Source of the DNA: Beggiatoa alba B18LD
GTDB taxonomy: Bacteria; Pseudomonadota; Gammaproteobacteria; Beggiatoales; Beggiatoaceae
NCBI RefSeq assembly: GCF_000245015.1
Contig: NZ_JH600070.1
Location: 823,594-887,593, forward strand
Direction: 5' to 3'
DNA: 64,000 nucleotides
Shown here: piece by piece, positions 1 through 64,000 of the stretch
How the letters are laid out: each line of letters starts with the position of its first letter
Position numbering within the stretch: position 1 is the stretch's first letter
Program-made: the position numbers and the translations under genes
The notes under the pieces: generated by a model
The model's database searches: none
What the model was told of the DNA's origin: nothing
What the model saw: only the letters and a program-made list of their open reading frames with translations

Positions 1-701
1 CCTGAAAATAAGGCGCGGGCAACAATGGCATGTCCAATATTGAGTTCTCTTAAATCGGGAATTGCGGCAATGGTTTGTACATTGTGATAATGCAATCCAT
101 GCCCCGCATTGACTTGTAAGCCTAATTTAACCGCGTGTTCTGTTGCAACTTGAATCCGTTTTAATTCGTTCATGCGTTGTTCGGTGGTGAATGCATCAGC
201 ATAAGTGCCTGTATGTAATTCAATCACGGGTGCGCCGACGGTTGCCGCTGCTTCAATTTGGGCTAAATCAGGGTCTATAAATAAAGATACTTTGCTACCT
301 GCTTTCTGCAATCGTTGACAGGCTTCTGCAACAATTTGTTTTTGCCCGCAAACATCTAAGCCTCCCTCTGTTGTCAGTTCGCTACGTTTTTCAGGTACTA
401 AGCAGACATCTTTCGGGCGAATTTGTTCAGCAAAAGCGAGCATATCTGCGGTGATTGCCATTTCTAAATTGATATGGGTCGTCGTGACTTCTTTAAGAAT
501 TAAAACATCGCGTTCTTTAATATGACGACGGTCTTCACGTAGATGGAGAGTGATAAAATCCGCGCCAGCTTGTTCTGCAATTAAAGCGGCTTGAATTGGG
601 TCGGGGTAAATCGTGCCCCGTGCTTGGCGTAGGGTAGCAACGTGGTCAATATTGACCCCTAAATAAATTGGTTGCGAAGTAGGGAGTGCAGCAGCGTTCA
701 T
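1..701 (-). CDS. pdxJ: Pyridoxine 5'-phosphate synthase PdxJ (3' end outside the window)
   Basis: PdxJ condenses 1-deoxyxylulose 5-phosphate with 3-amino-2-oxopropyl phosphate to pyridoxine 5'-phosphate, the ring-closing step of the DXP-dependent vitamin B6 pathway in the cytosol. The minus-strand reading begins at an ATG at 701 ([15 protein letters not shown]) and is open to base 1, about 233 residues. Recognisable family segments are [14 protein letters not shown] near the N-terminus, [12 protein letters not shown], the catalytic-loop stretch [16 protein letters not shown], and [10 protein letters not shown] near the visible end, where the last visible residues are RALFSG. The full protein is usually about 240-250 residues, so only a few codons are missing. 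It lies upstream of whatever follows beyond the window edge and is separated from tolC by 147 bases. Identification is secure. Confidence 0.96.
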
Positions 702-811
702 AACACCTGATTTCCAATCAAACTAAAAGATGAAACGGGGTATTTTAGCAGGTGTTTAACGGGCTTGGGGGAGAAAAGCGCGAAAAATTAAAAGACGGAT
801 TTTAGGAGGGA

Positions 812-841
812 ATTGAGAGACACAATAGCGCGTCTCTCAAT
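812..841. terminator. Hairpin just after tolC
   Basis: A perfect 10-bp inverted repeat (ATTGAGAGAC and its complement) with a 10-base loop lies 8 bases beyond the tolC stop. No clear T run follows on the minus strand, so it may be a weak terminator or a 3'-end stabilising stem. Confidence 0.45.
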
Positions 842-848
842 AATTTAG

Positions 849-2249
849 TTACTTTTTAGCTGATTTCTTACTGGTTTCTTTACCCGTTTTTTCGTCGGTT
901 TTTTCCGTAGCAACAGGCTGTTCTGTTTTTGCGGGAACCGTGAGCCATTCATTAATGGCAACGAGGTCTTCTAAGCGCAGTAAACCCGCAGATTGTTTTA
1001 AGGTTACAGTGCTTAAAACATATTGATAACGGGCTTGTGAATAATTACGTTGTGCGTCTAATAAATCACGGCGTGCATTGAGAACGTCAACAGAGGTCCG
1101 TGTTCCTACATCAAATCCTGTTTCGATGGCTTCTAACGCAGTTAATGCGGATTCTACCGCTTGACGGCTAGCTTTAACGCGACTAATGCCTGATAAAACA
1201 TTAAGATAATTCGTATGGGTTTGATTTTGAATAGAGCGGCGGGTTTGTTCTAAACGGTCAAGTTCTTGGACATAGCGTTGTTGTGCCTCACGAATTTTGG
1301 AGCGAATCGCACCACCTTCGTAAAGGGAATAACTGAGTGAAACGCCAACAGAGTTGCTGGTGCTCATGCTGAAATTGGACTCATCACCACGAATAATATC
1401 GCTGTAGCCATGTCGTGCGGTTAAATCAACGGTGGGCAAATTGCCTGCGCGTTGCCGTTCAACTTCTTGGCGAGCGTTTTCAATCGCTGCCAGTTGGGCG
1501 ATGATTTGGGGATTTTGTTCTAAAGCGGTTTTTGTCCACGCATCAATATCTTGGGGGTCTGGCGGTAATAATGGCGTGTCAGATTTAAGTGTCGCTAAGA
1601 GTTTATGATAACTCCCTGTGATTTCGCGCAATGTTTCGTAAGACTGGTCGACTGTATTTTGAGCAGTGATTTCGTCCGCAACGGCTTGGTCAAAACCAGA
1701 TTGGGCTTCTTTCACGTCTGTAATCGCAATTAAACCGACATCAAAGCGTTGTTGAGTTTGGTCTAATTGACGGCGGAATGCTTCACGCGCACCACGGGTA
1801 AAACGTAAATTATCTTCAGCATTCAAAATGTTAAAATAAGCAGAAGCAAGGCGTTGAATTAACGCTTGTTGTTGGCTGGCATAGGTTGCTTCAGCTACTT
1901 TAACCCCTGTATCTGCTTGTTCTAATAAAATTTGTCTATCACGACGATAAAGGGGATAACTGAGTGATACGGAATAGCCTGCGGAGGTGTTTTCTGTATC
2001 ACTGCCACTCATCCAGTTTTCTGTATTCCATGATTCTGTCACATCTGCGCCTAAAGTCACTTGTGGCAATAAACTGGCATTTGCTTGTGGCTTGGCTTCT
2101 AAAGCAATCAAACGGTCAGATTCAGAAATTTTTAGTTGCGCGTCGTTTTCTTTGGCGAGGGTATATAAATCTAATAAAGTCTCTGCCTGTGCAGAGGGGA
2201 CAATTAAACAACTGGTGAGCAGTAAGTAACTGAGTCGTTTATACATCAT
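849..2249 (-). CDS. tolC: TolC family outer-membrane efflux channel
   Basis: Outer-membrane channel of type I secretion and tripartite efflux systems; trimers form a beta-barrel plus a periplasmic alpha-helical tunnel. The protein has a signal peptide ending in PSAQA-ET and two successive OEP repeats (roughly residues 25-215 and 235-435), with the usual helical heptads and paired SYPLYRRDRQ / SYSLYEGGAI strands. The C-terminus carries a short Lys/Thr/Glu-rich tail. The longest frame starts at a GTG (2258), but that codon overlaps the GGAG ribosome-binding site (2258-2261); ATG 2249, eight bases downstream, is the likelier start (466 aa). In many gammaproteobacteria tolC sits beside a rhodanese and a PCMT-family gene; here those two lie upstream on the same strand, but two unrelated signalling genes intervene. 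No inner-membrane pump or adaptor gene is next to it. Confidence 0.93.
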   Translation of the reverse strand: MMYKRLSYLLLTSCLIVPSAQAETLLDLYTLAKENDAQLKISESDRLIALEAKPQANASLLPQVTLGADVTESWNTENWMSGSDTENTSAGYSVSLSYPLYRRDRQILLEQADTGVKVAEATYASQQQALIQRLASAYFNILNAEDNLRFTRGAREAFRRQLDQTQQRFDVGLIAITDVKEAQSGFDQAVADEITAQNTVDQSYETLREITGSYHKLLATLKSDTPLLPPDPQDIDAWTKTALEQNPQIIAQLAAIENARQEVERQRAGNLPTVDLTARHGYSDIIRGDESNFSMSTSNSVGVSLSYSLYEGGAIRSKIREAQQRYVQELDRLEQTRRSIQNQTHTNYLNVLSGISRVKASRQAVESALTALEAIETGFDVGTRTSVDVLNARRDLLDAQRNYSQARYQYVLSTVTLKQSAGLLRLEDLVAINEWLTVPAKTEQPVATEKTDEKTGKETSKKSAKK

Positions 2250-2510
2250 TGTCGACACTCCATATTAATAATTGCGAATATTCTTGAATAGCTTGTCATA
2301 AGATGCTTGCATTTACAGGGCAATCAATGGGATATCAACATAATTTTATGCCTTCATTAAATCTTGTAAAACGTAAACAGTACTTATGCAGACTTTAATT
2401 AGCATAAATAAAAAATGACGCTTCGTCAAAATATCCCTAAAAGTCAATATATGACAAGACTTAGATGAAAGGTTGTTTTATAACTACCTTGGTTAATAAA
2501 GCATCAAAAA

Positions 2511-4013
2511 TTAGTTTTTTTTCAGAACAACAAGCGTAATGTCATCAGACAGTTTACAGTCGCCAGTGTGATTTTTTAAGTCATTGATGACTGCTTGTGT
2601 AATAGCGGATGCAGATTGATGCCAATGAGCACTGATAATAGCACACAAACGTTCTACGCTATATTGTTGCTTCGACTTGTTTCGCGCTTCAGTAATGCCA
2701 TCTGTATAAAGTACAACACCCTCCCCTTGTTGTAACTCTACTTTTATGTGTGAAATAAAGGAGTTGATATCCGTTTCAATGCCAATCGGAAAGCCTAAAT
2801 CAATGGTGTCAAATCGTTCTATTTGTCCGCCATCGCGTATAAAAAGTATTTCTTCATGTTGTCCACTGAATTTAAACAGCCCATTTTGTTGATAATCTAG
2901 CAAAAGGAACGTAAGGTTTTTATCAGAATTCATCCGCTTGATATTGTCGTGTATCGTGCGATTTAAAATACGTAAAAACACTTCTGTATCAGTAATACCG
3001 CTAGTCAATAAGGTTCGTACTGCGGTTTGTACCATAATCATCACAACACTGCTTTCTAAGCCATGCCCTGTTACGTCTCCAATACCCACGATGATATGTC
3101 CATCATGTTCTAAGACATCGTAATAATCTCCGCCTGTCTCTTCAGCTGGGTGCATAAATCCAGAAATTTCTAGCTCATTTATACCTGTTAATTCCCCTTC
3201 TTTTGGTAACAACATTTGTTGTAGCTGATGGGCGACACTTAACTCGGCACTCATGCGTACATTTTCAGCTTTTAACTTTTCGTTTGCGGCAAGCATTTCA
3301 ACCATAGAATTAATGCTTGCTTGAATCATTCCTATTTCATCATCATGAATGGCGGTGATTCGAGCCTTCATATTGCCTTGTTCGATTTGTTTTAAACAGG
3401 TTAAAGTCATCATGATTCTTTGACTAATAGCCCGTGTATAAAAGTGTAATAATAAGAGGGCAATAAGCGTAATGATAATGCTCGCTGTAACCACAAAAAT
3501 TAAATATCTTTTTCGTTCTGCAAACATTTCTCGTTCTGAGATTTTCAATACAATTAACCAATCCCATTCTGGAAAATAGGTAAATACACAGTAAAACTTT
3601 TCTTCTTGGTAAATATATTCAGCTTCCCCTTCCTTTTGTTGTAGCATTGTATTGGCAATGGGTAATTCAAATGTGCTGCCTCTTTGGAAATGTGGGTGCA
3701 AAACGATGTTAGTGGCTTTATCCAAAATGTAAAAATAACCTGTTTCGCCTTGTTTATAGGTACTCACCTTGTCTAAAAATTCTTGCTGAGCTATCTGTAC
3801 ATACCCCTCAATACTGGATACGCCAGAACTATTAAGAATATCATAAGTTTCTTGTAGTTCTTTTTTCACATGCTGTACTCGTTGAGTAAATATTTCACGA
3901 CTCAAATTGTAAACAATTGAACTAATAACCATATAACCAACCGCTACAATAGAAGCACTCAGTAGCATCAAGATGATAAACATGAATAGATTAATTTTGT
4001 GTTGAATTTTCAT
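2511..4013 (-). CDS. Membrane Cache-HAMP-PP2C (SpoIIE/RsbU-type) serine phosphatase
   Basis: A sensor phosphatase of the RsbU/SpoIIE class, expected to dephosphorylate a Ser/Thr-phosphorylated anti-sigma antagonist or similar switch protein. Order: membrane helix at about 8-31; periplasmic single-Cache-like domain about 40-165 (with TGYFYILD and HPHFQRG); second helix about 172-193; HAMP about 195-247; a coiled stretch; PP2C domain about 275-498. Metal-binding acidic motifs are visible as GGDYYDV, GIGDVTGHG, YTDGITEARN and DDITLVVL. It follows a solute-binding protein gene by 107 bases on the same strand, so the pair may form one sensory unit in which the binding protein presents a ligand to the Cache domain (inference). 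No anti-sigma factor or STAS antagonist gene is visible nearby, so the target is unknown. Confidence 0.88.
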   Translation of the reverse strand: MKIQHKINLFMFIILMLLSASIVAVGYMVISSIVYNLSREIFTQRVQHVKKELQETYDILNSSGVSSIEGYVQIAQQEFLDKVSTYKQGETGYFYILDKATNIVLHPHFQRGSTFELPIANTMLQQKEGEAEYIYQEEKFYCVFTYFPEWDWLIVLKISEREMFAERKRYLIFVVTASIIITLIALLLLHFYTRAISQRIMMTLTCLKQIEQGNMKARITAIHDDEIGMIQASINSMVEMLAANEKLKAENVRMSAELSVAHQLQQMLLPKEGELTGINELEISGFMHPAEETGGDYYDVLEHDGHIIVGIGDVTGHGLESSVVMIMVQTAVRTLLTSGITDTEVFLRILNRTIHDNIKRMNSDKNLTFLLLDYQQNGLFKFSGQHEEILFIRDGGQIERFDTIDLGFPIGIETDINSFISHIKVELQQGEGVVLYTDGITEARNKSKQQYSVERLCAIISAHWHQSASAITQAVINDLKNHTGDCKLSDDITLVVLKKN

Positions 4014-4041
4014 GAGAATGTCTAGCCGCCAGAAAAATAAG

Positions 4042-4076
4042 ATAACTTCCCAAAAGGTTTAATTTTAGGAAGTTAT
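4042..4076 (-). terminator. Intercistronic hairpin between binding protein and phosphatase
   Basis: A perfect 9-bp stem (ATAACTTCC / GGAAGTTAT) with a 17-base loop. On the minus strand it is followed by a T-rich stretch (cttatttttct), so it could partly terminate the transcript between the 4121-5092 gene and the phosphatase gene, lowering phosphatase output relative to the binding protein. Confidence 0.45.
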
Positions 4077-4120
4077 AGGGGAGGGTTGGTTATCAGGGGA
4101 AAAAAGAAAAGACTAAAAGA

Positions 4121-5092
4121 CTAACGGATGATTTCCGCCATTTTTAGCAGTGAGCGATTAAACTGTACGCCAAGTTTGTCCGCAACACGCATATTAATAA
4201 ATAATTTACCGTCTTTATTTTGCGCAATAGGAATATCGGCGGGTTTCGTGCCATCAAGAATTTTTAATGCGGTCTGTGCAGACCATAGCCCTTGCTCTTC
4301 GGGGATATTAGTAATGCCTAGTAAGGTAAGCGGCACTAACCAAGGAAAACTTGCGCCTGCGGGAATGCGAGTATTTTCTTCTACAAATTTGATTGCGGCT
4401 TGTGTATCCCAATCTGCGATGCCCACATAATTCAGCACAATGAGCATATCTACTTCAGATTGTAGCTTTAAAAAACTGTCTTTCCATTCATCAAACGTCT
4501 TTGCGAAATAAGACTGCGTGATAGGAATATTTAGAATATCCATGTACTTCTGCACAATTTTTCGTTCTGTCAGTCCTTCTATAGTCAACGTTCCGATTCG
4601 CTCGCCCTTTGCGTGTTGTTTCAGATGTCCAATGATAGCAGGGATGAGTTCTACCTCTAACATGCCAGTGATATTTTTATCAGGGAATCCATAAGGAGAT
4701 GCATCCCAATTGATTCCACAAAATACAATAGGTAAATCAACATCCTTATAATTTGGCACGATTAAATACTTAGCCGCATCATCATCAGAAGTAATAACCA
4801 CGTCGGGCTTGAACTCTTCTAAAAAGGCTTTAGCTTTTTCGGTGGCGGCTTGTTTCCACGCTTCTGTCGGGTTTCGCTTCGTATCCATGTAGAATACTTT
4901 ATACTCGATTCCCTTATCTTTTAGCCCAGTTTCAATCCCGCGATTAATCCCATCTGTCCATTCAAACCCCTCATGATAAGAGGCAACATGGAGAATCTTT
5001 TTACCCGCATAAGGAGAAGGGGATTCAGCAATGGTTAGAGAAGGAAAACAAAATAACAAGAATAAAATTATTTTTACCCAAGTTTTTTGCAT
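4121..5092 (-). CDS. ABC-type substrate-binding protein (ABC_sub_bind family)
   Basis: Periplasmic binding protein of the type I fold resembling the ABC_sub_bind (PF04392) group. It has a signal peptide (hydrophobic ILFLLFCFPSLTIAES) and a mature fold with alternating beta/alpha elements: KILHVASYHEGFEW, PDVVITSDDDAAK, PIVFCGINWD, a mid-protein repeat unit around ERIGTLTIEGL, and the closing segment GKLFINMRVADKLGVQF. No permease or ATPase gene is next to it, which argues against a plain transporter and for a sensory role with the downstream Cache-HAMP-PP2C protein. The start is well supported: AAAGGAG lies 8 bases upstream of ATG 5092. The ligand cannot be told from sequence; relatives are linked to Trp/Tyr or other small solutes. 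Confidence 0.82.
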   Translation of the reverse strand: MQKTWVKIILFLLFCFPSLTIAESPSPYAGKKILHVASYHEGFEWTDGINRGIETGLKDKGIEYKVFYMDTKRNPTEAWKQAATEKAKAFLEEFKPDVVITSDDDAAKYLIVPNYKDVDLPIVFCGINWDASPYGFPDKNITGMLEVELIPAIIGHLKQHAKGERIGTLTIEGLTERKIVQKYMDILNIPITQSYFAKTFDEWKDSFLKLQSEVDMLIVLNYVGIADWDTQAAIKFVEENTRIPAGASFPWLVPLTLLGITNIPEEQGLWSAQTALKILDGTKPADIPIAQNKDGKLFINMRVADKLGVQFNRSLLKMAEIIR

Positions 5093-5304
5093 CGCAATGA
5101 CTCCTTTAGTAGGTTTGTACTAATAGAAGACAAAATAAGGTAGTAGCATTATTAAGTTAGTGCATTACACAGCAATTTGTCTCACTCTAATAGTAGGATA
5201 ATGAGTTATTATTATTTTAGTTTTAGATTTTGTGACGCAATCATCGTGCCACTGGCTTCCGCGCAAAACATGGTGGAAGCGAGAAAATACTTCCGCCTAT
5301 TTAT

Positions 5305-5637
5305 TTAATAAGTCGGCATTTGCTGGTCAACCTCTTGTGCCCAAGCGGCAACTCCCCCCGTGAGATTAATCACGTTTTTAAATCCCACCCGTTCTAAAAA
5401 CCAACCTACTTGTTGACTTCGCATCCCATGATGACAAATCACGACAATTTCTTGCTCTTTATCAAGGGTATTAATCTGATTGGGTAGCGAATTCATGGGC
5501 ATTAAAACGGCATTTTCCAAATGACAAATTTTATATTCCCACGGTTCACGGACATCTAACAGTAAAGGCTGAGGTTGTTGTTCAGCAACTTGTTGTGCTA
5601 AATACTCTTTTAATTGTTGGGGACTAAGTTGGCGCAT
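5305..5637 (-). CDS. Single-domain rhodanese-like sulfurtransferase
   Basis: A 110-residue cytosolic protein with one complete rhodanese domain. The loop CHHGMRS carries the predicted persulfide-forming Cys68; LLLDVREPWEY (26-36) is the conserved first motif and NLTGGVAAWA the C-terminal signature. Such proteins pass sulfane sulfur between partners. It lies 65 bases downstream of the PCMT-family gene on the same strand and probably shares its transcript; the PCMT-rhodanese-tolC order is a recurrent gammaproteobacterial arrangement that is split here. Confidence 0.92.
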   Translation of the reverse strand: MRQLSPQQLKEYLAQQVAEQQPQPLLLDVREPWEYKICHLENAVLMPMNSLPNQINTLDKEQEIVVICHHGMRSQQVGWFLERVGFKNVINLTGGVAAWAQEVDQQMPTY

Positions 5638-5702
5638 TATCGTGTAAAACAGGCAACAGCGAAAAATGCCTGTTGCCTTGCTAAAAGAAGAAAAAGTGGT
5701 GG

Positions 5703-6365
5703 TTAAAGCACAAAACGGCTAGGTTGGGGCGCATTAACTAAGGCGGGGACATCAGTTTCAAAGACATAATCAGTCGCCCATTCTTTATCGCTTAAACGGG
5801 TTACGACACGCGCTTGCATGATAGGCGATTCGCCCACAATCACGAATAAACGTCCGCCAATTTTTAATTGCTCTTGCCAGTAAGGTTTTAAAACAGGAAC
5901 AGAACCTGTTAAGACAATGGCATCATAGCGTTTTTCTTGTTTCCAACCATTTGCGGCATCCCCTGTTTCCAATATGACATTGTGAATGCCTAATTGTTGC
6001 AATTTACTCGCCGCGAGTTTAGTAAACTCTTCATAAATATCAACGCTTTCAACCTTATCTGCTAATTTTGCTAATAAGGCAGTGAGATAGCCATTGCCTG
6101 TACCAACTTCTAGCACGGTGTCATTTTCATCTAATAACAGAGATTGTGCGACACGCCCTTGAACTTTTGGCGGTAGCATCTCTTGACCGTTTGCTAAAGG
6201 GATAGAAATATCGGCAAATGCTAATTGCTGATAAGTTTCAGGAACAAAAAACTCGCGGGGCGTTTGTGTCATCGCGTTGAGTACACGCGGGTCTAACACA
6301 TCCCAAGGGCGAATTTGTTGTTCAATCATATTAAAGCGAGCTTGTTCAATATTCATGGATGACAT
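5703..6365 (-). CDS. PCMT-family protein-L-isoaspartate O-methyltransferase-like protein
   Basis: A SAM-dependent methyltransferase related to Pcm, which methylates L-isoaspartyl residues for protein repair. Motif I is visible as LEVGTGNGYLTALLA; the family N-terminus NIEQARFNMIEQQIRPWDVLD and the pre-motif TPREFFVPETYQQLAFAD are clear. The frame is open upstream to an ATG at 6398, but AGGAA at 6373-6377 places the start at 6365 (7-base spacing), giving 220 aa. The tolC-linked members form a separate branch from housekeeping Pcm and often lack proven repair activity, so the exact substrate is uncertain. First gene of the transcript with the rhodanese. Confidence 0.88.
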   Translation of the reverse strand: MSSMNIEQARFNMIEQQIRPWDVLDPRVLNAMTQTPREFFVPETYQQLAFADISIPLANGQEMLPPKVQGRVAQSLLLDENDTVLEVGTGNGYLTALLAKLADKVESVDIYEEFTKLAASKLQQLGIHNVILETGDAANGWKQEKRYDAIVLTGSVPVLKPYWQEQLKIGGRLFVIVGESPIMQARVVTRLSDKEWATDYVFETDVPALVNAPQPSRFVL

Positions 6366-6698
6366 CATACCGTTCCTGTCTATAAAGTGCCTCGTCAAAC
6401 TGCGGGGTATTATATAGTGTTATCAAGAGTGCAGGTAGAACATGATATTAGGATTTATACATTAATAAACTAAAAAAACGTAAACTCAATGAGTTACGAG
6501 ATAAAAATCTGCATGGTTTATATCAAAATAAAAATTTTAACTTTTTGATTTTTAACTGCCTAATTTTGTTAATGCGTAAGTCCTAAATTCCAGTTTTGAG
6601 TAAATACAAAAGATTTTTTTAAGTACAACGGGTTTTTAATATTACTACGTATAAGTTAGTACATTTCCCTTAAAACTCAGTTTATGGAGTAATAAATC
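6366..6698. other. Divergent promoter region, PCMT-like gene / secreted unknown
   Basis: This 333-base AT-rich interval separates two divergently transcribed genes and must hold both promoters, but no convincing -35/-10 pair stands out. A GGAG ribosome-binding site lies just before the 6699 gene. No small ORF with a ribosome-binding site, tRNA or repeat element is evident. Confidence 0.5.
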
Positions 6699-7373
6699 AT
6701 GTATTTACGACTTATTAAGACAGTAATATTATTCTGCCTGCTTTTCTGGCAAGGTGTTAGTTTTGCAAGTGTTAATGGTATTTGGCTAGATAATAATAGC
6801 CATTACTGGCTACTGATGCAGGATACTAAAAATCAGGTCATTGCTGTACAAATTGATACCGATTTATCCAGAACAACTACCTACTTAGGTTTATTAGATA
6901 GTCAACAATTAACACTCAACAGTTTAACCAGCGAAAATGCGGTTGTTGCAACCGTTAATGACGCAGAAAATCAACTTTCTGGCTTACTGACTGGCTCTGA
7001 TGGTCAAGCGATAACAATCACCGCTGATTTAATCCTTTCCTACGAAGGCAATGCCTATGATGGTGTTTGGGAAACCAGTTTAGGGCATTATCTCGCTTAC
7101 ACTACCTTAAATTCGAATAATACCCCGCTTGTTCTGGTTGTTGATATTCTTATTGACCCAACGAATGCGACAATCAGCAATGATATTTTTGCAGGAACAT
7201 TACGTGAAGCCAGTTTTACAGGGGTTTCTATCAAAGAAGCATCGAAAACGTTGCGTTTAACCTTTAGTTCAGACACGGCAACAGGCAGTTATATCACTGT
7301 GACAGGTGAAAGACCGCCAAAAACGGAAACTGTCAATTTTACGGCTATCCAAACATTTGCCATCCAACCCTAA
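6699..7373 (+). CDS. Secreted protein of unknown function
   Basis: A 224-residue protein with a clear signal peptide (hydrophobic VILFCLLFWQGVSFA) and a mature region rich in short beta strands, Thr, Ser, Asn and few Cys, consistent with a small periplasmic or extracellular beta-sandwich or barrel. Two internal motifs look alike (NGIWLDNNSHYW near residue 26 and DGVWETSLGHYLAY near 120), suggesting a duplicated domain. I do not recognise the family. GGAG precedes the ATG and a strong terminator follows the gene, so it is a monocistronic unit. Confidence 0.75.
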   Translation: MYLRLIKTVILFCLLFWQGVSFASVNGIWLDNNSHYWLLMQDTKNQVIAVQIDTDLSRTTTYLGLLDSQQLTLNSLTSENAVVATVNDAENQLSGLLTGSDGQAITITADLILSYEGNAYDGVWETSLGHYLAYTTLNSNNTPLVLVVDILIDPTNATISNDIFAGTLREASFTGVSIKEASKTLRLTFSSDTATGSYITVTGERPPKTETVNFTAIQTFAIQP

Positions 7374-7433
7374 GCAGATAATTCCCGTATTATTCTAACG
7401 TTTTTCACTGGCATAATAACTGCTAGAAAGTTC

Positions 7434-7482
7434 AGGAAACTACCTTCTTAAATGACTTAGTAGGTAGTTTCCTCATTTTTTT
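7434..7482 (+). terminator. Rho-independent terminator after the 6699 gene
   Basis: A 12-bp perfect stem (AGGAAACTACCT paired with its complement, 7434-7445 and 7462-7473) is followed by a run of seven T in TCATTTTTTTA. It lies between the secreted unknown and the bacteriohemerythrin gene. Confidence 0.85.
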
Positions 7483-7509
7483 ATGACTGACTAAGGCGGG
7501 AGAATAATA

Positions 7510-7980
7510 ATGAAACCATTGGTAGAGTGGACAGATGAACTTAGTGTTGGTGTTCAAGAAATTGACGAGCAACATAAAATTTTAGTCGGTCTCGTCAATC
7601 GGATGTATGAATCTATTGTAAAACGGACAGACCAAGCCGAAATTAAACGGGTTTTAGACGAGTTAGCGCAATATACGGTTATTCACTTTGCTGTTGAAGA
7701 AAGTTTAATGCGGATTTTTGATTATCCTGATTATGAAATTCATAAGAAACATCATGAAGAGTTGACTAAACAAGTTGTTGATTTACAAAAACGTGTTACA
7801 AAAGGCGAGGGAACAGTAAGTATTGAAGTCTTACATTTTCTCCGTCACTGGTTGACCCATCACATTTTGCAAGATGATAAACGTTATGGTCCTTTTTTAC
7901 TGGGTAAGGGCTTAAAATCTGCTTGGACAGAAAAATCATGGGTTGGCAAAATTTGGGAGTATGTTCACCCGCATAAATAA
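7510..7980 (+). CDS. Bacteriohemerythrin
   Basis: A 156-residue four-helix non-heme di-iron O2-binding protein. All seven expected iron ligands can be placed: H22 (DEQHK), H59 and E63 (HFAVEE), H78 and H82 (HKKHH), H117 and D122 (HHILQDD). The domain fills residues 8-130, with a short C-terminal extension containing a tryptophan pair. Known members carry or sense oxygen in microaerophiles such as methanotrophs and sulfur oxidisers. The ribosome-binding site GGGAGAATA precedes the ATG. Its TAA stop is the first three bases of palindromic element R1. Confidence 0.95.
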   Translation: MKPLVEWTDELSVGVQEIDEQHKILVGLVNRMYESIVKRTDQAEIKRVLDELAQYTVIHFAVEESLMRIFDYPDYEIHKKHHEELTKQVVDLQKRVTKGEGTVSIEVLHFLRHWLTHHILQDDKRYGPFLLGKGLKSAWTEKSWVGKIWEYVHPHK

Positions 7981-8159
7981 CCTGAGTTCGGTGAGTTTCT
8001 TTTAAAAAGACAAGCATTTGTCTGAATCAGAATTCACAGAATTAGCAGAATTAAAAAACGTGATTCGCATTAATTTCTTGGTTTAAGGGTTTTAAATCCT
8101 GTTAATTCTGATTCAGACAAGCTGTTGTCTTTTTAAAAAATCTCGCCGAACTCAGGTTA
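7978..8159. repeat. Palindromic element R1 (type 1 arms), convergent junction
   Basis: About 182 bp. The left arm TAACCTGAGTTCGGTGAG is matched by the complement of the right arm (ctcgccgaactcaggtta), continuing through TTTTAAAAAGACAA and TTGTCTGAATCAG. Inside are 9-bp units (three CAGAATTNN at the left, two mirrored at the right) around a GCGTGATTC-type centre (here ACGTGATTC). Each arm carries a mini-hairpin of the form AGACAA-N4-TTGTCT (left arm with a slightly different loop), with T runs pointing outward. It fills the gap between the hemerythrin and nfeD stop codons, so it probably ends both transcripts. Confidence 0.9.
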
Positions 8160-8187
8160 TTTAGTACTATCAGCAGGTTGAAGCCAC

Positions 8188-9561
8188 TTATTCTGTGATA
8201 GGCTCAACGGTTAAAACTAAGCCTTTTCCTGCAATAACACGGACACGTTGCCCCACTTTTATCGGCTGTGTTGCTTGCGCATTCCATAATTCACCGTGAA
8301 CAAAGATTTTTAACTGATTGCCATGGCTATCTGTACATTCCCCTTCTAAACCGAGCATCGCTTCTTTTCCATTTACAATGGGTTGTGTTCGAATCCATAA
8401 ACTGATTTTGACAATCCATATAAAAAAGATGGTGGTCGTAATAGCTAAACTGCCAATTAAAACGGGAGAAATCGTAAAATGGGGCGTGTCACTGTCCATC
8501 AACATGATTGAACCAATCACAAAGGCAATAATACCGCCTAAGCCTAAAATAAAGCTGGGAAAAAAGGCTTCAGCAACGATAAAGGCAATGCCTAACAGAA
8601 TTAAGCCAACACCTGCATAATTAATCGGTAAGACTTGAAACGCGAATAAAGCCAGTAAGAGGGCAACCCCGCCCAAAACGCCTGGTAAAATACTGCCTGG
8701 ATTAGAAAGCTCAAAAAACATGCCGTAAATACCTAAGAGCATGAGCAAATAGGCAATATTAGGGTCAGTAATGATGCTTAATAAGCGATTGCGCCAATCA
8801 GCTTCAATCTGCGTGATAGTCGTTTGTGCGGTTTGTAGCCGTTTGTTTTGTTGCGGTAGTTTAATCTCACGCCCATTTAGTTGAGCAAGTAACTCATTAA
8901 CATCTTTAGCAATGATATCGATAACATTTTCTTTGAGTGCGTCATCAGCGGATAAACTCGCCGATTCGCGCACAGCCTTTCCCGCCCAAACAGCATTGCG
9001 TCCGCGTAATGTTGCTAATGATTGTAAATAGGCTTCTGCATCATTTACTTGCTTATCGCGTAGCGTATCAGCATTTGATTTAGCCGATGGGCTGGTGGTG
9101 TTGGGGTTAGCGGTGGCATCGATAATTGTTCGACGTTGGTTTTCATTATCGGCTTGTCCTATTTGTACAGGCGTTGCCGCGCCTAAATTGGTTGCGGGCG
9201 ACATCGCGGCAATGTGGCTGGCGTATAAAATATAAGTGCCTGCGCTGGCAGCCCGCGCACCTGAAGGGTGAACATAACTTGCAATAGGAACACGAGAGGC
9301 AAGAATCGCTTGCACAATTTCGCGCATGGCTAAATCTAATCCCCCCGGCGTGTCGATGGTTAAAACAATCAATTCAACCGTGGCAGTTTGTGCTTTTTGA
9401 ATAGCTTGCACTACATAATCAGCCGTTGCAGGCGTGATTGCGCCATGAATAGTTAATTGCCAAACTTGGGTAGTTGGTGGTGTTGATGTTTCTGCATGGG
9501 CAAAACTAGCCAGTGAAAAAATGCTCAGAAAATAGATAAATAGACGTAAATAGCACCGCAT
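8188..9561 (-). CDS. nfeD: NfeD family membrane serine protease (ClpP-class)
   Basis: A 457-residue full-length NfeD. Signal peptide at 1-23 (FLSIFSLASFAHA); ClpP-like serine protease domain about 30-235, with the nucleophile in SGARAASAGTYI and VLTIDTPGG nearby; about four membrane helices at 260-385 (for example YLLMLLGIYGMFFELSNPG and AGVGLILLGIAFIVAEAFFPS); and a C-terminal OB-fold of about 395-455 ending GKGLVLTVEP. Characterised homologues cleave stomatin C-termini. Usually a stomatin/SPFH gene is adjacent; none is visible here, and the next gene upstream is a CoA transferase. Confidence 0.93.
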   Translation of the reverse strand: MRCYLRLFIYFLSIFSLASFAHAETSTPPTTQVWQLTIHGAITPATADYVVQAIQKAQTATVELIVLTIDTPGGLDLAMREIVQAILASRVPIASYVHPSGARAASAGTYILYASHIAAMSPATNLGAATPVQIGQADNENQRRTIIDATANPNTTSPSAKSNADTLRDKQVNDAEAYLQSLATLRGRNAVWAGKAVRESASLSADDALKENVIDIIAKDVNELLAQLNGREIKLPQQNKRLQTAQTTITQIEADWRNRLLSIITDPNIAYLLMLLGIYGMFFELSNPGSILPGVLGGVALLLALFAFQVLPINYAGVGLILLGIAFIVAEAFFPSFILGLGGIIAFVIGSIMLMDSDTPHFTISPVLIGSLAITTTIFFIWIVKISLWIRTQPIVNGKEAMLGLEGECTDSHGNQLKIFVHGELWNAQATQPIKVGQRVRVIAGKGLVLTVEPITE

Positions 9562-9613
9562 AATCCCCCCAATTTTGGCGTTTATCCCATGAATGACTTT
9601 TTAATAAATACGC

Positions 9614-10792
9614 TTAAATAATCCCTTTTGCGCGTAATGCGTCGATATCCATTTCGCTATAACCTAAGGTGCTTAAAACTTCCTGATTATGCTCTCCTTG
9701 CATTGGTGCATGACGGTCTATGCTGAAACGGTATTCACTGAATTTTAGCGGAAAAGCAAATTGTTGCACCGTGCCTTGCGTGGGATGTTCGGCACTGATG
9801 AATAAACCCCTTGCTTGAATTTGTGGGTCTGCCAGACTTTCTTCAAAACTTAAAATAGGGGTTACGCCACAATCAACCGTTGCAAATTTTTCTACCCAAT
9901 ATTGTTGTGGTTGTGATGCAAATAACTGGGTTAAATCTTGTTGTAACCGCTGTGCGACTTGTCCTGTTGCCCATGCTAAATTTAACCAGTCTTCGCGCTC
10001 AATCGCTCGACAAAAGGCTTGCCAAAATTTAGGTTCTAATGCACCCATTGCCATATAACGCTTATCGGCAGTCTCATAAATTCGATAGTTGGGTAAACGT
10101 CCTGTGAGCATATCCTCACCACGTGGGCTAGTTTTACCCTCACGCACATAGGTCGATAAGGCTGCGACAGCGTGCGTTAATGTGCAATCAGTCATAGAAA
10201 CATCGATATAAGTGCCCTTTCCTGTTTTTTGTACCGCGTATAAAGCCGCTAAAATACCCATTGCCGCGCTTAATGTGCCGCCTGCTAAATCGGCAATTTG
10301 AAAGTTAGACATGGCGGGGGCTTCGCCTGCTAACCCAATTTGTTCAGCAACGCCACTGTATCCACAATAGTTTAAATCATGTCCTGCTTTGTCCCGATAA
10401 GGGCCTGTTTGTCCATAGCCTGTGATGGCACAGTACACAATACGTGGGTTAATCGCTTGAATATCGGCATAGCCAATGCCTAATTTATCCATAACTTGCG
10501 GGCGAAAACTTTCAATAATGACATCAGCGGTTTTTGCCAATTGGAGGAAAATATCGCGCCCTTGTGCTTCGCGTAAATTCAGCGTAATTCCCCGTTTATT
10601 ACGGTTGACGGCTAAAAAATAACCTGAGTTTTTTGGCTTTTCCACGCCCATCCAGCGGGCATAATCCCCTTCTCCCGTATCTTCGATTTTAATCACATCT
10701 GCGCCCATATCTGCTAAATGTAAGGTGCACATAGGGCCCGGTAATAATCGAGTTAAATCTAAAATACGCACGCCTGTTAATGGTTTTTGCAT
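9614..10792 (-). CDS. CaiB/BaiF family (class III) CoA transferase, AMACR-like
   Basis: A 392-residue family III CoA-transferase/racemase. N-terminal signature VRILDLTRLLPGPMCTLHLADMG, followed by the CoA-binding LAVNRNKRGITLNL. The segment GHDLNYCGYSG matches the alpha-methylacyl-CoA racemase active-site region (His-Asp), and the ADLAGG motif and C-terminal LGYSEMDIDALRAKGII fit that subgroup. Substrate could be a 2-methyl-branched acyl-CoA (racemase) or a CoA transfer between organic acids; the HDLNY motif favours the racemase branch. CAGGTGA precedes the ATG. It lies 52 bases from nfeD on the same strand, with element R2 upstream. Confidence 0.88.
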   Translation of the reverse strand: MQKPLTGVRILDLTRLLPGPMCTLHLADMGADVIKIEDTGEGDYARWMGVEKPKNSGYFLAVNRNKRGITLNLREAQGRDIFLQLAKTADVIIESFRPQVMDKLGIGYADIQAINPRIVYCAITGYGQTGPYRDKAGHDLNYCGYSGVAEQIGLAGEAPAMSNFQIADLAGGTLSAAMGILAALYAVQKTGKGTYIDVSMTDCTLTHAVAALSTYVREGKTSPRGEDMLTGRLPNYRIYETADKRYMAMGALEPKFWQAFCRAIEREDWLNLAWATGQVAQRLQQDLTQLFASQPQQYWVEKFATVDCGVTPILSFEESLADPQIQARGLFISAEHPTQGTVQQFAFPLKFSEYRFSIDRHAPMQGEHNQEVLSTLGYSEMDIDALRAKGII

Positions 10793-10849
10793 AGTTCACC
10801 TGTTTGATTATTGATTATTTTTAAAAAAAATAACGTTAAAATTTTTTAC

Positions 10850-11040
10850 TAACCTGAGTTCAGCGAGATTTTTTAAAAAGACAAGTATTTGTCTGAATCA
10901 GGATTAGCAGGATTAAAAAGCATGATTCACCTTAATTTTTTGGTTTAAGGGTTTTAAATTCTGTTAATTCTGAAAATTCTGTGAATTCTGATTCAGACAA
11001 GCTGTTGTCTTTTTAAAAGAAATTCGCCGAACTCAGGTTA
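10850..11040. repeat. Palindromic element R2 (type 1 arms), between tandem genes
   Basis: About 191 bp. Left arm TAACCTGAGTTCAGCGAG and right arm ending ctcaggtta, both with AAAAAGACAA / TTGTCTTTTT modules. Left array has two CAGGATTNN units, right array four AATTCTGNN units; the centre is of the GATTCACC / GGTTTAAGGGTTTTAAAT type. It ends one base before the stop codon of the 11042 gene. Confidence 0.9.
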
Positions 11041-11041
11041 T

Positions 11042-12181
11042 TTATTGCCCAACATAAACTAAGCGATACACCATGTCGGCACGGTCATCAGAAATAAGTA
11101 TCGAGTCATCAGCTAATTGTGCAATATCGACAGGTCTGCCCCATGCTTTTTTATCTGCATCCAACCAACCTGTTATAAAGTCTGTTGTTACAAGCGGTTC
11201 ACCTTGTTCATTGAATGTAACACGCACAACTTTATAGCCTGCGGGGTCATTGGGATTACGATTCCATGACCCATGCAAAGCAATTAATGCACTGTGTTGA
11301 TAGTCTTTCGGATAGTGTTGTCCCTGTATAAAGTGAATACCCAACGGCGCAGAATGAGCGGGGAATTCAACTAAGGGTGCGACTGGTTGCGCGGGGAGTG
11401 TGCGTTTTTCTGCATTAGGATAGGGTGTGTTATTTTTTCCCCAGACGTAGGGGAAACCAAAATGTAACCCAGTTTCAGACGCACGGTTTAATTCACACGG
11501 GGGAATATCATCGCCTAAGTTATCCGCGCCGTTATCAGTAAAATACAGGGTATTGTTGACAGGATGAAAATCAAATCCAACAGAGTTACGTATGCCCCGC
11601 GCAAAAATTTCCGCGTTTGAGCCATCCGCATTTAAACGCATAATCGTGCCTTCAAAGCCTTGAACATCGCAAATATTGCAAGGTGCGCCCACAGCAACGT
11701 ATAACTGACCTGCTGGACTAAATTTAATATATCGCCAACCGTGCCAACGTTTATTGGGTAATTCGTTAAAAATCACGCTTGATTGAATCGTTGGCTTTTC
11801 TCCTTTGGCTAATGGGGCTAATTGTGCGGCAGGAATACGGCGGATTTGGTGTTGTTCTGCAATATATAAATCGCCAGTTTGAGGATGTAGCGCGATGCCA
11901 TTTGGTGAGTTTAACTTACTGATAATAGGAATAATTATTTCTGCTGTTGCATCATGATTTTTATCAATCAGCGCATGTATTGTGTCACCGTTACGCGAGC
12001 TGACATAGACCACGCCTGTTTGACTATCCACGGCTAAAGAACGCGCTTCGGGAACATGGGCATAAGTTGTGATTTTAAATCCTGTTGGGAGCTTTAACGC
12101 TGGTAATGTTTTATCATCAACGGCTTGAACTGCATTACTCAGCAGTAAACTGGTGAAAACACTATATAAAATAGAACGCAT
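11042..12181 (-). CDS. Periplasmic sorbosone/glucose dehydrogenase-like beta-propeller protein
   Basis: A six-bladed propeller of the GSDH/sorbosone dehydrogenase type, probably a PQQ-dependent sugar or alcohol oxidase in the periplasm. Typical segments are LPTGFKITTYAHVPEARSLA, the Ca/PQQ-region SPNGIALHPQTGDLYIAEQ, RWHGWRYIKFSPAGQLYVAVG, FARGIRNSVGFDFHP, TDNGADNLGDD and ALHGSWNR. A 20-residue signal peptide begins at ATG 12181 (MRSILYSVFT), preceded by AGAGGA at proper spacing; the frame is open 11 codons further up to 12214, but that start is less likely. Cofactor use is inferred from family, and no PQQ biosynthesis genes are visible. Confidence 0.85.
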   Translation of the reverse strand: MRSILYSVFTSLLLSNAVQAVDDKTLPALKLPTGFKITTYAHVPEARSLAVDSQTGVVYVSSRNGDTIHALIDKNHDATAEIIIPIISKLNSPNGIALHPQTGDLYIAEQHQIRRIPAAQLAPLAKGEKPTIQSSVIFNELPNKRWHGWRYIKFSPAGQLYVAVGAPCNICDVQGFEGTIMRLNADGSNAEIFARGIRNSVGFDFHPVNNTLYFTDNGADNLGDDIPPCELNRASETGLHFGFPYVWGKNNTPYPNAEKRTLPAQPVAPLVEFPAHSAPLGIHFIQGQHYPKDYQHSALIALHGSWNRNPNDPAGYKVVRVTFNEQGEPLVTTDFITGWLDADKKAWGRPVDIAQLADDSILISDDRADMVYRLVYVGQ

Positions 12182-12270
12182 TGGTTTATCCTCTTGTGAA
12201 TGAATGGCTATCATCTTATTAGTGGGGATAACCCTAATGAGGAAACAAGCGTTAGTCAGATAATTAAAGA

Positions 12271-12533
12271 AAAGACCTGCTAGTTTTTAAAAAACTTAGC
12301 AGGTCTTTTTTTGTCTGAATCAGAATTTTCAGAATTAGCAGAATTAAAAACAATTAAAAACATAATTTTTTATTCTTTTAATTTTCTTGTCTTTTTAATT
12401 CTGAAAATTCTGATTCAGACAATGTTTTAATCTTGTCTGATGAATCCTTTTCGCGTGTTCCGACAGACCTGCTAGGTTTTGAAAACCTAGCAGGTCTTTG
12501 TTTTGTTTTATAAATCCCGCCAAACTCAGGTTA
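12271..12533. repeat. Palindromic element R3 (type 2 hairpins, A/T centre), between tandem genes
   Basis: About 263 bp, left outer arm missing. It opens with a GACCTGCTAG hairpin (12272-12308) running into a T7 tract and TTGTCTGAATCAG, then three CAGAATTNN units, an A/T centre with ATAATTTTTTATTC, two mirrored units, and TTCGCGTGTTCCGACAG leading into a second hairpin (12465-12497), ending CAAACTCAGGTTA. It occupies most of the 354-base gap upstream of the propeller gene, whose promoter must therefore lie in the remaining 90 bases or so. Confidence 0.88.
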
Positions 12534-12535
12534 AA

Positions 12536-13096
12536 TTACACGTTTACCTTTCCATAGTTTTTTTGCCATAGCACTTCTTCCTCTCCGTTTAAACGAGCAA
12601 GCACTCGAGCAAGGACAAAGAGTAAATCAGATAAGCGGTTAAGGTATTTTAAGCCTTCGGGATTAATGCTAACAGTGCGCATTAGGCTGACAACACGGCG
12701 TTCTGCGCGACGGCAAACGGTACGAGCAAGATGACATGTTGCTGTTGCCATGTTGCCACTCGGAAGAATGAAATTTTTAAGCGGGGGCAAGTCGGCATTG
12801 AACGTGTCGAGGGTGTTTTCTAGGCGAGTGATATAGTCAGGGGTGATAATTTGATAGTTAGGCATACAGAGTTCACCGCCTAAGTCGAATAAATCATGTT
12901 GAATCGTCATTAAACAGTCATGGATATTGGCAGGAAGTTCATGCGCTAGCAACATACCGATGAGGCTATTGAGTTCGTCAACAGTGCCGTAAGCTTCTAT
13001 CCAGTTTGAATCTTTTTCAACTCGACTGCCATCGCCTAAACCTGTTTCGCCTGTGTCACCTGTGCGAGTATAGATTTTTGATAATCGATAGCCCAT
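12536..13096 (-). CDS. PduO-type corrinoid (cob(I)alamin) adenosyltransferase
   Basis: Transfers the adenosyl group of ATP to the cobalt of cob(I)alamin or cob(I)yrinic acid a,c-diamide, making coenzyme B12. The 186-residue five-helix-bundle protein shows the N-terminal ATP-binding signature TRTGDTGETGLGDGSRV, the middle motif VDELNSLIG, and ATCHLARTVCRRAERRVV plus YLNRLSDLLFVLAR near the C-terminus. A very strong AGGAGGAG lies 5 bases before the ATG. It stands between R3 and hairpin locus HA with no cob genes nearby. Confidence 0.94.
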   Translation of the reverse strand: MGYRLSKIYTRTGDTGETGLGDGSRVEKDSNWIEAYGTVDELNSLIGMLLAHELPANIHDCLMTIQHDLFDLGGELCMPNYQIITPDYITRLENTLDTFNADLPPLKNFILPSGNMATATCHLARTVCRRAERRVVSLMRTVSINPEGLKYLNRLSDLLFVLARVLARLNGEEEVLWQKNYGKVNV

Positions 13097-13122
13097 GTGT
13101 TCTCCTCCTAGTGGGTTTTTAA

Positions 13123-13260
13123 TATAGTAACCGTACCATAAAGTGATTTAAATCTAGGACTGGCAGTCCTGTGAGGACTGCCAGTCCTTCATGTCGTTTT
13201 ATAGTGCGTTTACTATAAAAGGAAGGACTGAACGCTTGATAGCGGTCAGTCCTTTTTTTT
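13123..13260. repeat. Hairpin locus HA
   Basis: Three linked palindromes: TATAGT-N6-ACCATA (13123-13140), a perfect 14-bp stem AGGACTGGCAGTCC with loop TGTGA (13156-13188), TATAGT-N6-ACTATA (13200-13217), and a second stem AAGGACTGA..TCAGTCCTT (13222-13252) with eight T on the plus side. It lies between the adenosyltransferase and the subtilisin gene, both on minus. The same palindromes recur at HB (22586-22647). Confidence 0.88.
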
Positions 13261-13288
13261 GTGATGATTGAACGGTTACATAAACCGT

Positions 13289-15931
13289 TTATTCTGAGAC
13301 TTCGCGATAGTCTTTTAAGCGGGCATAGCCTTGAGTAGCGGTATCAATATTGTTATCAATATCAACTTCATCCGTCACATTGCTTAAGCTCGCGGCGATA
13401 ATGTTGTATTGCACATTAAAGCCTGTGGAGAAATTGAGCTGACTACGGTTGCCTGTTATATTCAGTTCAGTAGGATTAGTTCGCGTGAGATATCCACCGC
13501 AGGCTTCTCCTGATTCGCAGATGTAACCATCATTATCAGAATCTGTCCCCGCAATGACGATATAAGTCCCTGCTTGTACTCCTGTAAAGCGGTAGCTATA
13601 AACCCCATTTGAAGCGGTAACACGGTCTTCTTTCACGGTCGTTAAGGTGTCAGGATTGATTAATAAGACATAGTGATGTCCTGCATTACCACTGCTACTA
13701 CTGGTTTGTCCTGCAACTTGCATAATGACAGGGATACTGAGCGTATTTGAACTGCTCCGTATGGTAATGGTGGCAGAGTAAGTACCTGCGGAAAGTCCTG
13801 AACGGTTGACCGTTACGGTGTAATCACCTAAACCGCTGTTGTTGACGCTAGAACGGGTAACGGTGAGGAATCCGCCTGAATCATTGCTGATACTGGAAAC
13901 GCTTAGGCTTCGTGTACCGCCATTACTTAAGGTCAGTGTCGTGCTGGATTCATTAGTTCCAAAATTGAGTGAACGCGGGGTTGCAATCAATTCGGCAGTA
14001 ACATCTGTTGTGGAGTTATTAGCCGCTGCTAATGCCGCAGACACCGCTTTTTGTGCATTAATTAATCCATATCCGTAGTTATCATCTCGTCCTGTCGCGC
14101 CTAAGTCATCAGTGAGTTTGCCCGACGTAATCAGACCATCCAAAATTTGCGGAGTCATGTTGGGATAAACTGCTTTCATCAAGGCAATAACACCTGATAC
14201 GTGAGGAGATGCCATAGATGTACCGCTAGAATAGCCGTAGGAGTATTGAATATTGCTACTGCCTGAGCGGTCATCACCAACGGTGCTTAAAATCATGTCG
14301 GGATTGCCGTCCCCATCCACGTCGGAAGTGTTATCTCCCCCAGGGGCAGCAATATCAATGCTAGAACCATAATTAGAGTAAGAGGCTAGGCGTTTGTTAA
14401 TATCTACCGCGCTAACGGAGATAACGCCCGTTAATGCAGCGGGATAGCTGGGGGTACTGGTTGATTCGTTACCCGCAGCGGCAACGACAATCACACCCGC
14501 ATTTCTTGCGGCAGTTACGGCTTGTTGAAAGCCTGAAGAAATCCGCCGACCCCCAAGGCTTAAATTCATAATATCGGCGCGTTTTGTCGGAACAGTGCCA
14601 GAATCATTAGATAAGCCAGCGGCATAACGAACCGCTTGTTCTGCATCGTATTCTGTCCCAACCCCACCACGACCTAAGACCCGTAAGGGCATAATGCGGG
14701 TTTGCCAACCGACCCCAGAAACACCAGTAGAATTATTGGTATCAGCGGCAATCGTGCCTGCTACATGGCTACCATGAAAACTGCTCCCGCCTGTAATGCT
14801 GTCACCAACATCATTAGGATTTGAATCAATGCCATCACCATCGCCTGCAACCGTGCGGTCTTTAATAAAATCGTAGCCTTGTGTGATTTTACCTTTTAAC
14901 TCAGGGTGATTAACGAGCACACCTGTATCAATCACGGCAACAAGTACGCTACTACTCCCTGTTGTAATATCCCACGCTTGCGCGGTGTTAATCATGTCGT
15001 AATGCCATTGCAATTTATAATAAGTGTCGCTTGGTAAGCGAAAACTTTGCAAATAGTAGTTAGGAGAGGCTTCACTGATATTGGGTTGACGGCGTAACGC
15101 TTTAATTCGCATTAAAGTTGCGTATTTATCGCGCAGTTCATCACTGGCGAATGTCATCCCGCTGTCTGTTGATTGTGCCGTTAAACTATCCGTATCAAAA
15201 TTGAATAACATCCGACGGCTCATATCTGTACTTTCCGTGTATGCCCCTAAACTGTGTAAATTACTTTGTGCTTGCAAGCCATATTCTTCATTTAACTGCA
15301 CAATGGCGTTGCCCGCTTCGAAGTTATCACTCAACACTAAGGCATTAGCCTCTTCACTAGCAGAAACGATAGTATTCAAATTCTGGCTAATATTCAGCAG
15401 ATAACTAGACGCGCCTGCATTGGCAACAACTTGAATGTAATAACGACCATTTGCTCGTACGGTCAACGTTTCAGTTTTTGTGCCTTCGCCTAAAGAGGCA
15501 TCAAATACTTGTCCATTAACATCTAACAGATATAAATCCAAATCATTGACCGCAACATTAGGTTCAGCGATAAATAAATTAACGATTTGTCCTGTCCGTA
15601 AATCAACTTGATAGGTGTCAATCGTATCGCCGTTGGTTTTGCTACGTCCTGCATTACCTGCACCCGCGACATTAACATAACCCCCCAAAATAACAGGGTT
15701 AGGAATACTCTGCGCAGTCTGCACACTATTATTAGAAACAGACGTAGATGCATTTACATCATTGACATCACTATCCGTTGCCGTGTTAGCACTCACACTG
15801 ATTTGTCCTGTAACGGTATAACCTGAAACTGTGCCACCGTTAGAACTAGAATTTGATGATGTACTGTCATTACAAGCTGTTAGCTGAAGCAAGCCCAGCA
15901 ATATGACTACATGAGTTATTTTAGGTTTCAT
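13289..15931 (-). CDS. Subtilisin-like (S8) lipoprotein protease with PPC and C-terminal beta domains
   Basis: An 880-residue secreted serine protease. The signal peptide ends in a lipobox, LTAC, followed by a Ser/Asn linker, so it is probably a lipoprotein. Order: low-complexity linker; pre-peptidase (PPC) domain about 85-185; S8 catalytic domain about 310-635 with Asp in VLVAVIDTGV (about 334), His in FHGSHVAGTI (about 386) and Ser in SGTSMASPHV (about 571); a BACON/immunoglobulin-like domain about 648-745 (ATPRSLNFG to IPVIMQV); and a carboxypeptidase-regulatory-like fold about 755-840 with an Asp-rich calcium-like stretch DSDNDGYICES. It probably acts on the cell surface or in the periplasm. 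No clear Shine-Dalgarno sequence precedes ATG 15931. Confidence 0.9.
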   Translation of the reverse strand: MKPKITHVVILLGLLQLTACNDSTSSNSSSNGGTVSGYTVTGQISVSANTATDSDVNDVNASTSVSNNSVQTAQSIPNPVILGGYVNVAGAGNAGRSKTNGDTIDTYQVDLRTGQIVNLFIAEPNVAVNDLDLYLLDVNGQVFDASLGEGTKTETLTVRANGRYYIQVVANAGASSYLLNISQNLNTIVSASEEANALVLSDNFEAGNAIVQLNEEYGLQAQSNLHSLGAYTESTDMSRRMLFNFDTDSLTAQSTDSGMTFASDELRDKYATLMRIKALRRQPNISEASPNYYLQSFRLPSDTYYKLQWHYDMINTAQAWDITTGSSSVLVAVIDTGVLVNHPELKGKITQGYDFIKDRTVAGDGDGIDSNPNDVGDSITGGSSFHGSHVAGTIAADTNNSTGVSGVGWQTRIMPLRVLGRGGVGTEYDAEQAVRYAAGLSNDSGTVPTKRADIMNLSLGGRRISSGFQQAVTAARNAGVIVVAAAGNESTSTPSYPAALTGVISVSAVDINKRLASYSNYGSSIDIAAPGGDNTSDVDGDGNPDMILSTVGDDRSGSSNIQYSYGYSSGTSMASPHVSGVIALMKAVYPNMTPQILDGLITSGKLTDDLGATGRDDNYGYGLINAQKAVSAALAAANNSTTDVTAELIATPRSLNFGTNESSTTLTLSNGGTRSLSVSSISNDSGGFLTVTRSSVNNSGLGDYTVTVNRSGLSAGTYSATITIRSSSNTLSIPVIMQVAGQTSSSSGNAGHHYVLLINPDTLTTVKEDRVTASNGVYSYRFTGVQAGTYIVIAGTDSDNDGYICESGEACGGYLTRTNPTELNITGNRSQLNFSTGFNVQYNIIAASLSNVTDEVDIDNNIDTATQGYARLKDYREVSE

Positions 15932-16020
15932 AAATAAAAACCAAATGAGATGAAGAAAGGTAAAGTAAATAAAAACAGCATAACTGAATTTTGCAGAAAA
16001 ATTAACTAACTGATACAGAG

Positions 16021-16632
16021 CTATTTATAGATAGCTCGTTGTTTTAAAAAATGTAAAACTTGTTCAACACAATCATCTAACGAATTTATTGCCGTATTAA
16101 TCGTTAACTCAGGCTGTTCAGGCATTTCATAAGGCGAAGAAATCCCCGTAAACTCCTTAATCTCACCCGATCTTGCCCGTCGGTACAAGCCTTTTACATC
16201 CCGCTCTTCACACACATTGATAGGACAGTCACAAAAAATCTCGATAAAATCATCTTTCAATAAATAACGCACCCGATCACGGTCAGCACGAAACGGCGAA
16301 ATAAATGCAGTCAAAACAATCACACCCGCTTCAACAAATAACTTTGTGACCTCCCCCACCCGCCGAATATTTTCCACCCGATCTTCCGCAGAAAATCCCA
16401 AATCACCACACAACCCATGCCGAACATTATCCCCATCCAACACAAAAGTATGATACCCCCGCTGATAAAGCTGTTCTTCTACTGCATGGGCTAACGTTGA
16501 TTTACCCGCACCTGATAAGCCCGTAAACCACAACACTGTACTTTTATGATGATTTAACTCGGCACGTCGTTGTCGGGTCACACTTGCTACGTGCCAACGT
16601 AAATTATTGGCATTCTGATTCGTTTGACTCAT
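16021..16632 (-). CDS. cysC: Adenylyl-sulfate kinase CysC
   Basis: Phosphorylates APS to PAPS, the activated sulfate donor for sulfate reduction and for sulfotransferases. The 203-residue protein has a Walker A GLSGAGKS, the substrate-binding DGDNVRHGL, the signature [13 protein letters not shown] and the later [28 protein letters not shown] precedes ATG 16632. No cysD/cysN partner is beside it, so APS must come from elsewhere. Three PAPS-using sulfotransferase domains sit 23-27 kb away in this window, a plausible use for the product (inference). Confidence 0.97.
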
Positions 16633-16911
16633 AATAGCTACCTTTATAACTTGTTATTATAAAACAAATTTATCGCTTCCATCCCTAAGCGATGACCAAT
16701 AAAATAAACATTATAACGGCATAGCTATTCCAACTAATACGTTAAAAATCGCCTTGATCCGTCACTGTCATGCAAAAAAAGAAAACTAACTCATTAAAAC
16801 TAGGTTATAAAATAATGAACCTGAATAGTTATCGGTAGATAACAAATTGAATAATTCACCCACTGACATTACATTGCTAATTCACTTCCCACACCAAGCC
16901 GAAGAAAAACC

Positions 16912-18525
16912 GTGTACGCACTCCTAGAAAACCGTTTAACCGCTTTCCATAGCCATCAACAAGCACAACTCCTTAAGCAAAGTACCATCGGTTTAGAAAA
17001 AGAGAGTTTACGTGTTGCATTTGATGGTCGGATTGCACAAACCCCGCATCCGCGCGTCTTAGGCTCAGCATTAACCAACCCCCATATTACAACGGATTAT
17101 TCTGAAGCCTTACTCGAATTTATTACCCCGCCCAGCAACGACCTACAAGCACCACTCAAATTTTTAGAATCGACTCAACGCTTTGTCTATCAACAACTAC
17201 AACAAGAAATTTTATGGGCAAACAGTATGCCCTGCGTCGTTGCTGGTGAACCAAGTATTCCAATAGCCCAATACGGCAATTCCAACGCAGGGAAGATGAA
17301 AACCATCTACCGCAATGGACTAGGCTACCGCTACGGGCGAGTCATGCAAGTTATTGCAGGCATTCACTTTAACTACTCATTTACGCCTGACATTTGGACA
17401 TTTTTACACGAATTAGAAGGCAAGCAGCACAGCCTCCGCACACTACAAGATGACTACTATTTTGCAGTGATTCGTAATTTACAACGCTACGGCTGGATAA
17501 TTCCCTTTCTCTTTGGCGCGTCGCCCGCTGTCTGTAAATCTTTCCTCTCTGGACGTAAAACCACACTGCCCGAATTTGATAGCTGTACCTACTACAAACC
17601 CTATGCAACCTCACTACGCATGAGCGACATCGGCTACCAAAACCGCAAAGAAGGCAAAACAGGCGTAAAGGTAAGTTACGACAACTTAGACAACTATATT
17701 TGTAGCCTGACGCGGGCAATAGAAACCCCCTGCCCTGAATACGCCAATATTGGCATATTCGTCGATGGCGAATACCGCCAACTCAACAGCAACATCCTAC
17801 AAATCGAAAACGAATACTACAGCACAGTGAGACCTAAACAGCCGCCTGCCTTCTTAGAAAAACCAACTCATGCATTAAAACATCGCGGTGTCAGCTATAT
17901 TGAACTCCGCTCCATTGATATTAATCCATTCGAACCACTAGGCATCACACAAGAACAGTTATATTTCTCACACCTATTAATGATCTACTGCCTCTTACAA
18001 GACAGTCCTAAAATCGATGCTTGTGAAAAACAAACCATAGACTTAAACATCATGGCAGTCACACATCGCGGGCGAGACCCACAACTGCAACTACGACGCG
18101 GTGAAGAAAATATATTACTGCGGGATTGGATGGAGGAAATATTAGAACAAATGCAAGCAATTGCAGAGATACTAGACCGCCAAGAAACACAGGCGATTTA
18201 CAGCCCTATCCTAGCCACCTATCAAGAGATGGTAAAAGACCCAGAACGCACACCTTCAGCGCGAGTTTTAGCTGAAATGCGTCAATATCGAGAAAGTTTC
18301 CACGAATTTGCAAAACGCTATTCACTGCAACACGCGGAATACTATAAAACGACAATCTTGAGTACAGCACAACAACAATTTTTCCAAACATTAGCACAAC
18401 AATCATTAGAAGAACAAAGCCAGCTAGAAAACAGCCCACAAGCACCTTTTGATACCTTTTTACACGACTACTTTAGTCAATCTTTAAACCTACCAGAATG
18501 CAAACAATCAGCCTGTGAAGTGTAA
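16912..18525 (+). CDS. gshA: Glutamate-cysteine ligase GshA
   Basis: ATP-dependent first step of glutathione synthesis, joining glutamate to cysteine in the cytosol. The 537-residue length and motifs match the proteobacterial (E. coli-type) family: IGLEKESLRV near residue 26, DYSEALLEFITP, QVIAGIHFNYSF, SLRMSDIGYQN, ENEYYSTVRPKQP and YIELRSIDINPFEPLGI. The start is a GTG at 16912 with only a weak GAAGAA ribosome-binding site. gshB is not adjacent. Element R4 begins 5 bases after the stop codon. Confidence 0.97.
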   Translation: MYALLENRLTAFHSHQQAQLLKQSTIGLEKESLRVAFDGRIAQTPHPRVLGSALTNPHITTDYSEALLEFITPPSNDLQAPLKFLESTQRFVYQQLQQEILWANSMPCVVAGEPSIPIAQYGNSNAGKMKTIYRNGLGYRYGRVMQVIAGIHFNYSFTPDIWTFLHELEGKQHSLRTLQDDYYFAVIRNLQRYGWIIPFLFGASPAVCKSFLSGRKTTLPEFDSCTYYKPYATSLRMSDIGYQNRKEGKTGVKVSYDNLDNYICSLTRAIETPCPEYANIGIFVDGEYRQLNSNILQIENEYYSTVRPKQPPAFLEKPTHALKHRGVSYIELRSIDINPFEPLGITQEQLYFSHLLMIYCLLQDSPKIDACEKQTIDLNIMAVTHRGRDPQLQLRRGEENILLRDWMEEILEQMQAIAEILDRQETQAIYSPILATYQEMVKDPERTPSARVLAEMRQYRESFHEFAKRYSLQHAEYYKTTILSTAQQQFFQTLAQQSLEEQSQLENSPQAPFDTFLHDYFSQSLNLPECKQSACEV

Positions 18526-18529
18526 AAAA

Positions 18530-18734
18530 TAACCTGAATTCGGCGAGTTTCTTTTAAAAAGACAACAGCTTGTCTGAATCAGGATTTAAAACCCTCAAAC
18601 AAAAAATTAATACGAATAACGCTTTTTAATTCTGCTAATTCTGAAAATTCTGATTCAGACAAAAAAAGACCTGCTAGGTTTTGAAAATCTAGCAGGTCTC
18701 TGTTTTATTTTATAAATATCGCAGAACTCTGGTA
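18530..18734. repeat. Palindromic element R4 (type 1 left, type 2 right), convergent junction
   Basis: About 205 bp. The left arm is type 1 (TAACCTGAATTCGGCGAG, AAAAAGACAACAGCTTGTC). The right arm is type 2: a GACCTGCTAGGTTTT hairpin at 18668-18700 followed by TGTTTTATTTTATAAATATCGC. One CAGGATTNN unit at the left and three mirrored units at the right; the centre is the GCGTGATTC type in reverse orientation. On the minus strand the hairpin is followed by seven T, fitting termination of phoR. Confidence 0.9.
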
Positions 18735-18737
18735 AAG

Positions 18738-20120
18738 TTACTCATTATCATCTATCCCCTGCAACTTCTCATACTGCGCTTTATTCGCATCAAGCGGAAA
18801 ATCACACCAAAACGTACTGCCCTTACCGACAATACTTTCTATCCGTAACTGCCCTTTATGCCGATTTAACACATGTTTCACAATCGCAAGCCCTAAGCCT
18901 GTACCGCCCCGATTGCGCGAGCGAGCAATATCAACCCGATAAAAACGCTCGGTTAAACGCGGAATATGTTCAGGCGGGATACCCTCTCCCGTATCAGTCA
19001 CCCTTAAATGTACCCCTTGCTCATCCCGATACCATGCCACATCGATGTTACCCTCTTCAGGGGTATAACGAATGGCATTAAAAATTAAATTAGAAAACGC
19101 ACTACGAATTTCTTCCGTATGACCGTACAACACCGCTGTTTTATCCGTTTCTAACATAATGTGATGACGATATTCACCGCTTAAAATTTGCGCCTCCTCA
19201 CAAATATCATGCAACATTTCAATCACATCAACCTTTTCTACCGTATTTAAATGCACTTCCGACTCTAAACGGGAAAGTAACAATAAATCATCGACAATAT
19301 TCCGCATCCGTGCGGTTTGTTGCGTCATCAACAATAAAGGGCGTTGCCACTGCTGCGCACAAGGGTCGTCAGGGTCATTAATCGTTTCTAAAAATCCTGC
19401 AATCACCGTTAATGGGGTTCGCAACTCATGAGAAACATTCGCAATAAAATCACGACGCATCTGCTCTAAACGTTGAATACGGGTAATATCGCGGGCAATG
19501 AGTAAATGCCGATTACCCGCATAAGGCACTATATTAACTCGTAATATTAACGTTGGGTCATTCGGTGCGGTTAAGACAATAGAATCCTCTTTATTCCCTG
19601 TTTTTAAAAACTGCGCAAAACTGGGATAACGAATCAGATTTGTAATCGGTTGCTCACGGTCTTGCGGGGCTTGCAAGCCTAATAAAACCTGAGCCATTTT
19701 ATTAAACCATTCAATTTCAAAATTATTACCGTGCAAAATCACCGCCGCATCAGGCATTGCTGCGATAGAACGACGGATGCGTTTTAACATGGTTGTCAAT
19801 TTACGCTTACGCTTACGATTACGCTGTTGTAACCGATAAAACTGGTAAAAAGTTTCGCCCCATAAACCAAACGCATCAGGTAACGGCGTTTTACGCTTTT
19901 CACGAAACCAGTTAATTAAGCGAAATAAATTATATAAATGCCAGTTTAAATACAGTAAACAAGCAATCACTAAAAAAAATAAAGGGTGGTCAAAAATAAA
20001 CCCTATGATAAGCATGACAATGATTAAACTGGTCACGCGCCAAAATTCTTGTAAACCTGATTGCATCATAGAAATGAGATAGCTAAAAAAGTTATTGTTA
20101 TCAAGAAACTCGAAAACCAT
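18738..20120 (-). CDS. phoR: Phosphate-regulon-type sensor histidine kinase PhoR
   Basis: Membrane kinase that normally phosphorylates PhoB under phosphate limitation. The 460-residue protein has two N-terminal membrane helices (about 25-65), the Arg/Lys-rich PhoR linker, a PAS domain about 110-210 (PDAAVILHGNNFEIEWFN), the DHp H-box FIANVSHELRTPLTVI, and the catalytic domain with N box LIFNAIRYTPE, G1 DTGEGIPPEHI and G2 GGTGLGLAIVKHV. The layout is that of PhoR, but phoB is not adjacent, since mdoH lies divergently upstream. It could therefore be a PhoR-like kinase with a distant partner. Confidence 0.88.
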   Translation of the reverse strand: MVFEFLDNNNFFSYLISMMQSGLQEFWRVTSLIIVMLIIGFIFDHPLFFLVIACLLYLNWHLYNLFRLINWFREKRKTPLPDAFGLWGETFYQFYRLQQRNRKRKRKLTTMLKRIRRSIAAMPDAAVILHGNNFEIEWFNKMAQVLLGLQAPQDREQPITNLIRYPSFAQFLKTGNKEDSIVLTAPNDPTLILRVNIVPYAGNRHLLIARDITRIQRLEQMRRDFIANVSHELRTPLTVIAGFLETINDPDDPCAQQWQRPLLLMTQQTARMRNIVDDLLLLSRLESEVHLNTVEKVDVIEMLHDICEEAQILSGEYRHHIMLETDKTAVLYGHTEEIRSAFSNLIFNAIRYTPEEGNIDVAWYRDEQGVHLRVTDTGEGIPPEHIPRLTERFYRVDIARSRNRGGTGLGLAIVKHVLNRHKGQLRIESIVGKGSTFWCDFPLDANKAQYEKLQGIDDNE

Positions 20121-20500
20121 CTTGCGTAAAAATCAGACAGACAGGGGCTTGCGAGCGTTTCACCTTTGGATGGGCATCTTTATCCAGCAAATTAAAATGC
20201 ACGATTTGTTGTAATCACCTGTCATTCTTAACAAAAGAAAACAACCTGTCGTTATCAGTATGCCAATGAAATATGAAATAGCGATGACGCATGATAGAGA
20301 TATCTAACTTGCCATTGTTTTCATGAAAAATTAAAAATACGTTCCCTGACTAGTTTACTCAACACATTTTTTGCAAATAGAAAAATTGTTGCATCGCAAG
20401 ATTCCTCTCTATTCATGCAGAATTGAGCAGACTAAAATAGCCAGTTTTACTGGAATGTCTCCCTAAAAACAACTTTACCTTTCGTCGACGAGGCTACGTT
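20121..20500. other. Divergent promoter region between phoR and mdoH
   Basis: A 380-base interval with promoters in both directions. GAGG lies 7 bases before the mdoH ATG. Two CTGTCAT/CTGTCGT hexamer-like sites start at 20219 and 20246, but their 27-base spacing does not fit the 11-base period of a Pho box. No ORF, tRNA or repeat element is seen. Confidence 0.45.
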
Positions 20501-22585
20501 ATGAACACTTTTGAAGCGGTTACACAATCCGAAGGATTCCGCCGCTTTTTGCTCTTTTCGCTGGTAGGGATTACCACCTTATTTGCGTTAGGTTTATTAA
20601 CCATGGTTTTTCAAAAAGATGGGATTACCGTTTTAGAATTAACCATGTTGATTTTATACTCAATTTTGTTTACATGGATTTGCTTTTCATTTTGGACAGC
20701 GTTTTTCGGTTTTATTATCTGCCTGTTTCGTCGTGACCGCTTTGCGATTTCCGCCAGTTTACCCGCTGATGATGCCATTCCGCCCAGCAGTAAAACGGCG
20801 ATTATTATGCCGATTTATAATGAAGACCCGCGTCGGGTTTTTGCAGGGTTAACGTCGATTTGTGAATCATTGATTAGTACAGGGAAACATAGCTGTTTTG
20901 ATATTTTCATCATCAGCGATACCCGCGATCCTGATATTTGGATTGAAGAAGAAATGCGCTGGCAGTTATTGCAACAAGCCATGCAAGGAAAAATCAACGT
21001 TTACTACCGCAATCGGGAGAAAAACAGCGAGCGTAAGGTTGGGAATATTAAAGACTTTTGCCAACGTTGGGGCGCACATTACCTGTTTATGATTATTCTG
21101 GATGCAGATAGCATCATGTCAGGCGAAACGCTGGTAAAAATGGTGCGGTTGATGGAAAAAAATCAACACGTTGCTTTATTACAAGTATCTCCCCTGCCGA
21201 TTAATAAAGAATCCTTATTTGCGCGAATTCAGCAATTTGCCAGTAATGTCTATAATCCCATTTTTACGGCGGGTTTAAATTTTTGGCAATTAAATGAAGG
21301 GAATTATTGGGGACATAATTCTATTTTGCGGGTTAAAGCCTTTATGGATCACTGCGGTTTGCCACGCTTACCTGGTAAAGAACCTTTTGGCGGGGATATT
21401 TTTAGCCACGATTTTATCGAAGCTGCCATGTTACGCCGTGCGGGCTGGGATGTCTGGCTAGCGTATGATATTGGTGGCAGTTATGAAGAAATTCCCCCGA
21501 CTTTAATTGATTACGCCAAGCGTGACCGTCGTTGGTGTCAGGGCAATTTGCAACATACCCGCATTTTATTTGCCAAAGGCTTGCACCCAATTAACCGTTT
21601 ACACTTGTTAATGGGGATTATGTCTTATCTCGCCTCGCCTTTGTGGTTACTGTTTTTAATCGTGACAGGTATCGATGCCTATTTCCGTGCGCAAACTGAA
21701 CCTGTCTATTTTTTTGGCGACACCTTATTTCCCGTTTGGCCTGTTTCTTACACGGTAGAAATGGCGACCGTTTTGGCGTTTACCTTAACCTTTCTATTTT
21801 TACCAAAGATATTAAGTTTAGTGATTATTGCGACACGCAAGGGAATGTTAAGACACTATGGCGGTTTATTAAAACTTAGCCTCAGTGTCGTGATTGAAAC
21901 CTTTTTCTCGACCTTACTTGCACCGATTATGATGTTATTTCAATCGCGTTTTGTGCTGGCGATTTTATTGCGCAGTAATATTTCATGGATGACACAAAAA
22001 CGCGATGACCATCACACCAACTTTTTAGAAGCACTGTCTGCCCATGCAAGCCATACTGTGATTGGTTTTATAGCGGGTTGGGTCTCTTATCATTACGTGG
22101 AAGCATTTTTCTGGTGGTTTACCCCTGTTTTAGCGGGTTTAGTGCTCTCAATTCCACTGTCGATGTTACTAAGTCATGTTTCTTTAGGACGTTTAGCCCG
22201 TCGTTATGGCTTATTTTTAACCCCAGAAGAAACCAACCCGCCATATGTCGTACAACGTCTGCAAGTCAATGAACATTTACCCGACCCCCTTGAAACCAAT
22301 TACCCCAGTCGTTTTGTGCAAGTCTTAGTCGACCCTTATGTCAACGCACTACACACTGCACTATTGCCAGAGATGCAACCGTATGAAATAGCAAAACGTT
22401 ATCAACATGAACTACAAGGGATTATTTATAAGTTGTTAGAGGATGGCATCCACAGTTTAAGTTTGGATGAAAAGCGTAAGTTATTAACCAGCCGTAGCAC
22501 TTTGTTAAAATTACATACGTTAGTTTGGAGTTTACCCAATGTTGCCGATAGTTTAGGCAATACACGAGTGGCGGATATGCCGTAA
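20501..22585 (+). CDS. mdoH: Glucans biosynthesis glucosyltransferase MdoH/OpgH
   Basis: Inner-membrane GT2 that polymerises UDP-glucose into the beta-glucan backbone of osmoregulated periplasmic glucans. In 694 residues there are two N-terminal membrane helices (about 16-75), the catalytic domain about 95-340 with IIMPIYNEDPRRVFAG, ILDADSIMSG and the processivity motif RDRRWCQGNLQH, and about six C-terminal helices, closing with the cytosolic LDEKRKLLTSR region. mdoG normally lies directly upstream in an operon; it is absent here. A glucan-modifying opgC lies 28 kb away. Hairpin locus HB overlaps the stop codon region. Confidence 0.95.
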   Translation: MNTFEAVTQSEGFRRFLLFSLVGITTLFALGLLTMVFQKDGITVLELTMLILYSILFTWICFSFWTAFFGFIICLFRRDRFAISASLPADDAIPPSSKTAIIMPIYNEDPRRVFAGLTSICESLISTGKHSCFDIFIISDTRDPDIWIEEEMRWQLLQQAMQGKINVYYRNREKNSERKVGNIKDFCQRWGAHYLFMIILDADSIMSGETLVKMVRLMEKNQHVALLQVSPLPINKESLFARIQQFASNVYNPIFTAGLNFWQLNEGNYWGHNSILRVKAFMDHCGLPRLPGKEPFGGDIFSHDFIEAAMLRRAGWDVWLAYDIGGSYEEIPPTLIDYAKRDRRWCQGNLQHTRILFAKGLHPINRLHLLMGIMSYLASPLWLLFLIVTGIDAYFRAQTEPVYFFGDTLFPVWPVSYTVEMATVLAFTLTFLFLPKILSLVIIATRKGMLRHYGGLLKLSLSVVIETFFSTLLAPIMMLFQSRFVLAILLRSNISWMTQKRDDHHTNFLEALSAHASHTVIGFIAGWVSYHYVEAFFWWFTPVLAGLVLSIPLSMLLSHVSLGRLARRYGLFLTPEETNPPYVVQRLQVNEHLPDPLETNYPSRFVQVLVDPYVNALHTALLPEMQPYEIAKRYQHELQGIIYKLLEDGIHSLSLDEKRKLLTSRSTLLKLHTLVWSLPNVADSLGNTRVADMP

Positions 22586-22647
22586 TATAGTAAACGTACT
22601 ATAAAACAATGCAGAGGACTGGCAGTCCTGTGAGGACTGCCAGTCCT
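22586..22647. repeat. Hairpin locus HB, convergent junction
   Basis: TATAGT-N6-ACTATA (22586-22603) followed by a perfect 14-bp stem AGGACTGGCAGTCC with loop TGTGA (22615-22647) and a TTTCTTT tail. The stem and loop are base-for-base the same as in HA. It fills the gap between the mdoH and hemC stops and probably terminates both. Confidence 0.88.
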
Positions 22648-22658
22648 TTCTTTAAGCT

Positions 22659-23582
22659 TTAAGTCTCTGTCAACGCCTGCAACAATTGTTTTGCCCCTTG
22701 GGTTAATAACTGTTGCGCAACCAACTCACCCAATAAGCTGGCTTTATCAATATCTCCAATAGCTTGCGCACGGAGTATTTGCTGACCTGCAACATCTGCG
22801 ACTAAGCCACGCACGCTCATTTCATCCCCGATAATTTCGGCAAAACCGCCAATCGGTACTTGGCAACTCCCGCCTAAACGGGTGTTAATCATCCGCTCCG
22901 CAATCACCCGTTGATGGGTTTCTGGGTCATTCAATACCGCAATTAATTGATTAGTTTCCACATCATCCGCACGGCATTCAATCCCTAATGCACCTTGTCC
23001 AATCGCGGGGAGTAATTCATCTGCGTTAAATGCATAACGAATCCGATTTTCTAAGCCTAAACGTTTTAACCCACTGACAGCTAAAACAATGGCTTGATAT
23101 TCGCCATTATCTAATTTACTTAAGCGAGTTCCGACATTGCCCCGTAGCGTACGAATTTGTAAATCAGGGCGCAGGGCGAGCAGTTGGCATTGACGACGTA
23201 AGCTAGAAGTGCCAACAATCGCGCCTTGTGGTAAGTCTGAAAAATGGGCGTAAGTGTTGGAAACAAATGCGTCGAAAGGGTCTTCACGTCGCATGATAAC
23301 GGGTAAATGTAAGCCGTCAGGAAATTCTATCGGTACATCTTTCATGGAGTGGACGGCAATATCAACACTGTTTTCTAACAACCCTTGTTCTAATTCTTTA
23401 ACAAATAAGCCTTTACCGCCAATTTTAGCGAGCGGTGCATCGAGTATTTTGTCGCCTTTTGTCGTCATTTCGACGATTTCAAGGCTTAATTGTGGGTAAA
23501 TGCCTTGTAGGGTGTCGCGGACATGGTAGGCTTGCCATAATGCTAAGGGACTTTTACGGGTTGCAATACGAATTTTATTCAT
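22659..23582 (-). CDS. hemC: Porphobilinogen deaminase HemC
   Basis: Polymerises four porphobilinogen units into hydroxymethylbilane for haem, sirohaem and B12. The 307-residue protein shows the N-terminal [28 protein letters not shown], the active-site Asp region [19 protein letters not shown], and the dipyrromethane-cofactor Cys in [12 protein letters not shown]. hemD often follows hemC; here hemC is the last gene of a minus-strand cluster behind DUF5682 and DUF6867-like genes, with HB downstream. Confidence 0.97.
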
Positions 23583-23600
23583 AATTAATAGGACAGAAAC

Positions 23601-23939
23601 TTATACGGGGGATTTTTCCCGCCAGTTAAACGGAGTAACTTTTTCATATAACCAAGGGTATTGTGTCACCATTTTATGCACTTGGGTTAAACGGTAGCCT
23701 AAGCGTGAAAAAGCGTAAATAAGTAGAAAATCTAGTAAATAGCCTGTTATCGATAGTAAGTCTTGTTTAAAGAGGGCAAATAATATAAAGCGTTCAAAAA
23801 GCGTGAGTAATAGACTGTATCCAATTAATAAATAGTGGGATTGCCATTGTCCTGCAACGGCTTGTCCCATCATATAGGCAGTAGAACCAAACAGTAGAAC
23901 GGAAACCAGTAAAAAGGTTAAAAGTTCATGGGAATTCAT
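23601..23939 (-). CDS. Small membrane protein resembling DUF6867
   Basis: 112 residues with three or four hydrophobic helices (LLTFLLVSVLLFGSTAYMMG; YLLIGYSLLLTLFERFILFALF; ITGYLLDFLLIYAFS) and a polar C-terminus with MVTQYPWLYE. From memory, MGQA..., ALF and the VTQYPWLYE ending match DUF6867, a family better known from alphaproteobacteria near branched-chain amino acid transporters; no such transporter is here. The frame also has a GTG at 23942, but ATG 23939 has better spacing to GGA. It lies 6 bases after the DUF5682 stop and 18 before hemC, so probably co-transcribed. Confidence 0.7.
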   Translation of the reverse strand: MNSHELLTFLLVSVLLFGSTAYMMGQAVAGQWQSHYLLIGYSLLLTLFERFILFALFKQDLLSITGYLLDFLLIYAFSRLGYRLTQVHKMVTQYPWLYEKVTPFNWREKSPV

Positions 23940-23945
23940 CACAAA

Positions 23946-26366
23946 TTATCCTTCGGTAACAGTCGGATAGTTTAGTCCTAACATTTTTGCTAATAACGGT
24001 AGAACATTTTTAATATTATCAACGTTATTATCAGCTAATTGGGTCGTTATCATCTGTGTCAGACTGACAGATTGCGCTCCTTGTGCGGCACGCTCACCAA
24101 TGCGTACCCGTTCGCTGTGGGCAAAATTGCTAAATGTCCGTCGTAATAAGGGGAGCAGGTGTATAAAGGTGTCAGCGGTAAGTTGGCTTAACCATTGGTC
24201 TAAGAGCTGAAATAATGCGTCGTCGTGCAGTAGAATTGCGCCACTATTTTGTAAAAAGCCACTGAGCCATGAGCTGGCATAGTTTGGGTCATTGGCAGGG
24301 GAAAGGGCAAGACTTAACAGGGTTGCAACGCTTTCACTGTCTATCACATGAGCATTGGATAACAGACGGCAACAACCACCGCCCACTAAACCATGTAAGC
24401 CAATTTGGTGAACCAGTTTTAATAAAGTTGCTTGCCAGTCACCGCTTAAATTGTCATTTTGTAACAGGTTAATGGCACTGTTCATTTTAACAATGTGTTG
24501 ATACATGGCGCGTGCTGCATCGTCGTCTAAAGTACTGCAAGCATTAGGCAAGCCGATGCAAACCCTTGTGGTTAAAGTTGTTACGACATGTTCAATAGAG
24601 TCGGTTTTAAAACGGCGTACAGAACCATAACGTAGCACTTCAATTAAGGCGGGTAAGGCTTCCATCAATTGAGTCACATCATGCGCTAATGCGGTTTTTG
24701 CTTCTAAACAGCGCATTGCGACTTGAATCGCTTTCGGTAATTCCGCTTTTAAAACGTTATCGAGTAGTTGACTGATAACGGCTAAATCGTCGGCTTTTTC
24801 CAGTTTGTCACAAACAAAGCGCGTGCTCGCTTCAAGCACTGTCCCGCCCCAAATGCTGGCTTCAATAATGCGAATGGAAAATTCGGGTTGCCATTGTAAT
24901 CGCCATTCTTCAGCAAATGTGCCTTTGCTTGACCCTGCGGACAGGAATTTTCCCCACGGAATATCGAGTAAACGTAAACGGTGAAACAGTTGTGATTTGG
25001 TTAAATCAGTGTCTTTGCGTAAATCTAGTTTTAATTCTTTGTTATCAGGCGATTCTTCCAAACGTAATTTTTTTTGTAAGCGCGTTAAATCTTGGCGTAA
25101 AGGCACTGTTGGCGCGGTGCTGGGGACTTTTCCCAAACGGTTATTAATCATTAAACCGTCATAAATCACGGTGAGTGGGGTTTCACTGCCAAAGCATAAA
25201 CTGGCTAAAACGGCATCGTTTAACTCTTCTAAATCAGGAACAGGTTTTTCTCGCAAGGCAGCGAGCGATTCTGCCAAGCGAATGGCATCGATAACATTAG
25301 ATGTCGGTGCATCTATGCCTACCTGATTGCGTAAGTGTTTAGCAACTTTTGCAAGCCAGCGGGTGCTGATGTGGTGGGCGCGTTGTTCGGGCTTGGTGTG
25401 CGATTCCCACAAATGTTGATACCAACCTGGGGCATGAATGCCTGCGCCGTATCCGCTTGCATAAGTTAAGCGTTCATAGCTCCAAGGGACCCATGTGGCT
25501 TGTACTTTGGCTTTTGGTAAACCTTTTAAAACGGCATCATCGGTTTTTGCGGGAACTTCTTGCGCTAAAGCGGGGACATGCCACGCACCGCAAACGACGG
25601 CAATTTGTTCATGTCCTGCTTTTTTAACTTGGCGTAAAGTTTTACGCATCCATGCTTCACGCAAAACTTCGTGCTGTTGACGTTCTTCATTATCGCCATA
25701 TAAGGCATTGCCTATGGTCTCGCGTAAGGCAGTCATTGCTTCTTCAATGCCTTTAAATAAGGCTAAACTGCCAACGTCTGAACGTTGTTCGACCATGTAT
25801 TCCCACCAGCGTTCGCCATCTTTAAAGCCTGCTGCTTCGGCGAGTAGGTCTAACGGGTCTAAATAATTAAGCGGGGTTTTAACGTGAGTGTCTTCTGTAT
25901 TGGGTGTGTCGTTAGAAATATCGGCGGGCGGTGTTTCCTGTGTTTCTACTGTGCTTGTGTCTGTAGATGTTTCTTCTGTTTTTTCTAAGCTGGTCGCTTC
26001 TGCTTGTGCTTTTTCAATGGCTTGTTGCAGTGCTAAAGCACGGGCTTTATTGATAGCAATTTGATGTGTTTGCGGTAAATCCATGAAAAAGATTTCGACA
26101 TCATGTTTCATTGCATATTGAATCGCTTGCCATTCGGGGGAAAATTCAGCAAAGGGATAAAATACGGCATGTTCCAATGCATCCATGTCGTAAAATAACA
26201 AGGCAACAGGCGGAGACATTTCTTTATCAGTGACTAACGGCAACGCTGTTTCACCATCGCTGGGGGCTTCAATAACGATTGCAGTGGGTTTTATTTCTCC
26301 TAAAGCGGCTAATAAACTCCGCGCAGACCCCGCGCCATGATGACGAATACCCAATAAATGAAGCAT
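23946..26366 (-). CDS. DUF5682 family protein
   Basis: An 806-residue protein opening with LHLLGIRHHGAGSARSLLAAL, the hallmark of DUF5682, followed by AIVIEAPSDGE, VALLFYDMDALEHAVFYPFAEFSPEWQAI, the acidic, Thr/Pro/Glu-rich insert at about 125-175, and VVCGAWHVPAL near 265. The N-terminal part resembles TraB/ChaN-like folds (H-H-G and GAWH motifs), while the C-terminal half is helical and variable. In many genomes the family is encoded with a MoxR-type AAA ATPase, a VWA protein and a SWIM-domain protein; none of these is in view, so this is an isolated copy. Biochemical role unknown. Confidence 0.82.
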   Translation of the reverse strand: MLHLLGIRHHGAGSARSLLAALGEIKPTAIVIEAPSDGETALPLVTDKEMSPPVALLFYDMDALEHAVFYPFAEFSPEWQAIQYAMKHDVEIFFMDLPQTHQIAINKARALALQQAIEKAQAEATSLEKTEETSTDTSTVETQETPPADISNDTPNTEDTHVKTPLNYLDPLDLLAEAAGFKDGERWWEYMVEQRSDVGSLALFKGIEEAMTALRETIGNALYGDNEERQQHEVLREAWMRKTLRQVKKAGHEQIAVVCGAWHVPALAQEVPAKTDDAVLKGLPKAKVQATWVPWSYERLTYASGYGAGIHAPGWYQHLWESHTKPEQRAHHISTRWLAKVAKHLRNQVGIDAPTSNVIDAIRLAESLAALREKPVPDLEELNDAVLASLCFGSETPLTVIYDGLMINNRLGKVPSTAPTVPLRQDLTRLQKKLRLEESPDNKELKLDLRKDTDLTKSQLFHRLRLLDIPWGKFLSAGSSKGTFAEEWRLQWQPEFSIRIIEASIWGGTVLEASTRFVCDKLEKADDLAVISQLLDNVLKAELPKAIQVAMRCLEAKTALAHDVTQLMEALPALIEVLRYGSVRRFKTDSIEHVVTTLTTRVCIGLPNACSTLDDDAARAMYQHIVKMNSAINLLQNDNLSGDWQATLLKLVHQIGLHGLVGGGCCRLLSNAHVIDSESVATLLSLALSPANDPNYASSWLSGFLQNSGAILLHDDALFQLLDQWLSQLTADTFIHLLPLLRRTFSNFAHSERVRIGERAAQGAQSVSLTQMITTQLADNNVDNIKNVLPLLAKMLGLNYPTVTEG

Positions 26367-26594
26367 ATGAATTCACCCAAAATGATTGATATAGAACTCG
26401 TTGCGTTGAAAATATCGTGCGTGTTTAAAACGTTGTAGTATTAATGGATTGACTAAAAAAAGTCCGTTATAAAACTGAGTGGCTAATTGTTAAATCACTT
26501 TCAAAGTGCTTGAATCTTTTTGCAAAGTGTTTTTTAATCGCTGGCACAGTGTCAGCGTAATCTTAACCCATGTGCCTCTTTTTGCACCAACCGC

Positions 26595-26614
26595 ACAAAC
26601 AATATTTTGTTTGT
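26595..26614. promoter_or_regulatory. Near-perfect palindrome upstream of the Sel1 gene
   Basis: ACAAAC-N8-GTTTGT, with the inner A/T bases also nearly symmetric, lies 41 bases before the ATG. Position and symmetry suit a repressor or activator operator. No regulator gene is next to it. Confidence 0.35.
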
Positions 26615-26654
26615 TTAGCTTATCATAAGTGTCACCAGATTTGAGGGATTAACT

Positions 26655-27434
26655 ATGTTACTGAACAGCCTTAAATATTTACCATTGGCAATGTGTTGCT
26701 TATCCTTATATGCACAAGCAACTGAGTCTAAAGAAAATCCTCAACCGCCTTATATTGCCTATGAAAATCGTGAAGGTCTTACGTTTGACACCGCTAAATG
26801 TGTTTCTGTCGGTCAAAATGTCTTAGTTAAAGATGGTTTTCAACGGGTTAATGCCAATAGCAACGGGGAAATCTTAGCCGCTTATCGCAAAACGGCTGAT
26901 TATCAATTTAAAGCCCTAGTCAGTTGTCTTGGACGTTATGGCATGTTGCGCGTTGTTATTATTACCGATTTATCAGGGCAAGGTAGTCAGAAAGCCCGCA
27001 ATATCGCGCAAAGTATTATCCAAGGCTTAGGCAATAATAATAGTGATAAAGCCAGTATTGTTTCTGCGGAAGAAGCCAGCAGTGCCATACAAGCACCGTC
27101 GATTAATGGCGCGTCAGAATACGAAAAAGGTAATCGCTTTTATGAAGGCAGTGGCGCGGTTCAAGACTTTAAACAAGCCGCTGAATGGTATAAAAAAGCA
27201 GCAGAGCAAGGCAATAGTGATGCGTTTTTTAAACTCGGTACGATGTACTATTATGGCTATGGCGTGACACAAGATTTTCAACAATCTTACATCTGGTTTT
27301 CACTCGCTGCGACCAGTGGTCGACAAGATGCCGCAAAAGCGCGTAATGAAGTCATGGAAAAACTGTCTAAACAGCAAATTACTGACGGACAGAAAGAAGC
27401 GAAAAAACTCTATACACAATATGTGAAAAAATAA
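26655..27434 (+). CDS. Secreted Sel1-repeat protein
   Basis: 259 residues. A signal peptide of about 22 residues (LAMCCLSLYAQA) is followed by an unrecognised domain (about 30-130) containing two cysteines (AKCVSV and VSCLG), then two Sel1/TPR-like repeats at about 155-225 (KGNRFYEGSGAVQDFKQAAE and LGTMYYYGYGVTQDFQQSY) and a Lys/Gln-rich C-terminus. Such proteins are periplasmic scaffolds. GAGGG precedes ATG. It is divergent from the DUF5682 gene. Confidence 0.82.
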   Translation: MLLNSLKYLPLAMCCLSLYAQATESKENPQPPYIAYENREGLTFDTAKCVSVGQNVLVKDGFQRVNANSNGEILAAYRKTADYQFKALVSCLGRYGMLRVVIITDLSGQGSQKARNIAQSIIQGLGNNNSDKASIVSAEEASSAIQAPSINGASEYEKGNRFYEGSGAVQDFKQAAEWYKKAAEQGNSDAFFKLGTMYYYGYGVTQDFQQSYIWFSLAATSGRQDAAKARNEVMEKLSKQQITDGQKEAKKLYTQYVKK

Positions 27435-27542
27435 GAATTTCTCCACAATTTCACTTGTTTTGCCCATGCACAACCGCGTTGTCTTGTGTGCAAACCCTCA
27501 CAGGTTCTAAAACTACCTGAATATTACACTTTTCCTTAACAA

Positions 27543-27569
27543 GCTGGATGACCTATCATAGCATCCAGC
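27543..27569 (+). other. Leader hairpin upstream of the BNR-propeller gene
   Basis: A perfect 8-bp stem GCTGGATG / CATCCAGC with an 11-base loop, 58 bases before ATG 27627. No T run follows, so it is more likely a 5' leader structure or operator than a terminator. Confidence 0.35.
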
Positions 27570-27626
27570 ATTGCCCTGCTTACCACCATCGCCATGCAGT
27601 AATAATAATGACAAGGATATTAAATT

Positions 27627-29183
27627 ATGTTGAAAAACAGCAAACTTGCTAAATTTATTTTACAAATAGTTGTCTCTTGCAGTTTCTGCACTGCGGTTAA
27701 TGCTTTCGCAACCGAATGGCAAGCCCTTCCCATCAACCGCGATGTCAGCACCATCGATGAATTTTCTAATTTACTGATTAATCCCCAAAATCCTGCCCAA
27801 CTCTATGTCGATATTTATAAAAGCGACGATAGCGGAAAAACATGGGAAACAGTACGCTTTAATCGCCAACCCGTTTTTGTTTTCGCCCTCAACCCACAAA
27901 CCCCCAGCATTTTATACGGTAGCAGTCACTCTTCAGGACTTAGCGATTTAGGTAGGGCTTATAAAAGTACTGACAGTGGCGCAACATGGGCAACATTAAC
28001 ACAAACCGTTATTGCCATAGACCCCAGTAACCCCAATATTATTTATAGCAAAGCCAATTCCAGCTTATATAAAAGTACAGATGCAGGCACAACATGGACA
28101 CTTTTACAGCAAGGCTTAGACGTTATTAATAAATTTGGTCTGCTCATAGACCCGAAAAAGCCACAAGTTTTATACGCGAGCGGGCGACAAATTCCTGTGA
28201 CCAGTGGCAAACTCGGTAGTAGTAGCAATGCAGTCTGGGGCGTATTTAAAAGTACTGATGGCGGGACAACATGGCAACGCATTTGGGATAAAACGGCACA
28301 TGCCACGTGGCTAATTGACCCACATCAAACCGATACGCTTTACATCTCCAAAGATGAAGACATGCTCGGCGGAAAAGGACATTTATATAAATCCACAGAT
28401 GGCGGGGCAAATTGGGTTGAGTTTTCTCATTATTTAACCACAGCAGGCATTGATTTAAACAACTATTCTGTACAAACCCTTGTTGCCGACCCACAAACCC
28501 CAGACACCCTTTATGCAGGGATTTCTCGCAGTGTTTGGGCAGGCAACACAGGACAAGGTGTGTATAAAACCACCGACGGCGGAATGACATGGACAGCCAT
28601 GAACGACGGTTTTCCCGCTGATAAAGAAATTGGAGTTAAACGCCTAGCCATAGACCCCAGCAAATCCAGCCGTTTATATGCTAATACCAACGTTGGCGTA
28701 TTTATGTGGGATGAAAAAACTGCCGAAATTACCAGTAAATTTCCAGAGTTAGGCAGTGGTGCAAGCAATGCCCGCTTTTTCGGTGGGATTGCTGTTAATG
28801 AGGCTGACCCTGTTATCAGTGTTAGCCAACACTTAAGCGACAAAGTGCGTGTTGACGGACAAATTAAAGTTGCCCCTGAACATGTCGGACAAATTGCCGA
28901 TATTGTCATTTATGCCCGTTTCAGCGTGCCCGAAATGCCTGAATTCCAACCTGTTTATTTCATGCTCGACAACGGCGTAAATGTTCATGTTTGGAATCAA
29001 GATAACAGCCAATTAGCCGCGTTTAAACCAGCTGTTACCTTAAACAGCGAACTACTGGATGTGAGCCTATATGCAGGACAATTTGTTGCCACAGGCATGT
29101 TAAACATCAGTTTTGGCTACCGTTTAAATGATGGAACGGTCATCAGTAACGAAAAAACGATTGATGTTACCATTACAGAATAA
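27627..29183 (+). CDS. Secreted BNR/sortilin-type beta-propeller protein
   Basis: 518 residues with a signal peptide ending AVNAFATE and at least six BNR/Asp-box blades: SDDSGKTW, STDSGATW, STDAGTTW, STDGGTTW, STDGGANW and TTDGGMTW, each followed by a LxxDPxxxxxLY strand. This is a propeller of roughly residues 25-360. A separate C-terminal beta domain (about 390-518, YARFSVPEMPEFQPVYFML to the end) is not recognised. The Asp boxes are structural; no sialidase catalytic residues are evident, so an enzymatic role is not claimed. AAGGA precedes the ATG, and a perfect-stem terminator follows. Confidence 0.82.
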   Translation: MLKNSKLAKFILQIVVSCSFCTAVNAFATEWQALPINRDVSTIDEFSNLLINPQNPAQLYVDIYKSDDSGKTWETVRFNRQPVFVFALNPQTPSILYGSSHSSGLSDLGRAYKSTDSGATWATLTQTVIAIDPSNPNIIYSKANSSLYKSTDAGTTWTLLQQGLDVINKFGLLIDPKKPQVLYASGRQIPVTSGKLGSSSNAVWGVFKSTDGGTTWQRIWDKTAHATWLIDPHQTDTLYISKDEDMLGGKGHLYKSTDGGANWVEFSHYLTTAGIDLNNYSVQTLVADPQTPDTLYAGISRSVWAGNTGQGVYKTTDGGMTWTAMNDGFPADKEIGVKRLAIDPSKSSRLYANTNVGVFMWDEKTAEITSKFPELGSGASNARFFGGIAVNEADPVISVSQHLSDKVRVDGQIKVAPEHVGQIADIVIYARFSVPEMPEFQPVYFMLDNGVNVHVWNQDNSQLAAFKPAVTLNSELLDVSLYAGQFVATGMLNISFGYRLNDGTVISNEKTIDVTITE

Positions 29184-29197
29184 AACCACTATTCACT

Positions 29198-29225
29198 ATA
29201 AAGACGCGATTTTGCGCGTCTTTAT
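29198..29225 (+). terminator. Rho-independent terminator after the BNR-propeller gene
   Basis: A perfect 11-bp stem (ATAAAGACGCG and complement) with a six-base loop; a short T run lies within the stem end. It lies 15 bases after the stop codon and 37 before the PTS gene. Confidence 0.75.
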
Positions 29226-29261
29226 GCCATTGATGACCTACAACTACCTTACACACTACGT

Positions 29262-29687
29262 ATGAGCGTTGGCGTTTTTCTTATCACCCATGATGACATT
29301 GGTATCAGCCTTATCGATAGCCTGCAACAAATGTTTGCCAATAAATTGCCCTTAAATATTAAAGCATTACCTGTGCATCATAACAGCGACCCGCTGGCTT
29401 TTTGCTACTACGCAGAAGAAATATATGCCAGTTTAGAAGAAGGCGACGGCGTACTGGTTTTAACCGACTTATTCGGTGCAACCCCTTGTAATATCGCTAT
29501 CAGCCTGTTAAATCACTATCATGTAAAAATTGTTGCAGGATTAAATTTTCCCATGCTGGTTAAAATCATGAGCCATGTCTTTACATTTCCTGATGCTACC
29601 CTCGATACCCTCGTGGATAAAGCCCTAACAGGGGGTTGTCAAGGTGTTTTAGACGTTAGCTTACTTTATCCAAAAAGTAGCACGTAA
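29262..29687 (+). CDS. Mannose-type PTS EIIA domain protein
   Basis: A 141-residue stand-alone EIIA-Man protein. The phosphorylatable histidine is in FLITHDDIG (about residue 10), and VLVLTDLFGATPCNIA (about 65-80) is the family signature. In proteobacteria lacking sugar uptake this protein usually sits with HPr and EI in a regulatory PTS; those genes are not adjacent here. It is expected to be a regulatory phosphocarrier. Confidence 0.9.
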   Translation: MSVGVFLITHDDIGISLIDSLQQMFANKLPLNIKALPVHHNSDPLAFCYYAEEIYASLEEGDGVLVLTDLFGATPCNIAISLLNHYHVKIVAGLNFPMLVKIMSHVFTFPDATLDTLVDKALTGGCQGVLDVSLLYPKSST

Positions 29688-29867
29688 AGCACAATTAATA
29701 AAAAATAATCAGATTAAAAACAATTCAATAAATTGATTAATTTGATTAAGAAATCTTAAGTTGTGTCCCTCTTTATTAGCGCGTAATGTTTACCAATTAA
29801 AACAGATGCGTTTAATTCATCTCCCCATAAAACTCACAATCAATCTGATGAGGAATTTACATTTAAC

Positions 29868-30716
29868 ATGAAAAAATCCATTTCCTGCCTACTCTTAGGG
29901 CTTAGTAGTCTCAGCGCATTACCTGTTTGGTCTGCTACCGTCATTGAACATAAAAATGCACAAGGACAAATTCAACAAGTCATTATCAACGACGAACATG
30001 CACGGATGAATAACGAACATAACCCCAGTCAATATATGCTCGTTGATTTCAAATCCCGTTTAATGTATGCCGTAGATATTAAACAAAAAACCATTGTAAC
30101 CATCTCAATGGATAAAGCGGTAGAACCTAACCTCCCTAAAGGCGTAGAAATGCCTAAACAAGCCCCTGTTAACGCTGAATTAGTGAAAAAAGAGGCAGGT
30201 AGCGACGTTGCTGGCTATAAGACCATGCATTATCAAGTTGTAGCTAATGGAAAAACTTGTTCAGATGATTATTTTTCTACAGATGCCTACAAAATCCCTT
30301 ATGTCGACGTGTTCTTAAAAACCATGCAAGAGATGTCAAAATCTCGCAAAAAAATGATGAGTATGTTTCCCATGAATGATGTATGTGCAAAAGCACAGGC
30401 GACATTAGAACCTGATGCCAGCACAATGGGTATGCCCATGAAAAGCGTAGGCACAGATGGCGAAGTGCGTCATGAAATTCTGAGTATAAAAATTGACATA
30501 CCAACTACCGATGAAACCTTTGCATTACCCACAGATTTCAAAACCATGACTGAACAAGAAATGGTACAAAGCATACAAGGCAATATCCGCAAACAAATGG
30601 AACAATTGCGCCAAGGTGGACAACAACTGCCACAAGGGATGCAAGGAATGCCGCCAACAGGTCATCCAATGCCCAATATGCCCGCTTTACCGCCACAAAC
30701 ACCCGCACAACAATAA
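29868..30716 (+). CDS. Secreted protein of unknown function with Met/Gln/Pro-rich tail
   Basis: 282 residues with a signal peptide ending LPVWSA. The mature part (ATVIEHKNAQGQIQQVIINDEHAR ...) resembles periplasmic DUF4412-like stress proteins: short beta strands, a mid-protein Cys pair (KTCSDDYF and NDVCAKA), and ALPTDFKTMTEQEM. The last 60 residues are low-complexity Gln, Pro, Met and Gly. GAGGA lies 13 bases upstream. Element R5 follows at once. Function unknown. Confidence 0.7.
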   Translation: MKKSISCLLLGLSSLSALPVWSATVIEHKNAQGQIQQVIINDEHARMNNEHNPSQYMLVDFKSRLMYAVDIKQKTIVTISMDKAVEPNLPKGVEMPKQAPVNAELVKKEAGSDVAGYKTMHYQVVANGKTCSDDYFSTDAYKIPYVDVFLKTMQEMSKSRKKMMSMFPMNDVCAKAQATLEPDASTMGMPMKSVGTDGEVRHEILSIKIDIPTTDETFALPTDFKTMTEQEMVQSIQGNIRKQMEQLRQGGQQLPQGMQGMPPTGHPMPNMPALPPQTPAQQ

Positions 30717-30721
30717 TCCCA

Positions 30722-30877
30722 GTTTTGCGAGTATTATAAAGTAAAACAGAGACCTACTAGGTTTTCAAAACCTAGCAGGTCTTTTTTTTGTCTGAATCAG
30801 GATTTTCAGGATTAAAAAGCGTGATTCACCTGACTTTTTGGTTTGCGGGTTTTAAATTCTGAAAATCCTGATTCAGA
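30722..30877. repeat. Palindromic element R5 (type 2 left arm, right arm lost), convergent junction
   Basis: About 156 bp. A decayed left end (GCGAGTATTATAAAGTAAAACAG) runs into a GACCTACTAGG hairpin (30750-30782) with eight T, then TGTCTGAATCAGG, two CAGGATTNN units, a GCGTGATTCACC centre and two mirrored units ending GATTCAGAC. The right outer arm is absent; the next gene's stop codon follows 5 bases later. Confidence 0.87.
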
Positions 30878-30881
30878 CCTT

Positions 30882-32438
30882 TTATTGTCTTGCCTGCCAA
30901 CGACGCAATTGCTCAGTGAAATCATTTATAAAGAGTTGCATCTCTCCGCCTTCCTCCAGTTGTCGGGCTTCTAATCGTGCTATTTGACGCATTACTTCTG
31001 CTGTAGAACGTTTAAGCGATTCACAAAAAGTATAAAACTTATTTTTTAATTTATTCGTGGGCTTATCCGTTGCGTTATCAAATAACTTATCTTGCCGTTC
31101 AATTAAATCAAGCAGGTCTTTTTCTTGAATACCTAAGGCTTGCGCATGATAAGGACTATGTTGCTTTAATATTTGCCATGCCCACGCTTCAGGAATTTCT
31201 TGCGGTAAATATAAAGGCGTAATACTGTGCCCAAAACGGCTACCTGTTTCGCGTAATTTGGCATCTAATGTTTTTGCATCACCATCTAAGACAAAAATAA
31301 AACTGTCTAATTGTTTGAATTTGGCAATTGCTTCTATATGTTGGGGAAATAGTTCTTTTCCTGTATCACGTCCGACATAAATATCATCAGGGGTTAAACC
31401 TAATCGCGGATTAATCTCATCTAGTACACCTAATAGAAAAGCCTCCGCAATATCATCCTCACATAAAATACTCATTTTTTCTAACGATTGCCCATAAAAG
31501 GCTTTTTGAAAAATATTTTTATAAGCAGGCACTGCCGATACATTATCAGCGATTCGTTCTAAGAAAATACGCGCTTCTAATGGCACACTTTCCAAAACAA
31601 CGGGGCTATGCGATGTAACGATAATTTGTAAATCATTACGCACAGCTAACCGTTGTAGCTCTAGCATAATCTGTTGTTGTGTAAAGGGATGTAAACCCGC
31701 TTCTAATTCATCAATAAGAATCAACGCATTTTTTAAACGGGAAATATCTTTCGAAATTCGTAATACAGCGCGTTCACCTGCGGACATATGGAATTCAGAA
31801 TATTGTGTGTTTGTTTCTTCCCGTGTAGCAAACAGTAAGTCTTTATCCCCTTTAGATAACATTTGAACCGTTTGATAGCGCATCGGTAAAACATGTTGTG
31901 CAAAGGCTAATAAATCTGCGGTAACTTGATTTGTCTCTACTTCTGTTTTCGTGAGTTGGAGAACGCTTCGCACTTCACTAGGGCTGGTTAAATTGGCAAG
32001 CGTGCGTAAATACAATTGTCGCTTAGGTTGCGCTCCCCCTTTTTTGCCCATATAGCTACGATTCCAGCTTTTTCCCTTTGCCCACCGCATCGACAGGCGT
32101 TCTCTATTAGCGATGTAATAAAATTCAAATGCAGTTTCTAACTCCTTATCATAAGGCGTGTTGACTTGCTTGGTTTTTAAATTGGGAAATAGGGTAGTAG
32201 GAACATAATCTTTAATGCCTGCTCCTTCCACATGATAAGCACAAGCACAGGCAAATAATAAAGTTGATTTACCAGAAGCATTTGCACCCGCGATGACGGT
32301 AACAGGAAAGGTAAAGTTAATAGTTAAATCTTTGATGCCACGAAGATTTTTAATATTAATGCCTTCTAAAAAATCGGTTGCTTGCGGTTTTTTAGTCCGT
32401 AATTGTTGCCAAAGCTCTTCAAATACTCTGCGGTTCAT
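30882..32438 (-). CDS. OLD-like AAA ATPase with a C-terminal TOPRIM-like region
   Basis: 518 residues. The ABC/SMC-like ATPase half has INIKNLRGIKDLTINF, Walker A AGANASGKST (about 50), the signature-like HMSAGERAVLRIS, Walker B NALILIDELEAGLHP and the switch His in VTSHSPVVLES. The C-terminal half has the acidic pattern of a TOPRIM nuclease: ILCEDDIAEAF (candidate catalytic Glu) and FIFVLDGDAK. This matches OLD-family proteins, several of which are phage-defence nucleases, though others are housekeeping. Here the gene is last in an apparent four-gene unit with an amidotransferase and two universal stress proteins. No Gabija-type helicase partner or reverse transcriptase is adjacent. Confidence 0.82.
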   Translation of the reverse strand: MNRRVFEELWQQLRTKKPQATDFLEGINIKNLRGIKDLTINFTFPVTVIAGANASGKSTLLFACACAYHVEGAGIKDYVPTTLFPNLKTKQVNTPYDKELETAFEFYYIANRERLSMRWAKGKSWNRSYMGKKGGAQPKRQLYLRTLANLTSPSEVRSVLQLTKTEVETNQVTADLLAFAQHVLPMRYQTVQMLSKGDKDLLFATREETNTQYSEFHMSAGERAVLRISKDISRLKNALILIDELEAGLHPFTQQQIMLELQRLAVRNDLQIIVTSHSPVVLESVPLEARIFLERIADNVSAVPAYKNIFQKAFYGQSLEKMSILCEDDIAEAFLLGVLDEINPRLGLTPDDIYVGRDTGKELFPQHIEAIAKFKQLDSFIFVLDGDAKTLDAKLRETGSRFGHSITPLYLPQEIPEAWAWQILKQHSPYHAQALGIQEKDLLDLIERQDKLFDNATDKPTNKLKNKFYTFCESLKRSTAEVMRQIARLEARQLEEGGEMQLFINDFTEQLRRWQARQ

Positions 32439-32460
32439 ATTTTAGATTCAGATTAGCGGT

Positions 32461-33153
32461 TTAAAGTTTTGCTAAATAATCCAAAACTTGCCATGCACGG
32501 GACTGAATTGCAGAAAAATAAGTAGTCGTTGCTAATAAATCCGCTTCAGTTTGTACATAAGTGTCGGCAATCAGTTCAGCTCGACAATTAGCGACAATGT
32601 CTTGCACACTGGCAGGCGTGGACTCTAGGTGAAACTGTAAACCAATGACGCGGTTATTGTATAAAAAGGCTTGGTGTTGACATGCGATGCTTTTCGCTAA
32701 AAGTGTCGCATGTTCAGGTAACGCAAAGGTATCACCATGCCAATGAAAAACAGGGAAATCGCTTGTTGCTTCGCCTAAAATCGCTGTGCTAATGCTTGGG
32801 TTTACTAACTCAATCGGAAACCAACCAATTTCTTTTTGTGGATTGCGTGTAACGCTCGCGCCTAATACGTCCGCAATCAATTGCGCCCCTAAGCAAATGC
32901 CCAATACTTTTTTATTCATTTGAATCGCTTGATGAATAAAAGCTTTTTCGCGGGTCAACCAAGCAAATTGTTCTACTTCATACACATTCATCGGCCCGCC
33001 TAAGACAATTAAACAATCGAATTGTGATAGGTCGGGCAATGGTTCATCATGAAAAAACCGCGTTGCACTCACTGTATGACCATTGTTTTCTATCCATGTT
33101 GCAATACTGGCGAGACCTTCAAACGGGACATGTTGCAAATAGTGAATGCGCAT
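32461..33153 (-). CDS. Class I glutamine amidotransferase (GMP-synthase-like)
   Basis: 230 residues forming a single GATase domain. The nucleophile is the Cys in VLGICLGAQLIADVLGA; FHWHGDTFALP and GLQFHLES supply the His and Glu of the triad. No synthetase domain is fused, so it belongs to the stand-alone group whose members act on varied gamma-glutamyl compounds. Its ATG overlaps the stop codon of the upstream stress-protein gene (TAATG), implying translational coupling. Confidence 0.9.
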   Translation of the reverse strand: MRIHYLQHVPFEGLASIATWIENNGHTVSATRFFHDEPLPDLSQFDCLIVLGGPMNVYEVEQFAWLTREKAFIHQAIQMNKKVLGICLGAQLIADVLGASVTRNPQKEIGWFPIELVNPSISTAILGEATSDFPVFHWHGDTFALPEHATLLAKSIACQHQAFLYNNRVIGLQFHLESTPASVQDIVANCRAELIADTYVQTEADLLATTTYFSAIQSRAWQVLDYLAKL

Positions 33154-33665
33154 TAGCTTTCCTCATTTGATGTATTTGATTGAATGGGAACGATGAGAAC
33201 TGGAATTGCTGATAATTGAGTGACACGTCGCGCAACAGAACCAATAAATAGCTCTCCTAATGCAGTATGTTCCCGTGTTCCCATCACTATCATGTCTATC
33301 TCTTGTGTTTTGGCGTAGTCGACAATGGCTTGTGCGGGGCTATGACCTTCAATAACGGTGATACTTTCTACTAAATGTTGGGTAACTTCAGAGTTCTTCA
33401 ATTCATTGATGCAAAACGCTTCTAATTCACTTTGCATTTTTTTTTGTACTTTTTCCACCGCTTCCGTGTGCATTTGTTTGGCTTTTTCTTCGGGGAAATG
33501 TGCTTCAAATAGGGCTTCGCCAAATGTACCAAGCTGTTCGGTCACGTGGACAAGTGTGAGGTGAGCGTTATAGCGATGGGTGAGACTGATTGCATAGCGA
33601 AAGACGATGTCAGCGTTTTCGCCCATGTCAGTTGCATATAGAATTTTTCTTACATTGGGCAACAT
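33153..33665 (-). CDS. Universal stress protein (UspA family), copy 1
   Basis: 170 residues, one Usp domain. N-terminal VRKILYATDMGENADIVFRYAISL and the C-terminal nucleotide-binding pattern MIVMGTREHTALGELFIGSVARRV are clear. AAAGGAG lies 7 bases upstream. It is about half identical by eye to the adjacent 33725 gene, so the two are a tandem duplication. The last codons overlap the amidotransferase start. Confidence 0.94.
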   Translation of the reverse strand: MLPNVRKILYATDMGENADIVFRYAISLTHRYNAHLTLVHVTEQLGTFGEALFEAHFPEEKAKQMHTEAVEKVQKKMQSELEAFCINELKNSEVTQHLVESITVIEGHSPAQAIVDYAKTQEIDMIVMGTREHTALGELFIGSVARRVTQLSAIPVLIVPIQSNTSNEES

Positions 33666-33724
33666 GTTGGTTTCTCCTTTGATGATAATAGCTAGATAGA
33701 TAGCAGATGACGCGACAGCTATTT

Positions 33725-34231
33725 TTAGGATTCGAAGGTTTTATTAATGTGCATGGGAACGACTAAAACGGGAATTTGAGCAATTTGGGTCACACGACGC
33801 GCAACTGAGCCAATGAAGAATTCGCCCAACATTGTATAGTTATGTGTACCCATGATAATCATGTCGGCTTCTATTTTTTTCGCTTCGTCGACAATGGTCT
33901 GTGCAACAGAGCCGTCTAATACTTGAATACTATCAATCAGGTGGCTTTCTGCGGAGGTGGTGTGCAATTCTTCAGCACAAAAGGCTTCTAAACGTTGTTG
34001 CATTTTAGTGCGGACTTCGTTAATTGCGTCTGTGTGCATTTTTTCCGCCATATCGCGGGGAATATAAGTTTCTAATAAAGCAGCACCGACAGTGCCTAAG
34101 GGTTCTAACACGTGAACAATACGAATAGTCGCGCCGTATTTTTGTGCCATGCTGATGGCGTAACGTAACACGATACGAGATTGTTCGCCTAAATCAGCAG
34201 GATAAAGGATTTTTTTAATTTGTGGCAACAT
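33725..34231 (-). CDS. Universal stress protein (UspA family), copy 2
   Basis: 168 residues starting at ATG 34231 (MLPQIKKILYPADLGEQ), which has AAGGA 8 bases upstream and matches the start of its tandem paralogue; the frame stays open to 34288, but that longer form lacks a ribosome-binding site. The domain ends in MIIMGTHNYTMLGEFFIGSVARRV. It is the first gene of the unit stress protein - stress protein - amidotransferase - OLD-like ATPase, divergent from trpD. Confidence 0.93.
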   Translation of the reverse strand: MLPQIKKILYPADLGEQSRIVLRYAISMAQKYGATIRIVHVLEPLGTVGAALLETYIPRDMAEKMHTDAINEVRTKMQQRLEAFCAEELHTTSAESHLIDSIQVLDGSVAQTIVDEAKKIEADMIIMGTHNYTMLGEFFIGSVARRVTQIAQIPVLVVPMHINKTFES

Positions 34232-34398
34232 GGCAAGTATCCTTCTTGTGGTGGCAAAGAAAGTAAAATGAGAAATTAAATTGTGCAATTCATCATAGCA
34301 TAAGTTTTTTAATGGGCATCAGTCACAATTGCGAGCCTTTTGATGAGGGTTATAATGTTAAGTGACTGAGATAACCGCATCATATAGAGTAAAAAAAT

Positions 34399-35427
34399 AT
34401 GGATATAAAAACGGCATTAAAAGCCATTATTGAAAAACAAGATTTAAGTCGTGAGGAGATGTTATCCGTAATGACAGAAATCATGACAGGACAAGCAACC
34501 CCTGCGCAAATTGGCGGTTTTTTAATAGGACTGCGCATGAAAGGGGAAACCGTCGAGGAAATTACAGCCGCAACGCAGGTGATGCGCGACCTTGCTATCC
34601 CTGTCAAGGTTGATGTACCTAATCTTGTTGATATTGTTGGCACAGGGGGCGATGGGCAGAGTACGTTTAATATTTCGACAACCAGTGCCTTTGTGGTTGC
34701 GGCAGCGGGCGCACATGTGGCTAAACATGGCAATCGTTCTGTGTCTAGCCGTTCAGGCAGTGCGGATATTTTAGAGGCATTAGGGGTAAAATTAGATTTA
34801 ACCCCTGAGCAAATTGCGGATTGTGTGGAAAAAATCGGCGTGGGTTTTATGTTCGCCCCTCAACATCATACCGCCATGAAACATGCCATTGTGCCCCGTC
34901 GTGAAATGGCAGTGCGAACGATTTTTAATTTATTAGGTCCAATGACTAACCCTGCTAAAGCCCCAAATCAGTTGTTGGGCGTTTATAGCCGCGATTGGTT
35001 AGAACCTGTTGCCGAGGTATTAAAACGCTTAGGCAGTCGCCATGTGTTAGTGGTGCATTCTGCGGATGGTTTAGACGAAATCAGCGTTGCCGCACCGACG
35101 TATGTTGCTGAGTTAAAAGATGGCAATATTCGCAGCTATACCATAGAACCTGAATTATTTGGCATTCAAACTGCGCCATTAAGTACGATTCAAGTAAATT
35201 CTGTCGCGGAAAGTTTAACCCTAGTTAATCGCGTTTTAGACAATCAAACCAGTCCTGCTCGTGATGTAGTGCTTCTCAACGCAGGCGCGACATTGTACGT
35301 ATCAGGTATGGCAAGTGATATTATGCAAGGCATTGCAAAAGCAAGAGAGGTATTAGCAAACGGGTCAGCAAAGCAAAAATTAGCGATGTTGATACAACAT
35401 TCCAATCATTTTAAACAGCCCGCTTAA
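34399..35427 (+). CDS. trpD: Anthranilate phosphoribosyltransferase TrpD
   Basis: Transfers phosphoribose from PRPP to anthranilate in tryptophan synthesis. 342 residues with [18 protein letters not shown], the PRPP-binding [31 protein letters not shown] and the [21 protein letters not shown] stretch. trpC and trpG are not adjacent, so the trp genes are scattered or split. Element R6 follows. Confidence 0.97.
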
Positions 35428-35430
35428 TTT

Positions 35431-35724
35431 TGACAAAAAAGGCTTTTGTCTGAATCAGGATTCACAGGATTTTCAGGATTAGCAGGATTAAAAAGCGTGA
35501 TTCACCTGACCTTAACTTTTTGGTTTAAGGGTTTTAAATCCTGTTAATCCTGAAAATCCTGATTCAGACAATGTTTTAATCTCTTCTGATGAATCTTGAT
35601 GAAAAACAGGAGAGTAATCTCTGCCAGTCCTTCAACCCTTTTCGCGTGTTCCGACAGACCTGCTAGGTTTTTAAAACCTAGCAGGTCTCTGTTTTATTTT
35701 ATAAATCTTGCAGAACTCGAGTTA
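35431..35724. repeat. Palindromic element R6 (composite), convergent junction
   Basis: About 294 bp. The left outer arm is reduced to GACAAAAAAGGC. Then TTGTCTGAATCAGG, four CAGGATTNN units, a GCGTGATTCACC centre, three mirrored AATCCTGNN units, ATCTCTTCTGATGAATCTT, a CTGCCAGTCCTTCAACC piece shared with the HA/HB hairpins, TTCGCGTGTTCCGACAG, and a CCTGCTAGG hairpin (35657-35689), ending CAGAACTCGAGTTA. It joins modules of several types in one locus. Confidence 0.87.
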
Positions 35725-35744
35725 TTTTATCCAACGCGCACAAA

Positions 35745-36482
35745 TCACAATTTCATTTTGACAAAAATTGCTTCGGGAATTGATTTAATAATCAACATAA
35801 TCCCTTGCCAGAACCAAGGCGTATAAAGCACTTTTTTTCCTTTTGTAATCGCGTTATCAATATCTTGTGCCACTTTATCAGGGCTTGCGAATAAGAAGTT
35901 CTTTTTAATTGAGGCGGTCATTGGTGTATCGACAAAACCCGGTTTAACGGTGAGGACTTGCACGCCTGATTTAAATAAGCGATTGCGTAAACCTTGTAAA
36001 AACAGACTTAATGCTCCTTTTGCAGACCCATACACATAATTGCTTTGTCGCCCTCTATCGCCTGCAATGGAGGAAATAACAACGATACTGCCTTGTTTAC
36101 GTTTTTCAAAATAATTGCCTAAGTCAGTTAGTAAAGAGGCAACGCTTAAGAAATTCGTGATGAACTCTTTTTCTGCTACTTTAAAATCTTGTTCTGCGGC
36201 TTGTTGGTCGCCTAATGTTCCATAAGCAATCACGACAATATCAATTTGTTGTAACGCTTTTTCTGCGGTGCTTAACACCGTTTTATGTTGCGTTATATCA
36301 CTTAAATCGACGGCTAAAAAATCACTGCTAGACGCACCACGGGTTTTTAAATCTGCTTGAATTACCTGCAATTTTTGCGCATCACGTCCGACTAAAAATA
36401 AATGCTCCCCACGTTGTGCGAAGCGTTTGGCGAGCGATTGCGCAATCATCGATGTTGCGCCAAGAATTAAAATACGTTTCAT
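35745..36482 (-). CDS. SDR-family oxidoreductase, DprE2-like
   Basis: 245-residue short-chain dehydrogenase: NAD(P)-binding ILGATSMIAQSLAKRFA (Ser-containing variant of the glycine-rich motif), VIAYGTLGD, the catalytic Ser region VVISSIAGDRG, YVYGSAKGALSLF (Tyr-x3-Lys), and KPGFVDTPMT. In mycobacteria DprE2 reduces decaprenyl-phospho-2-keto-erythropentofuranose to the arabinose form, next to DprE1. Here it lies 6 bases after the DprE1-like gene, and the UbiA-type gene is next again, so the same role is likely. Last gene of the operon. Confidence 0.87.
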   Translation of the reverse strand: MKRILILGATSMIAQSLAKRFAQRGEHLFLVGRDAQKLQVIQADLKTRGASSSDFLAVDLSDITQHKTVLSTAEKALQQIDIVVIAYGTLGDQQAAEQDFKVAEKEFITNFLSVASLLTDLGNYFEKRKQGSIVVISSIAGDRGRQSNYVYGSAKGALSLFLQGLRNRLFKSGVQVLTVKPGFVDTPMTASIKKNFLFASPDKVAQDIDNAITKGKKVLYTPWFWQGIMLIIKSIPEAIFVKMKL

Positions 36483-36488
36483 AAAATA

Positions 36489-37808
36489 TTATCCGTTTTT
36501 CGCTGGTCGTTGGGTGACTCTACGCCAGAAACTAGAGGAAAAATGAGGGTCTATAAAAGTTTGAAATCTTTCCCATTCAGGATAGAAATGCTTGAAATCA
36601 CTGCCAGCCATACGGGCATCTTTTGCAGGGTATAAACGTCCCCCATCTTCGCGCACAATGGCATCTAAACGCGCAAATAGTTTATGTGTCGCATCGCCTT
36701 TATTGGCAAAATCTAAGGCAAGCGTGATACCTGCGCGGGGAAACGAGAGTAAGCCAGCGGACGGAATTTTGCCAAAGATTTTAATCACGGAGAGGAACGA
36801 GCCTTCCCCACTTTTAGCAATTTCTGCCAAAATACTTTTAATTACATGCGGGTCATTTTCTGAAACCACGCATTGATATTGGAAAAATCCCCGTTTGCCA
36901 TAAATCCGATTCCAACGTTGTACGCTGTCTAAGGGGTAAAAGAAGGGTAAATAATGGCTAACACCACGAGTCACTTCGGGCACTTGCTTGTTAAAATACA
37001 GGAAATTAAAGGCTTTAACGCTGGCATGATTTAAAACAAAATTAGGCATGTCTAACGGGACAGAAAGCCATTTCGACAGTTTTTTCGGGGCGGGTTCTTG
37101 GTCAAATAAGGGTGGGGCGTGATTGCCTTGCATAAATAGCCCCCGACTGCGTTTTTCTTGTAAACAGTCTAACCATGCAACGGTATAAATATAATCTTTT
37201 TCTGAAGCTTTGGATAAGGCAAGAAACTCCTCAATACTATGAAATTTAATACTTTCCATTTGAATAAAGGGGTTATTCATTGGAATGAGTTGAATTTCTG
37301 CCCACGTGATTAAACCTGTTAAGCCTAAACCGCCAATTGTCGCGCCAAACCAGTCGGAATTATTAGTTTTAGAACATAATAAGCGTTGTCCATCAGAGCG
37401 TAATAATTCAAATTGTCGCACATGACAGCCAAAAGTCCCCGCAATATGGTGATTTTTACCATGCACATCGTTTGCGATTGCCCCGCCTAGCGTGACAAAT
37501 TGCGTTCCTGGTGTGACGGGTAAAAACCAGCCCATTGGTACGATAAATTGTAAAATTTCTTGTAAAGAAACGCCTGATTCACAACGTAATATGCCCGTTG
37601 TGCGGTCAAACTGGATAAAGTGATTTAAATAACGGGTGTCTAATAAAATGCCTTTGTCATTCAAGCACACATCGCCATAACTGCGCCCTTTGCCATAGGC
37701 AAGTACAGGTTTACGTGCAAGCACTGGAATGTTATCGCTTGCCCATTGCACAGGGAAAATGGTTTGTTCTGTGCTGGGATAGCGTCCCCATGATTGATAA
37801 GTTGTCAT
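36489..37808 (-). CDS. FAD-linked oxidase, DprE1-like
   Basis: 439-residue FAD-binding oxidoreductase of the VAO/DprE1 class. FAD-binding segment GKGRSYGDVCLNDKGILLDTRYLNHF (first 20 residues conserved), VTPGTQFVTLGGAIANDVHGKNHH and TIGGLGLTGLITWAEIQL, with the C-terminal LYPAKDARM region that in DprE1 carries an active-site Lys. DprE1 oxidises the C2 hydroxyl of polyprenyl-phosphoryl-ribose. Gap to the UbiA-type gene 14 bases, to the SDR gene 6 bases. Cys387, the benzothiazinone target of mycobacterial DprE1, could not be aligned by eye. Confidence 0.87.
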   Translation of the reverse strand: MTTYQSWGRYPSTEQTIFPVQWASDNIPVLARKPVLAYGKGRSYGDVCLNDKGILLDTRYLNHFIQFDRTTGILRCESGVSLQEILQFIVPMGWFLPVTPGTQFVTLGGAIANDVHGKNHHIAGTFGCHVRQFELLRSDGQRLLCSKTNNSDWFGATIGGLGLTGLITWAEIQLIPMNNPFIQMESIKFHSIEEFLALSKASEKDYIYTVAWLDCLQEKRSRGLFMQGNHAPPLFDQEPAPKKLSKWLSVPLDMPNFVLNHASVKAFNFLYFNKQVPEVTRGVSHYLPFFYPLDSVQRWNRIYGKRGFFQYQCVVSENDPHVIKSILAEIAKSGEGSFLSVIKIFGKIPSAGLLSFPRAGITLALDFANKGDATHKLFARLDAIVREDGGRLYPAKDARMAGSDFKHFYPEWERFQTFIDPHFSSSFWRRVTQRPAKNG

Positions 37809-37822
37809 TGTGATGTGTTCGG

Positions 37823-39256
37823 TTAGAGAAATTTTGCTAGTAAAACAATGATAAAAATCATCAGCGCAACAATATGGCTGACACGGTCACGCAGGGCGAA
37901 AACTATCGGGTCATCGTGCATACCGCCACGGTGCGAAATCAGCCAAACGCGGCTAATCCAATACAATAAAATCACGCAAACAAACCATAATAAATCGGGT
38001 GAGCTGTACATATCACGGATGTTGTGAACATATAACGCCAAGACTAACACGGAGATAAAGCCACTTGATACGCCTATCGAGGCTAAAATTTCTAAATCAT
38101 CCGCCACATAGCCCCGCCCTTTCGCACTGGTTTGATTATTCCGCCGTAATACCAACATTTCGGAATGACGTTTTACCACCGCTAAACAGAGGAAAATAAA
38201 TAGAGAAAATGCCAGTAACCAGTGTGAAACCACAGAGTCTGTCATCGCGGCAGAGCCTGCAATCACCCGTAAGGTGTAGAGCGTAGCAAGACAAAAAACA
38301 TCGATTAAAACCATGCTTTTTAAGACAAACGAGTAAGCAAGGGTTAAAACGTAATAAATCCCCAATACGGCCCAAAACTTCGGCGGTAACGCGAGCGACA
38401 GTAATAAACTAACGAGTAAGCAAGCAGGAAATAGCAATAAACCAATTTGTATCGGGATTGCGCCCGATGCAAAGGGACGTTTGCGTTTACGGTGATGATG
38501 GCGGTCAGCCTCTAAGTCTAATAAATCATTGAGAATATAAGCACTGGAAGCGGCAAAGCTAAAGGCAAAAAATGCGAAAATGGCATTTTCTAACAGTGGT
38601 AAGTTTAAAATTTGTTGCGACGCTAACAATGGAATGAAAATTAAAGTATTTTTCACCCATTGATGCATCCGTAACGCGGCAGGAATCGCTTTAACCCAGC
38701 GTGTTTTGCGGGGAAATTCAGCGATAATTTGCGTTAATTGCTTGGCTTGTTGCGTCACACTGCGGGATGTATTGACTAGCACGCCTGCTTGCGCATGTTG
38801 CCAAACAGCTAAATCGGCGCGACTATCGCCCGCGTAGGCAAAGGGTTGTCCTGCAAAATAGTCATGTAAAAATTGCGCTTTTGCCATGCCTTTTAAATTA
38901 CGGGTCGCATTCGTCGCCAGCACCGCATTAAAAATGCCTAAATGGTCAGCAATTTTTTGCGCGATGGATTCATGTGAGGCAGTGACTAATAACAGTTGCC
39001 TACCTGTTTGCCGTTCATTTTTTAAATACTCGATGAATTCTTCATGATACGGTAAACAAGTGACATCAAAGTCAACATGTTCATTTAATTTGGTTTTTAA
39101 ATAGGCTTTACCCTTGAATAGCCAAAAAGGCAATAGAAGTAATAAGAAAGGTTTTTTCTTTAACAGCTTAATAAACCCTTCATACAGCATATCGGTTTTA
39201 ATCAGTGTATCGTCAAGGTCGACACAAAGTGGGATTAAAGTAGTATTTACAGTCAT
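37823..39256 (-). CDS. HAD-UbiA fusion: polyprenyl-phosphate phosphoribosyl transferase-like
   Basis: 477 residues. The N-terminal ~200 residues form a HAD phosphatase (DLDDTLIKTD; LLVTASHE; AYAGDSRADLAVW). The C-terminal ~270 form a UbiA prenyltransferase with about nine helices; its first Asp motif is ILNDLLDLEADRHHHRKRKRP and a later motif is in RVIAGSAAM. In mycobacteria the UbiA enzyme (Rv3806c) makes decaprenylphosphoryl-5-phosphoribose and a separate phosphatase removes the 5-phosphate; the HAD domain here could supply that phosphatase in the same chain (inference). It sits just upstream of the DprE1/DprE2 pair. Confidence 0.86.
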   Translation of the reverse strand: MTVNTTLIPLCVDLDDTLIKTDMLYEGFIKLLKKKPFLLLLLPFWLFKGKAYLKTKLNEHVDFDVTCLPYHEEFIEYLKNERQTGRQLLLVTASHESIAQKIADHLGIFNAVLATNATRNLKGMAKAQFLHDYFAGQPFAYAGDSRADLAVWQHAQAGVLVNTSRSVTQQAKQLTQIIAEFPRKTRWVKAIPAALRMHQWVKNTLIFIPLLASQQILNLPLLENAIFAFFAFSFAASSAYILNDLLDLEADRHHHRKRKRPFASGAIPIQIGLLLFPACLLVSLLLSLALPPKFWAVLGIYYVLTLAYSFVLKSMVLIDVFCLATLYTLRVIAGSAAMTDSVVSHWLLAFSLFIFLCLAVVKRHSEMLVLRRNNQTSAKGRGYVADDLEILASIGVSSGFISVLVLALYVHNIRDMYSSPDLLWFVCVILLYWISRVWLISHRGGMHDDPIVFALRDRVSHIVALMIFIIVLLAKFL

Positions 39257-39282
39257 GTGTTAATTAGAAAAAGGCTGACCGT

Positions 39283-39975
39283 TCAGTATTCTTGACGGTT
39301 GAAATGGAGCGTGCAAAGTTGTTCAAAACGACGGCACGCGGTGGAATAATGGCGTTGATTTTCTTGTTGAATTGCCTGAATGTCAATATAAGCCCCTTGC
39401 TCTTTTAGCCATTGCGCATAATCCTGTCCTTGCCCTTCATTTTCCATTAAAACGGGTAAATTCAGATTAAACAGTTTGTTAAAAAGCGCGATACTGTCGG
39501 CATAAGCTTCTGTTAAACCCACAAAATGAAATTGATTTAATGGAATCTTGCCACAGAACAGGGCATAAAATTGACGTTGCTTGGGCAAATTGGCAAAAGC
39601 GGTAATAGAAAGCTGTTGACTTATCAACTGTCGACACATGCTATTTTGCAAATCGGGATGACGTTGCCAATGCCAATAATGCGAAACTAAACGGGCGATA
39701 GGTTCACGAAAAAAGGTACAAAATTGCGCAGTTTCACCTAAAAAAGCATATTTATCCGCAATAAAATGTCCATGTACCGCTTGATAAGTATTTAAAACCG
39801 TTTGGGGTTGAAAACGCAGTTGTAAGCGACGACGCAGACGCATATAGCGATGTTGCCAATCATCGGATAAGGGCTTATCGGCATAATCTAACAAGAGTTT
39901 ATCGCCAACTGTTTGGGTTAACGCATTGCCTAAACTTGTGCCTGCGGTTTTAGGGATGTGCACGGAAATCAGCAT
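39283..39975 (-). CDS. Sulfotransferase (family 2 type)
   Basis: 230-residue protein opening with the 5'-phosphosulfate-binding loop ISVHIPKTAGTSLGNAL, with the 3'-phosphate region CTFFREPIARLVSHYWHW. It transfers sulfate from PAPS, probably to a glycan. Its ATG overlaps the stop codon of the upstream gene (TAATG), and it is followed by 26 bases before the UbiA-type gene. No signal peptide, so it acts in the cytosol before export of the acceptor. Acceptor unknown. Confidence 0.87.
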   Translation of the reverse strand: MLISVHIPKTAGTSLGNALTQTVGDKLLLDYADKPLSDDWQHRYMRLRRRLQLRFQPQTVLNTYQAVHGHFIADKYAFLGETAQFCTFFREPIARLVSHYWHWQRHPDLQNSMCRQLISQQLSITAFANLPKQRQFYALFCGKIPLNQFHFVGLTEAYADSIALFNKLFNLNLPVLMENEGQGQDYAQWLKEQGAYIDIQAIQQENQRHYSTACRRFEQLCTLHFNRQEY

Positions 39976-41717
39976 TAATTGCCCCCTTTGTTATAACCGA
40001 ATGCGTGCAGGTATTCGCTACATAAATCATCAATCAATTGCAAATCATGCGCGTCTAAGGTTGTACGTTTATGGCGAATTTCAGAGGGTTGAATACTCGC
40101 GGGTAAATGTAACGTAGGGGCTTGTGGGATTTTCTGAAAAATCGTTCTTAGGCTATCCACGGGATTTAAGACTAACTGCTCATAACGGACTAAATGCACA
40201 TCCGTTTGTACGCTTAAAATCGTTTCTGCTAAATAACACCAAAGCAAAACCCGTTTTAAAGCAACATCCACTGTGTCTGCAATTCGTTGCAAGCGTTGCC
40301 GTTGCCACCCTGCTAATGCACTATCTTGATAATGTCCCACAGGAAAAGTTTCTACACTGGCTTGTTTTAAATGGTTAAATGTACCTTTCCACGAAGCAAT
40401 GGTATCAATAGGATGACGCACGCAAACGATAATAGGCGCGTGTGGCATCACGGTTCGCAATTGTTGCATACGGGCTAAATACGCCAGTGTATTTTTAGTA
40501 AACAGGACAAAATCAGGACGATACACGCTAGGCAAATAAGTTTCGCGTGTATCAATGATAGCTGTATCTTCAATCACTTCCCCATCTTTGATTTTATTTT
40601 CTATCGCTTGCCCGTTCAAAATATCGCGCCGTACTTCTTGATAATACAAAGCAATTTGATAAGGCGGGAAAGGTTGCTGTAAAGGTTGAAAAATTTGTGT
40701 CGGTTCATTAATCACCACACAATTTTCTACTTTATGCAGTAAGCGACATAAATAACTCGTGCCACTACGTGGAAGCCCTGTAATAAAGGCTTCTGGGCGG
40801 GCTTGTTGCGCACTGGGTTGTAATGGTGGTGAACGGCTAAACCAATGCGTTTTTTTCTCAACCTGATAAGGCTTACTTAAAATGTCCCATTCAGGCAAGT
40901 TTGCCATTTGTTGCTGTAAAGCAGGATATGCCCGCACAAGCCGATTAACAACCTGATTTAATGCAGGTTCACGCCGTAAAACGCTGGGTTTGTGATAATG
41001 ACATAAAACCGCTTGCGGATGAAACGGCTTTAAATGTGCGGGATAATTAAAGCGTTCATCTAAACAACTGAAATCCATACCCAATCTTGCCAATGTCACA
41101 GGTAGGGCTAACTGGTCTAACCAGCGGGGACGTTCTGCAATAATGCCACTTTGTAAAATCCGCCGACAACTATCCGCCCATGTTTGCGCAAATTGGGATT
41201 GGTTCGGAATGCCTAAAAAACCCGCATTAAAATAAGGGTGTAGCAATTCTTGACTGACGCTACTAAAAACATAACGCGCTGGTACAGGTAAGTTAAATAG
41301 TTCATAAACAGATGTCCAAAATTTAGGTTCTGTCGTAAACGCACCTAAATCGACGGGTTTTGCATGTAAAACAGGACGCAACCAATCATAAGCGGGTGTA
41401 AATTCTTGATAACATAAAATATCACTATCGAGAAAAAAGATTTTTTCCGCACTGGTTTCTATGCCTAAACAAGCGATTTTATTGCCAATGGGGTATTGCG
41501 TATCGACCCAATTTGTGATGGGAACAACACGCACGCCTAGACTTTTTAATAATTCCAGTGTTGACGGTTGAGGCGTACCCCAATCTGTCGCAGGCGTTGG
41601 CACTGTAGCAACCAGTTCATAATTACAGCGGAGAAAGGTTTTTAAGGAAATGGCAAGCAGTAATGCCTTGATTTCTAGCTCGCCTTGTTGACAAACAAAG
41701 GTGAAACAGTAGTGCAT
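39975..41717 (-). CDS. Glycosyltransferase/sulfotransferase fusion protein
   Basis: 580 residues. The N-terminal ~290 look like a GT-A glycosyltransferase: MHYCFTFVCQQGELEIKALL strand, EKIFFLDSDILCYQEF with a DxD-like DSD, and HPYFNAGFLGIP. The C-terminal ~270 form a PAPS sulfotransferase: FITGLPRSGTSYLCRLL (5'-PSB), VINEPTQIF and IIVCVRHPIDTIASWKG (3'-PB). It is the first gene of the operon, 165 bases from the divergent recombinase gene. The fusion suggests a sugar is added and then sulfated by one protein; acceptor unknown. The GT half lacks close similarity to families I know well, so its class is tentative. Confidence 0.8.
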   Translation of the reverse strand: MHYCFTFVCQQGELEIKALLLAISLKTFLRCNYELVATVPTPATDWGTPQPSTLELLKSLGVRVVPITNWVDTQYPIGNKIACLGIETSAEKIFFLDSDILCYQEFTPAYDWLRPVLHAKPVDLGAFTTEPKFWTSVYELFNLPVPARYVFSSVSQELLHPYFNAGFLGIPNQSQFAQTWADSCRRILQSGIIAERPRWLDQLALPVTLARLGMDFSCLDERFNYPAHLKPFHPQAVLCHYHKPSVLRREPALNQVVNRLVRAYPALQQQMANLPEWDILSKPYQVEKKTHWFSRSPPLQPSAQQARPEAFITGLPRSGTSYLCRLLHKVENCVVINEPTQIFQPLQQPFPPYQIALYYQEVRRDILNGQAIENKIKDGEVIEDTAIIDTRETYLPSVYRPDFVLFTKNTLAYLARMQQLRTVMPHAPIIVCVRHPIDTIASWKGTFNHLKQASVETFPVGHYQDSALAGWQRQRLQRIADTVDVALKRVLLWCYLAETILSVQTDVHLVRYEQLVLNPVDSLRTIFQKIPQAPTLHLPASIQPSEIRHKRTTLDAHDLQLIDDLCSEYLHAFGYNKGGN

Positions 41718-41882
41718 AAGCAGTGACAGCCTGAACAGTAAAAATTGTTGTCAATTATGACTGAAAGTCATCTACTGACCAAATGAAAAGGATGTGATAG
41801 ACGCTAAACATTTTATAGACTTGATACAAATGCCTATAATCTAGGCTTATTACTTCCGTTACACGCTATCTATTTATCTGCT

Positions 41883-43067
41883 ATGTCCGCCAATAACGCG
41901 CTAAAACTCACAAAAACCAGTGTTGAAAAATTACCTTATCCCGAAACAGGACAAGTTTTTTACCGCGACACAGAATTAAAAGGCTTTGGGCTACGAGTCA
42001 CCAAAGGCTCAAAAACCTATATTGTCGAAAACAGTATTTGCGGTAAAGCCTGTCGAGTCACTATCGGAAAACAAACCGTTTTTACGGCGGAACAAGCACG
42101 GGTGATTGCTAAAAAATTACTGGCTGACATTGCGGTTGGCATTAATCCCAACCAACAAAAAGCCTTAGAACGGCGCAAAACAATCACTTTACACGCGGTT
42201 TTTAAAGACTTTATGAATACACGGACTTTAAAGCCTAAAACGTGTTATTTATATCAAAAGTGTTTCGAACGGGTCTTTGCAACATGGCATCACAAACAAA
42301 TTACCGAGATTAACCGCACAAACATTGCAGAACATTATCAACATATTTGCCAAGCACATGGCGACGCTTACGCTAATTTAAGTTTTAGATTATTGCGAAC
42401 ACTCTTCAACTTTGCCATTGCCAGCCATGAGGAGTTAATGAATGTGAATCCTGTTAATGTGTTGCATGATAAACGTCAATGGAAAGTCATTCCGCGTCGC
42501 CAACGATTTATTAAAAATCATCAGCTCATTGCATGGTGGCAAGCCGTCGAACAGTTAGAAAACACAACATTACGCGACTATTTTCAGCTTTTACTCCTCA
42601 CAGGGCTACGCAAACAAGAAGCTGCAACACTGCAATGGTCATCCATTGATTTACAAGAAAAAACCATGACGATTACAGAAACAAAAAACGCACAACCGCA
42701 TACCCTGCCATTAAGCGAATATCTCTACAGTCTGTTACAACGTCGCCAACAACTCACAAACAGTATTTGGGTTTTTCCCAATCCTGCGACACAAAAGCCA
42801 TTCATTGAATTACGCCAACAATTAAAATTAATTACAGAAAAGTCAGGTATTAATTTCACTTGCCACGATTTACGCCGTACTTTTGCGACACTTGCGGAAA
42901 GCCTAGAAATCTCTAGTTATGCAGTAAAACGCTTGTTAAATCATAAACAAAGCCAAGATGTGACTGCGGGCTATATCGTCCATGATGTAGAACGTTTACG
43001 CGCCCCGATGGAACGAATCACCCAAACGATTTTAAAACATTGTCTGAATCAGGATTTTCAGAATTAA
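41883..43067 (+). CDS. Tyrosine recombinase/integrase (P4-like, with Arm domain)
   Basis: 394 residues. N-terminal Arm DNA-binding domain (VFYRDTELKGFGLRVTKGSKTY; TIGKQTVFTAEQAR), core-binding domain about 100-200, catalytic domain about 215-375. Catalytic residues: Arg in LTGLRKQEA, Lys in TETKNAQPHTLPL, HDLRRTFATLA, His in LLNHKQ and Tyr in TAGYIVHD. It looks intact. No phage, excisionase, tRNA target or flanking direct repeat is seen, so it is an orphan. Its last nine codons (KHCLNQDFQN) run into element R7, so the natural C-terminus may have been replaced. A loose TATAAT-like sequence lies about 48 bases upstream of the ATG. Confidence 0.9.
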   Translation: MSANNALKLTKTSVEKLPYPETGQVFYRDTELKGFGLRVTKGSKTYIVENSICGKACRVTIGKQTVFTAEQARVIAKKLLADIAVGINPNQQKALERRKTITLHAVFKDFMNTRTLKPKTCYLYQKCFERVFATWHHKQITEINRTNIAEHYQHICQAHGDAYANLSFRLLRTLFNFAIASHEELMNVNPVNVLHDKRQWKVIPRRQRFIKNHQLIAWWQAVEQLENTTLRDYFQLLLLTGLRKQEAATLQWSSIDLQEKTMTITETKNAQPHTLPLSEYLYSLLQRRQQLTNSIWVFPNPATQKPFIELRQQLKLITEKSGINFTCHDLRRTFATLAESLEISSYAVKRLLNHKQSQDVTAGYIVHDVERLRAPMERITQTILKHCLNQDFQN

Positions 43068-43308
43068 CAGAATTTTCAGAATTAAAAAGACAAGAAAATT
43101 AAAAGAATAAAAAATTATGTTTTTAATTGTTTTTAATTGTTTTTAATTCTGCTAATTCTGAAAATTCTGTGAATTCTGGTTCAGACAAAAAAAGACCTGC
43201 TAGGTTTTCAAAACCTAGCAGGTCTGTCGGAACACGCGAAAAGGATTCACCAGACAAGATTCAGACAAACGCTTGTCTTTTTAACAGAAACTCGCAGAAC
43301 TCAGGTTA
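43038..43308. repeat. Palindromic element R7 (type 2, A/T centre), overlapping the integrase 3' end
   Basis: About 271 bp. Begins TTGTCTGAATCAGG inside the integrase frame, with four CAGRATTNN units, an A/T centre in reverse orientation, four mirrored units, then a GACCTGCTAGG hairpin (43193-43225), TGTCGGAACACGCGAAAAGG, ATTCAGACAAACGCTTGTC and CTCGCAGAACTCAGGTTA. The hairpin's T run (seven) points to the minus strand. It lies between the integrase and the 1395-aa gene, both on plus. Confidence 0.88.
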
Positions 43309-43381
43309 GCATACCCACACTAACTGCTTTCCCGTACAATGCACGGTATTTTATTGTTATCGATTTAGGGAGTTATTACTC

Positions 43382-46300
43382 GTGCAACTGATTGTTTTAG
43401 GAATGCACCGCGCGGGAACGTCTAGCGTTGCGCGGTTGCTCAATATGATGGGGGCGTATTTCGCGCCAGAGCGGGGCAGTTCACCAACTAAAGCGGCTTT
43501 AACCGCCACAGAAGATAATCCCAAAGGTTATTGGGAACGTTGGGATGTCGTACATACTAATGAAGAAATAATGCAAGCGATGGGCTTGGCGTGGGATAGA
43601 ATCAGTACATTTTCCGCCGAGCAAATTACCCCCGAATTGATAACACGGTTTAAACCCGACGTGCAGGATATTATCAGCGGTTTAGATGGTTATCGCCCTT
43701 GGATGATTAAAGACCCGCGTTTATCTATTACCTTGCCTGTGTGGTTGCCTTTATTAGAAGTTCCTGTCTTTCTCTTCGTCCATCGCAGTCCTATCCAAGT
43801 CGCGCAATCATTACACAAACGCGACGGCATCAGCATTCCCGCAGGGTTAGCACTATGGGAAAAATATACTTTGCACGCCCTGCAAGCGACACAAGGACAT
43901 CCGCGCATTATTATTTCTTATGAACAATTAATGCGTGAGCCTATCGCTAGCACCTTGCATTTATACGAACAATTAACTGCTTTAGGCATTCATGGCTTGC
44001 ATTTACCCGCCGAGCGCGAAATCTTAGCCTTTATCGACCCGCAATTGTATCGTCAACAAGGCGATAGCACGCTACAACGCGGTTATGTCAATTATTGTCA
44101 ATGGCAATTAATTCAATGGTTTGAAGACAATTCAATTTTTGTGAAATCTGTGCCAAGTTTGTCACAAGGTGCGGTTGAAGCGTTACAACGTTATGAAAAT
44201 CAGCAAGCAATTGCCGAAGAACACGCATTAGAACAGCAAAAAACCATTGCCAAACATGTCGCCAGTTTACAAGACAGTCAAGACAGCGTGCAGGCATTAA
44301 CGCAAGAATTAAATCAGTTAAAACAAGTTGCACAACAACAAGCAATGGTTTTACCACAATTAAAGCAACATTTAGCGGAAAAAGAACAATATATTCAACA
44401 GCAAGTTGAGTTTATTCAACGGTTACAAGCGCAACAACAAACCGCACACTATCAGTATGATTCCCTCAAAGAACAACATCATCTTGAATTAAATCAGTTA
44501 GCCGAAAAAATTCATCACTTGCATGATAACTACCAAAGCCAATTAATGCAGGTTAAACAGCAGTTTGACGCGCTACAAGCCGATTACAATGCCCTACAAA
44601 ATCGTTATAAACAACAAGACCAAACCATTGGCGAATTAACTGCAAATACCCGTCGTCAAGCCCATCATGTCGAACGGTTAAATCATTGGGTTAATTCACT
44701 CGGCGTTAATATTCAAGCCACTTTTGAGTCATTAACGTGGAAAATTGGCAACACTGCAACCCAAGCAATTTTAGCTTTAATGCTGAAAAAACAAGGCTTA
44801 ACGGCAAAAGACAGTATTCAACGAGTTTTAACTGAGATAGCCGACTGGCGGTCACGGTTTCAAACCCAGCAAGCAGGCTTAAATTTTCAAGAAACCGTGC
44901 ACAATCCAAGAGATTATGCGCGTTGGTTTTCCACTTATGATGAATTAACCCCAACACTGGAAGAGCAAGCGAAACAATTTGTTGCACAGTGGATTAATCC
45001 GCCGTTAATTTCCATCATTATGCCGACTTATAACACGCCTGAAGCGTTTTTACGGGAGGCGATAGAATCCGTCATTCAACAAATTTATCCGCATTGGGAA
45101 TTATGTATTGCTGATGATGCTTCGCCAAAATCCCATGTGCGGGAAATTTTGGCAGAATATGCCGCAAAAGATGCACGAATCAAAGTTGTTTATCGGGAAA
45201 AAAACGGACACATTGCCGCCGCCAGCAACAGCGCGTTAGCCCTTGCGACGGGTGAATTTATTGGCTTTATCGACCACGATGACCAATTAGCCAAACATGC
45301 CTTATTTTGGGTCGCAAAGGATATTTTAGAAAATCCCGAGGCAATGCTCTGGTATTCCGACGAGGATAAAATTAATGAAGAAAATGACCGCTACGACGTG
45401 CATTTTAAACCCGATTGGAATCCTGATTTATTTCTTTGCTACAACTTCGTCAATCACTTAGCCGTCTATCGTGCGAGCCTAATTCAACAAGTTGGCGGAT
45501 TACGCACAGGCTACGATGGTGCGCAAGATTACGACTTAGTCCTGCGTTTACTGCCATTACTCAAAACGGAACAAATTCGCCATATTCCGCATGTGTTATA
45601 CCATTGGCGAGCGATTGCAGGCAGTACCGCCGTTAGCAGTGATGAAAAACCCTATGCACAAATTGCCGCACAAAAAGCCATCCAAGCCTATTTAGACGGA
45701 CAAGGGATTAACGCAACTGTTATCGATGCCCCTGAATTAAAAGGCGCGAATCGGGTTAAATATGGCTTACCTGAAAAATTACCCTTGGTGAGCTTATTAA
45801 TTCCGACCTTCAACGGCTTAAATGTGCTAAAAGTCTGCATTGATAGCATTTTAGAAAAAACCGCTTATCCTGCTTATGAAATCATTATCGTCGATAACAA
45901 CAGCAACGACGCGGACACCCTAGATTATTTACAAGCCCTTGCGGACAGTGGCAAAGCGCGGATTATTCGTTATCCTAAACCGTTTAATTATTCCGCAATT
46001 AACAATTTAGCCGCAGAATATGCCAATGGTTCATTAATTGGGCTATTAAATAATGATTTAGAAGTAATTTCTCCCGATTGGTTGGGCGAAATGGTCGGGC
46101 ACGCACTCCGTCCTGAGGTCGGCATTGTTGGTGCGCGTTTATGGTATCCTAACAATACCTTACAACATGGCGGGGTTATCGTCGCGCTGGGTGGGGTTGC
46201 AGGACATTCGCATAAATATTTCCCGAAAAATGACGCGGGTTATTTTGGGCGAGCCGTTTTACAACAAAACTTTTCTGCCGTAACAGGCGCGTGCATGATT

Positions 46301-47569
46301 ATGCGCAAAGAAGTCTATTTCGCTGTTGGCGGTTTAGACGCAAAAAATCTACGTATTGCCTTTAATGATGTGGATTTCTGCTTGCGGGTGCGCGAAAAAT
46401 TAGGCTTGTGGAATGTGTGGACACCCTACGCAGAATTGTATCACCACGAATCGATTAGCCGAGGAAAAGAAGACACCCCTGAAAAAATCCAACGTTTCCA
46501 AAGCGAAATGGATTATATGAAACAACGCTGGGCTTATAGTTATTTAGGTGAGCCACCCAATGACCCCGCTTATAATCCTAATTTAACGGTAGTGACAGAA
46601 GATTTTGCCCTTGCATGGCCGCCGCGCGTGTCGGGACTCTTACCAACAATTTTACATAGCCGTGATAAATCCTATGTTAAACAAAGCGTATTAATAACAG
46701 AAACTAGCGACAATCCTGTAGCAACAACAGTAGCAACGCCACAACCTAGCGAAGACTTATTTATTCTGCCCCCGCCACCAACATTAGACGCGCTATTAAC
46801 AGCCGAGTTAGAGAGCTTAAACACGCTCACACAATATAAAGGGCATAAACCGCCACAACGGCTACCGATAGCAAGCCTTATTCACCGTAACGCGGGTTAT
46901 CAGTTACTGCATGGGCAAGGCTTAGAGATTGGCGCATTACACTTACCCGCCTTATTGCCTGATACGTGTGAATTAGTGTATGCCGATGCGATTAGTCGAG
47001 AACAAGCGCAACAAATATTCTCTGAGTTAAACCCCGCTGAGTTGGTCACGGTTGATTATGTTTTAGATTTAGATAAAGACGGCTTAGGCATGTTCCCGCG
47101 TCAATCGTTTGATTTCGTGATTTGTGCGGGAGTTTTAGAAGATACCGCAAACCCGATTAAAGCCTTACGGGGAATTTTCCGCGTTTTAAAAACAGGTGGT
47201 TACGCGGTGCTAGCTGTGCCTGATAAACGGTATGGCTCTGATAAAAACAGAGAGTTAACCCCATTTAGCCACTTATTACAGGCATATCAAGAGAATGTGT
47301 GCGCAGTGACAGATACACAATATTTAGACTTTTTCAAACATATTCATGCGGATGTCTTTAACAATACACGGCGCGAGGAAGAGCTAGCAGAACATCTTGC
47401 GCATGTGCGTCGTCGACGTGAAAACGTGCAAGTTTGGGATAGCCTGAGTTTTGAACATTGTTTACGCCAAACCTTGGAAATTCTGGATATACAAGCTATC
47501 CCTGTGTACACCCACACAGGCGATGAAAACCAACTGGAATATTTCGCTGTTTGGCAAAAGCAGAATTAA
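43382..47569 (+). CDS. Sulfotransferase / GT2 / GT2 / methyltransferase megaprotein
   Basis: 1395 residues, GTG start at 43382 preceded by GGGAG. Order: PAPS sulfotransferase (1-230; LGMHRAGTSSVARLL, LFVHRSPIQVAQSLHKR); Gln/His-rich coiled coil (about 265-435); GT2 domain 1 (about 541-765; SIIMPTYNTPEAFL, IADDASPKS, GFIDHDDQL, YSDEDKINEE); GT2 domain 2 (about 800-1055; LLIPTFNGLNVLKVCI, IIIVDNNSNDADT, GLLNNDLEVISPDWL, FNDVDFCLRVREKLG); Pro-rich linker about 1110-1140; SAM methyltransferase (about 1175-1395; GLEIGALHLPALLPD, SFDFVICAGVLEDT). It can probably add two sugars, methylate and sulfate a surface glycan. No signal peptide. Next to alaS only through R8, no export genes adjacent. Confidence 0.87.
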   Translation: MQLIVLGMHRAGTSSVARLLNMMGAYFAPERGSSPTKAALTATEDNPKGYWERWDVVHTNEEIMQAMGLAWDRISTFSAEQITPELITRFKPDVQDIISGLDGYRPWMIKDPRLSITLPVWLPLLEVPVFLFVHRSPIQVAQSLHKRDGISIPAGLALWEKYTLHALQATQGHPRIIISYEQLMREPIASTLHLYEQLTALGIHGLHLPAEREILAFIDPQLYRQQGDSTLQRGYVNYCQWQLIQWFEDNSIFVKSVPSLSQGAVEALQRYENQQAIAEEHALEQQKTIAKHVASLQDSQDSVQALTQELNQLKQVAQQQAMVLPQLKQHLAEKEQYIQQQVEFIQRLQAQQQTAHYQYDSLKEQHHLELNQLAEKIHHLHDNYQSQLMQVKQQFDALQADYNALQNRYKQQDQTIGELTANTRRQAHHVERLNHWVNSLGVNIQATFESLTWKIGNTATQAILALMLKKQGLTAKDSIQRVLTEIADWRSRFQTQQAGLNFQETVHNPRDYARWFSTYDELTPTLEEQAKQFVAQWINPPLISIIMPTYNTPEAFLREAIESVIQQIYPHWELCIADDASPKSHVREILAEYAAKDARIKVVYREKNGHIAAASNSALALATGEFIGFIDHDDQLAKHALFWVAKDILENPEAMLWYSDEDKINEENDRYDVHFKPDWNPDLFLCYNFVNHLAVYRASLIQQVGGLRTGYDGAQDYDLVLRLLPLLKTEQIRHIPHVLYHWRAIAGSTAVSSDEKPYAQIAAQKAIQAYLDGQGINATVIDAPELKGANRVKYGLPEKLPLVSLLIPTFNGLNVLKVCIDSILEKTAYPAYEIIIVDNNSNDADTLDYLQALADSGKARIIRYPKPFNYSAINNLAAEYANGSLIGLLNNDLEVISPDWLGEMVGHALRPEVGIVGARLWYPNNTLQHGGVIVALGGVAGHSHKYFPKNDAGYFGRAVLQQNFSAVTGACMIMRKEVYFAVGGLDAKNLRIAFNDVDFCLRVREKLGLWNVWTPYAELYHHESISRGKEDTPEKIQRFQSEMDYMKQRWAYSYLGEPPNDPAYNPNLTVVTEDFALAWPPRVSGLLPTILHSRDKSYVKQSVLITETSDNPVATTVATPQPSEDLFILPPPPTLDALLTAELESLNTLTQYKGHKPPQRLPIASLIHRNAGYQLLHGQGLEIGALHLPALLPDTCELVYADAISREQAQQIFSELNPAELVTVDYVLDLDKDGLGMFPRQSFDFVICAGVLEDTANPIKALRGIFRVLKTGGYAVLAVPDKRYGSDKNRELTPFSHLLQAYQENVCAVTDTQYLDFFKHIHADVFNNTRREEELAEHLAHVRRRRENVQVWDSLSFEHCLRQTLEILDIQAIPVYTHTGDENQLEYFAVWQKQN

Positions 47570-47587
47570 TTTAAGCGTATGAAAAGC

Positions 47588-47897
47588 TCTGCCAGCCCTT
47601 GAAGGACTGACAGAGTTAATCAACTTGAGCTTGGGGAATTTTATAAAAAACAAAGAGTTGCTATGTTTTCAAAACTTAGCAGGTTTGTCGGAACACGCGA
47701 AAAGGTTTGAAGGACTGGCAGAATTAAAACATTGTCTGAATCAGGATTTTCAGGATTAGCAGGATTAGCAGGATTTAAAATCCTCAAACCAACCAAAAAG
47801 TCAGGTGAATCACGCTTTTTAATCCTGCTAATTCTGTGAATTCTGATTCAGACAAAAAAAGACCTTACCCCCTTAATTAGGTTGCAAAGTCTTTTTA
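47588..47897. repeat. Palindromic element R8 (decayed composite), convergent junction
   Basis: About 310 bp. Modules in order: TCTGCCAGCCCTTGAAGGACTG (like HA/HB), AACTTGAGCTTGGGG (a decayed outer arm), TTATAAAAAACAAAGAGT, a weakened CTATGTTTTCAAAACTTAGCAGG hairpin, TGTCGGAACACGCGAAAAGG, a second GAAGGACTGGCAG piece, TTGTCTGAATCAGG, four CAGGATTNN units, a reversed GCGTGATTC centre, three mirrored units, then AAAAAAAGACCTTACCCCC with a pairing GTCTTTTT at 47889-47896. Probably an old copy that has gathered parts. Confidence 0.82.
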
Positions 47898-47921
47898 ATA
47901 AAGACAGTTAGTTAATTTAAA

Positions 47922-50528
47922 TTACAATCGTTCTTTCACCCACTCAGCGACACTGCTTAAGGCTTGGGGTAAGGGTTTAGGGTCACTGCCACCCGCTTGC
48001 GCCATATCAGGACGACCGCCCCCTTTTCCGCCAACTTGTTGCGCAACATGATTGACTAAATCGCCTGCTTTGACCTTGCCCATCACATCCGCAGTCACCC
48101 CCGCAACTAAAGATACTTTATCCTCTTTTACAGCAGCTAACACGATAACCGCTGAAGCTAATTTATTTTTAAGCTGGTCTAAAGTCTCGCGTAACTGCTT
48201 CACATCAACATTATCTAAACGTTGCGCTAAAACGTGAACGCCATTAATATCAATGGCTTTTCCTGCTAAATCATCGCCTTGACTGCTCGCAAGTTTACTT
48301 TGTAAACGTGACAACTCTTTTTCGCTGTTACGAATTTGCTCGAGTAATTGCTGTAAGCGGTTATCTAATCCATCACGGCTGGTTTTTAACGTGCTTAAAA
48401 CATGATTTAAATGTTGTTCAGTCTCGCTAACCCATGCCAGTGTCTGCGTGCCTGCAATCGCTTCAATCCGTCGCACACCTGCCGCAACGCCTGATTCTGA
48501 CAGAATTTTAAATAAACCAATATCGCCCACCCGTTGCACATGTGTCCCGCCACACAGTTCTACGGAGAAATTATCCGCCATAGACAGCACGCGCACGTCA
48601 TCCTCATACTTCTCGCCAAATAACGCCATCGCACCACTTTTAACCGCATCGTCTAAATTCATGACTTTTGTTTGTACAACGCTGTTATTCAGTATTTTTT
48701 CATTAACAATGCGTTCAATCTGGGCTAATTGTTCGGGAGTAATGGCTTCATAATGCGAAAAGTCAAAACGCAAACGTTCTGCATCAACCGATGAGCCTTT
48801 TTGCTTCACATGCTCGCCTAACACTTGACGCAAAGCTGCGTGTAATAAATGGGTTGCAGAATGATGACGCGCTGTTGCTTGGCGAGCGACGACATCAATT
48901 TGTGCTTGTAATTTATCGCCTTTACGGAGCGTACCTTGTGTCAATTTACCAATGTGAGCATTAGCATGTCCGATTTTTTGCGTATCGCTCACGGTAAATA
49001 AGGCATTCACATTGCTTAATTGACCTTTATCACCCGCTTGCCCACCTGATTCAGCATAAAACGGCGTTTGGTCTAAAATAATTTGTCCTGTTTGCCCTGC
49101 GTTGAGCTGTTCAACTTCATGCCCATCGAGAAATAGCGCGGTAATCGTGCCTTCTCCCGCAACAGCTTCATAACCTGTAAACGTGCTTTGACAATCAGCG
49201 GTTAAAGCAACATTGGACAAATCCACTTTAAAATGTCCGGCTTCACGGGCGCGGGTGCGTTGCTCATTCATACATCGCTCAAAGCCTTCCGCATCAATAC
49301 TTAACTGATGCTCGCGGGCAATGTCCGCTGTTAAATCGGTCGGAAAGCCATAAGTATCATAAAGTTTAAAAACCACCTCACCCGCAATGACCGTGCTACC
49401 TTTCAAGTGTTGCATGGCTTCATTCAGCAAAACCATGCCATGACTTAAGGTTTCGGCAAAACGTTCTTCTTCTTGTTTTAATAAACGGCTGACTAAATCC
49501 GTTGCTTGACGTAATTCGGGATAAGCTGCACCCATTTCTTTATCTAAAGCAGCGACTAGGCGATAGAAAAAGGGCTCATGTAATCCCAATTTATAACCAT
49601 GACGCACAGCACGGCGAATAATCCGCCGTAACACATAGCCCCGCCCTTCGTTAGAAGGAATAACCCCATCAACAATTAAAAAGGCACAAGCGCGAATATG
49701 GTCGGCAATCACACGCAACGAGCTATTGCTGTAGTCGCTACGGTTAGTAATTTCGCCAACTGCTTTTAATAAGGCTTGGAATAAATCAATTTCATAATTA
49801 GAATGAACATGTTGCAGAACTGCTGCCAAGCGTTCCAAGCCCATGCCAGTATCAACAGAGGGATGCGGTAAAGGGGTTAAAGTACCATTAGTGTCGCGGT
49901 TAAACTGCATAAACACCAAGTTCCAAATTTCGATATAACGGTCGCCATCTTCATCAGGACTACCAGGAGGGCCTCCGAAAATGCCTTCGCCGTGGTCGTA
50001 GAAAATTTCGCTACAAGGACCACACGGACCTGTATCGCCCATCATCCAAAAGTTGGAATGTTTGCCACAACGAGAAAATCGCGTTGGGTCGATTTTCATT
50101 TCTTTTAACCAAATGTCTTCCGCTTCCCTATCCTCTTCATAAACCGTCACCCACAATTTTTCAGGCGGTAAGCCTAATTCTTTGGTTAAAAATTCCCAAG
50201 CGAATTGAATTGCTTCCCGCTTAAAATAGTCGCCAAAACTGAAATTGCCCAACATTTCAAAAAACGTATGATGCCGAGCGGTATAACCGACATTTTCTAA
50301 ATCGTTATGCTTGCCTCCTGCGCGGACGCAACGTTGACAAGTAACCGCTCTTTTATAATCACGTTTTTCTAAGCCTAAGAACGTATCTTTAAACTGCACC
50401 ATGCCCGCGTTTGTAAATAATAAAGTGGGGTCATTACCGGGCACTAAAGGGCTACTAGAAACAATGGTGTGTCCTTTAGAGGCAAAATAATTTAGAAATT
50501 TTTGGCGTAGTTCGATGACACTAATCAT
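47922..50528 (-). CDS. alaS: Alanyl-tRNA synthetase AlaS
   Basis: 868 residues, the expected length. Catalytic core with [67 protein letters not shown] (first part is the family signature), [12 protein letters not shown] and [15 protein letters not shown]; editing domain with [13 protein letters not shown] and VELCGGTHV; and the C-Ala domain with [15 protein letters not shown]. recA/recX, often near alaS, are not next to it. ATG 50528 has only a weak ribosome-binding site. Confidence 0.98.
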
Positions 50529-50645
50529 GGTTATTCAAATCTTAGTCTGTTGGGTAAAGTCGTCATATTACCTTAATTAATGGGTGATGTTCAAAAGTTT
50601 GGGGATTTCTTAAGGTCGCTAATAGCCTAGTCTTTCTTTATCAGG

Positions 50646-51791
50646 TTAATTTAAACACATCACCGTTTTATTTTTCCAAGGCACTGTTTTAAACCAGCCT
50701 ATCATATAAGCCAATATCCATAAGCAGTACAAACCAAACATATTAATCAATATGGTATCTAATATATGCCGTCCTGTGTAATCCATTATCATGCCTGCAA
50801 CATAGGACAAAATCATACTGCATAGAAATAAGGCTAATCCTTGTTGTCCAATTTTTGCCGTGTATTGAGCAAAACGAGTGTGAAAAAATGATTGCCAATA
50901 CAGTAATAAATATTGAGTTAATCCTGCTAAGGCTAAAAAGTGTATCCAGCGCAAAATACCAAAATTTGTTTTAATGACTAAGGGGTCTATATTTAAACGC
51001 AAGTTGTTGAGCCAAATAGATTGAGAGTAAATAGGAAAATTACTTAAAGGAATGCTTAATAGAATAAATAAGAGGCAGATTAAGGCTAAAACATGACTTG
51101 AACGCGGTGCTTGCATCCAGCCTGCACCTAGTAAAAATCCTGTAAAAAATAATAATTGCCAGCCAAATGGGTTAAAAAACCAAGGTCTATCGCTATCAAT
51201 TTCTGCGGGTAATGCCCAGTTAAACCACCACATCCCTAAATAAATACTTAAACACATTACAGGGACTAATATTAAATGTAAGCGTGCTAATAACATCATT
51301 AATGGAACACACGCTAAAATCACAATATACATGGGTAAAATATCAAAGTAATTAGGAACGTAGCTTAAAGAAAATAAGCCGACAATTGCTTCTGGTGTCC
51401 GTTCAAAGAAAAAATATAAATTTAAACGTCCAATATAATCAATGTAGTGTAATTTATTGCCCGCTGCACAAATGGCAGCGAGTAAGAAAAACAGGGCAAG
51501 ATGGGCGATGTATAACTGCCAACAGCGGTGCAAAACACGTATTGTGCCCACCCAAAAACCCAGTTGGGTAAATGTTCGCCCAAATGCGCGGGCTGCCGTA
51601 TAACCAGAGACAAAAATAAACAGTTCCGCAGAGTCGCTAAAACCAAAACGCCCATAGGTGTAGTTTGCTAACCAATTATCAGGAATATGCGCAATAAAAA
51701 TAATACAAAGTGCTAAACCACGGAAGAAATCTAGTTGTACTTCTCGTGAGTTTGTGTGGGAAATTTGGGGAAATGATGCAGTGGAAGACAT
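50646..51791 (-). CDS. opgC: OpgC family membrane acyltransferase (glucan succinyl transferase)
   Basis: OpgC adds succinyl groups to periplasmic glucans. About 380 residues with about ten membrane helices; the OpgC N-terminus QLDFFRGLALCIIFIAHIPDNWLANYTYG(R)FGFSDSAELFIFVSGY is diagnostic (the first 20 residues form the catalytic-His region). The longest frame begins 31 codons earlier (51884), but ATG 51791 sits just before family similarity; AGAAAG lies 10 bases upstream. The OPG backbone enzyme mdoH is 28 kb away, so OPG genes are dispersed. The gene is divergent from the TpsA-like gene. Confidence 0.9.
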   Translation of the reverse strand: MSSTASFPQISHTNSREVQLDFFRGLALCIIFIAHIPDNWLANYTYGRFGFSDSAELFIFVSGYTAARAFGRTFTQLGFWVGTIRVLHRCWQLYIAHLALFFLLAAICAAGNKLHYIDYIGRLNLYFFFERTPEAIVGLFSLSYVPNYFDILPMYIVILACVPLMMLLARLHLILVPVMCLSIYLGMWWFNWALPAEIDSDRPWFFNPFGWQLLFFTGFLLGAGWMQAPRSSHVLALICLLFILLSIPLSNFPIYSQSIWLNNLRLNIDPLVIKTNFGILRWIHFLALAGLTQYLLLYWQSFFHTRFAQYTAKIGQQGLALFLCSMILSYVAGMIMDYTGRHILDTILINMFGLYCLWILAYMIGWFKTVPWKNKTVMCLN

Positions 51792-51921
51792 AAATTTTAA
51801 ACTTTCTAGCGGGGAACAAAGAGCCAGTATTGTACCGTAATCGCTTTTTTTATAAATCTGGCTAAAAACCCTATTTTTTTGCAATACTGTTTAAAAATAA
51901 TATAGAACGGAGATATATAGA

Positions 51922-54351
51922 ATGCACTCGCCTTCCAGATTCCGTCTGATTCTCTTATACAGTTTGTTTTTTTGGACAATCAGCAGTGTTGCAGAAGTGA
52001 TTGTCGACGGTAGTTTAGGGCAGCAAACTGGATTAAATGCACCAAATTATCAAATTTCCGCTGTTTTAGGACAACAACAGGGTACAAATTTATTTCATAG
52101 CTTTTCCCAGTTTAATTTGCAACCTCATGAAACAGCCGTTTTTTTAGGGTCAGCAGATATTCAGCAAGTTATTAGTCGTGTGACTGGCGGTAATGCTTCT
52201 GTCATTGATGGGCGTATTACAACTAATATGGCAAATGCAAGTTTTTACTTTTTAAACCCTGCTGGGGTAATTTTTGGAGAACATGCCGTTCTAAACGTTC
52301 CCAATAGTTTTTATATCAGTACGGCGGATTATCTACAATTTACTGACCAACAAGTCTTTTTTACCCACCTTTCCCAAAATAGTCGTTTAACCACTGCCTC
52401 TCCGCTGGCTTTTGGCTTTCTTTCGGCAACGCCCGCGCCCATTACCGTTGATAATGGCTTATTATCCGTGCGTGCAGGGAAAACTTTAGGTTTAGTTGGT
52501 GGTGATATTTTTTTAAATAATAGTACTTTGTTTGCAACGGGGGGGCAGTTGGTATTCATTGCGACAAAGGCTGTGGGTACTGTGGGGCTGGGTATTAATG
52601 CACAGGAGCGTGTTGAGCATTGGGGAACGGTGCAAATAACGCGCTCAACAGGACAAATTCGCCCAACGTTGAGCAACGGCGTAGGGTTGGGGGATGTTGA
52701 TGTCAGTGGTACGCAAAGTGGACAAATTTATATTCGTGCAGGGCAATTTATCGCAAGTAATGCTTATTTATTCGCGGATACGTATGGAAATGGTACGCAA
52801 GCAAGCGGTGTTTCTATTATTGCGGATGAGTCTATGCAACTCAGCCAACAATCGCGGATAACAGCGGATAAGTTCGGCACGGGCGGGCGAGGAGGCGATA
52901 TTCAGTTGACGAGCGCGGATTTAACCTTAGTTGACCCTGATACGATTGTTCGGGCACGTTTACAGCGCAACAGTAGCGGACAAGCGGGTAATATTGTGAT
53001 TCAAGCCGAGCGTGTACAGCTACACAATGGTGCAGGTATAGGTTCTGTGACAGCAGGCGATGGCAACAGTGGTAATATTGAAATTACTGCAAGTGAATTT
53101 ATTGATATTCAACAACAAAGTGGGATTTCTGCCAGCAGTGAAAGCACATCGACAGGGTCAGCGGGTAATTTACTGATCGACGCGCCTCTGATTCAGTTAA
53201 ATGAGCAAGGTGCTATTCTCAGTCTTGCGCGAGGAACGGGCGGTAGTGGCATTATTCAGATTCACGCTAACACATTACAACTAGACAATCAAAGTGGTAT
53301 CAGCGTTGCTTTGGGTGAACAGGCAGATGGCGTAGCTGGGACGATTCAAGTAGAAGTCGCTGAATTAGTGATTAATCAAGGCAGTTTTATCGATAGCAGT
53401 ACCTTGAGCGCAGGACAGGGGGGAACGATACGCATTAATGCAAGTGATTTTGTGCTGATACAGACAGAAACAGGCGATAAACTCAGTTTAATCAGTAGTA
53501 GCGCAGGACAATCAGGGGTATTAAACAGAGGAAATGGGGGGGCGATAGAAATCAATAGCCCTTATTTGCAAATCCTGCAAGGTGGACGAATTCAGTCTGC
53601 AACCTTTGTCGGCTCAACAGGACAAGCAGGTAGCATTGTCATACAGGCAGAACGTATTTTATTGAGCAAGGGGGGCGATATTATCGCGCCTAGCAGTGGC
53701 ACAGGACATGGGGGCGAAATTGCAGTAACAGCCCACACAATCAATTTAGAAAAAAATAGTAAAATCAGTGTACAAAGTACGAGCACAGGTAATGCAGGCA
53801 ATATTCAAATTCGCGCAGATGTTTTACAACTCACGGACAACAGCGTGATTACAACTGAAGCACGTACAGCGGGTGGCGGTAATATTTATTTAGAGATTAA
53901 TCAATCGCTTTACTTACTAAACAGTCAAATAACCGCAGAAGCGACGGGCACAAAATCCACCGACCAAGGCGGAAATTTAAATATTGGTTTACGACACTCT
54001 CCACATTTTATGATTTTAAATCAGGGCACACTTCGTGCTAACGCTTTTGCAGGGCATGGGGGGAATATTCAAATTATTGCGGGTAATTTTATCGCTTCCA
54101 GTGACAGCCTGCTTGATGCCTCTTCCGCATTAGGCATTGATGGCACTATTCAAATTCGTGCCCCAGAAACGCAATTGCTTGGCGATATTGCCCTATTACC
54201 CAGTCATTATTTAAATGCCTCGCTTTCTTTACAAACGGCTTGCCAATTAGTGATTAATGACGTTGAAAACAGTAGCAGTTTTACGGTATTACCCACACAA
54301 GGCGTGCCATTATCACCCAATACAATTCGCCCGACACCAATAACCCATTAA
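51922..54351 (+). CDS. TpsA-type filamentous haemagglutinin-domain adhesin
   Basis: 809 residues. Signal peptide (about 24) followed by the TPS secretion domain (about 25-260): EVIVDGSLGQQTGLNAPNYQI, LFHSFSQFNLQPHETAVFLG, VISRVTGGNASVIDGRI, FYFLNPAGVIFGEHAVLNVPNSFYIS. The rest is a beta-helix of repeats with GNIVIQAERVQL, GNIEITASEFIDI and GTIRINASDFVL. It ends TACQLVINDVENSSSF..., a Cys-bearing tail shared by adhesins in filamentous bacteria. GGAG precedes the ATG. A TpsB partner should export it; none is in the window. Confidence 0.9.
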   Translation: MHSPSRFRLILLYSLFFWTISSVAEVIVDGSLGQQTGLNAPNYQISAVLGQQQGTNLFHSFSQFNLQPHETAVFLGSADIQQVISRVTGGNASVIDGRITTNMANASFYFLNPAGVIFGEHAVLNVPNSFYISTADYLQFTDQQVFFTHLSQNSRLTTASPLAFGFLSATPAPITVDNGLLSVRAGKTLGLVGGDIFLNNSTLFATGGQLVFIATKAVGTVGLGINAQERVEHWGTVQITRSTGQIRPTLSNGVGLGDVDVSGTQSGQIYIRAGQFIASNAYLFADTYGNGTQASGVSIIADESMQLSQQSRITADKFGTGGRGGDIQLTSADLTLVDPDTIVRARLQRNSSGQAGNIVIQAERVQLHNGAGIGSVTAGDGNSGNIEITASEFIDIQQQSGISASSESTSTGSAGNLLIDAPLIQLNEQGAILSLARGTGGSGIIQIHANTLQLDNQSGISVALGEQADGVAGTIQVEVAELVINQGSFIDSSTLSAGQGGTIRINASDFVLIQTETGDKLSLISSSAGQSGVLNRGNGGAIEINSPYLQILQGGRIQSATFVGSTGQAGSIVIQAERILLSKGGDIIAPSSGTGHGGEIAVTAHTINLEKNSKISVQSTSTGNAGNIQIRADVLQLTDNSVITTEARTAGGGNIYLEINQSLYLLNSQITAEATGTKSTDQGGNLNIGLRHSPHFMILNQGTLRANAFAGHGGNIQIIAGNFIASSDSLLDASSALGIDGTIQIRAPETQLLGDIALLPSHYLNASLSLQTACQLVINDVENSSSFTVLPTQGVPLSPNTIRPTPITH

Positions 54352-54361
54352 AAGACAAAAT

Positions 54362-54406
54362 TGATTTTATCATGACAAAAATATCCTGTTGTCATCATGA
54401 AATAAC
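54362..54406 (+). terminator. Weak inverted repeat after the adhesin gene
   Basis: TCATGACA / TGTCATGA-like arms (54370-54378 and 54391-54404, imperfect, about 7-8 pairs) around ATATCCTG, 20 bases after the stop. No good T run. Probably a weak terminator. Confidence 0.3.
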
Positions 54407-54614
54407 GTGAAATAATCGCAAAAAAACGTAAATAACAACGTCTTATTTCCCAATGGTGAAGTTAATCAAGCATAGACTTTATTATTGTGCAATCATCCCT
54501 GATACTTGATTATCTTTCTATACAATTCATCACCACAGAGATAAACTAAGCTGATATAAAGTAAAGAAATTATAATAAACTGTATTTATTAAATAATTAA
54601 GGTTATTAAGCATT

Positions 54615-55898
54615 ATGAGTTCAAACTCTTCTAGTCTAAAAACCGATGAAGCAATTTTGTTTGCTGATGATGAGCAACACGAAAAGCAACAAACTGAAAC
54701 ATGGAAATTATTAGTTGTGGATGATGATCAATATATGCATCAAATCACACGACTTGTCTTAGATAAATTTACTTTTCAAAACAAATCACTAACAATTTTA
54801 AGTGCTTACTCAGGTATAGAAGCACAAGCAATATTGTCTCAACATTCTGATATTGCAATTATTTTATTAGATGTCGTGATGGAAACCCCAGACGCTGGAC
54901 TTATCTTTGTAGAATATGTCCGCGAAACCTGCCGTAACCATTTTGCACAAATTATTTTACGCACAGGTCAACCAGGGTATGCGCCAGAAAAAGAAGTCAT
55001 CAGCAAATATGAAATTAATTATTATGCGAATAAAACAGAATTAACCGCACAGAAATTATTTGCTTTAATTACCAGCTGCTTGCGGGCTTACAATAATATC
55101 ATGACGTTAGAAGGATACAGACAGAATTTAGAGTTAATGGTGCAGGCTCGAGTGGGTGAATTGCGAGAAAAAAACGCCCAACTAATACAACTTAACCAAG
55201 AAAAAAATGAATTTTTAAGTATTACCGCCCATGATATTAAAAATCCACTTTCTAATATCAAAGTATATGCCGAAGAAATAGAAACTGATTATGACCGTTT
55301 ACCCAAAAATGATGTTGTAAAATTCGCGCGATTAATTCGGCATAGCTCTCTACAAATGCTGAATCTGGTTAAAGATTTAATTGATGTCAACCGTATTGAA
55401 TCAGGTGCAATGCCCTTTGCTTTTAGAAAAATGGATTTACTCCCCCTTGTCAACGCCCTGATTATGCAATATAAACGCCGTGCAGAAGAAAAAAATATTC
55501 AGATTAAATGTATTACTGATAAACCTAACTATCTGATTTATGCGGATGAAATCCGTGTACATCAAATTTTAGAAAACCTCATCTCCAACGCCGTTAAATA
55601 TTCCCTACACCATAAACAAGTGACCATTTGTTTAAGCAGTCATAGTGACAAAGTACGCTGCACCGTTGCCGATGAAGGGCCGGGGCTTAGTAAAGAAGAT
55701 CAACAAAAATTGTTCGGAAAGTTCACCCGTCTTACGCCTAAACCAACAGGCAATGAACACTCTTCAGGCTTAGGGCTATTTATCGTTAAAAAACTGACAG
55801 AAGCCCAGCAAGGGCAAGTTTGGTGTCAAAGTACGCTTAATCAGGGTTCACAGTTTATTGTAGAATTTAACCTCGATACTCAACCTATCACTCGATAA
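54615..55898 (+). CDS. Receiver-histidine kinase (response-regulator/HK) protein
   Basis: 427 residues, all cytosolic. A receiver domain (about 31-155): LLVVDDDQYMHQITRLVL with the acidic pair, and phospho-acceptor Asp in IAIILLDVVMETP. A coiled stretch (180-205, MVQARVGELREKNAQLIQL) leads into a HisKA domain with H-box FLSITAHDIKNPLSN and HATPase_c with NAVKYS, DEGPGLSKED and SSGLGLFIVKKL. A receiver N-terminal to a kinase suggests control by an upstream phosphodonor (phosphorelay). Output partner unknown. 102 bases before mrdA, possibly co-transcribed. Confidence 0.9.
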   Translation: MSSNSSSLKTDEAILFADDEQHEKQQTETWKLLVVDDDQYMHQITRLVLDKFTFQNKSLTILSAYSGIEAQAILSQHSDIAIILLDVVMETPDAGLIFVEYVRETCRNHFAQIILRTGQPGYAPEKEVISKYEINYYANKTELTAQKLFALITSCLRAYNNIMTLEGYRQNLELMVQARVGELREKNAQLIQLNQEKNEFLSITAHDIKNPLSNIKVYAEEIETDYDRLPKNDVVKFARLIRHSSLQMLNLVKDLIDVNRIESGAMPFAFRKMDLLPLVNALIMQYKRRAEEKNIQIKCITDKPNYLIYADEIRVHQILENLISNAVKYSLHHKQVTICLSSHSDKVRCTVADEGPGLSKEDQQKLFGKFTRLTPKPTGNEHSSGLGLFIVKKLTEAQQGQVWCQSTLNQGSQFIVEFNLDTQPITR

Positions 55899-56000
55899 AA
55901 CAGATTCATGGTTATGACTTTTTGCCGATGTACACGCCTACTACTCAGAGAGCACATCAGCAACGACTCCCTTTCACCGTCCCCGCCTATTGCCTAAAAC

Positions 56001-57923
56001 ATGTCCTCTCCCCATCCAACCCCATTTATTTTAAAAGACATTGTTCGAGAAAATCGCCTTTTTAAAAGCCGTCTCATCGTCGCATGGCTGTGCATGATGG
56101 TCGGTTTATCTCTCATCGTCACGCGCTTGGTATTTTTGCAAGTCATTAATCATGAACGCTATACCACACTGTCTGAAAAAAATCGCTTAAAAATTCTGCC
56201 ATTACCGCCCACCCGTGGCTTAATTTATGACCGTAACGGCGTTGTGCTGGCAGAAAATCGCACCTCTTACACCCTTGAAGTTGTGCCTGAACAAGTAGAA
56301 GGGGATTTAGATGAAATGTTACAACGTCTTGGGCAAGTTGTGCGGATAGAACCCTCTGATATAGAACGCTTTAAACGACAATTAAAATTAAAACGGCGTT
56401 TTGATTCCATCCCTCTTCGTTTTCGCTTAACCGAATTAGAAGTTGCGAAATTTTCCGTACAACGCCACCGCTTTCAAGGAATTGATATTACAGCAAATCT
56501 AAGTCGTTACTATCCTTTAGGCAACACAGGTTCACATGTGATTGGCTATGTTGGACGTATTAGCGAACAAGAATTACAAAATATCGACCAATCTAATTAC
56601 AGCGGTAGTGATTACATCGGTAAAACAGGGGTAGAAAAAACCTATGAAACAGAATTACATGGAAAAGTTGGTTTTCAACAAGTAGAAACTAATGTAACAG
56701 GGCGCGTTGTTCGCGTGTTAGAGCGCACCCCCCCAATACCGGGTAAAAATTTATATCTCAATATAGATATCAAATTACAAACTTATGCAGAACAAGTGCT
56801 TGCTAACGAGCGTGGGGCAATTGTTGCAATAGAACCTGATAAAGGGGCTATTTTAGCCCTTGCCAGTATGCCCAATTTTGACCCCAATCTATTTGTGAAT
56901 GGCATTGATACTAAAACCTATCATGCACTGTTATACGCACCAGAACGTCCCTTATTTAATCGGGTCTTGCGTGGACAATATCCCCCTGGTTCTACCGTGA
57001 AAGCCTTTGTCGGATTAGCTGGTTTAGAATATGGATTACGCGCGGAAAACAGTCGCACATGGTGTCCAGGTTGGTTTAGTTTGCCTGATTATTCACACCG
57101 TTACCGCGATTGGAAAAAAAGCGGACATGGCTTTGTGAATTTCCGCCAAGCCGTTGAGCAATCCTGCGACGTTTATTTTTACTCCCTTGCCAATGACTTA
57201 GGCATAGACCGCCTACACAACTTTATGACCCGCTTCGGGTTTGGCAAACCAACAGGCATTGATATTGATGGGGAACTCAGTGGCTTAATGCCTTCACGAG
57301 AATGGAAACGTGATGTACGAAAAAGCGTTTGGTTTCCAGGGGAAACACTGATTGCAGGTATCGGACAAGGCTTTATGCTGGCAACCCCGATACAATTGGC
57401 TGTTGCAACAGCAACCTTAAGTATGCATGGACAAATCCGCCAACCTCGAGTTGTCTTTACGGTTGACGACACTAATACCAATGAAAGTGTCTTAGTCCGT
57501 GCCGAACCTAAAAATGCAATTACCTTAAAATATGACGAATATTGGCAATTAGGGATTGCAGGCATGGTTGATGTCGTGCATGGCAACCGTGGTACAGCCC
57601 GTAAAGTTGGTTTAGGCTCTGCCTATCGCTTTGCAGGGAAAACGGGCACAGCGCAAGTTGTGGGGATTAAACAAGATGAACGTTACGACGCGAAACGCTT
57701 AGAAAAACGCTTTCACGACCATGCACTTTTTGTTGCCTTTGCCCCTGTAGAAGACCCCCGCATTGCCGTTGCGGTGATTATAGAAAACGGTGGAAGCGGT
57801 AGCGGTACTGCGGCACCCATTGCCAAAAAAGTTATGGATTATTATTTACTGGGTTCTGCACCCACAGAGCCTGAAGAACCAACAGTTAAGAACACCGCAC
57901 GCGGTGGCACTCGGCAAGAATAA
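56001..57923 (+). CDS. mrdA: Penicillin-binding protein 2 (MrdA)
   Basis: Class B transpeptidase of the elongasome. 640 residues: one membrane helix about 29-51; PBP dimer region about 65-245 (LPLPPTRGLIYDRNGVVLAENRTSY; GSDYIGKTGVEKTYETELHG); transpeptidase about 265-615 with the active-site Ser331 in YPPGSTVKAF, the SCD triad in VEQSCDVYFYSLA, and KTGTAQ at 547-552. rodA, mreCD and rlpA are not adjacent. The C-terminal 25 residues are Pro/Glu-rich and unusual. Start at ATG 56001 without a strong ribosome-binding site. Confidence 0.95.
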   Translation: MSSPHPTPFILKDIVRENRLFKSRLIVAWLCMMVGLSLIVTRLVFLQVINHERYTTLSEKNRLKILPLPPTRGLIYDRNGVVLAENRTSYTLEVVPEQVEGDLDEMLQRLGQVVRIEPSDIERFKRQLKLKRRFDSIPLRFRLTELEVAKFSVQRHRFQGIDITANLSRYYPLGNTGSHVIGYVGRISEQELQNIDQSNYSGSDYIGKTGVEKTYETELHGKVGFQQVETNVTGRVVRVLERTPPIPGKNLYLNIDIKLQTYAEQVLANERGAIVAIEPDKGAILALASMPNFDPNLFVNGIDTKTYHALLYAPERPLFNRVLRGQYPPGSTVKAFVGLAGLEYGLRAENSRTWCPGWFSLPDYSHRYRDWKKSGHGFVNFRQAVEQSCDVYFYSLANDLGIDRLHNFMTRFGFGKPTGIDIDGELSGLMPSREWKRDVRKSVWFPGETLIAGIGQGFMLATPIQLAVATATLSMHGQIRQPRVVFTVDDTNTNESVLVRAEPKNAITLKYDEYWQLGIAGMVDVVHGNRGTARKVGLGSAYRFAGKTGTAQVVGIKQDERYDAKRLEKRFHDHALFVAFAPVEDPRIAVAVIIENGGSGSGTAAPIAKKVMDYYLLGSAPTEPEEPTVKNTARGGTRQE

Positions 57924-57974
57924 ATAACGCAGTGGGTGCTTAATACGTTATTTATAGCACCCATCTACCTTATT

Positions 57975-58226
57975 TAACCTGAGTTCGGCGAGTTTTATAA
58001 AGTAAAACAGAGACCTGCTAGGTTTTCAAAACCTCGCAGGTCTTTTTTTGTCTGAATCAGAATTCACAGAATTTTCAGAATTAGCAGAATTAAAAACAAT
58101 TAAAAACATAATTTTTTATTCTTTTAATTTTCTTGTCTTTTTAATTCTGAAAATTCTGTTAATTCTGAAAATTCTGATTCAGACAAACTGTTGTCTTTTT
58201 AAAAGAAATTCGCCGAACTCAGGTTA
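57975..58226. repeat. Palindromic element R9 (type 2 left, type 1 right), between tandem genes
   Basis: About 252 bp and the best preserved example. Left arm TAACCTGAGTTCGGCGAG, TTTTATAAAGTAAAACAGA, then a GACCTGCTAGG hairpin (58010-58043) with seven T; TTGTCTGAATCAG; four CAGAATTNN units; A/T centre with ATAATTTTTTATTC; four mirrored AATTCTGNN units; right type 1 arm AGACAAACTGTTGTCTTTTTAAAAG ending CGCCGAACTCAGGTTA. It follows mrdA by about 50 bases and probably terminates it. GAATT in the left array is matched by AATTC in the right array. Confidence 0.93.
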
Positions 58227-58363
58227 TTTAACTCTTCACTGCGTCACATCCTGCTAATAACGCAATAGCACTGCAATATAAACATCTTATACTATTCAGA
58301 AATCTAATAACGGTAAATCTGATGATATCTAAAGGCGTTACAGCGTTAGCCATCATAAAAATC

Positions 58364-58392
58364 TTGACAATCTAATTTTTATTGATTACTGT
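58364..58392 (+). promoter_or_regulatory. Candidate sigma-70 promoter of the phasin operon
   Basis: TTGACA at 58364-58369 with a 17-base spacer and TACTGT at 58387-58392. The -35 is perfect, the -10 matches three or four of six. It would give a leader of about 210 bases before the phasin ATG. Confidence 0.45.
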
Positions 58393-58462
58393 TTGAATTA
58401 ATCGCTTGTTGCAATGCACAAAAAGTTAAGATTTATCATTTCAAACAGTTTATTGCACAAAA
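58388..58462. promoter_or_regulatory. Inverted and direct repeats in the phasin leader
   Basis: A perfect 10-bp inverted repeat ACTGTTTGAA (58388-58397) / TTCAAACAGT (58440-58449) overlaps the candidate -10. Between and after it, TGCACAAAA occurs twice (58415-58423 and 58454-58462), the first within TTGCAATGCA, a near-palindrome. A PHA-responsive or global regulator could bind here. The rest of the gap 58227-58606 shows no ORF. Confidence 0.4.
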
Positions 58463-58606
58463 TAAAGATTTTTTATGGTTATTTGTAAATTCTTATGTCA
58501 TAAATAATACCCCTTTCTCCCCGCATGGATAATGCCGTAAAGGCTTTATGATATAGAAATTTACTGGTGAGCTAAGTCGTTTATTCTTTAAGAGGTTTTT
58601 TTATCC

Positions 58607-59410
58607 ATGCCTATGCAGTTCAAAAACTGGTCTGAACTTAACAAAAATGCATTTTTGTCAGTCCAACAATTTGCAGACTTACAAAATACTTTTTTTAAAA
58701 ACCTGACTCAAAAGCAATTAGATATGGTTGGGTTATATATGGAAAGTGGTGCAAAACAGCTGCGTGCTTTTAGCGAAGTTAAAGATTTTTCGCATGTTTT
58801 TACAAAACAGTTTGCAGTGTTAAACGAGGTCAATCAAAGCCTTTTAAACCACTATCAGTCCATTTTAAAAATGATTGTTGACTTACAAGTGGACTTTACC
58901 AAGTTAGCCGAACAAAGTTATAGACAATCCAGTCAGTTAACGGAAGAAAAGATTAAGGCAGTTTTAACGGTTGCTGATAAAGCAGTGGAGAAATCAGCAG
59001 AAACCGTGCAAAAAACAGCGGACGTGATAACAACCGCAACAGCTAATGTAGTAGCTCCTATTGTAGAAACTGTCACCGCAGTAGAAAAAACTATTGTTGA
59101 AACAGTTGAAACCGTGGTAGAAACGCCTGTTGCACAAGCAGAGACTGTAACCCAAACTTCTTTATTGATTGATGAAAAAACAGATACTCCCGCAGTAGAA
59201 AAAACTATCGTTGAAACAGTAAAAACTGTGGTAGAAACCTCTGTTGCACAAGCAGAGACTGCAACCCAAACCTCTTTATTGGTTGATGAAAAACCAGAAA
59301 CTCCCGCAGCGGTGGCAAGCCCTGTTAAAAAAGTAGTTTCTCCAAAAGCACGAAGCCACGCCGCAAAATCCACGGCAAAAAAACGTCCTTCTCCGTCTAA
59401 ACCTGTCTAA
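58607..59410 (+). CDS. Phasin family protein with tandem repeat and basic tail
   Basis: 267 residues. The N-terminal 120 residues are a phasin domain (KNWSELNKNAFLSVQQFADLQ; LDMVGLYMESGAKQLRAFS), coating PHA granules. Next, a low-complexity region rich in Val, Thr, Glu and Ala holds two near-identical 38-residue repeats (59078-59191 and 59192-59305 in DNA). It ends with a Lys/Ser/Ala/Pro tail (PVKKVVSPKARSHAAKS), like the histone-H1-like tail of pseudomonad PhaF, which binds DNA and helps share granules between daughter cells. First of three phasin genes; AGAGG lies 10 bases before ATG. Confidence 0.88.
   Translation: MPMQFKNWSELNKNAFLSVQQFADLQNTFFKNLTQKQLDMVGLYMESGAKQLRAFSEVKDFSHVFTKQFAVLNEVNQSLLNHYQSILKMIVDLQVDFTKLAEQSYRQSSQLTEEKIKAVLTVADKAVEKSAETVQKTADVITTATANVVAPIVETVTAVEKTIVETVETVVETPVAQAETVTQTSLLIDEKTDTPAVEKTIVETVKTVVETSVAQAETATQTSLLVDEKPETPAAVASPVKKVVSPKARSHAAKSTAKKRPSPSKPV
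59078..59305 (+). repeat. Two direct copies of a 114-bp coding repeat
   Basis: Copy 1 is 59078-59191 and copy 2 59192-59305; each encodes 38 residues beginning AVEKTIVETV and ending PETP or TDTP. About 14 base differences between copies by eye, so a recent in-frame duplication in the phasin linker. Confidence 0.93.
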
Positions 59411-59439
59411 ATCTTATTTATTTTTGCGAGGTGAATTTC

Positions 59440-59799
59440 ATGTCAGAAAATCTACAACAATGGTCAGGATTGAATAAAAACACGATCGATTCTTTTCAAC
59501 AGTTTGCAGAAATCAACCGTAATTTGTTCACTGGTTTAGCACAGCAACAAATGAATTTAATTAGTCTTTATATGGAAAGTGGCACTAAATATATGGAAGC
59601 CATCAGCCAAGCAAAAAATTTTCAAGATGTTTTAAGTGCGCAATCAACCGCGTTTGAAGAGTTTAATCGGAAAGTGCTGGAAAACTTCCGTACTACGATG
59701 GAAATGATGGTGGGTGTTAAAACGCAATTAGTTTCTCTCGCAGAACAAAATACCAAGGATGTTGCAGGGTTTAATCCTATTCTTAAGTTAGTGAAGTAA
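59440..59799 (+). CDS. Phasin family protein, paralogue 2
   Basis: 119 residues, phasin domain only: LQQWSGLNKNTIDSFQQFAEINRNLFTG, MNLISLYMESGTKYMEAISQAKNFQDVLSAQ and MMVGVKTQLVSLAEQ. ATG 59440 has GAGGTG 6 bases upstream; a GTG at 59431 in frame lies inside that site and is not the start. 29 bases after the first phasin, so co-transcribed. Confidence 0.92.
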   Translation: MSENLQQWSGLNKNTIDSFQQFAEINRNLFTGLAQQQMNLISLYMESGTKYMEAISQAKNFQDVLSAQSTAFEEFNRKVLENFRTTMEMMVGVKTQLVSLAEQNTKDVAGFNPILKLVK

Positions 59800-59864
59800 G
59801 GTAAACACACGGTTAGTCAATCGTATTTATTTTGCTAGCTTCTTATTCATACAAGGTGATTGAA

Positions 59865-60221
59865 ATGCAAGAACAAATTCAGAAATGGTCTGAACTAAGC
59901 AACAAAGCGTTTGCAACTGCAAAGAAATTCGCCGCCATTAATCATGATTTGGTTGTCCACTTAACACAACAGCAAATTGAATTGCTTGGTATTTATACAG
60001 AAGCTGGTAGCCAACAGTTAAAATCTTTTGGTGCAGCGAAAGATGTAGAAAGTATTGTTGTCGCACAATCTGGCTTGATTGAGAGTTTTAGTAGCCGTTT
60101 ATTTCATAACTACCGTGTCACTGTTGAATTAATGTTAGATGTGAAAGGTCAGTTTGTTGATTTAACCGAAAAAACGTTTAAAGAAGCGATTGAAACTTAT
60201 CCAGTAACGATTAAAAATTAA
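59865..60221 (+). CDS. Phasin family protein, paralogue 3
   Basis: 118 residues: EQIQKWSELSNKAFATAKKFAAINHDLV, IELLGIYTEAGSQQLKSFGAAKDVESIVVAQS, and MLDVKGQFVDLTEKTFK. The frame extends to a TTG at 59832, but ATG 59865 has AGGTGA 5 bases upstream. Last gene of the phasin operon, before a strong terminator. Confidence 0.92.
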   Translation: MQEQIQKWSELSNKAFATAKKFAAINHDLVVHLTQQQIELLGIYTEAGSQQLKSFGAAKDVESIVVAQSGLIESFSSRLFHNYRVTVELMLDVKGQFVDLTEKTFKEAIETYPVTIKN

Positions 60222-60245
60222 GTGATTTATTGTTAATGGGTACAG

Positions 60246-60283
60246 AAACCTACAAGCAACGTAAAGTGTTTGTAGGTTTTTTT
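60246..60283 (+). terminator. Rho-independent terminator of the phasin operon
   Basis: A 10-bp stem AAACCTACAA / TTGTAGGTTT with a 14-base loop and a run of seven T, 24 bases after the last stop. Confidence 0.9.
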
Positions 60284-60296
60284 ATGTCTTCTTAAT

Positions 60297-60509
60297 TTCG
60301 CGTGTTCCGACAGACCTGCTAGGTTTTCAAAACCTAGCAGGTCTTTTTTTGTCTGAATCAGAATTCACAGAATTTTCAGAATTAGCAGAATTAAAAAGCG
60401 TGATTCGCATTAATTTCTTGGTTTAAGGGGTTTAAATCCTGTGAATTCTGAAAATCCTGATTCAGACAAGCTGTTGTCTTTTTAAAAGAATCTCGCCGAA
60501 CTCAGGTTA
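60297..60509. repeat. Palindromic element R10 (type 2 left with TTCGCG lead, type 1 right), convergent junction
   Basis: About 213 bp. TTCGCGTGTTCCGACAG leads into a GACCTGCTAGG hairpin (60313-60345) with seven T, TTGTCTGAATCAG, four CAGAATTNN units, GCGTGATTC centre, three mirrored units, then AGACAAGCTGTTGTCTTTTT and TCTCGCCGAACTCAGGTTA. Its last three bases are the stop codon of the HyfF-like gene on the minus strand. Confidence 0.92.
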
Positions 60510-61988
60510 CAAATAACTCCATAAAGCCTGCCCTGTAATCAGCACAACTGATTGTTCAAACCATTGCGCGAGAAAATAGGGAATTGCTAACCCTAACCAT
60601 AAGACTAGCCCTAGTTGTAATAAAACAGGGAGCATATTGGCATGAACGGCAATTTGTTTTGCAGGTGCTTCTCCATAAATCATGGGTTGAACATGTTTAA
60701 ATAAGCCCGCAAACGCAACACCTAAGCCGATAGCTAAAAAAGGCGTAAGCCATGGATAGTCTTTTAGTGTTGCACTAATGAGTATGAATTCACTGACAAA
60801 AACCCCAAAAGGAGGGAAGCCTGCAATGGCGGCTGTTCCTAACAGTAAAGCCCATGCAAGACTGGGTTGTGTACGCATTAGTCCACGTATTTTGTCTAAT
60901 TGTTGCGACCCAGCAATGTGGGTGGCGTGTCCTACGGTAATGAATATTGCTGATTTGGTTAGTGCGTGTACTGTCATATGTAACAACGCGCCAAACGTGG
61001 CAAGTGGTGTACCCAAGCCAAAGGCAAAGGTCATCAGCCCCATATGTTCAATCGATGAGTAACTGTACAGTCGCTTAATATCTCGTTGTCTATGCAGGAA
61101 AAATGCAGCAACCAGAAAAGAGAGTAAGCCAAATCCCATCATTAAATGACTCGCCATATCTGTTTTTAACGAACCATCCACAATGATTTTAATGCGGACT
61201 AATGCGTATAACGCCACATTGAGTAATAAGCCTGATAAAACAGCGGACATCGGCGTAGGGCCTTCTGAATGGGCATCGGGCAACCAGTTATGTAGGGGAA
61301 CTAGCCCAACTTTTGTGCCATAACCAACGAGTAAAAAAACAAAGGCAATGCTTAAAACCGTTGGTTCTAGTTGTGAGGCATAGCCTTGTAGGACTGTCCA
61401 TGAAAGTGCATCGTGATGGTCAACAACGACTTTTTCAGCGGCAAAGTAAAGTAAGACTGTCCCAAATAAGGCTTGTGCAATACCAACGCCGCAGAGAATA
61501 AAGTATTTCCAAGCTGCTTCAATTGATTCTGGGGTGCGGTACAAACTAACTAGTAACACGGTCGACAATGTAGCAGCTTCCATCGCAACCCACAGTAAGC
61601 CCAAATTATTTGTTGTCAATGCGAGTAACATAGCAAAAATAAAGGCTTGATACATGGTGTGATACAAGCGCATCCGTAACGGGGTAATACGCCCTTTTTG
61701 CACTTCGTAACGCATGTAAGGACGGGAAAAAATTGCGGTATTCATCCCGACAAAGGTTGTTAGGGTCACTAGATAAATATTAAAAGCATCGACAAAGAAA
61801 AATTGATTCTCTGTTACAAAACTGCCAACTTGTAGAATATCTATAACAAGCCAAAGAGAAGCGAGAAAATTAGCACTGGCAATGAATATATTAAGCCAAC
61901 CCGCACCGCGTTTATGTCCCATGATAGCCAGTAATAGTGCGCCAATAAGTGGAATCACTAAGACTAGATTGAGCGATAAAATATTCAC
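60507..61988 (-). CDS. HyfF/NuoL-M-like proton-translocating membrane subunit
   Basis: 493 residues with about 14 membrane helices. Similar to hydrogenase-4 component F and the NuoM group: FIFAMLLALTTNNLGLLWVAMEAATLSTVLLVSLYRTPESIEAAWKYFILC (first 20 residues contain the conserved Glu), HNWLPDAHSEGPTPMSAVLSGLLLN with the helix-7 Lys/His region, YSSIEHMGLMTFAFG and PPFGVFVSEFIL. It is normally part of a six-gene hyf-type or Mbh-type operon; all partners are missing here. Start GTG 61988 is 5 bases after GAGG; the longer GTG at 61994 overlaps that site. Confidence 0.85.
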   Translation of the reverse strand: MNILSLNLVLVIPLIGALLLAIMGHKRGAGWLNIFIASANFLASLWLVIDILQVGSFVTENQFFFVDAFNIYLVTLTTFVGMNTAIFSRPYMRYEVQKGRITPLRMRLYHTMYQAFIFAMLLALTTNNLGLLWVAMEAATLSTVLLVSLYRTPESIEAAWKYFILCGVGIAQALFGTVLLYFAAEKVVVDHHDALSWTVLQGYASQLEPTVLSIAFVFLLVGYGTKVGLVPLHNWLPDAHSEGPTPMSAVLSGLLLNVALYALVRIKIIVDGSLKTDMASHLMMGFGLLSFLVAAFFLHRQRDIKRLYSYSSIEHMGLMTFAFGLGTPLATFGALLHMTVHALTKSAIFITVGHATHIAGSQQLDKIRGLMRTQPSLAWALLLGTAAIAGFPPFGVFVSEFILISATLKDYPWLTPFLAIGLGVAFAGLFKHVQPMIYGEAPAKQIAVHANMLPVLLQLGLVLWLGLAIPYFLAQWFEQSVVLITGQALWSYL

Positions 61989-62146
61989 ACACACCTCACC
62001 ATTGGCTTGTTTATAAAAAAACGCACATTCTTAATTTAAAGCGTAAATGACAAATAACTAAGAGACTGTATTATAAATTTTTGGCAGCATAAGGGCTAAT
62101 TTTGTAGAAGTACAATGAGTTTGTCTGTTGTATAACAGGATAAAAA
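61989..62146. other. Intergenic region upstream of HyfF-like gene and small ORF
   Basis: 158 bases, AT-rich, divergent. Promoters for the HyfF-like gene (minus) and for the small plus-strand unit should lie here. A TACAAT at 62112-62117 is a possible -10, without a matching -35. Confidence 0.3.
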
Positions 62147-62245
62147 ATGATGTATTTAATGGGAAGTAAAGACTTGGCAAGTTTCTTGAATAAGTATTTA
62201 ACGAGTGGTATAGCTCCTGAATCTTTTCGGAGGGGTACAAAGTAG
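62147..62245 (+). CDS. Possible 32-residue small protein ending inside a terminator
   Basis: Reading MMYLMGSKDLASFLNK then YLTSGIAPESFRRGTK and stop. AGGA lies 6 bases before the ATG. The TAG falls within the loop base of a strong terminator, so the transcript would be about 120-150 nt. It could be a true small protein (basic, with a Phe-Arg-Arg end) or a small RNA. I find no known family. Too short to call with certainty. Confidence 0.4.
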   Translation: MMYLMGSKDLASFLNKYLTSGIAPESFRRGTK

Positions 62246-62272
62246 ATTTTATTTGTCCCCTCCTTTTTTCTT
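62229..62272 (+). terminator. Strong rho-independent terminator of an unassigned plus-strand unit
   Basis: GGAGGGG(T)ACAAA pairs with TTTGTCCCCTCC (one bulge, 12 pairs, loop 10) followed by six T and CTT. It is on plus, 106 bases before tonB, with only the small ORF at 62147 upstream. Confidence 0.85.
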
Positions 62273-62378
62273 AGCGCAAATAGGTTTACCTTTCCCAGCT
62301 ATCCGTTATACTGGACAGTGTCATTTATTGTATTATCCTGCCCTTGTTTCTTTATAAAATCAACCGTGTGAAAGGCTT

Positions 62379-63320
62379 ATGTTTATTCTAAAGGCACTGA
62401 ATAAGCTCACTGTCTTGCTCATTCTTATTGCTGTTCATGGCTGGGCGATTTGGCAGTTTTTGGGGAATTTTCAAACAACTACTACACCGATTGTTATCAC
62501 ACCTCATAAACAGGAAAAAGTGTTTAATGTCCACTTGATTCATCCTGTTAAAACAGTAACTGTAAATCAAACAAGCACATCATCATCCATACCAACAACC
62601 CCCACTGTTTTATCAGCCGTCTCTACAGCAATAGAACAACCTCAACCGTTGTCAGACCCTTCACTGTTATCAACAATTCAGCCAATATCTGCTATTCATG
62701 TAACAAAACCACTGGTTACATCGCCAAAATCATCAGTATCAGTAAAAGAAAAATCCATCGTCAATGCAGATAGAACAGTATCAACACAGAAACCTGTGGT
62801 AAAAACGCCTATTAAATCCGTACAAAAGCTTGCCACTAACCCTGTTAAACAAGCTGTAACCACAACAGAACATTCTAAAACAGATTCATCTAAAGCGGCA
62901 AAATTGATGAATACCGTTGACAAAGTGACGACGGAAAATCATCCAGCTGTCAATTCTTCACCTGTAATGCCAACAGGGCTAAGTCTATGGGCAAAATATA
63001 AAACCGATGCACTCCCAGAAAGTGACAGCGACAGTAGTTATGTAACCGCAGATTATCAAGCCGAGTCCTTACATAATCCTAAACCCATTTATCCCCCCTT
63101 ATCACGAAAAAATAATGAACAAGGCACGGTATTAGTCCATGTACTCGTCAATACATCAGGCTATGCAGAAAAAGCTGAGATTAAACAAAGTAGTTATTTT
63201 AACCGTCTTGACCAAGCCGCCTATGAGGCAGTGATGCGTTGGCGTTATATTCCTGCAAAACGGGCGGGTAAAAATATTGAAGAATGGATTACGATTCCAA
63301 TTAAATGGGAACTACGCTAA
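62379..63320 (+). CDS. tonB: TonB family energy transducer
   Basis: 313 residues. An N-terminal membrane helix (about 8-28, LTVLLILIAVHGWAIW), a long Thr/Ser/Pro/Lys linker (about 40-215) spanning the periplasm, and a C-terminal TonB_C domain (about 228-313) with NPKPIYPPLSRKNNEQGTVLVHVLV (first half is the family start) and AAYEAVMRWRYIPAKR. It carries proton-motive energy to TonB-dependent outer-membrane receptors. The gene order tonB-exbB (12-base gap) supports an operon. GAAAGG precedes the ATG. Confidence 0.93.
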   Translation: MFILKALNKLTVLLILIAVHGWAIWQFLGNFQTTTTPIVITPHKQEKVFNVHLIHPVKTVTVNQTSTSSSIPTTPTVLSAVSTAIEQPQPLSDPSLLSTIQPISAIHVTKPLVTSPKSSVSVKEKSIVNADRTVSTQKPVVKTPIKSVQKLATNPVKQAVTTTEHSKTDSSKAAKLMNTVDKVTTENHPAVNSSPVMPTGLSLWAKYKTDALPESDSDSSYVTADYQAESLHNPKPIYPPLSRKNNEQGTVLVHVLVNTSGYAEKAEIKQSSYFNRLDQAAYEAVMRWRYIPAKRAGKNIEEWITIPIKWELR

Positions 63321-63332
63321 AAGGACAAACAA

Positions 63333-64000
63333 ATGCCTCACTTTGGATTTAATGAGTTTTTACAACATATTGCAGACAATCAAATTGCATTAAGTATCTT
63401 GGGCTTACTCGTCCTTATGTCAATTTTATCGTGGTATCTCATCATCACGAAATTATTAAAACTCTGGTTTACCTATATCCAAGTGCATCGTTTTCAACAT
63501 TTTTTTAACAACGTCATTACATTAGAAGAATTAATTCAATGGTTAGCAACCCATAAAGCCAAAGACCCCTTTTCGCGGCTTGCACTTCAAGGCGTGATTG
63601 CCGCAGCCCATCATGCAGAATTTGTCACCCAACGTTCAGGCACGATTTGCAGCCAAAGCGAATTTATTACACGGGCAATGCGTCGCGTAATGAATGCAGA
63701 ACATGAAAAACTCAACGCAGGCTTAAGCATCTTAGCCAGCATCAGCAGTACCGCACCTTTTGTCGGACTACTAGGAACAGTCATTGGCATTTATGGCGCG
63801 TTGATGTCCATCAGTGCACAAGGAAATGCCAGTTTAGAAACCGTTGCCGCCCCCGTTGGCGAAGCCTTAATTATGACGGCTATCGGGTTAGCGGTGGCAA
63901 TTCCTGCTGTTTTAGGCTACAACGCACTGATTCGTGGCAATAGAAGCCTTTTTAACGAACTCGATGGCTTTGCACACGACTTATATGCCTACCTCAATAC
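63333..64000 (+). CDS. exbB: ExbB/TolQ family proton channel subunit (3' end outside the window)
   Basis: 222 residues visible, starting MPHFGFNEFLQHIADN after AAGGA. Three membrane helices: SILGLLVLMSILSWYLIITKLL (about 25-46), ILASISSTAPFVGLLGTVIGIYGAL (about 130-155) and EALIMTAIGLAVAIPAVLGYNAL (about 178-200). The TAPFVGLLGTV and MTAIGLAVAIPA motifs are the MotA/TolQ/ExbB signature. It should be followed by exbD. It works with the preceding TonB. Confidence 0.93.
   Translation, partial: MPHFGFNEFLQHIADNQIALSILGLLVLMSILSWYLIITKLLKLWFTYIQVHRFQHFFNNVITLEELIQWLATHKAKDPFSRLALQGVIAAAHHAEFVTQRSGTICSQSEFITRAMRRVMNAEHEKLNAGLSILASISSTAPFVGLLGTVIGIYGALMSISAQGNASLETVAAPVGEALIMTAIGLAVAIPAVLGYNALIRGNRSLFNELDGFAHDLYAYLN

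Follow-up and report, generated by a model that had tools for sequence, protein, structure and literature searches.

The five-gene cassette

The window, by which we mean the whole 64,000-nucleotide stretch of the Beggiatoa alba B18LD genome analysed here, contains a cassette of five minus-strand genes between positions 35745 and 41717 (Table 1). Coordinates, strand and gaps were all confirmed, and the 14- and 6-base gaps reported in the initial annotation are borne out by the window coordinates: 6 bases separate the DprE2-like and DprE1-like genes, and 14 bases the DprE1-like and HAD-UbiA genes. This trio is followed, 26 bases from the HAD-UbiA gene, by a sulfotransferase gene that overlaps the fusion gene by 1 base. 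The cassette and a plus-strand gene (34399-35427) converge on a hairpin that may be a terminator; such sites are not in excess in the region (9, versus 8.0 with sd 2.8 in shuffled sequences). All five genes are found in the same order in G005, the one further member of the genus whose genome was searched, with identities of 72, 80, 84, 88 and 91%, in a different chromosomal setting. An integrase adjoins the operon, which suggested an island; no tRNA was found in the window by ARAGORN.

Table 1. Cassette genes and adjoining hairpin (window positions)
Feature	Position	Strand	Evidence
DprE2-like SDR reductase, 245 aa	35745..36482	-	NF053786, 183 bits (E 7.5e-54; equivalog cut-off 250); 21gq_C (DprE2), E 7e-30
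DprE1-like FAD oxidase, 439 aa	36489..37808	-	NF053785, 349.7 bits (E 3e-104; equivalog cut-off 500); DprE1 structures
HAD-UbiA fusion, 477 aa	37823..39256	-	PRK08238, 633.6 bits (cut-off 351); 8j8j; invariant motifs
Sulfotransferase-like protein, 230 aa	39283..39975	-	PF03567, 25.5 bits (cut-off 22); G005 ortholog 80%
GT8-like/Sulfotransfer_3 fusion, 580 aa	39975..41717	-	PF13469, 65 bits (cut-off 27); G005 ortholog 72%
15-pair hairpin, possible terminator	35656..35688		Pattern scan only

The HAD-UbiA fusion and its co-occurrence with DprE1

Two domains are predicted from the HAD-UbiA sequence: a HAD 5-phosphatase (residues 8-165 approximately) and a UbiA polyprenyl-phosphate phosphoribosyltransferase (187-467 approximately). 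The latter is homologous to the Rv3806c-type enzyme (8j8j, E = 8e-30 over residues 187-467); the PRK12324 models score 119-155 bits, under their cut-offs. The N-D-x2-D-x3-D motif, the later R-x2-E motif and the HAD motifs with the aspartate nucleophile were all identified. In an alignment of 11 of the HAD-UbiA places found in the genomes of the order, the HAD residues D13, D15, T17, D144 and D148 and the UbiA residues N243, D244, D247, D251, R363 and E366 are invariant (11/11). A similar fusion was described in 2024 as making polyprenyl-phospho-ribofuranose and also removing the 5-phosphate (PMC11127046); a nucleophile mutant is also described there. The catalytic spacing is equal in the two proteins (N243/D244/D247/D251 here, N247/D248/D251/D255 there), with R363/E366 corresponding to R366/E369, the residues of the homologue being those named in the text of the paper rather than those of an ORF15 alignment. 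The activity published for this homologue, together with the invariant motifs, upholds two proposals of the initial annotation, namely that the trio makes a polyprenyl-phospho-pentofuranose donor and that the HAD domain acts as its 5-phosphatase.

Among the 42 genomes of the order, 30 possess both HAD-UbiA (or UbiA) and DprE1, one and one possess a single member of the pair, and 10 possess neither (Fisher p = 8e-8, uncorrected for ancestry). G017, whose sole UbiA match has an E-value of 1.7e-4, was not counted as UbiA-positive. The named loci considered below are the best 80 of at least 578 confirmed HAD-UbiA relatives, a set that therefore leans to near relatives. HAD-UbiA lies side by side with or close to DprE1 at 45 of these best 80 loci (of at least 578), and DprE2 is found at 39 of them. 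Loci were counted by tblastn after dropping DprE2 matches below 110 bits and all matches of a 1395-aa window protein. An ORF-based count, with DprE1 at 33 loci and no HAD-UbiA ORF called at nine, was set aside for it, since in GC-rich DNA genes were obscured by spurious ORFs on the opposite strand. The scores and the co-occurrence rule out a chance or mis-annotated trio. A mobile origin of HAD-UbiA was also considered and rejected: one phage record matched over 40% of the query, 102 plasmid records matched with less than 60% identity in every case, and a single partial match to UbiA came from viral contigs.

Sulfotransferase genes

The sulfotransferase-like protein narrowly passes the PF03567 cut-off, and the C-terminal part of the fusion protein (residues 310-528) is a clear PF13469 domain. 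Its N-terminal part (residues 1-300 approximately) reaches 16.6 bits with PF01501 (GT8; cut-off 24.3, E = 0.006), and the same part of the G005 ortholog exhibits no GT8 match at E<=10. A single-sequence model of this part (pLDDT 37) is uninformative, and the only solved structure matched by the fusion sequence is an adenylate kinase (E = 0.24). The glycosyltransferase/sulfotransferase fusion initially annotated here stands for its sulfotransferase half, whereas its GT8 half is weak and under cut-off.

Sulfation of a surface glycan is plausible from the linkage of these genes to the trio in two species; on this linkage, the assignment of sulfation and of the acceptor is tentative. The two genes may instead be passengers that share the transcription unit and sulfate something else, a possibility that falls just short of even. 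No relative of either sulfotransferase was found (tblastn E<=1e-6) at the best 80 named HAD-UbiA loci of at least 578 relatives, so that sulfotransferase and donor are linked in just two species, both of the same genus. The neighbouring gene 43382-47569 (+) also exhibits a PF13469-like domain, whose 23.7 bits fall short of the cut-off (27). Against the passenger interpretation, the five-gene order is common to both genomes of the genus despite their different surroundings, and an SDR of the same gene set, located at the second locus described below, is fused to a sulfotransferase in both species. Within the literature collection searched by full text, no paper combined arabinofuranose, sulfotransferase and lipopolysaccharide.

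A second locus with a candidate flippase and transferase

The second locus (C2:3118589-3128481, in L114) lies about 2.26 Mb from the cassette in this genome, is kept in G005 and holds genes for an SDR, an FAD enzyme and a GtrA protein. It contains the only PF04138 match of the genome, and its SDR is the one fused to another sulfotransferase. Adjoining these genes is a membrane protein with an HNEHR motif, for which Pfam and NCBIfam searches returned no match. This second cluster points to the missing flippase (GtrA) and to an unclassified sugar transferase. The initial annotation had called for a search for an arabinosyltransferase gene; none is present among the five genes of the cassette, but the HNEHR protein is a candidate elsewhere in the genome.

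Relatives of the HNEHR protein lie within the arabinose genes of Luteibacter, Aquitalea, Acidithiobacillus and one MAG. They are within or beside donor genes at 5 of the best 80 named loci (of at least 578 relatives), all of them DprE1-positive. In a fold comparison with a low-confidence model of the Luteibacter relative (pLDDT 50), the top 27 rows are GT-C enzymes or complexes that include such an enzyme, AftA being the first (Z = 11.1) and the first other fold having Z = 5.2, where chance Z can reach 13 for helical proteins; Foldseek with this model gave no match at E<=0.001. An Asp, a His and an Arg-Tyr pair are present in 21/21 aligned HNEHR sequences and were matched, by residue order only, to the essential residues D31, H106, R349 and Y350 of Citrobacter ORF12 (PMC11127046). 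The profile of an alignment of 15 of the 24 HNEHR places (omitting two with an internal stop and seven that are partial) had a single match among solved structures, with an E-value of 2.4. In viral contigs, 42 stretches fit a pattern for HNEHR relatives and none was confirmed. HNEHR proteins occur in 15 of the 42 genomes of the order (p = 0.007), and GtrA relatives in 8, an association with UbiA/DprE1 not beyond chance (p = 0.16); with both in so few genomes, other partners must be in use across most of the order. In G033 an HNEHR protein occurs together with UbiA and the FAD enzyme, but there is no DprE1 match. On neighbourhood, co-occurrence and fold, we regard the assignment of GtrA as flippase and of the HNEHR protein as transferase as evenly balanced.

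The same donor might have another end point, a non-HNEHR transferase passing the sugar to a type IV pilin, another protein or a secreted small molecule. Lipid-linked arabinofuranose on pilin and on Nod factors has been published for Gram-negative bacteria (PMC12369383, PMC5080398), and PMT_2-type transferases, in place of HNEHR proteins, are found next to UbiA (G006) and in the vicinity of the cassette (L187). We nevertheless consider this rather unlikely, since HNEHR proteins accompany donor genes in different bacteria and one HNEHR paralogue encoded in the window's genome belongs to a gene cluster of polysaccharide type. The genome has one PMT_2 match (C2:1612916), considered within its 3.4-kb locus of three ORFs; this protein is less favoured as the transferase than the HNEHR protein.

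Nature of the pentofuranose

We use the name "DprE1-like" because the NCBI DprE1 equivalog cut-off was not reached. Weak matches to this model also occur in 10 of 14 control genomes, and in one the cut-off is exceeded. The DprE2-like protein scores highest with PRK07102, the model of an ordinary SDR family (325.3 bits, cut-off 267). Against solved structures, the DprE1-like protein matches DprE1 with E-values of 3e-75 and below 2e-70 (3e-10 for the family that follows), and for the DprE2-like protein the match following DprE2 drops to 4e-15. The proposed correspondence to the mycobacterial pathway is upheld by the closest structures of both proteins but not by the equivalog cut-offs, which both miss. 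Y60, H132, K367 and K418 of DprE1, which we take to be catalytic-site residues, are kept in the DprE1-like protein (hand count on the alignment), and C387 is replaced by alanine. The YxxxK motif and the upstream serine of the SDR Ser-Tyr-Lys site are kept in the DprE2-like protein. DprE1/E2 homologues have been tied to arabinofuranose glycans (PMC11127046). From their sequences, the genes very likely make lipid-carried D-arabinofuranose as the predicted donor.

It is unlikely that the trio makes some other pentofuranose donor, by acting at another carbon or through further alteration of the sugar by the SDR and FAD enzyme. Besides the missed equivalog cut-offs, this would fit the published activity of the Citrobacter SDR epimerase, which alone converts ribofuranose to xylofuranose (PMC11127046), and the presence of an SDR carrying TGxxGxxG and YxxxK motifs together with the FAD enzyme and GtrA at 11 of the best 80 loci (of at least 578), all 11 having DprE1 and DprE2. 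However, among solved structures both proteins are closest to the mycobacterial C2-epimerising pair, and the four presumed DprE1 active-site residues are retained. Highly improbable, in our view, is that HNEHR proteins constitute a novel GT-C family transferring lipid-linked pentofuranose and that the SDR and FAD enzyme perform a second epimerisation, yielding a glycan with a sulfated pentofuranose new to polysaccharides, such as D-lyxofuranose, in which C2 and C3 are both inverted. Among the titles listed for lyxofuranose none concerned a bacterial polysaccharide, and those listed for Beggiatoa included nothing relevant; according to Kelly et al., no lyxofuranose-containing glycan is known.

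Proposed pathway

In the D-arabinofuranose pathway that we favour, the trio would produce a polyprenyl-phosphate-linked donor on the cytoplasmic side, the HAD domain providing the 5-phosphatase step. GtrA of the second locus would flip the donor, the GT-C-like HNEHR protein would move the pentose to a surface glycan, and the sulfotransferases of both loci may sulfate this glycan or its pentose. Judged from characterised homologues and kept motifs, the donor steps are predicted with high confidence. The whole two-locus explanation, from donor and flippase to GT-C transfer and sulfation, is somewhat more probable than its failure. If the HNEHR protein is an arabinosyltransferase, a membrane family with no Pfam or NCBIfam match gains a donor and a testable function, which would concern Beggiatoa-type sulfur bacteria, Xanthomonadaceae and Acidithiobacillus. 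Both halves of the gene set have a sulfotransferase attached, and this hints concretely at a pentofuranose glycan that is sulfated.

Comparison with known systems

Lipid-carried D-arabinofuranose is best known as a donor from mycobacterial cell walls. The mycobacterial decaprenyl-phospho-arabinose pathway comprises Rv3806c, Rv3807c, DprE1, DprE2, Rv3789 and the Emb/Aft enzymes. Beggiatoa shares with it the relatives of UbiA, DprE1 and DprE2 and, as putative later steps, a GtrA-type or small flippase and GT-C arabinosyltransferases; arabinogalactan is not implied for Beggiatoa. The 5-phosphatase is a fused HAD domain in Beggiatoa, in contrast to a separate unrelated enzyme in mycobacteria (PMC11127046).

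The initial annotation had pointed to a D-arabinofuranose-type pathway in a Gram-negative bacterium. The donor part of this is supported, but it is less surprising than it seemed, Gram-negative pathways with a lipid-linked pentofuranose being on record for O antigens, for the pilins of Pseudomonas and for the Nod factors of rhizobia (PMC11127046, PMC12369383, PMC5080398). The Pseudomonas paraeruginosa pilin and rhizobial noeCNHOP systems also use a lipid-linked D-arabinofuranose donor, the acceptors being pilin (by TfpW) and Nod factor, respectively (PMC12369383, PMC5080398). Their phosphatase is a separate gene, reported or proposed, whereas it is fused in Beggiatoa; in the passages of those reports considered here no sulfotransferase is linked to them, in contrast to the Beggiatoa cassette.

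The Citrobacter youngae O1/O2 system (ORF15 HAD-UbiA, ORF14 flippase and ORF12 GT136; PMC11127046) exhibits the same N-terminal position of HAD relative to UbiA and the same catalytic spacing, and follows the logic proposed for Beggiatoa of lipid donor, flippase and GT-C transferase, with an epimerase added to change the pentose. As described there, its product is ribofuranose, or xylofuranose when one SDR epimerase takes part, whereas Beggiatoa has DprE1/DprE2-like genes; its flippase is EmrE-like, in contrast to the candidate GtrA. Unlike in C. youngae, the Beggiatoa trio and the candidate flippase/transferase genes are split over two loci with a sulfotransferase at each. The donor trio alone is well supported and of a known kind; what the present analysis adds is a likely second half of the pathway, encoded at the second locus.

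Five genes and their surroundings

Five minus-strand genes occupy positions 35745-41717, just as the initial annotation described. In a search of NCBIfam and Pfam models, the HAD-UbiA gene is a PRK08238 member (633.6 bits). The DprE1 and DprE2 relatives score 349.7 and 183 bits with the mycobacterial equivalog models, below the NCBI cut-offs of 500 and 250, respectively, and the plain SDR family PRK07102 outscores the DprE2 model for the latter (325.3 bits vs 183); "DprE1-like" and "DprE2-like" are therefore the safe names. Sequence searches against solved structures return DprE1 as the best match of the former (E-value 3e-75; next family 3e-10), DprE2 as that of the latter (7e-30; next 4e-15), and the mycobacterial phosphoribosyltransferase 8j8j for the UbiA half of HAD-UbiA (8e-30). 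By hand count on the DprE1 alignment, Y60, H132, K367 and K418 are retained and C387 is replaced by alanine; the first four are catalytic-site residues of DprE1, and C387 is the benzothiazinone target. The sulfotransferase upstream of the trio is low-scoring. For the upstream gene proposed as a glycosyltransferase/sulfotransferase fusion, the sulfotransferase part is clear and the glycosyltransferase part is not.

Immediately upstream of the operon, and transcribed away from it, is a tyrosine integrase gene. No integrase was found beside the operon in G005, the other searched genome of the genus, and the 64-kb window holds no tRNA. The 1395-aa protein combines a weak N-terminal sulfotransferase-like stretch, a middle with matches to SMC-type models, two GT2 domains and, at the C terminus, a methyltransferase; the C-terminal part is 47% identical to the methyltransferase heading the second locus. 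Downstream are a gene that looks trpD-like on inspection of its sequence and a pair of small, mutually similar genes resembling universal stress proteins (54% identity across the matched stretch); none of these occurs near the cassette in G005.

Features of the cassette region, of the second locus (L114, C2:3118589-3128481) and of two related loci
Feature	Position	Strand	Remarks
Two universal-stress-like genes	33153-34288	-	
trpD-like	34399-35427	+	
DprE2-like	35745-36482	-	
DprE1-like	36489-37808	-	
HAD-UbiA	37823-39256	-	
Sulfotransferase	39283-39975	-	
Fusion	39975-41717	-	
Tyrosine integrase	41883-43067	+	Phage_integrase, Arm-DNA-bind_3
1395-aa protein	43382-47569	+	
809-aa protein	51922-54351	+	TPS (two-partner) secretion domain
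Second locus 1, methyltransferase		-	
Second locus 2, sulfotransferase fused to SDR	L114:11349-12986	-	545 aa
Second locus 3, FAD enzyme		-	
Second locus 4, GtrA	C2:3124123-3124578	-	PF04138
Second locus 5, methyltransferase		-	
Second locus 6, membrane protein		-	612 aa
Second locus 7, membrane protein		-	610 aa, after small ORFs
Spermine-synthase-domain membrane protein	L047:10452-13466		~1000 aa
Spermine-synthase-domain membrane protein	L053:6133-9144		~1000 aa, PF01564

Distribution and the wider gene set

UbiA or HAD-UbiA is matched in 31 of the 42 genomes analyzed from the order (29 have complete or partial HAD-UbiA, and G003 and G006 have UbiA alone), and DprE1 (E-value<=1e-20) also in 31. 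Both occur in 30 genomes, one of the pair in one genome each (G033, G030) and neither in 10 (Fisher p 8e-8, uncorrected for ancestry); restricting the comparison to the 32 genomes with a listed completeness of 90% or more gives corresponding counts of 25, 1, 0 and 6. Only a short distance separates the two genes in G000, G005, G016, G041, G006 and G003; the remaining 24 genomes have them on separate contigs or with 48 kb or more between them. Such co-occurrence without linkage is good evidence that UbiA and DprE1 belong to a single pathway.

Among the best 80 named loci of 578 confirmed HAD-UbiA relatives, DprE1 is found within the flanks of 45 and DprE2 of 39. Eleven of these 80 loci, all with DprE1 and DprE2, additionally carry an extended-type SDR, an FAD enzyme and the candidate flippase GtrA (Dyella, Frateuria, Luteibacter, Pseudoxanthomonas, Stenotrophomonas and Aquitalea are included); in locus L187 the SDR, FAD enzyme and GtrA are encoded on the opposite strand. 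HAD-UbiA, split between contigs C31 and C109, is followed in G041 by DprE1, DprE2, SDR, FAD enzyme and GtrA, and the record of a Ruegeria plasmid annotates UbiA, GtrA, FAD-binding oxidoreductase and SDR as a single run of genes. A spermine-synthase-domain membrane protein directly follows HAD-UbiA in the two genomes of a single genus (L047, L053).

The FAD enzyme of the window's genome is a PRK07233 member (532.6 bits), and the genome's sole PF04138 match falls in the second locus, some 2.26 Mb from the cassette on the same contig. All seven genes of this locus are retained in G005 (64-91% identity; 82% for the sulfotransferase-SDR protein). In our reading, this genus has a single gene set divided between the cassette and the second locus, and each half carries a sulfotransferase; gene linkage in two species makes sulfation of the glycan plausible.

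A candidate transferase

The 612-aa membrane protein, named HNEHR after its motif, matches no Pfam or NCBIfam model at E-values up to 0.1. Its relatives (E-value<=1e-5) occur in 15 of the 42 genomes, all with UbiA or DprE1; the 10 genomes without either gene have none (p 0.007). Twelve genomes have a relative as well as the FAD enzyme (E-value<=1e-60), and in eight of these the two are at most 2.5 kb apart on one contig. Elsewhere, Luteibacter (two), Aquitalea, a betaproteobacterial MAG and Acidithiobacillus have relatives carrying HNEHR between or immediately behind the donor genes and in the same orientation, and Frateuria has one next to these genes on the other strand. Such cases account for five of the best 80 of 578 loci; all five are DprE1-positive (P 0.05), and four belong to the 11 loci that also carry SDR, FAD enzyme and GtrA (P 0.001). 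Both sets form one family (hhalign probability 99.8, E-value 3e-28). All 21 aligned sequences contain one Asp, one His and an Arg-Tyr pair that recall, by residue order rather than alignment, D31, H106, R349 and Y350, which are required for activity of ORF12, the Citrobacter youngae GT-C-type transferase (PMC11127046).

The structure model of a Luteibacter member is poor (pLDDT 50). With it, Foldseek finds nothing at E-value<=0.001 (best, oligosaccharyltransferase 8age_A, 0.018), and the top 27 VIA-align rows are GT-C enzymes or complexes holding one, chain identity being taken from the title for a few complex entries. AftA heads them (Z 11.1, at an rmsd of 5.4 over 297 aligned positions; rows no more than 1 apart are tied), and MurJ is the first other fold (Z 5.2). 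Since helical proteins may reach Z 13 through common arrangement, the resemblance to GT-C enzymes is suggestive. A second paralogue (C2:2771694) is surrounded by genes for glycosyltransferases and methyltransferases, in a cluster of the polysaccharide type.

GtrA relatives occur in just 8 of the 42 genomes, with no association with UbiA/DprE1 beyond chance (p 0.16), which rules out GtrA and the HNEHR protein as general partners within the order; GtrA goes with the FAD enzyme (p 0.0004). Also counting against our reading, G033 has the HNEHR protein and FAD enzyme yet no DprE1 match, and PMT_2-type proteins lie near the cassette in G006 and L187.

Comparison with known systems

Kelly et al. 2024 (PMC11127046) showed that C. 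youngae ORF15, in which UbiA follows a HAD domain, converts PRPP to farnesyl-phospho-ribofuranose, its D18A mutant giving the 5-phosphate product and a little of the dephosphorylated one. The paper also places DprE1/E2 homologues in candidate systems for arabinofuranose-bearing glycans, and mentions Xanthomonas systems with several candidate epimerases or GT-Cs. Gram-negative arabinosylation was known earlier from Pseudomonas pilin and rhizobial Nod factors (PMC12369383, PMC5080398). The lipid-linked pentose donor that the initial annotation proposed for the trio is thus not new; it is right in kind, given the activity of ORF15 and the identical spacing of catalytic residues in the window's HAD-UbiA and ORF15.
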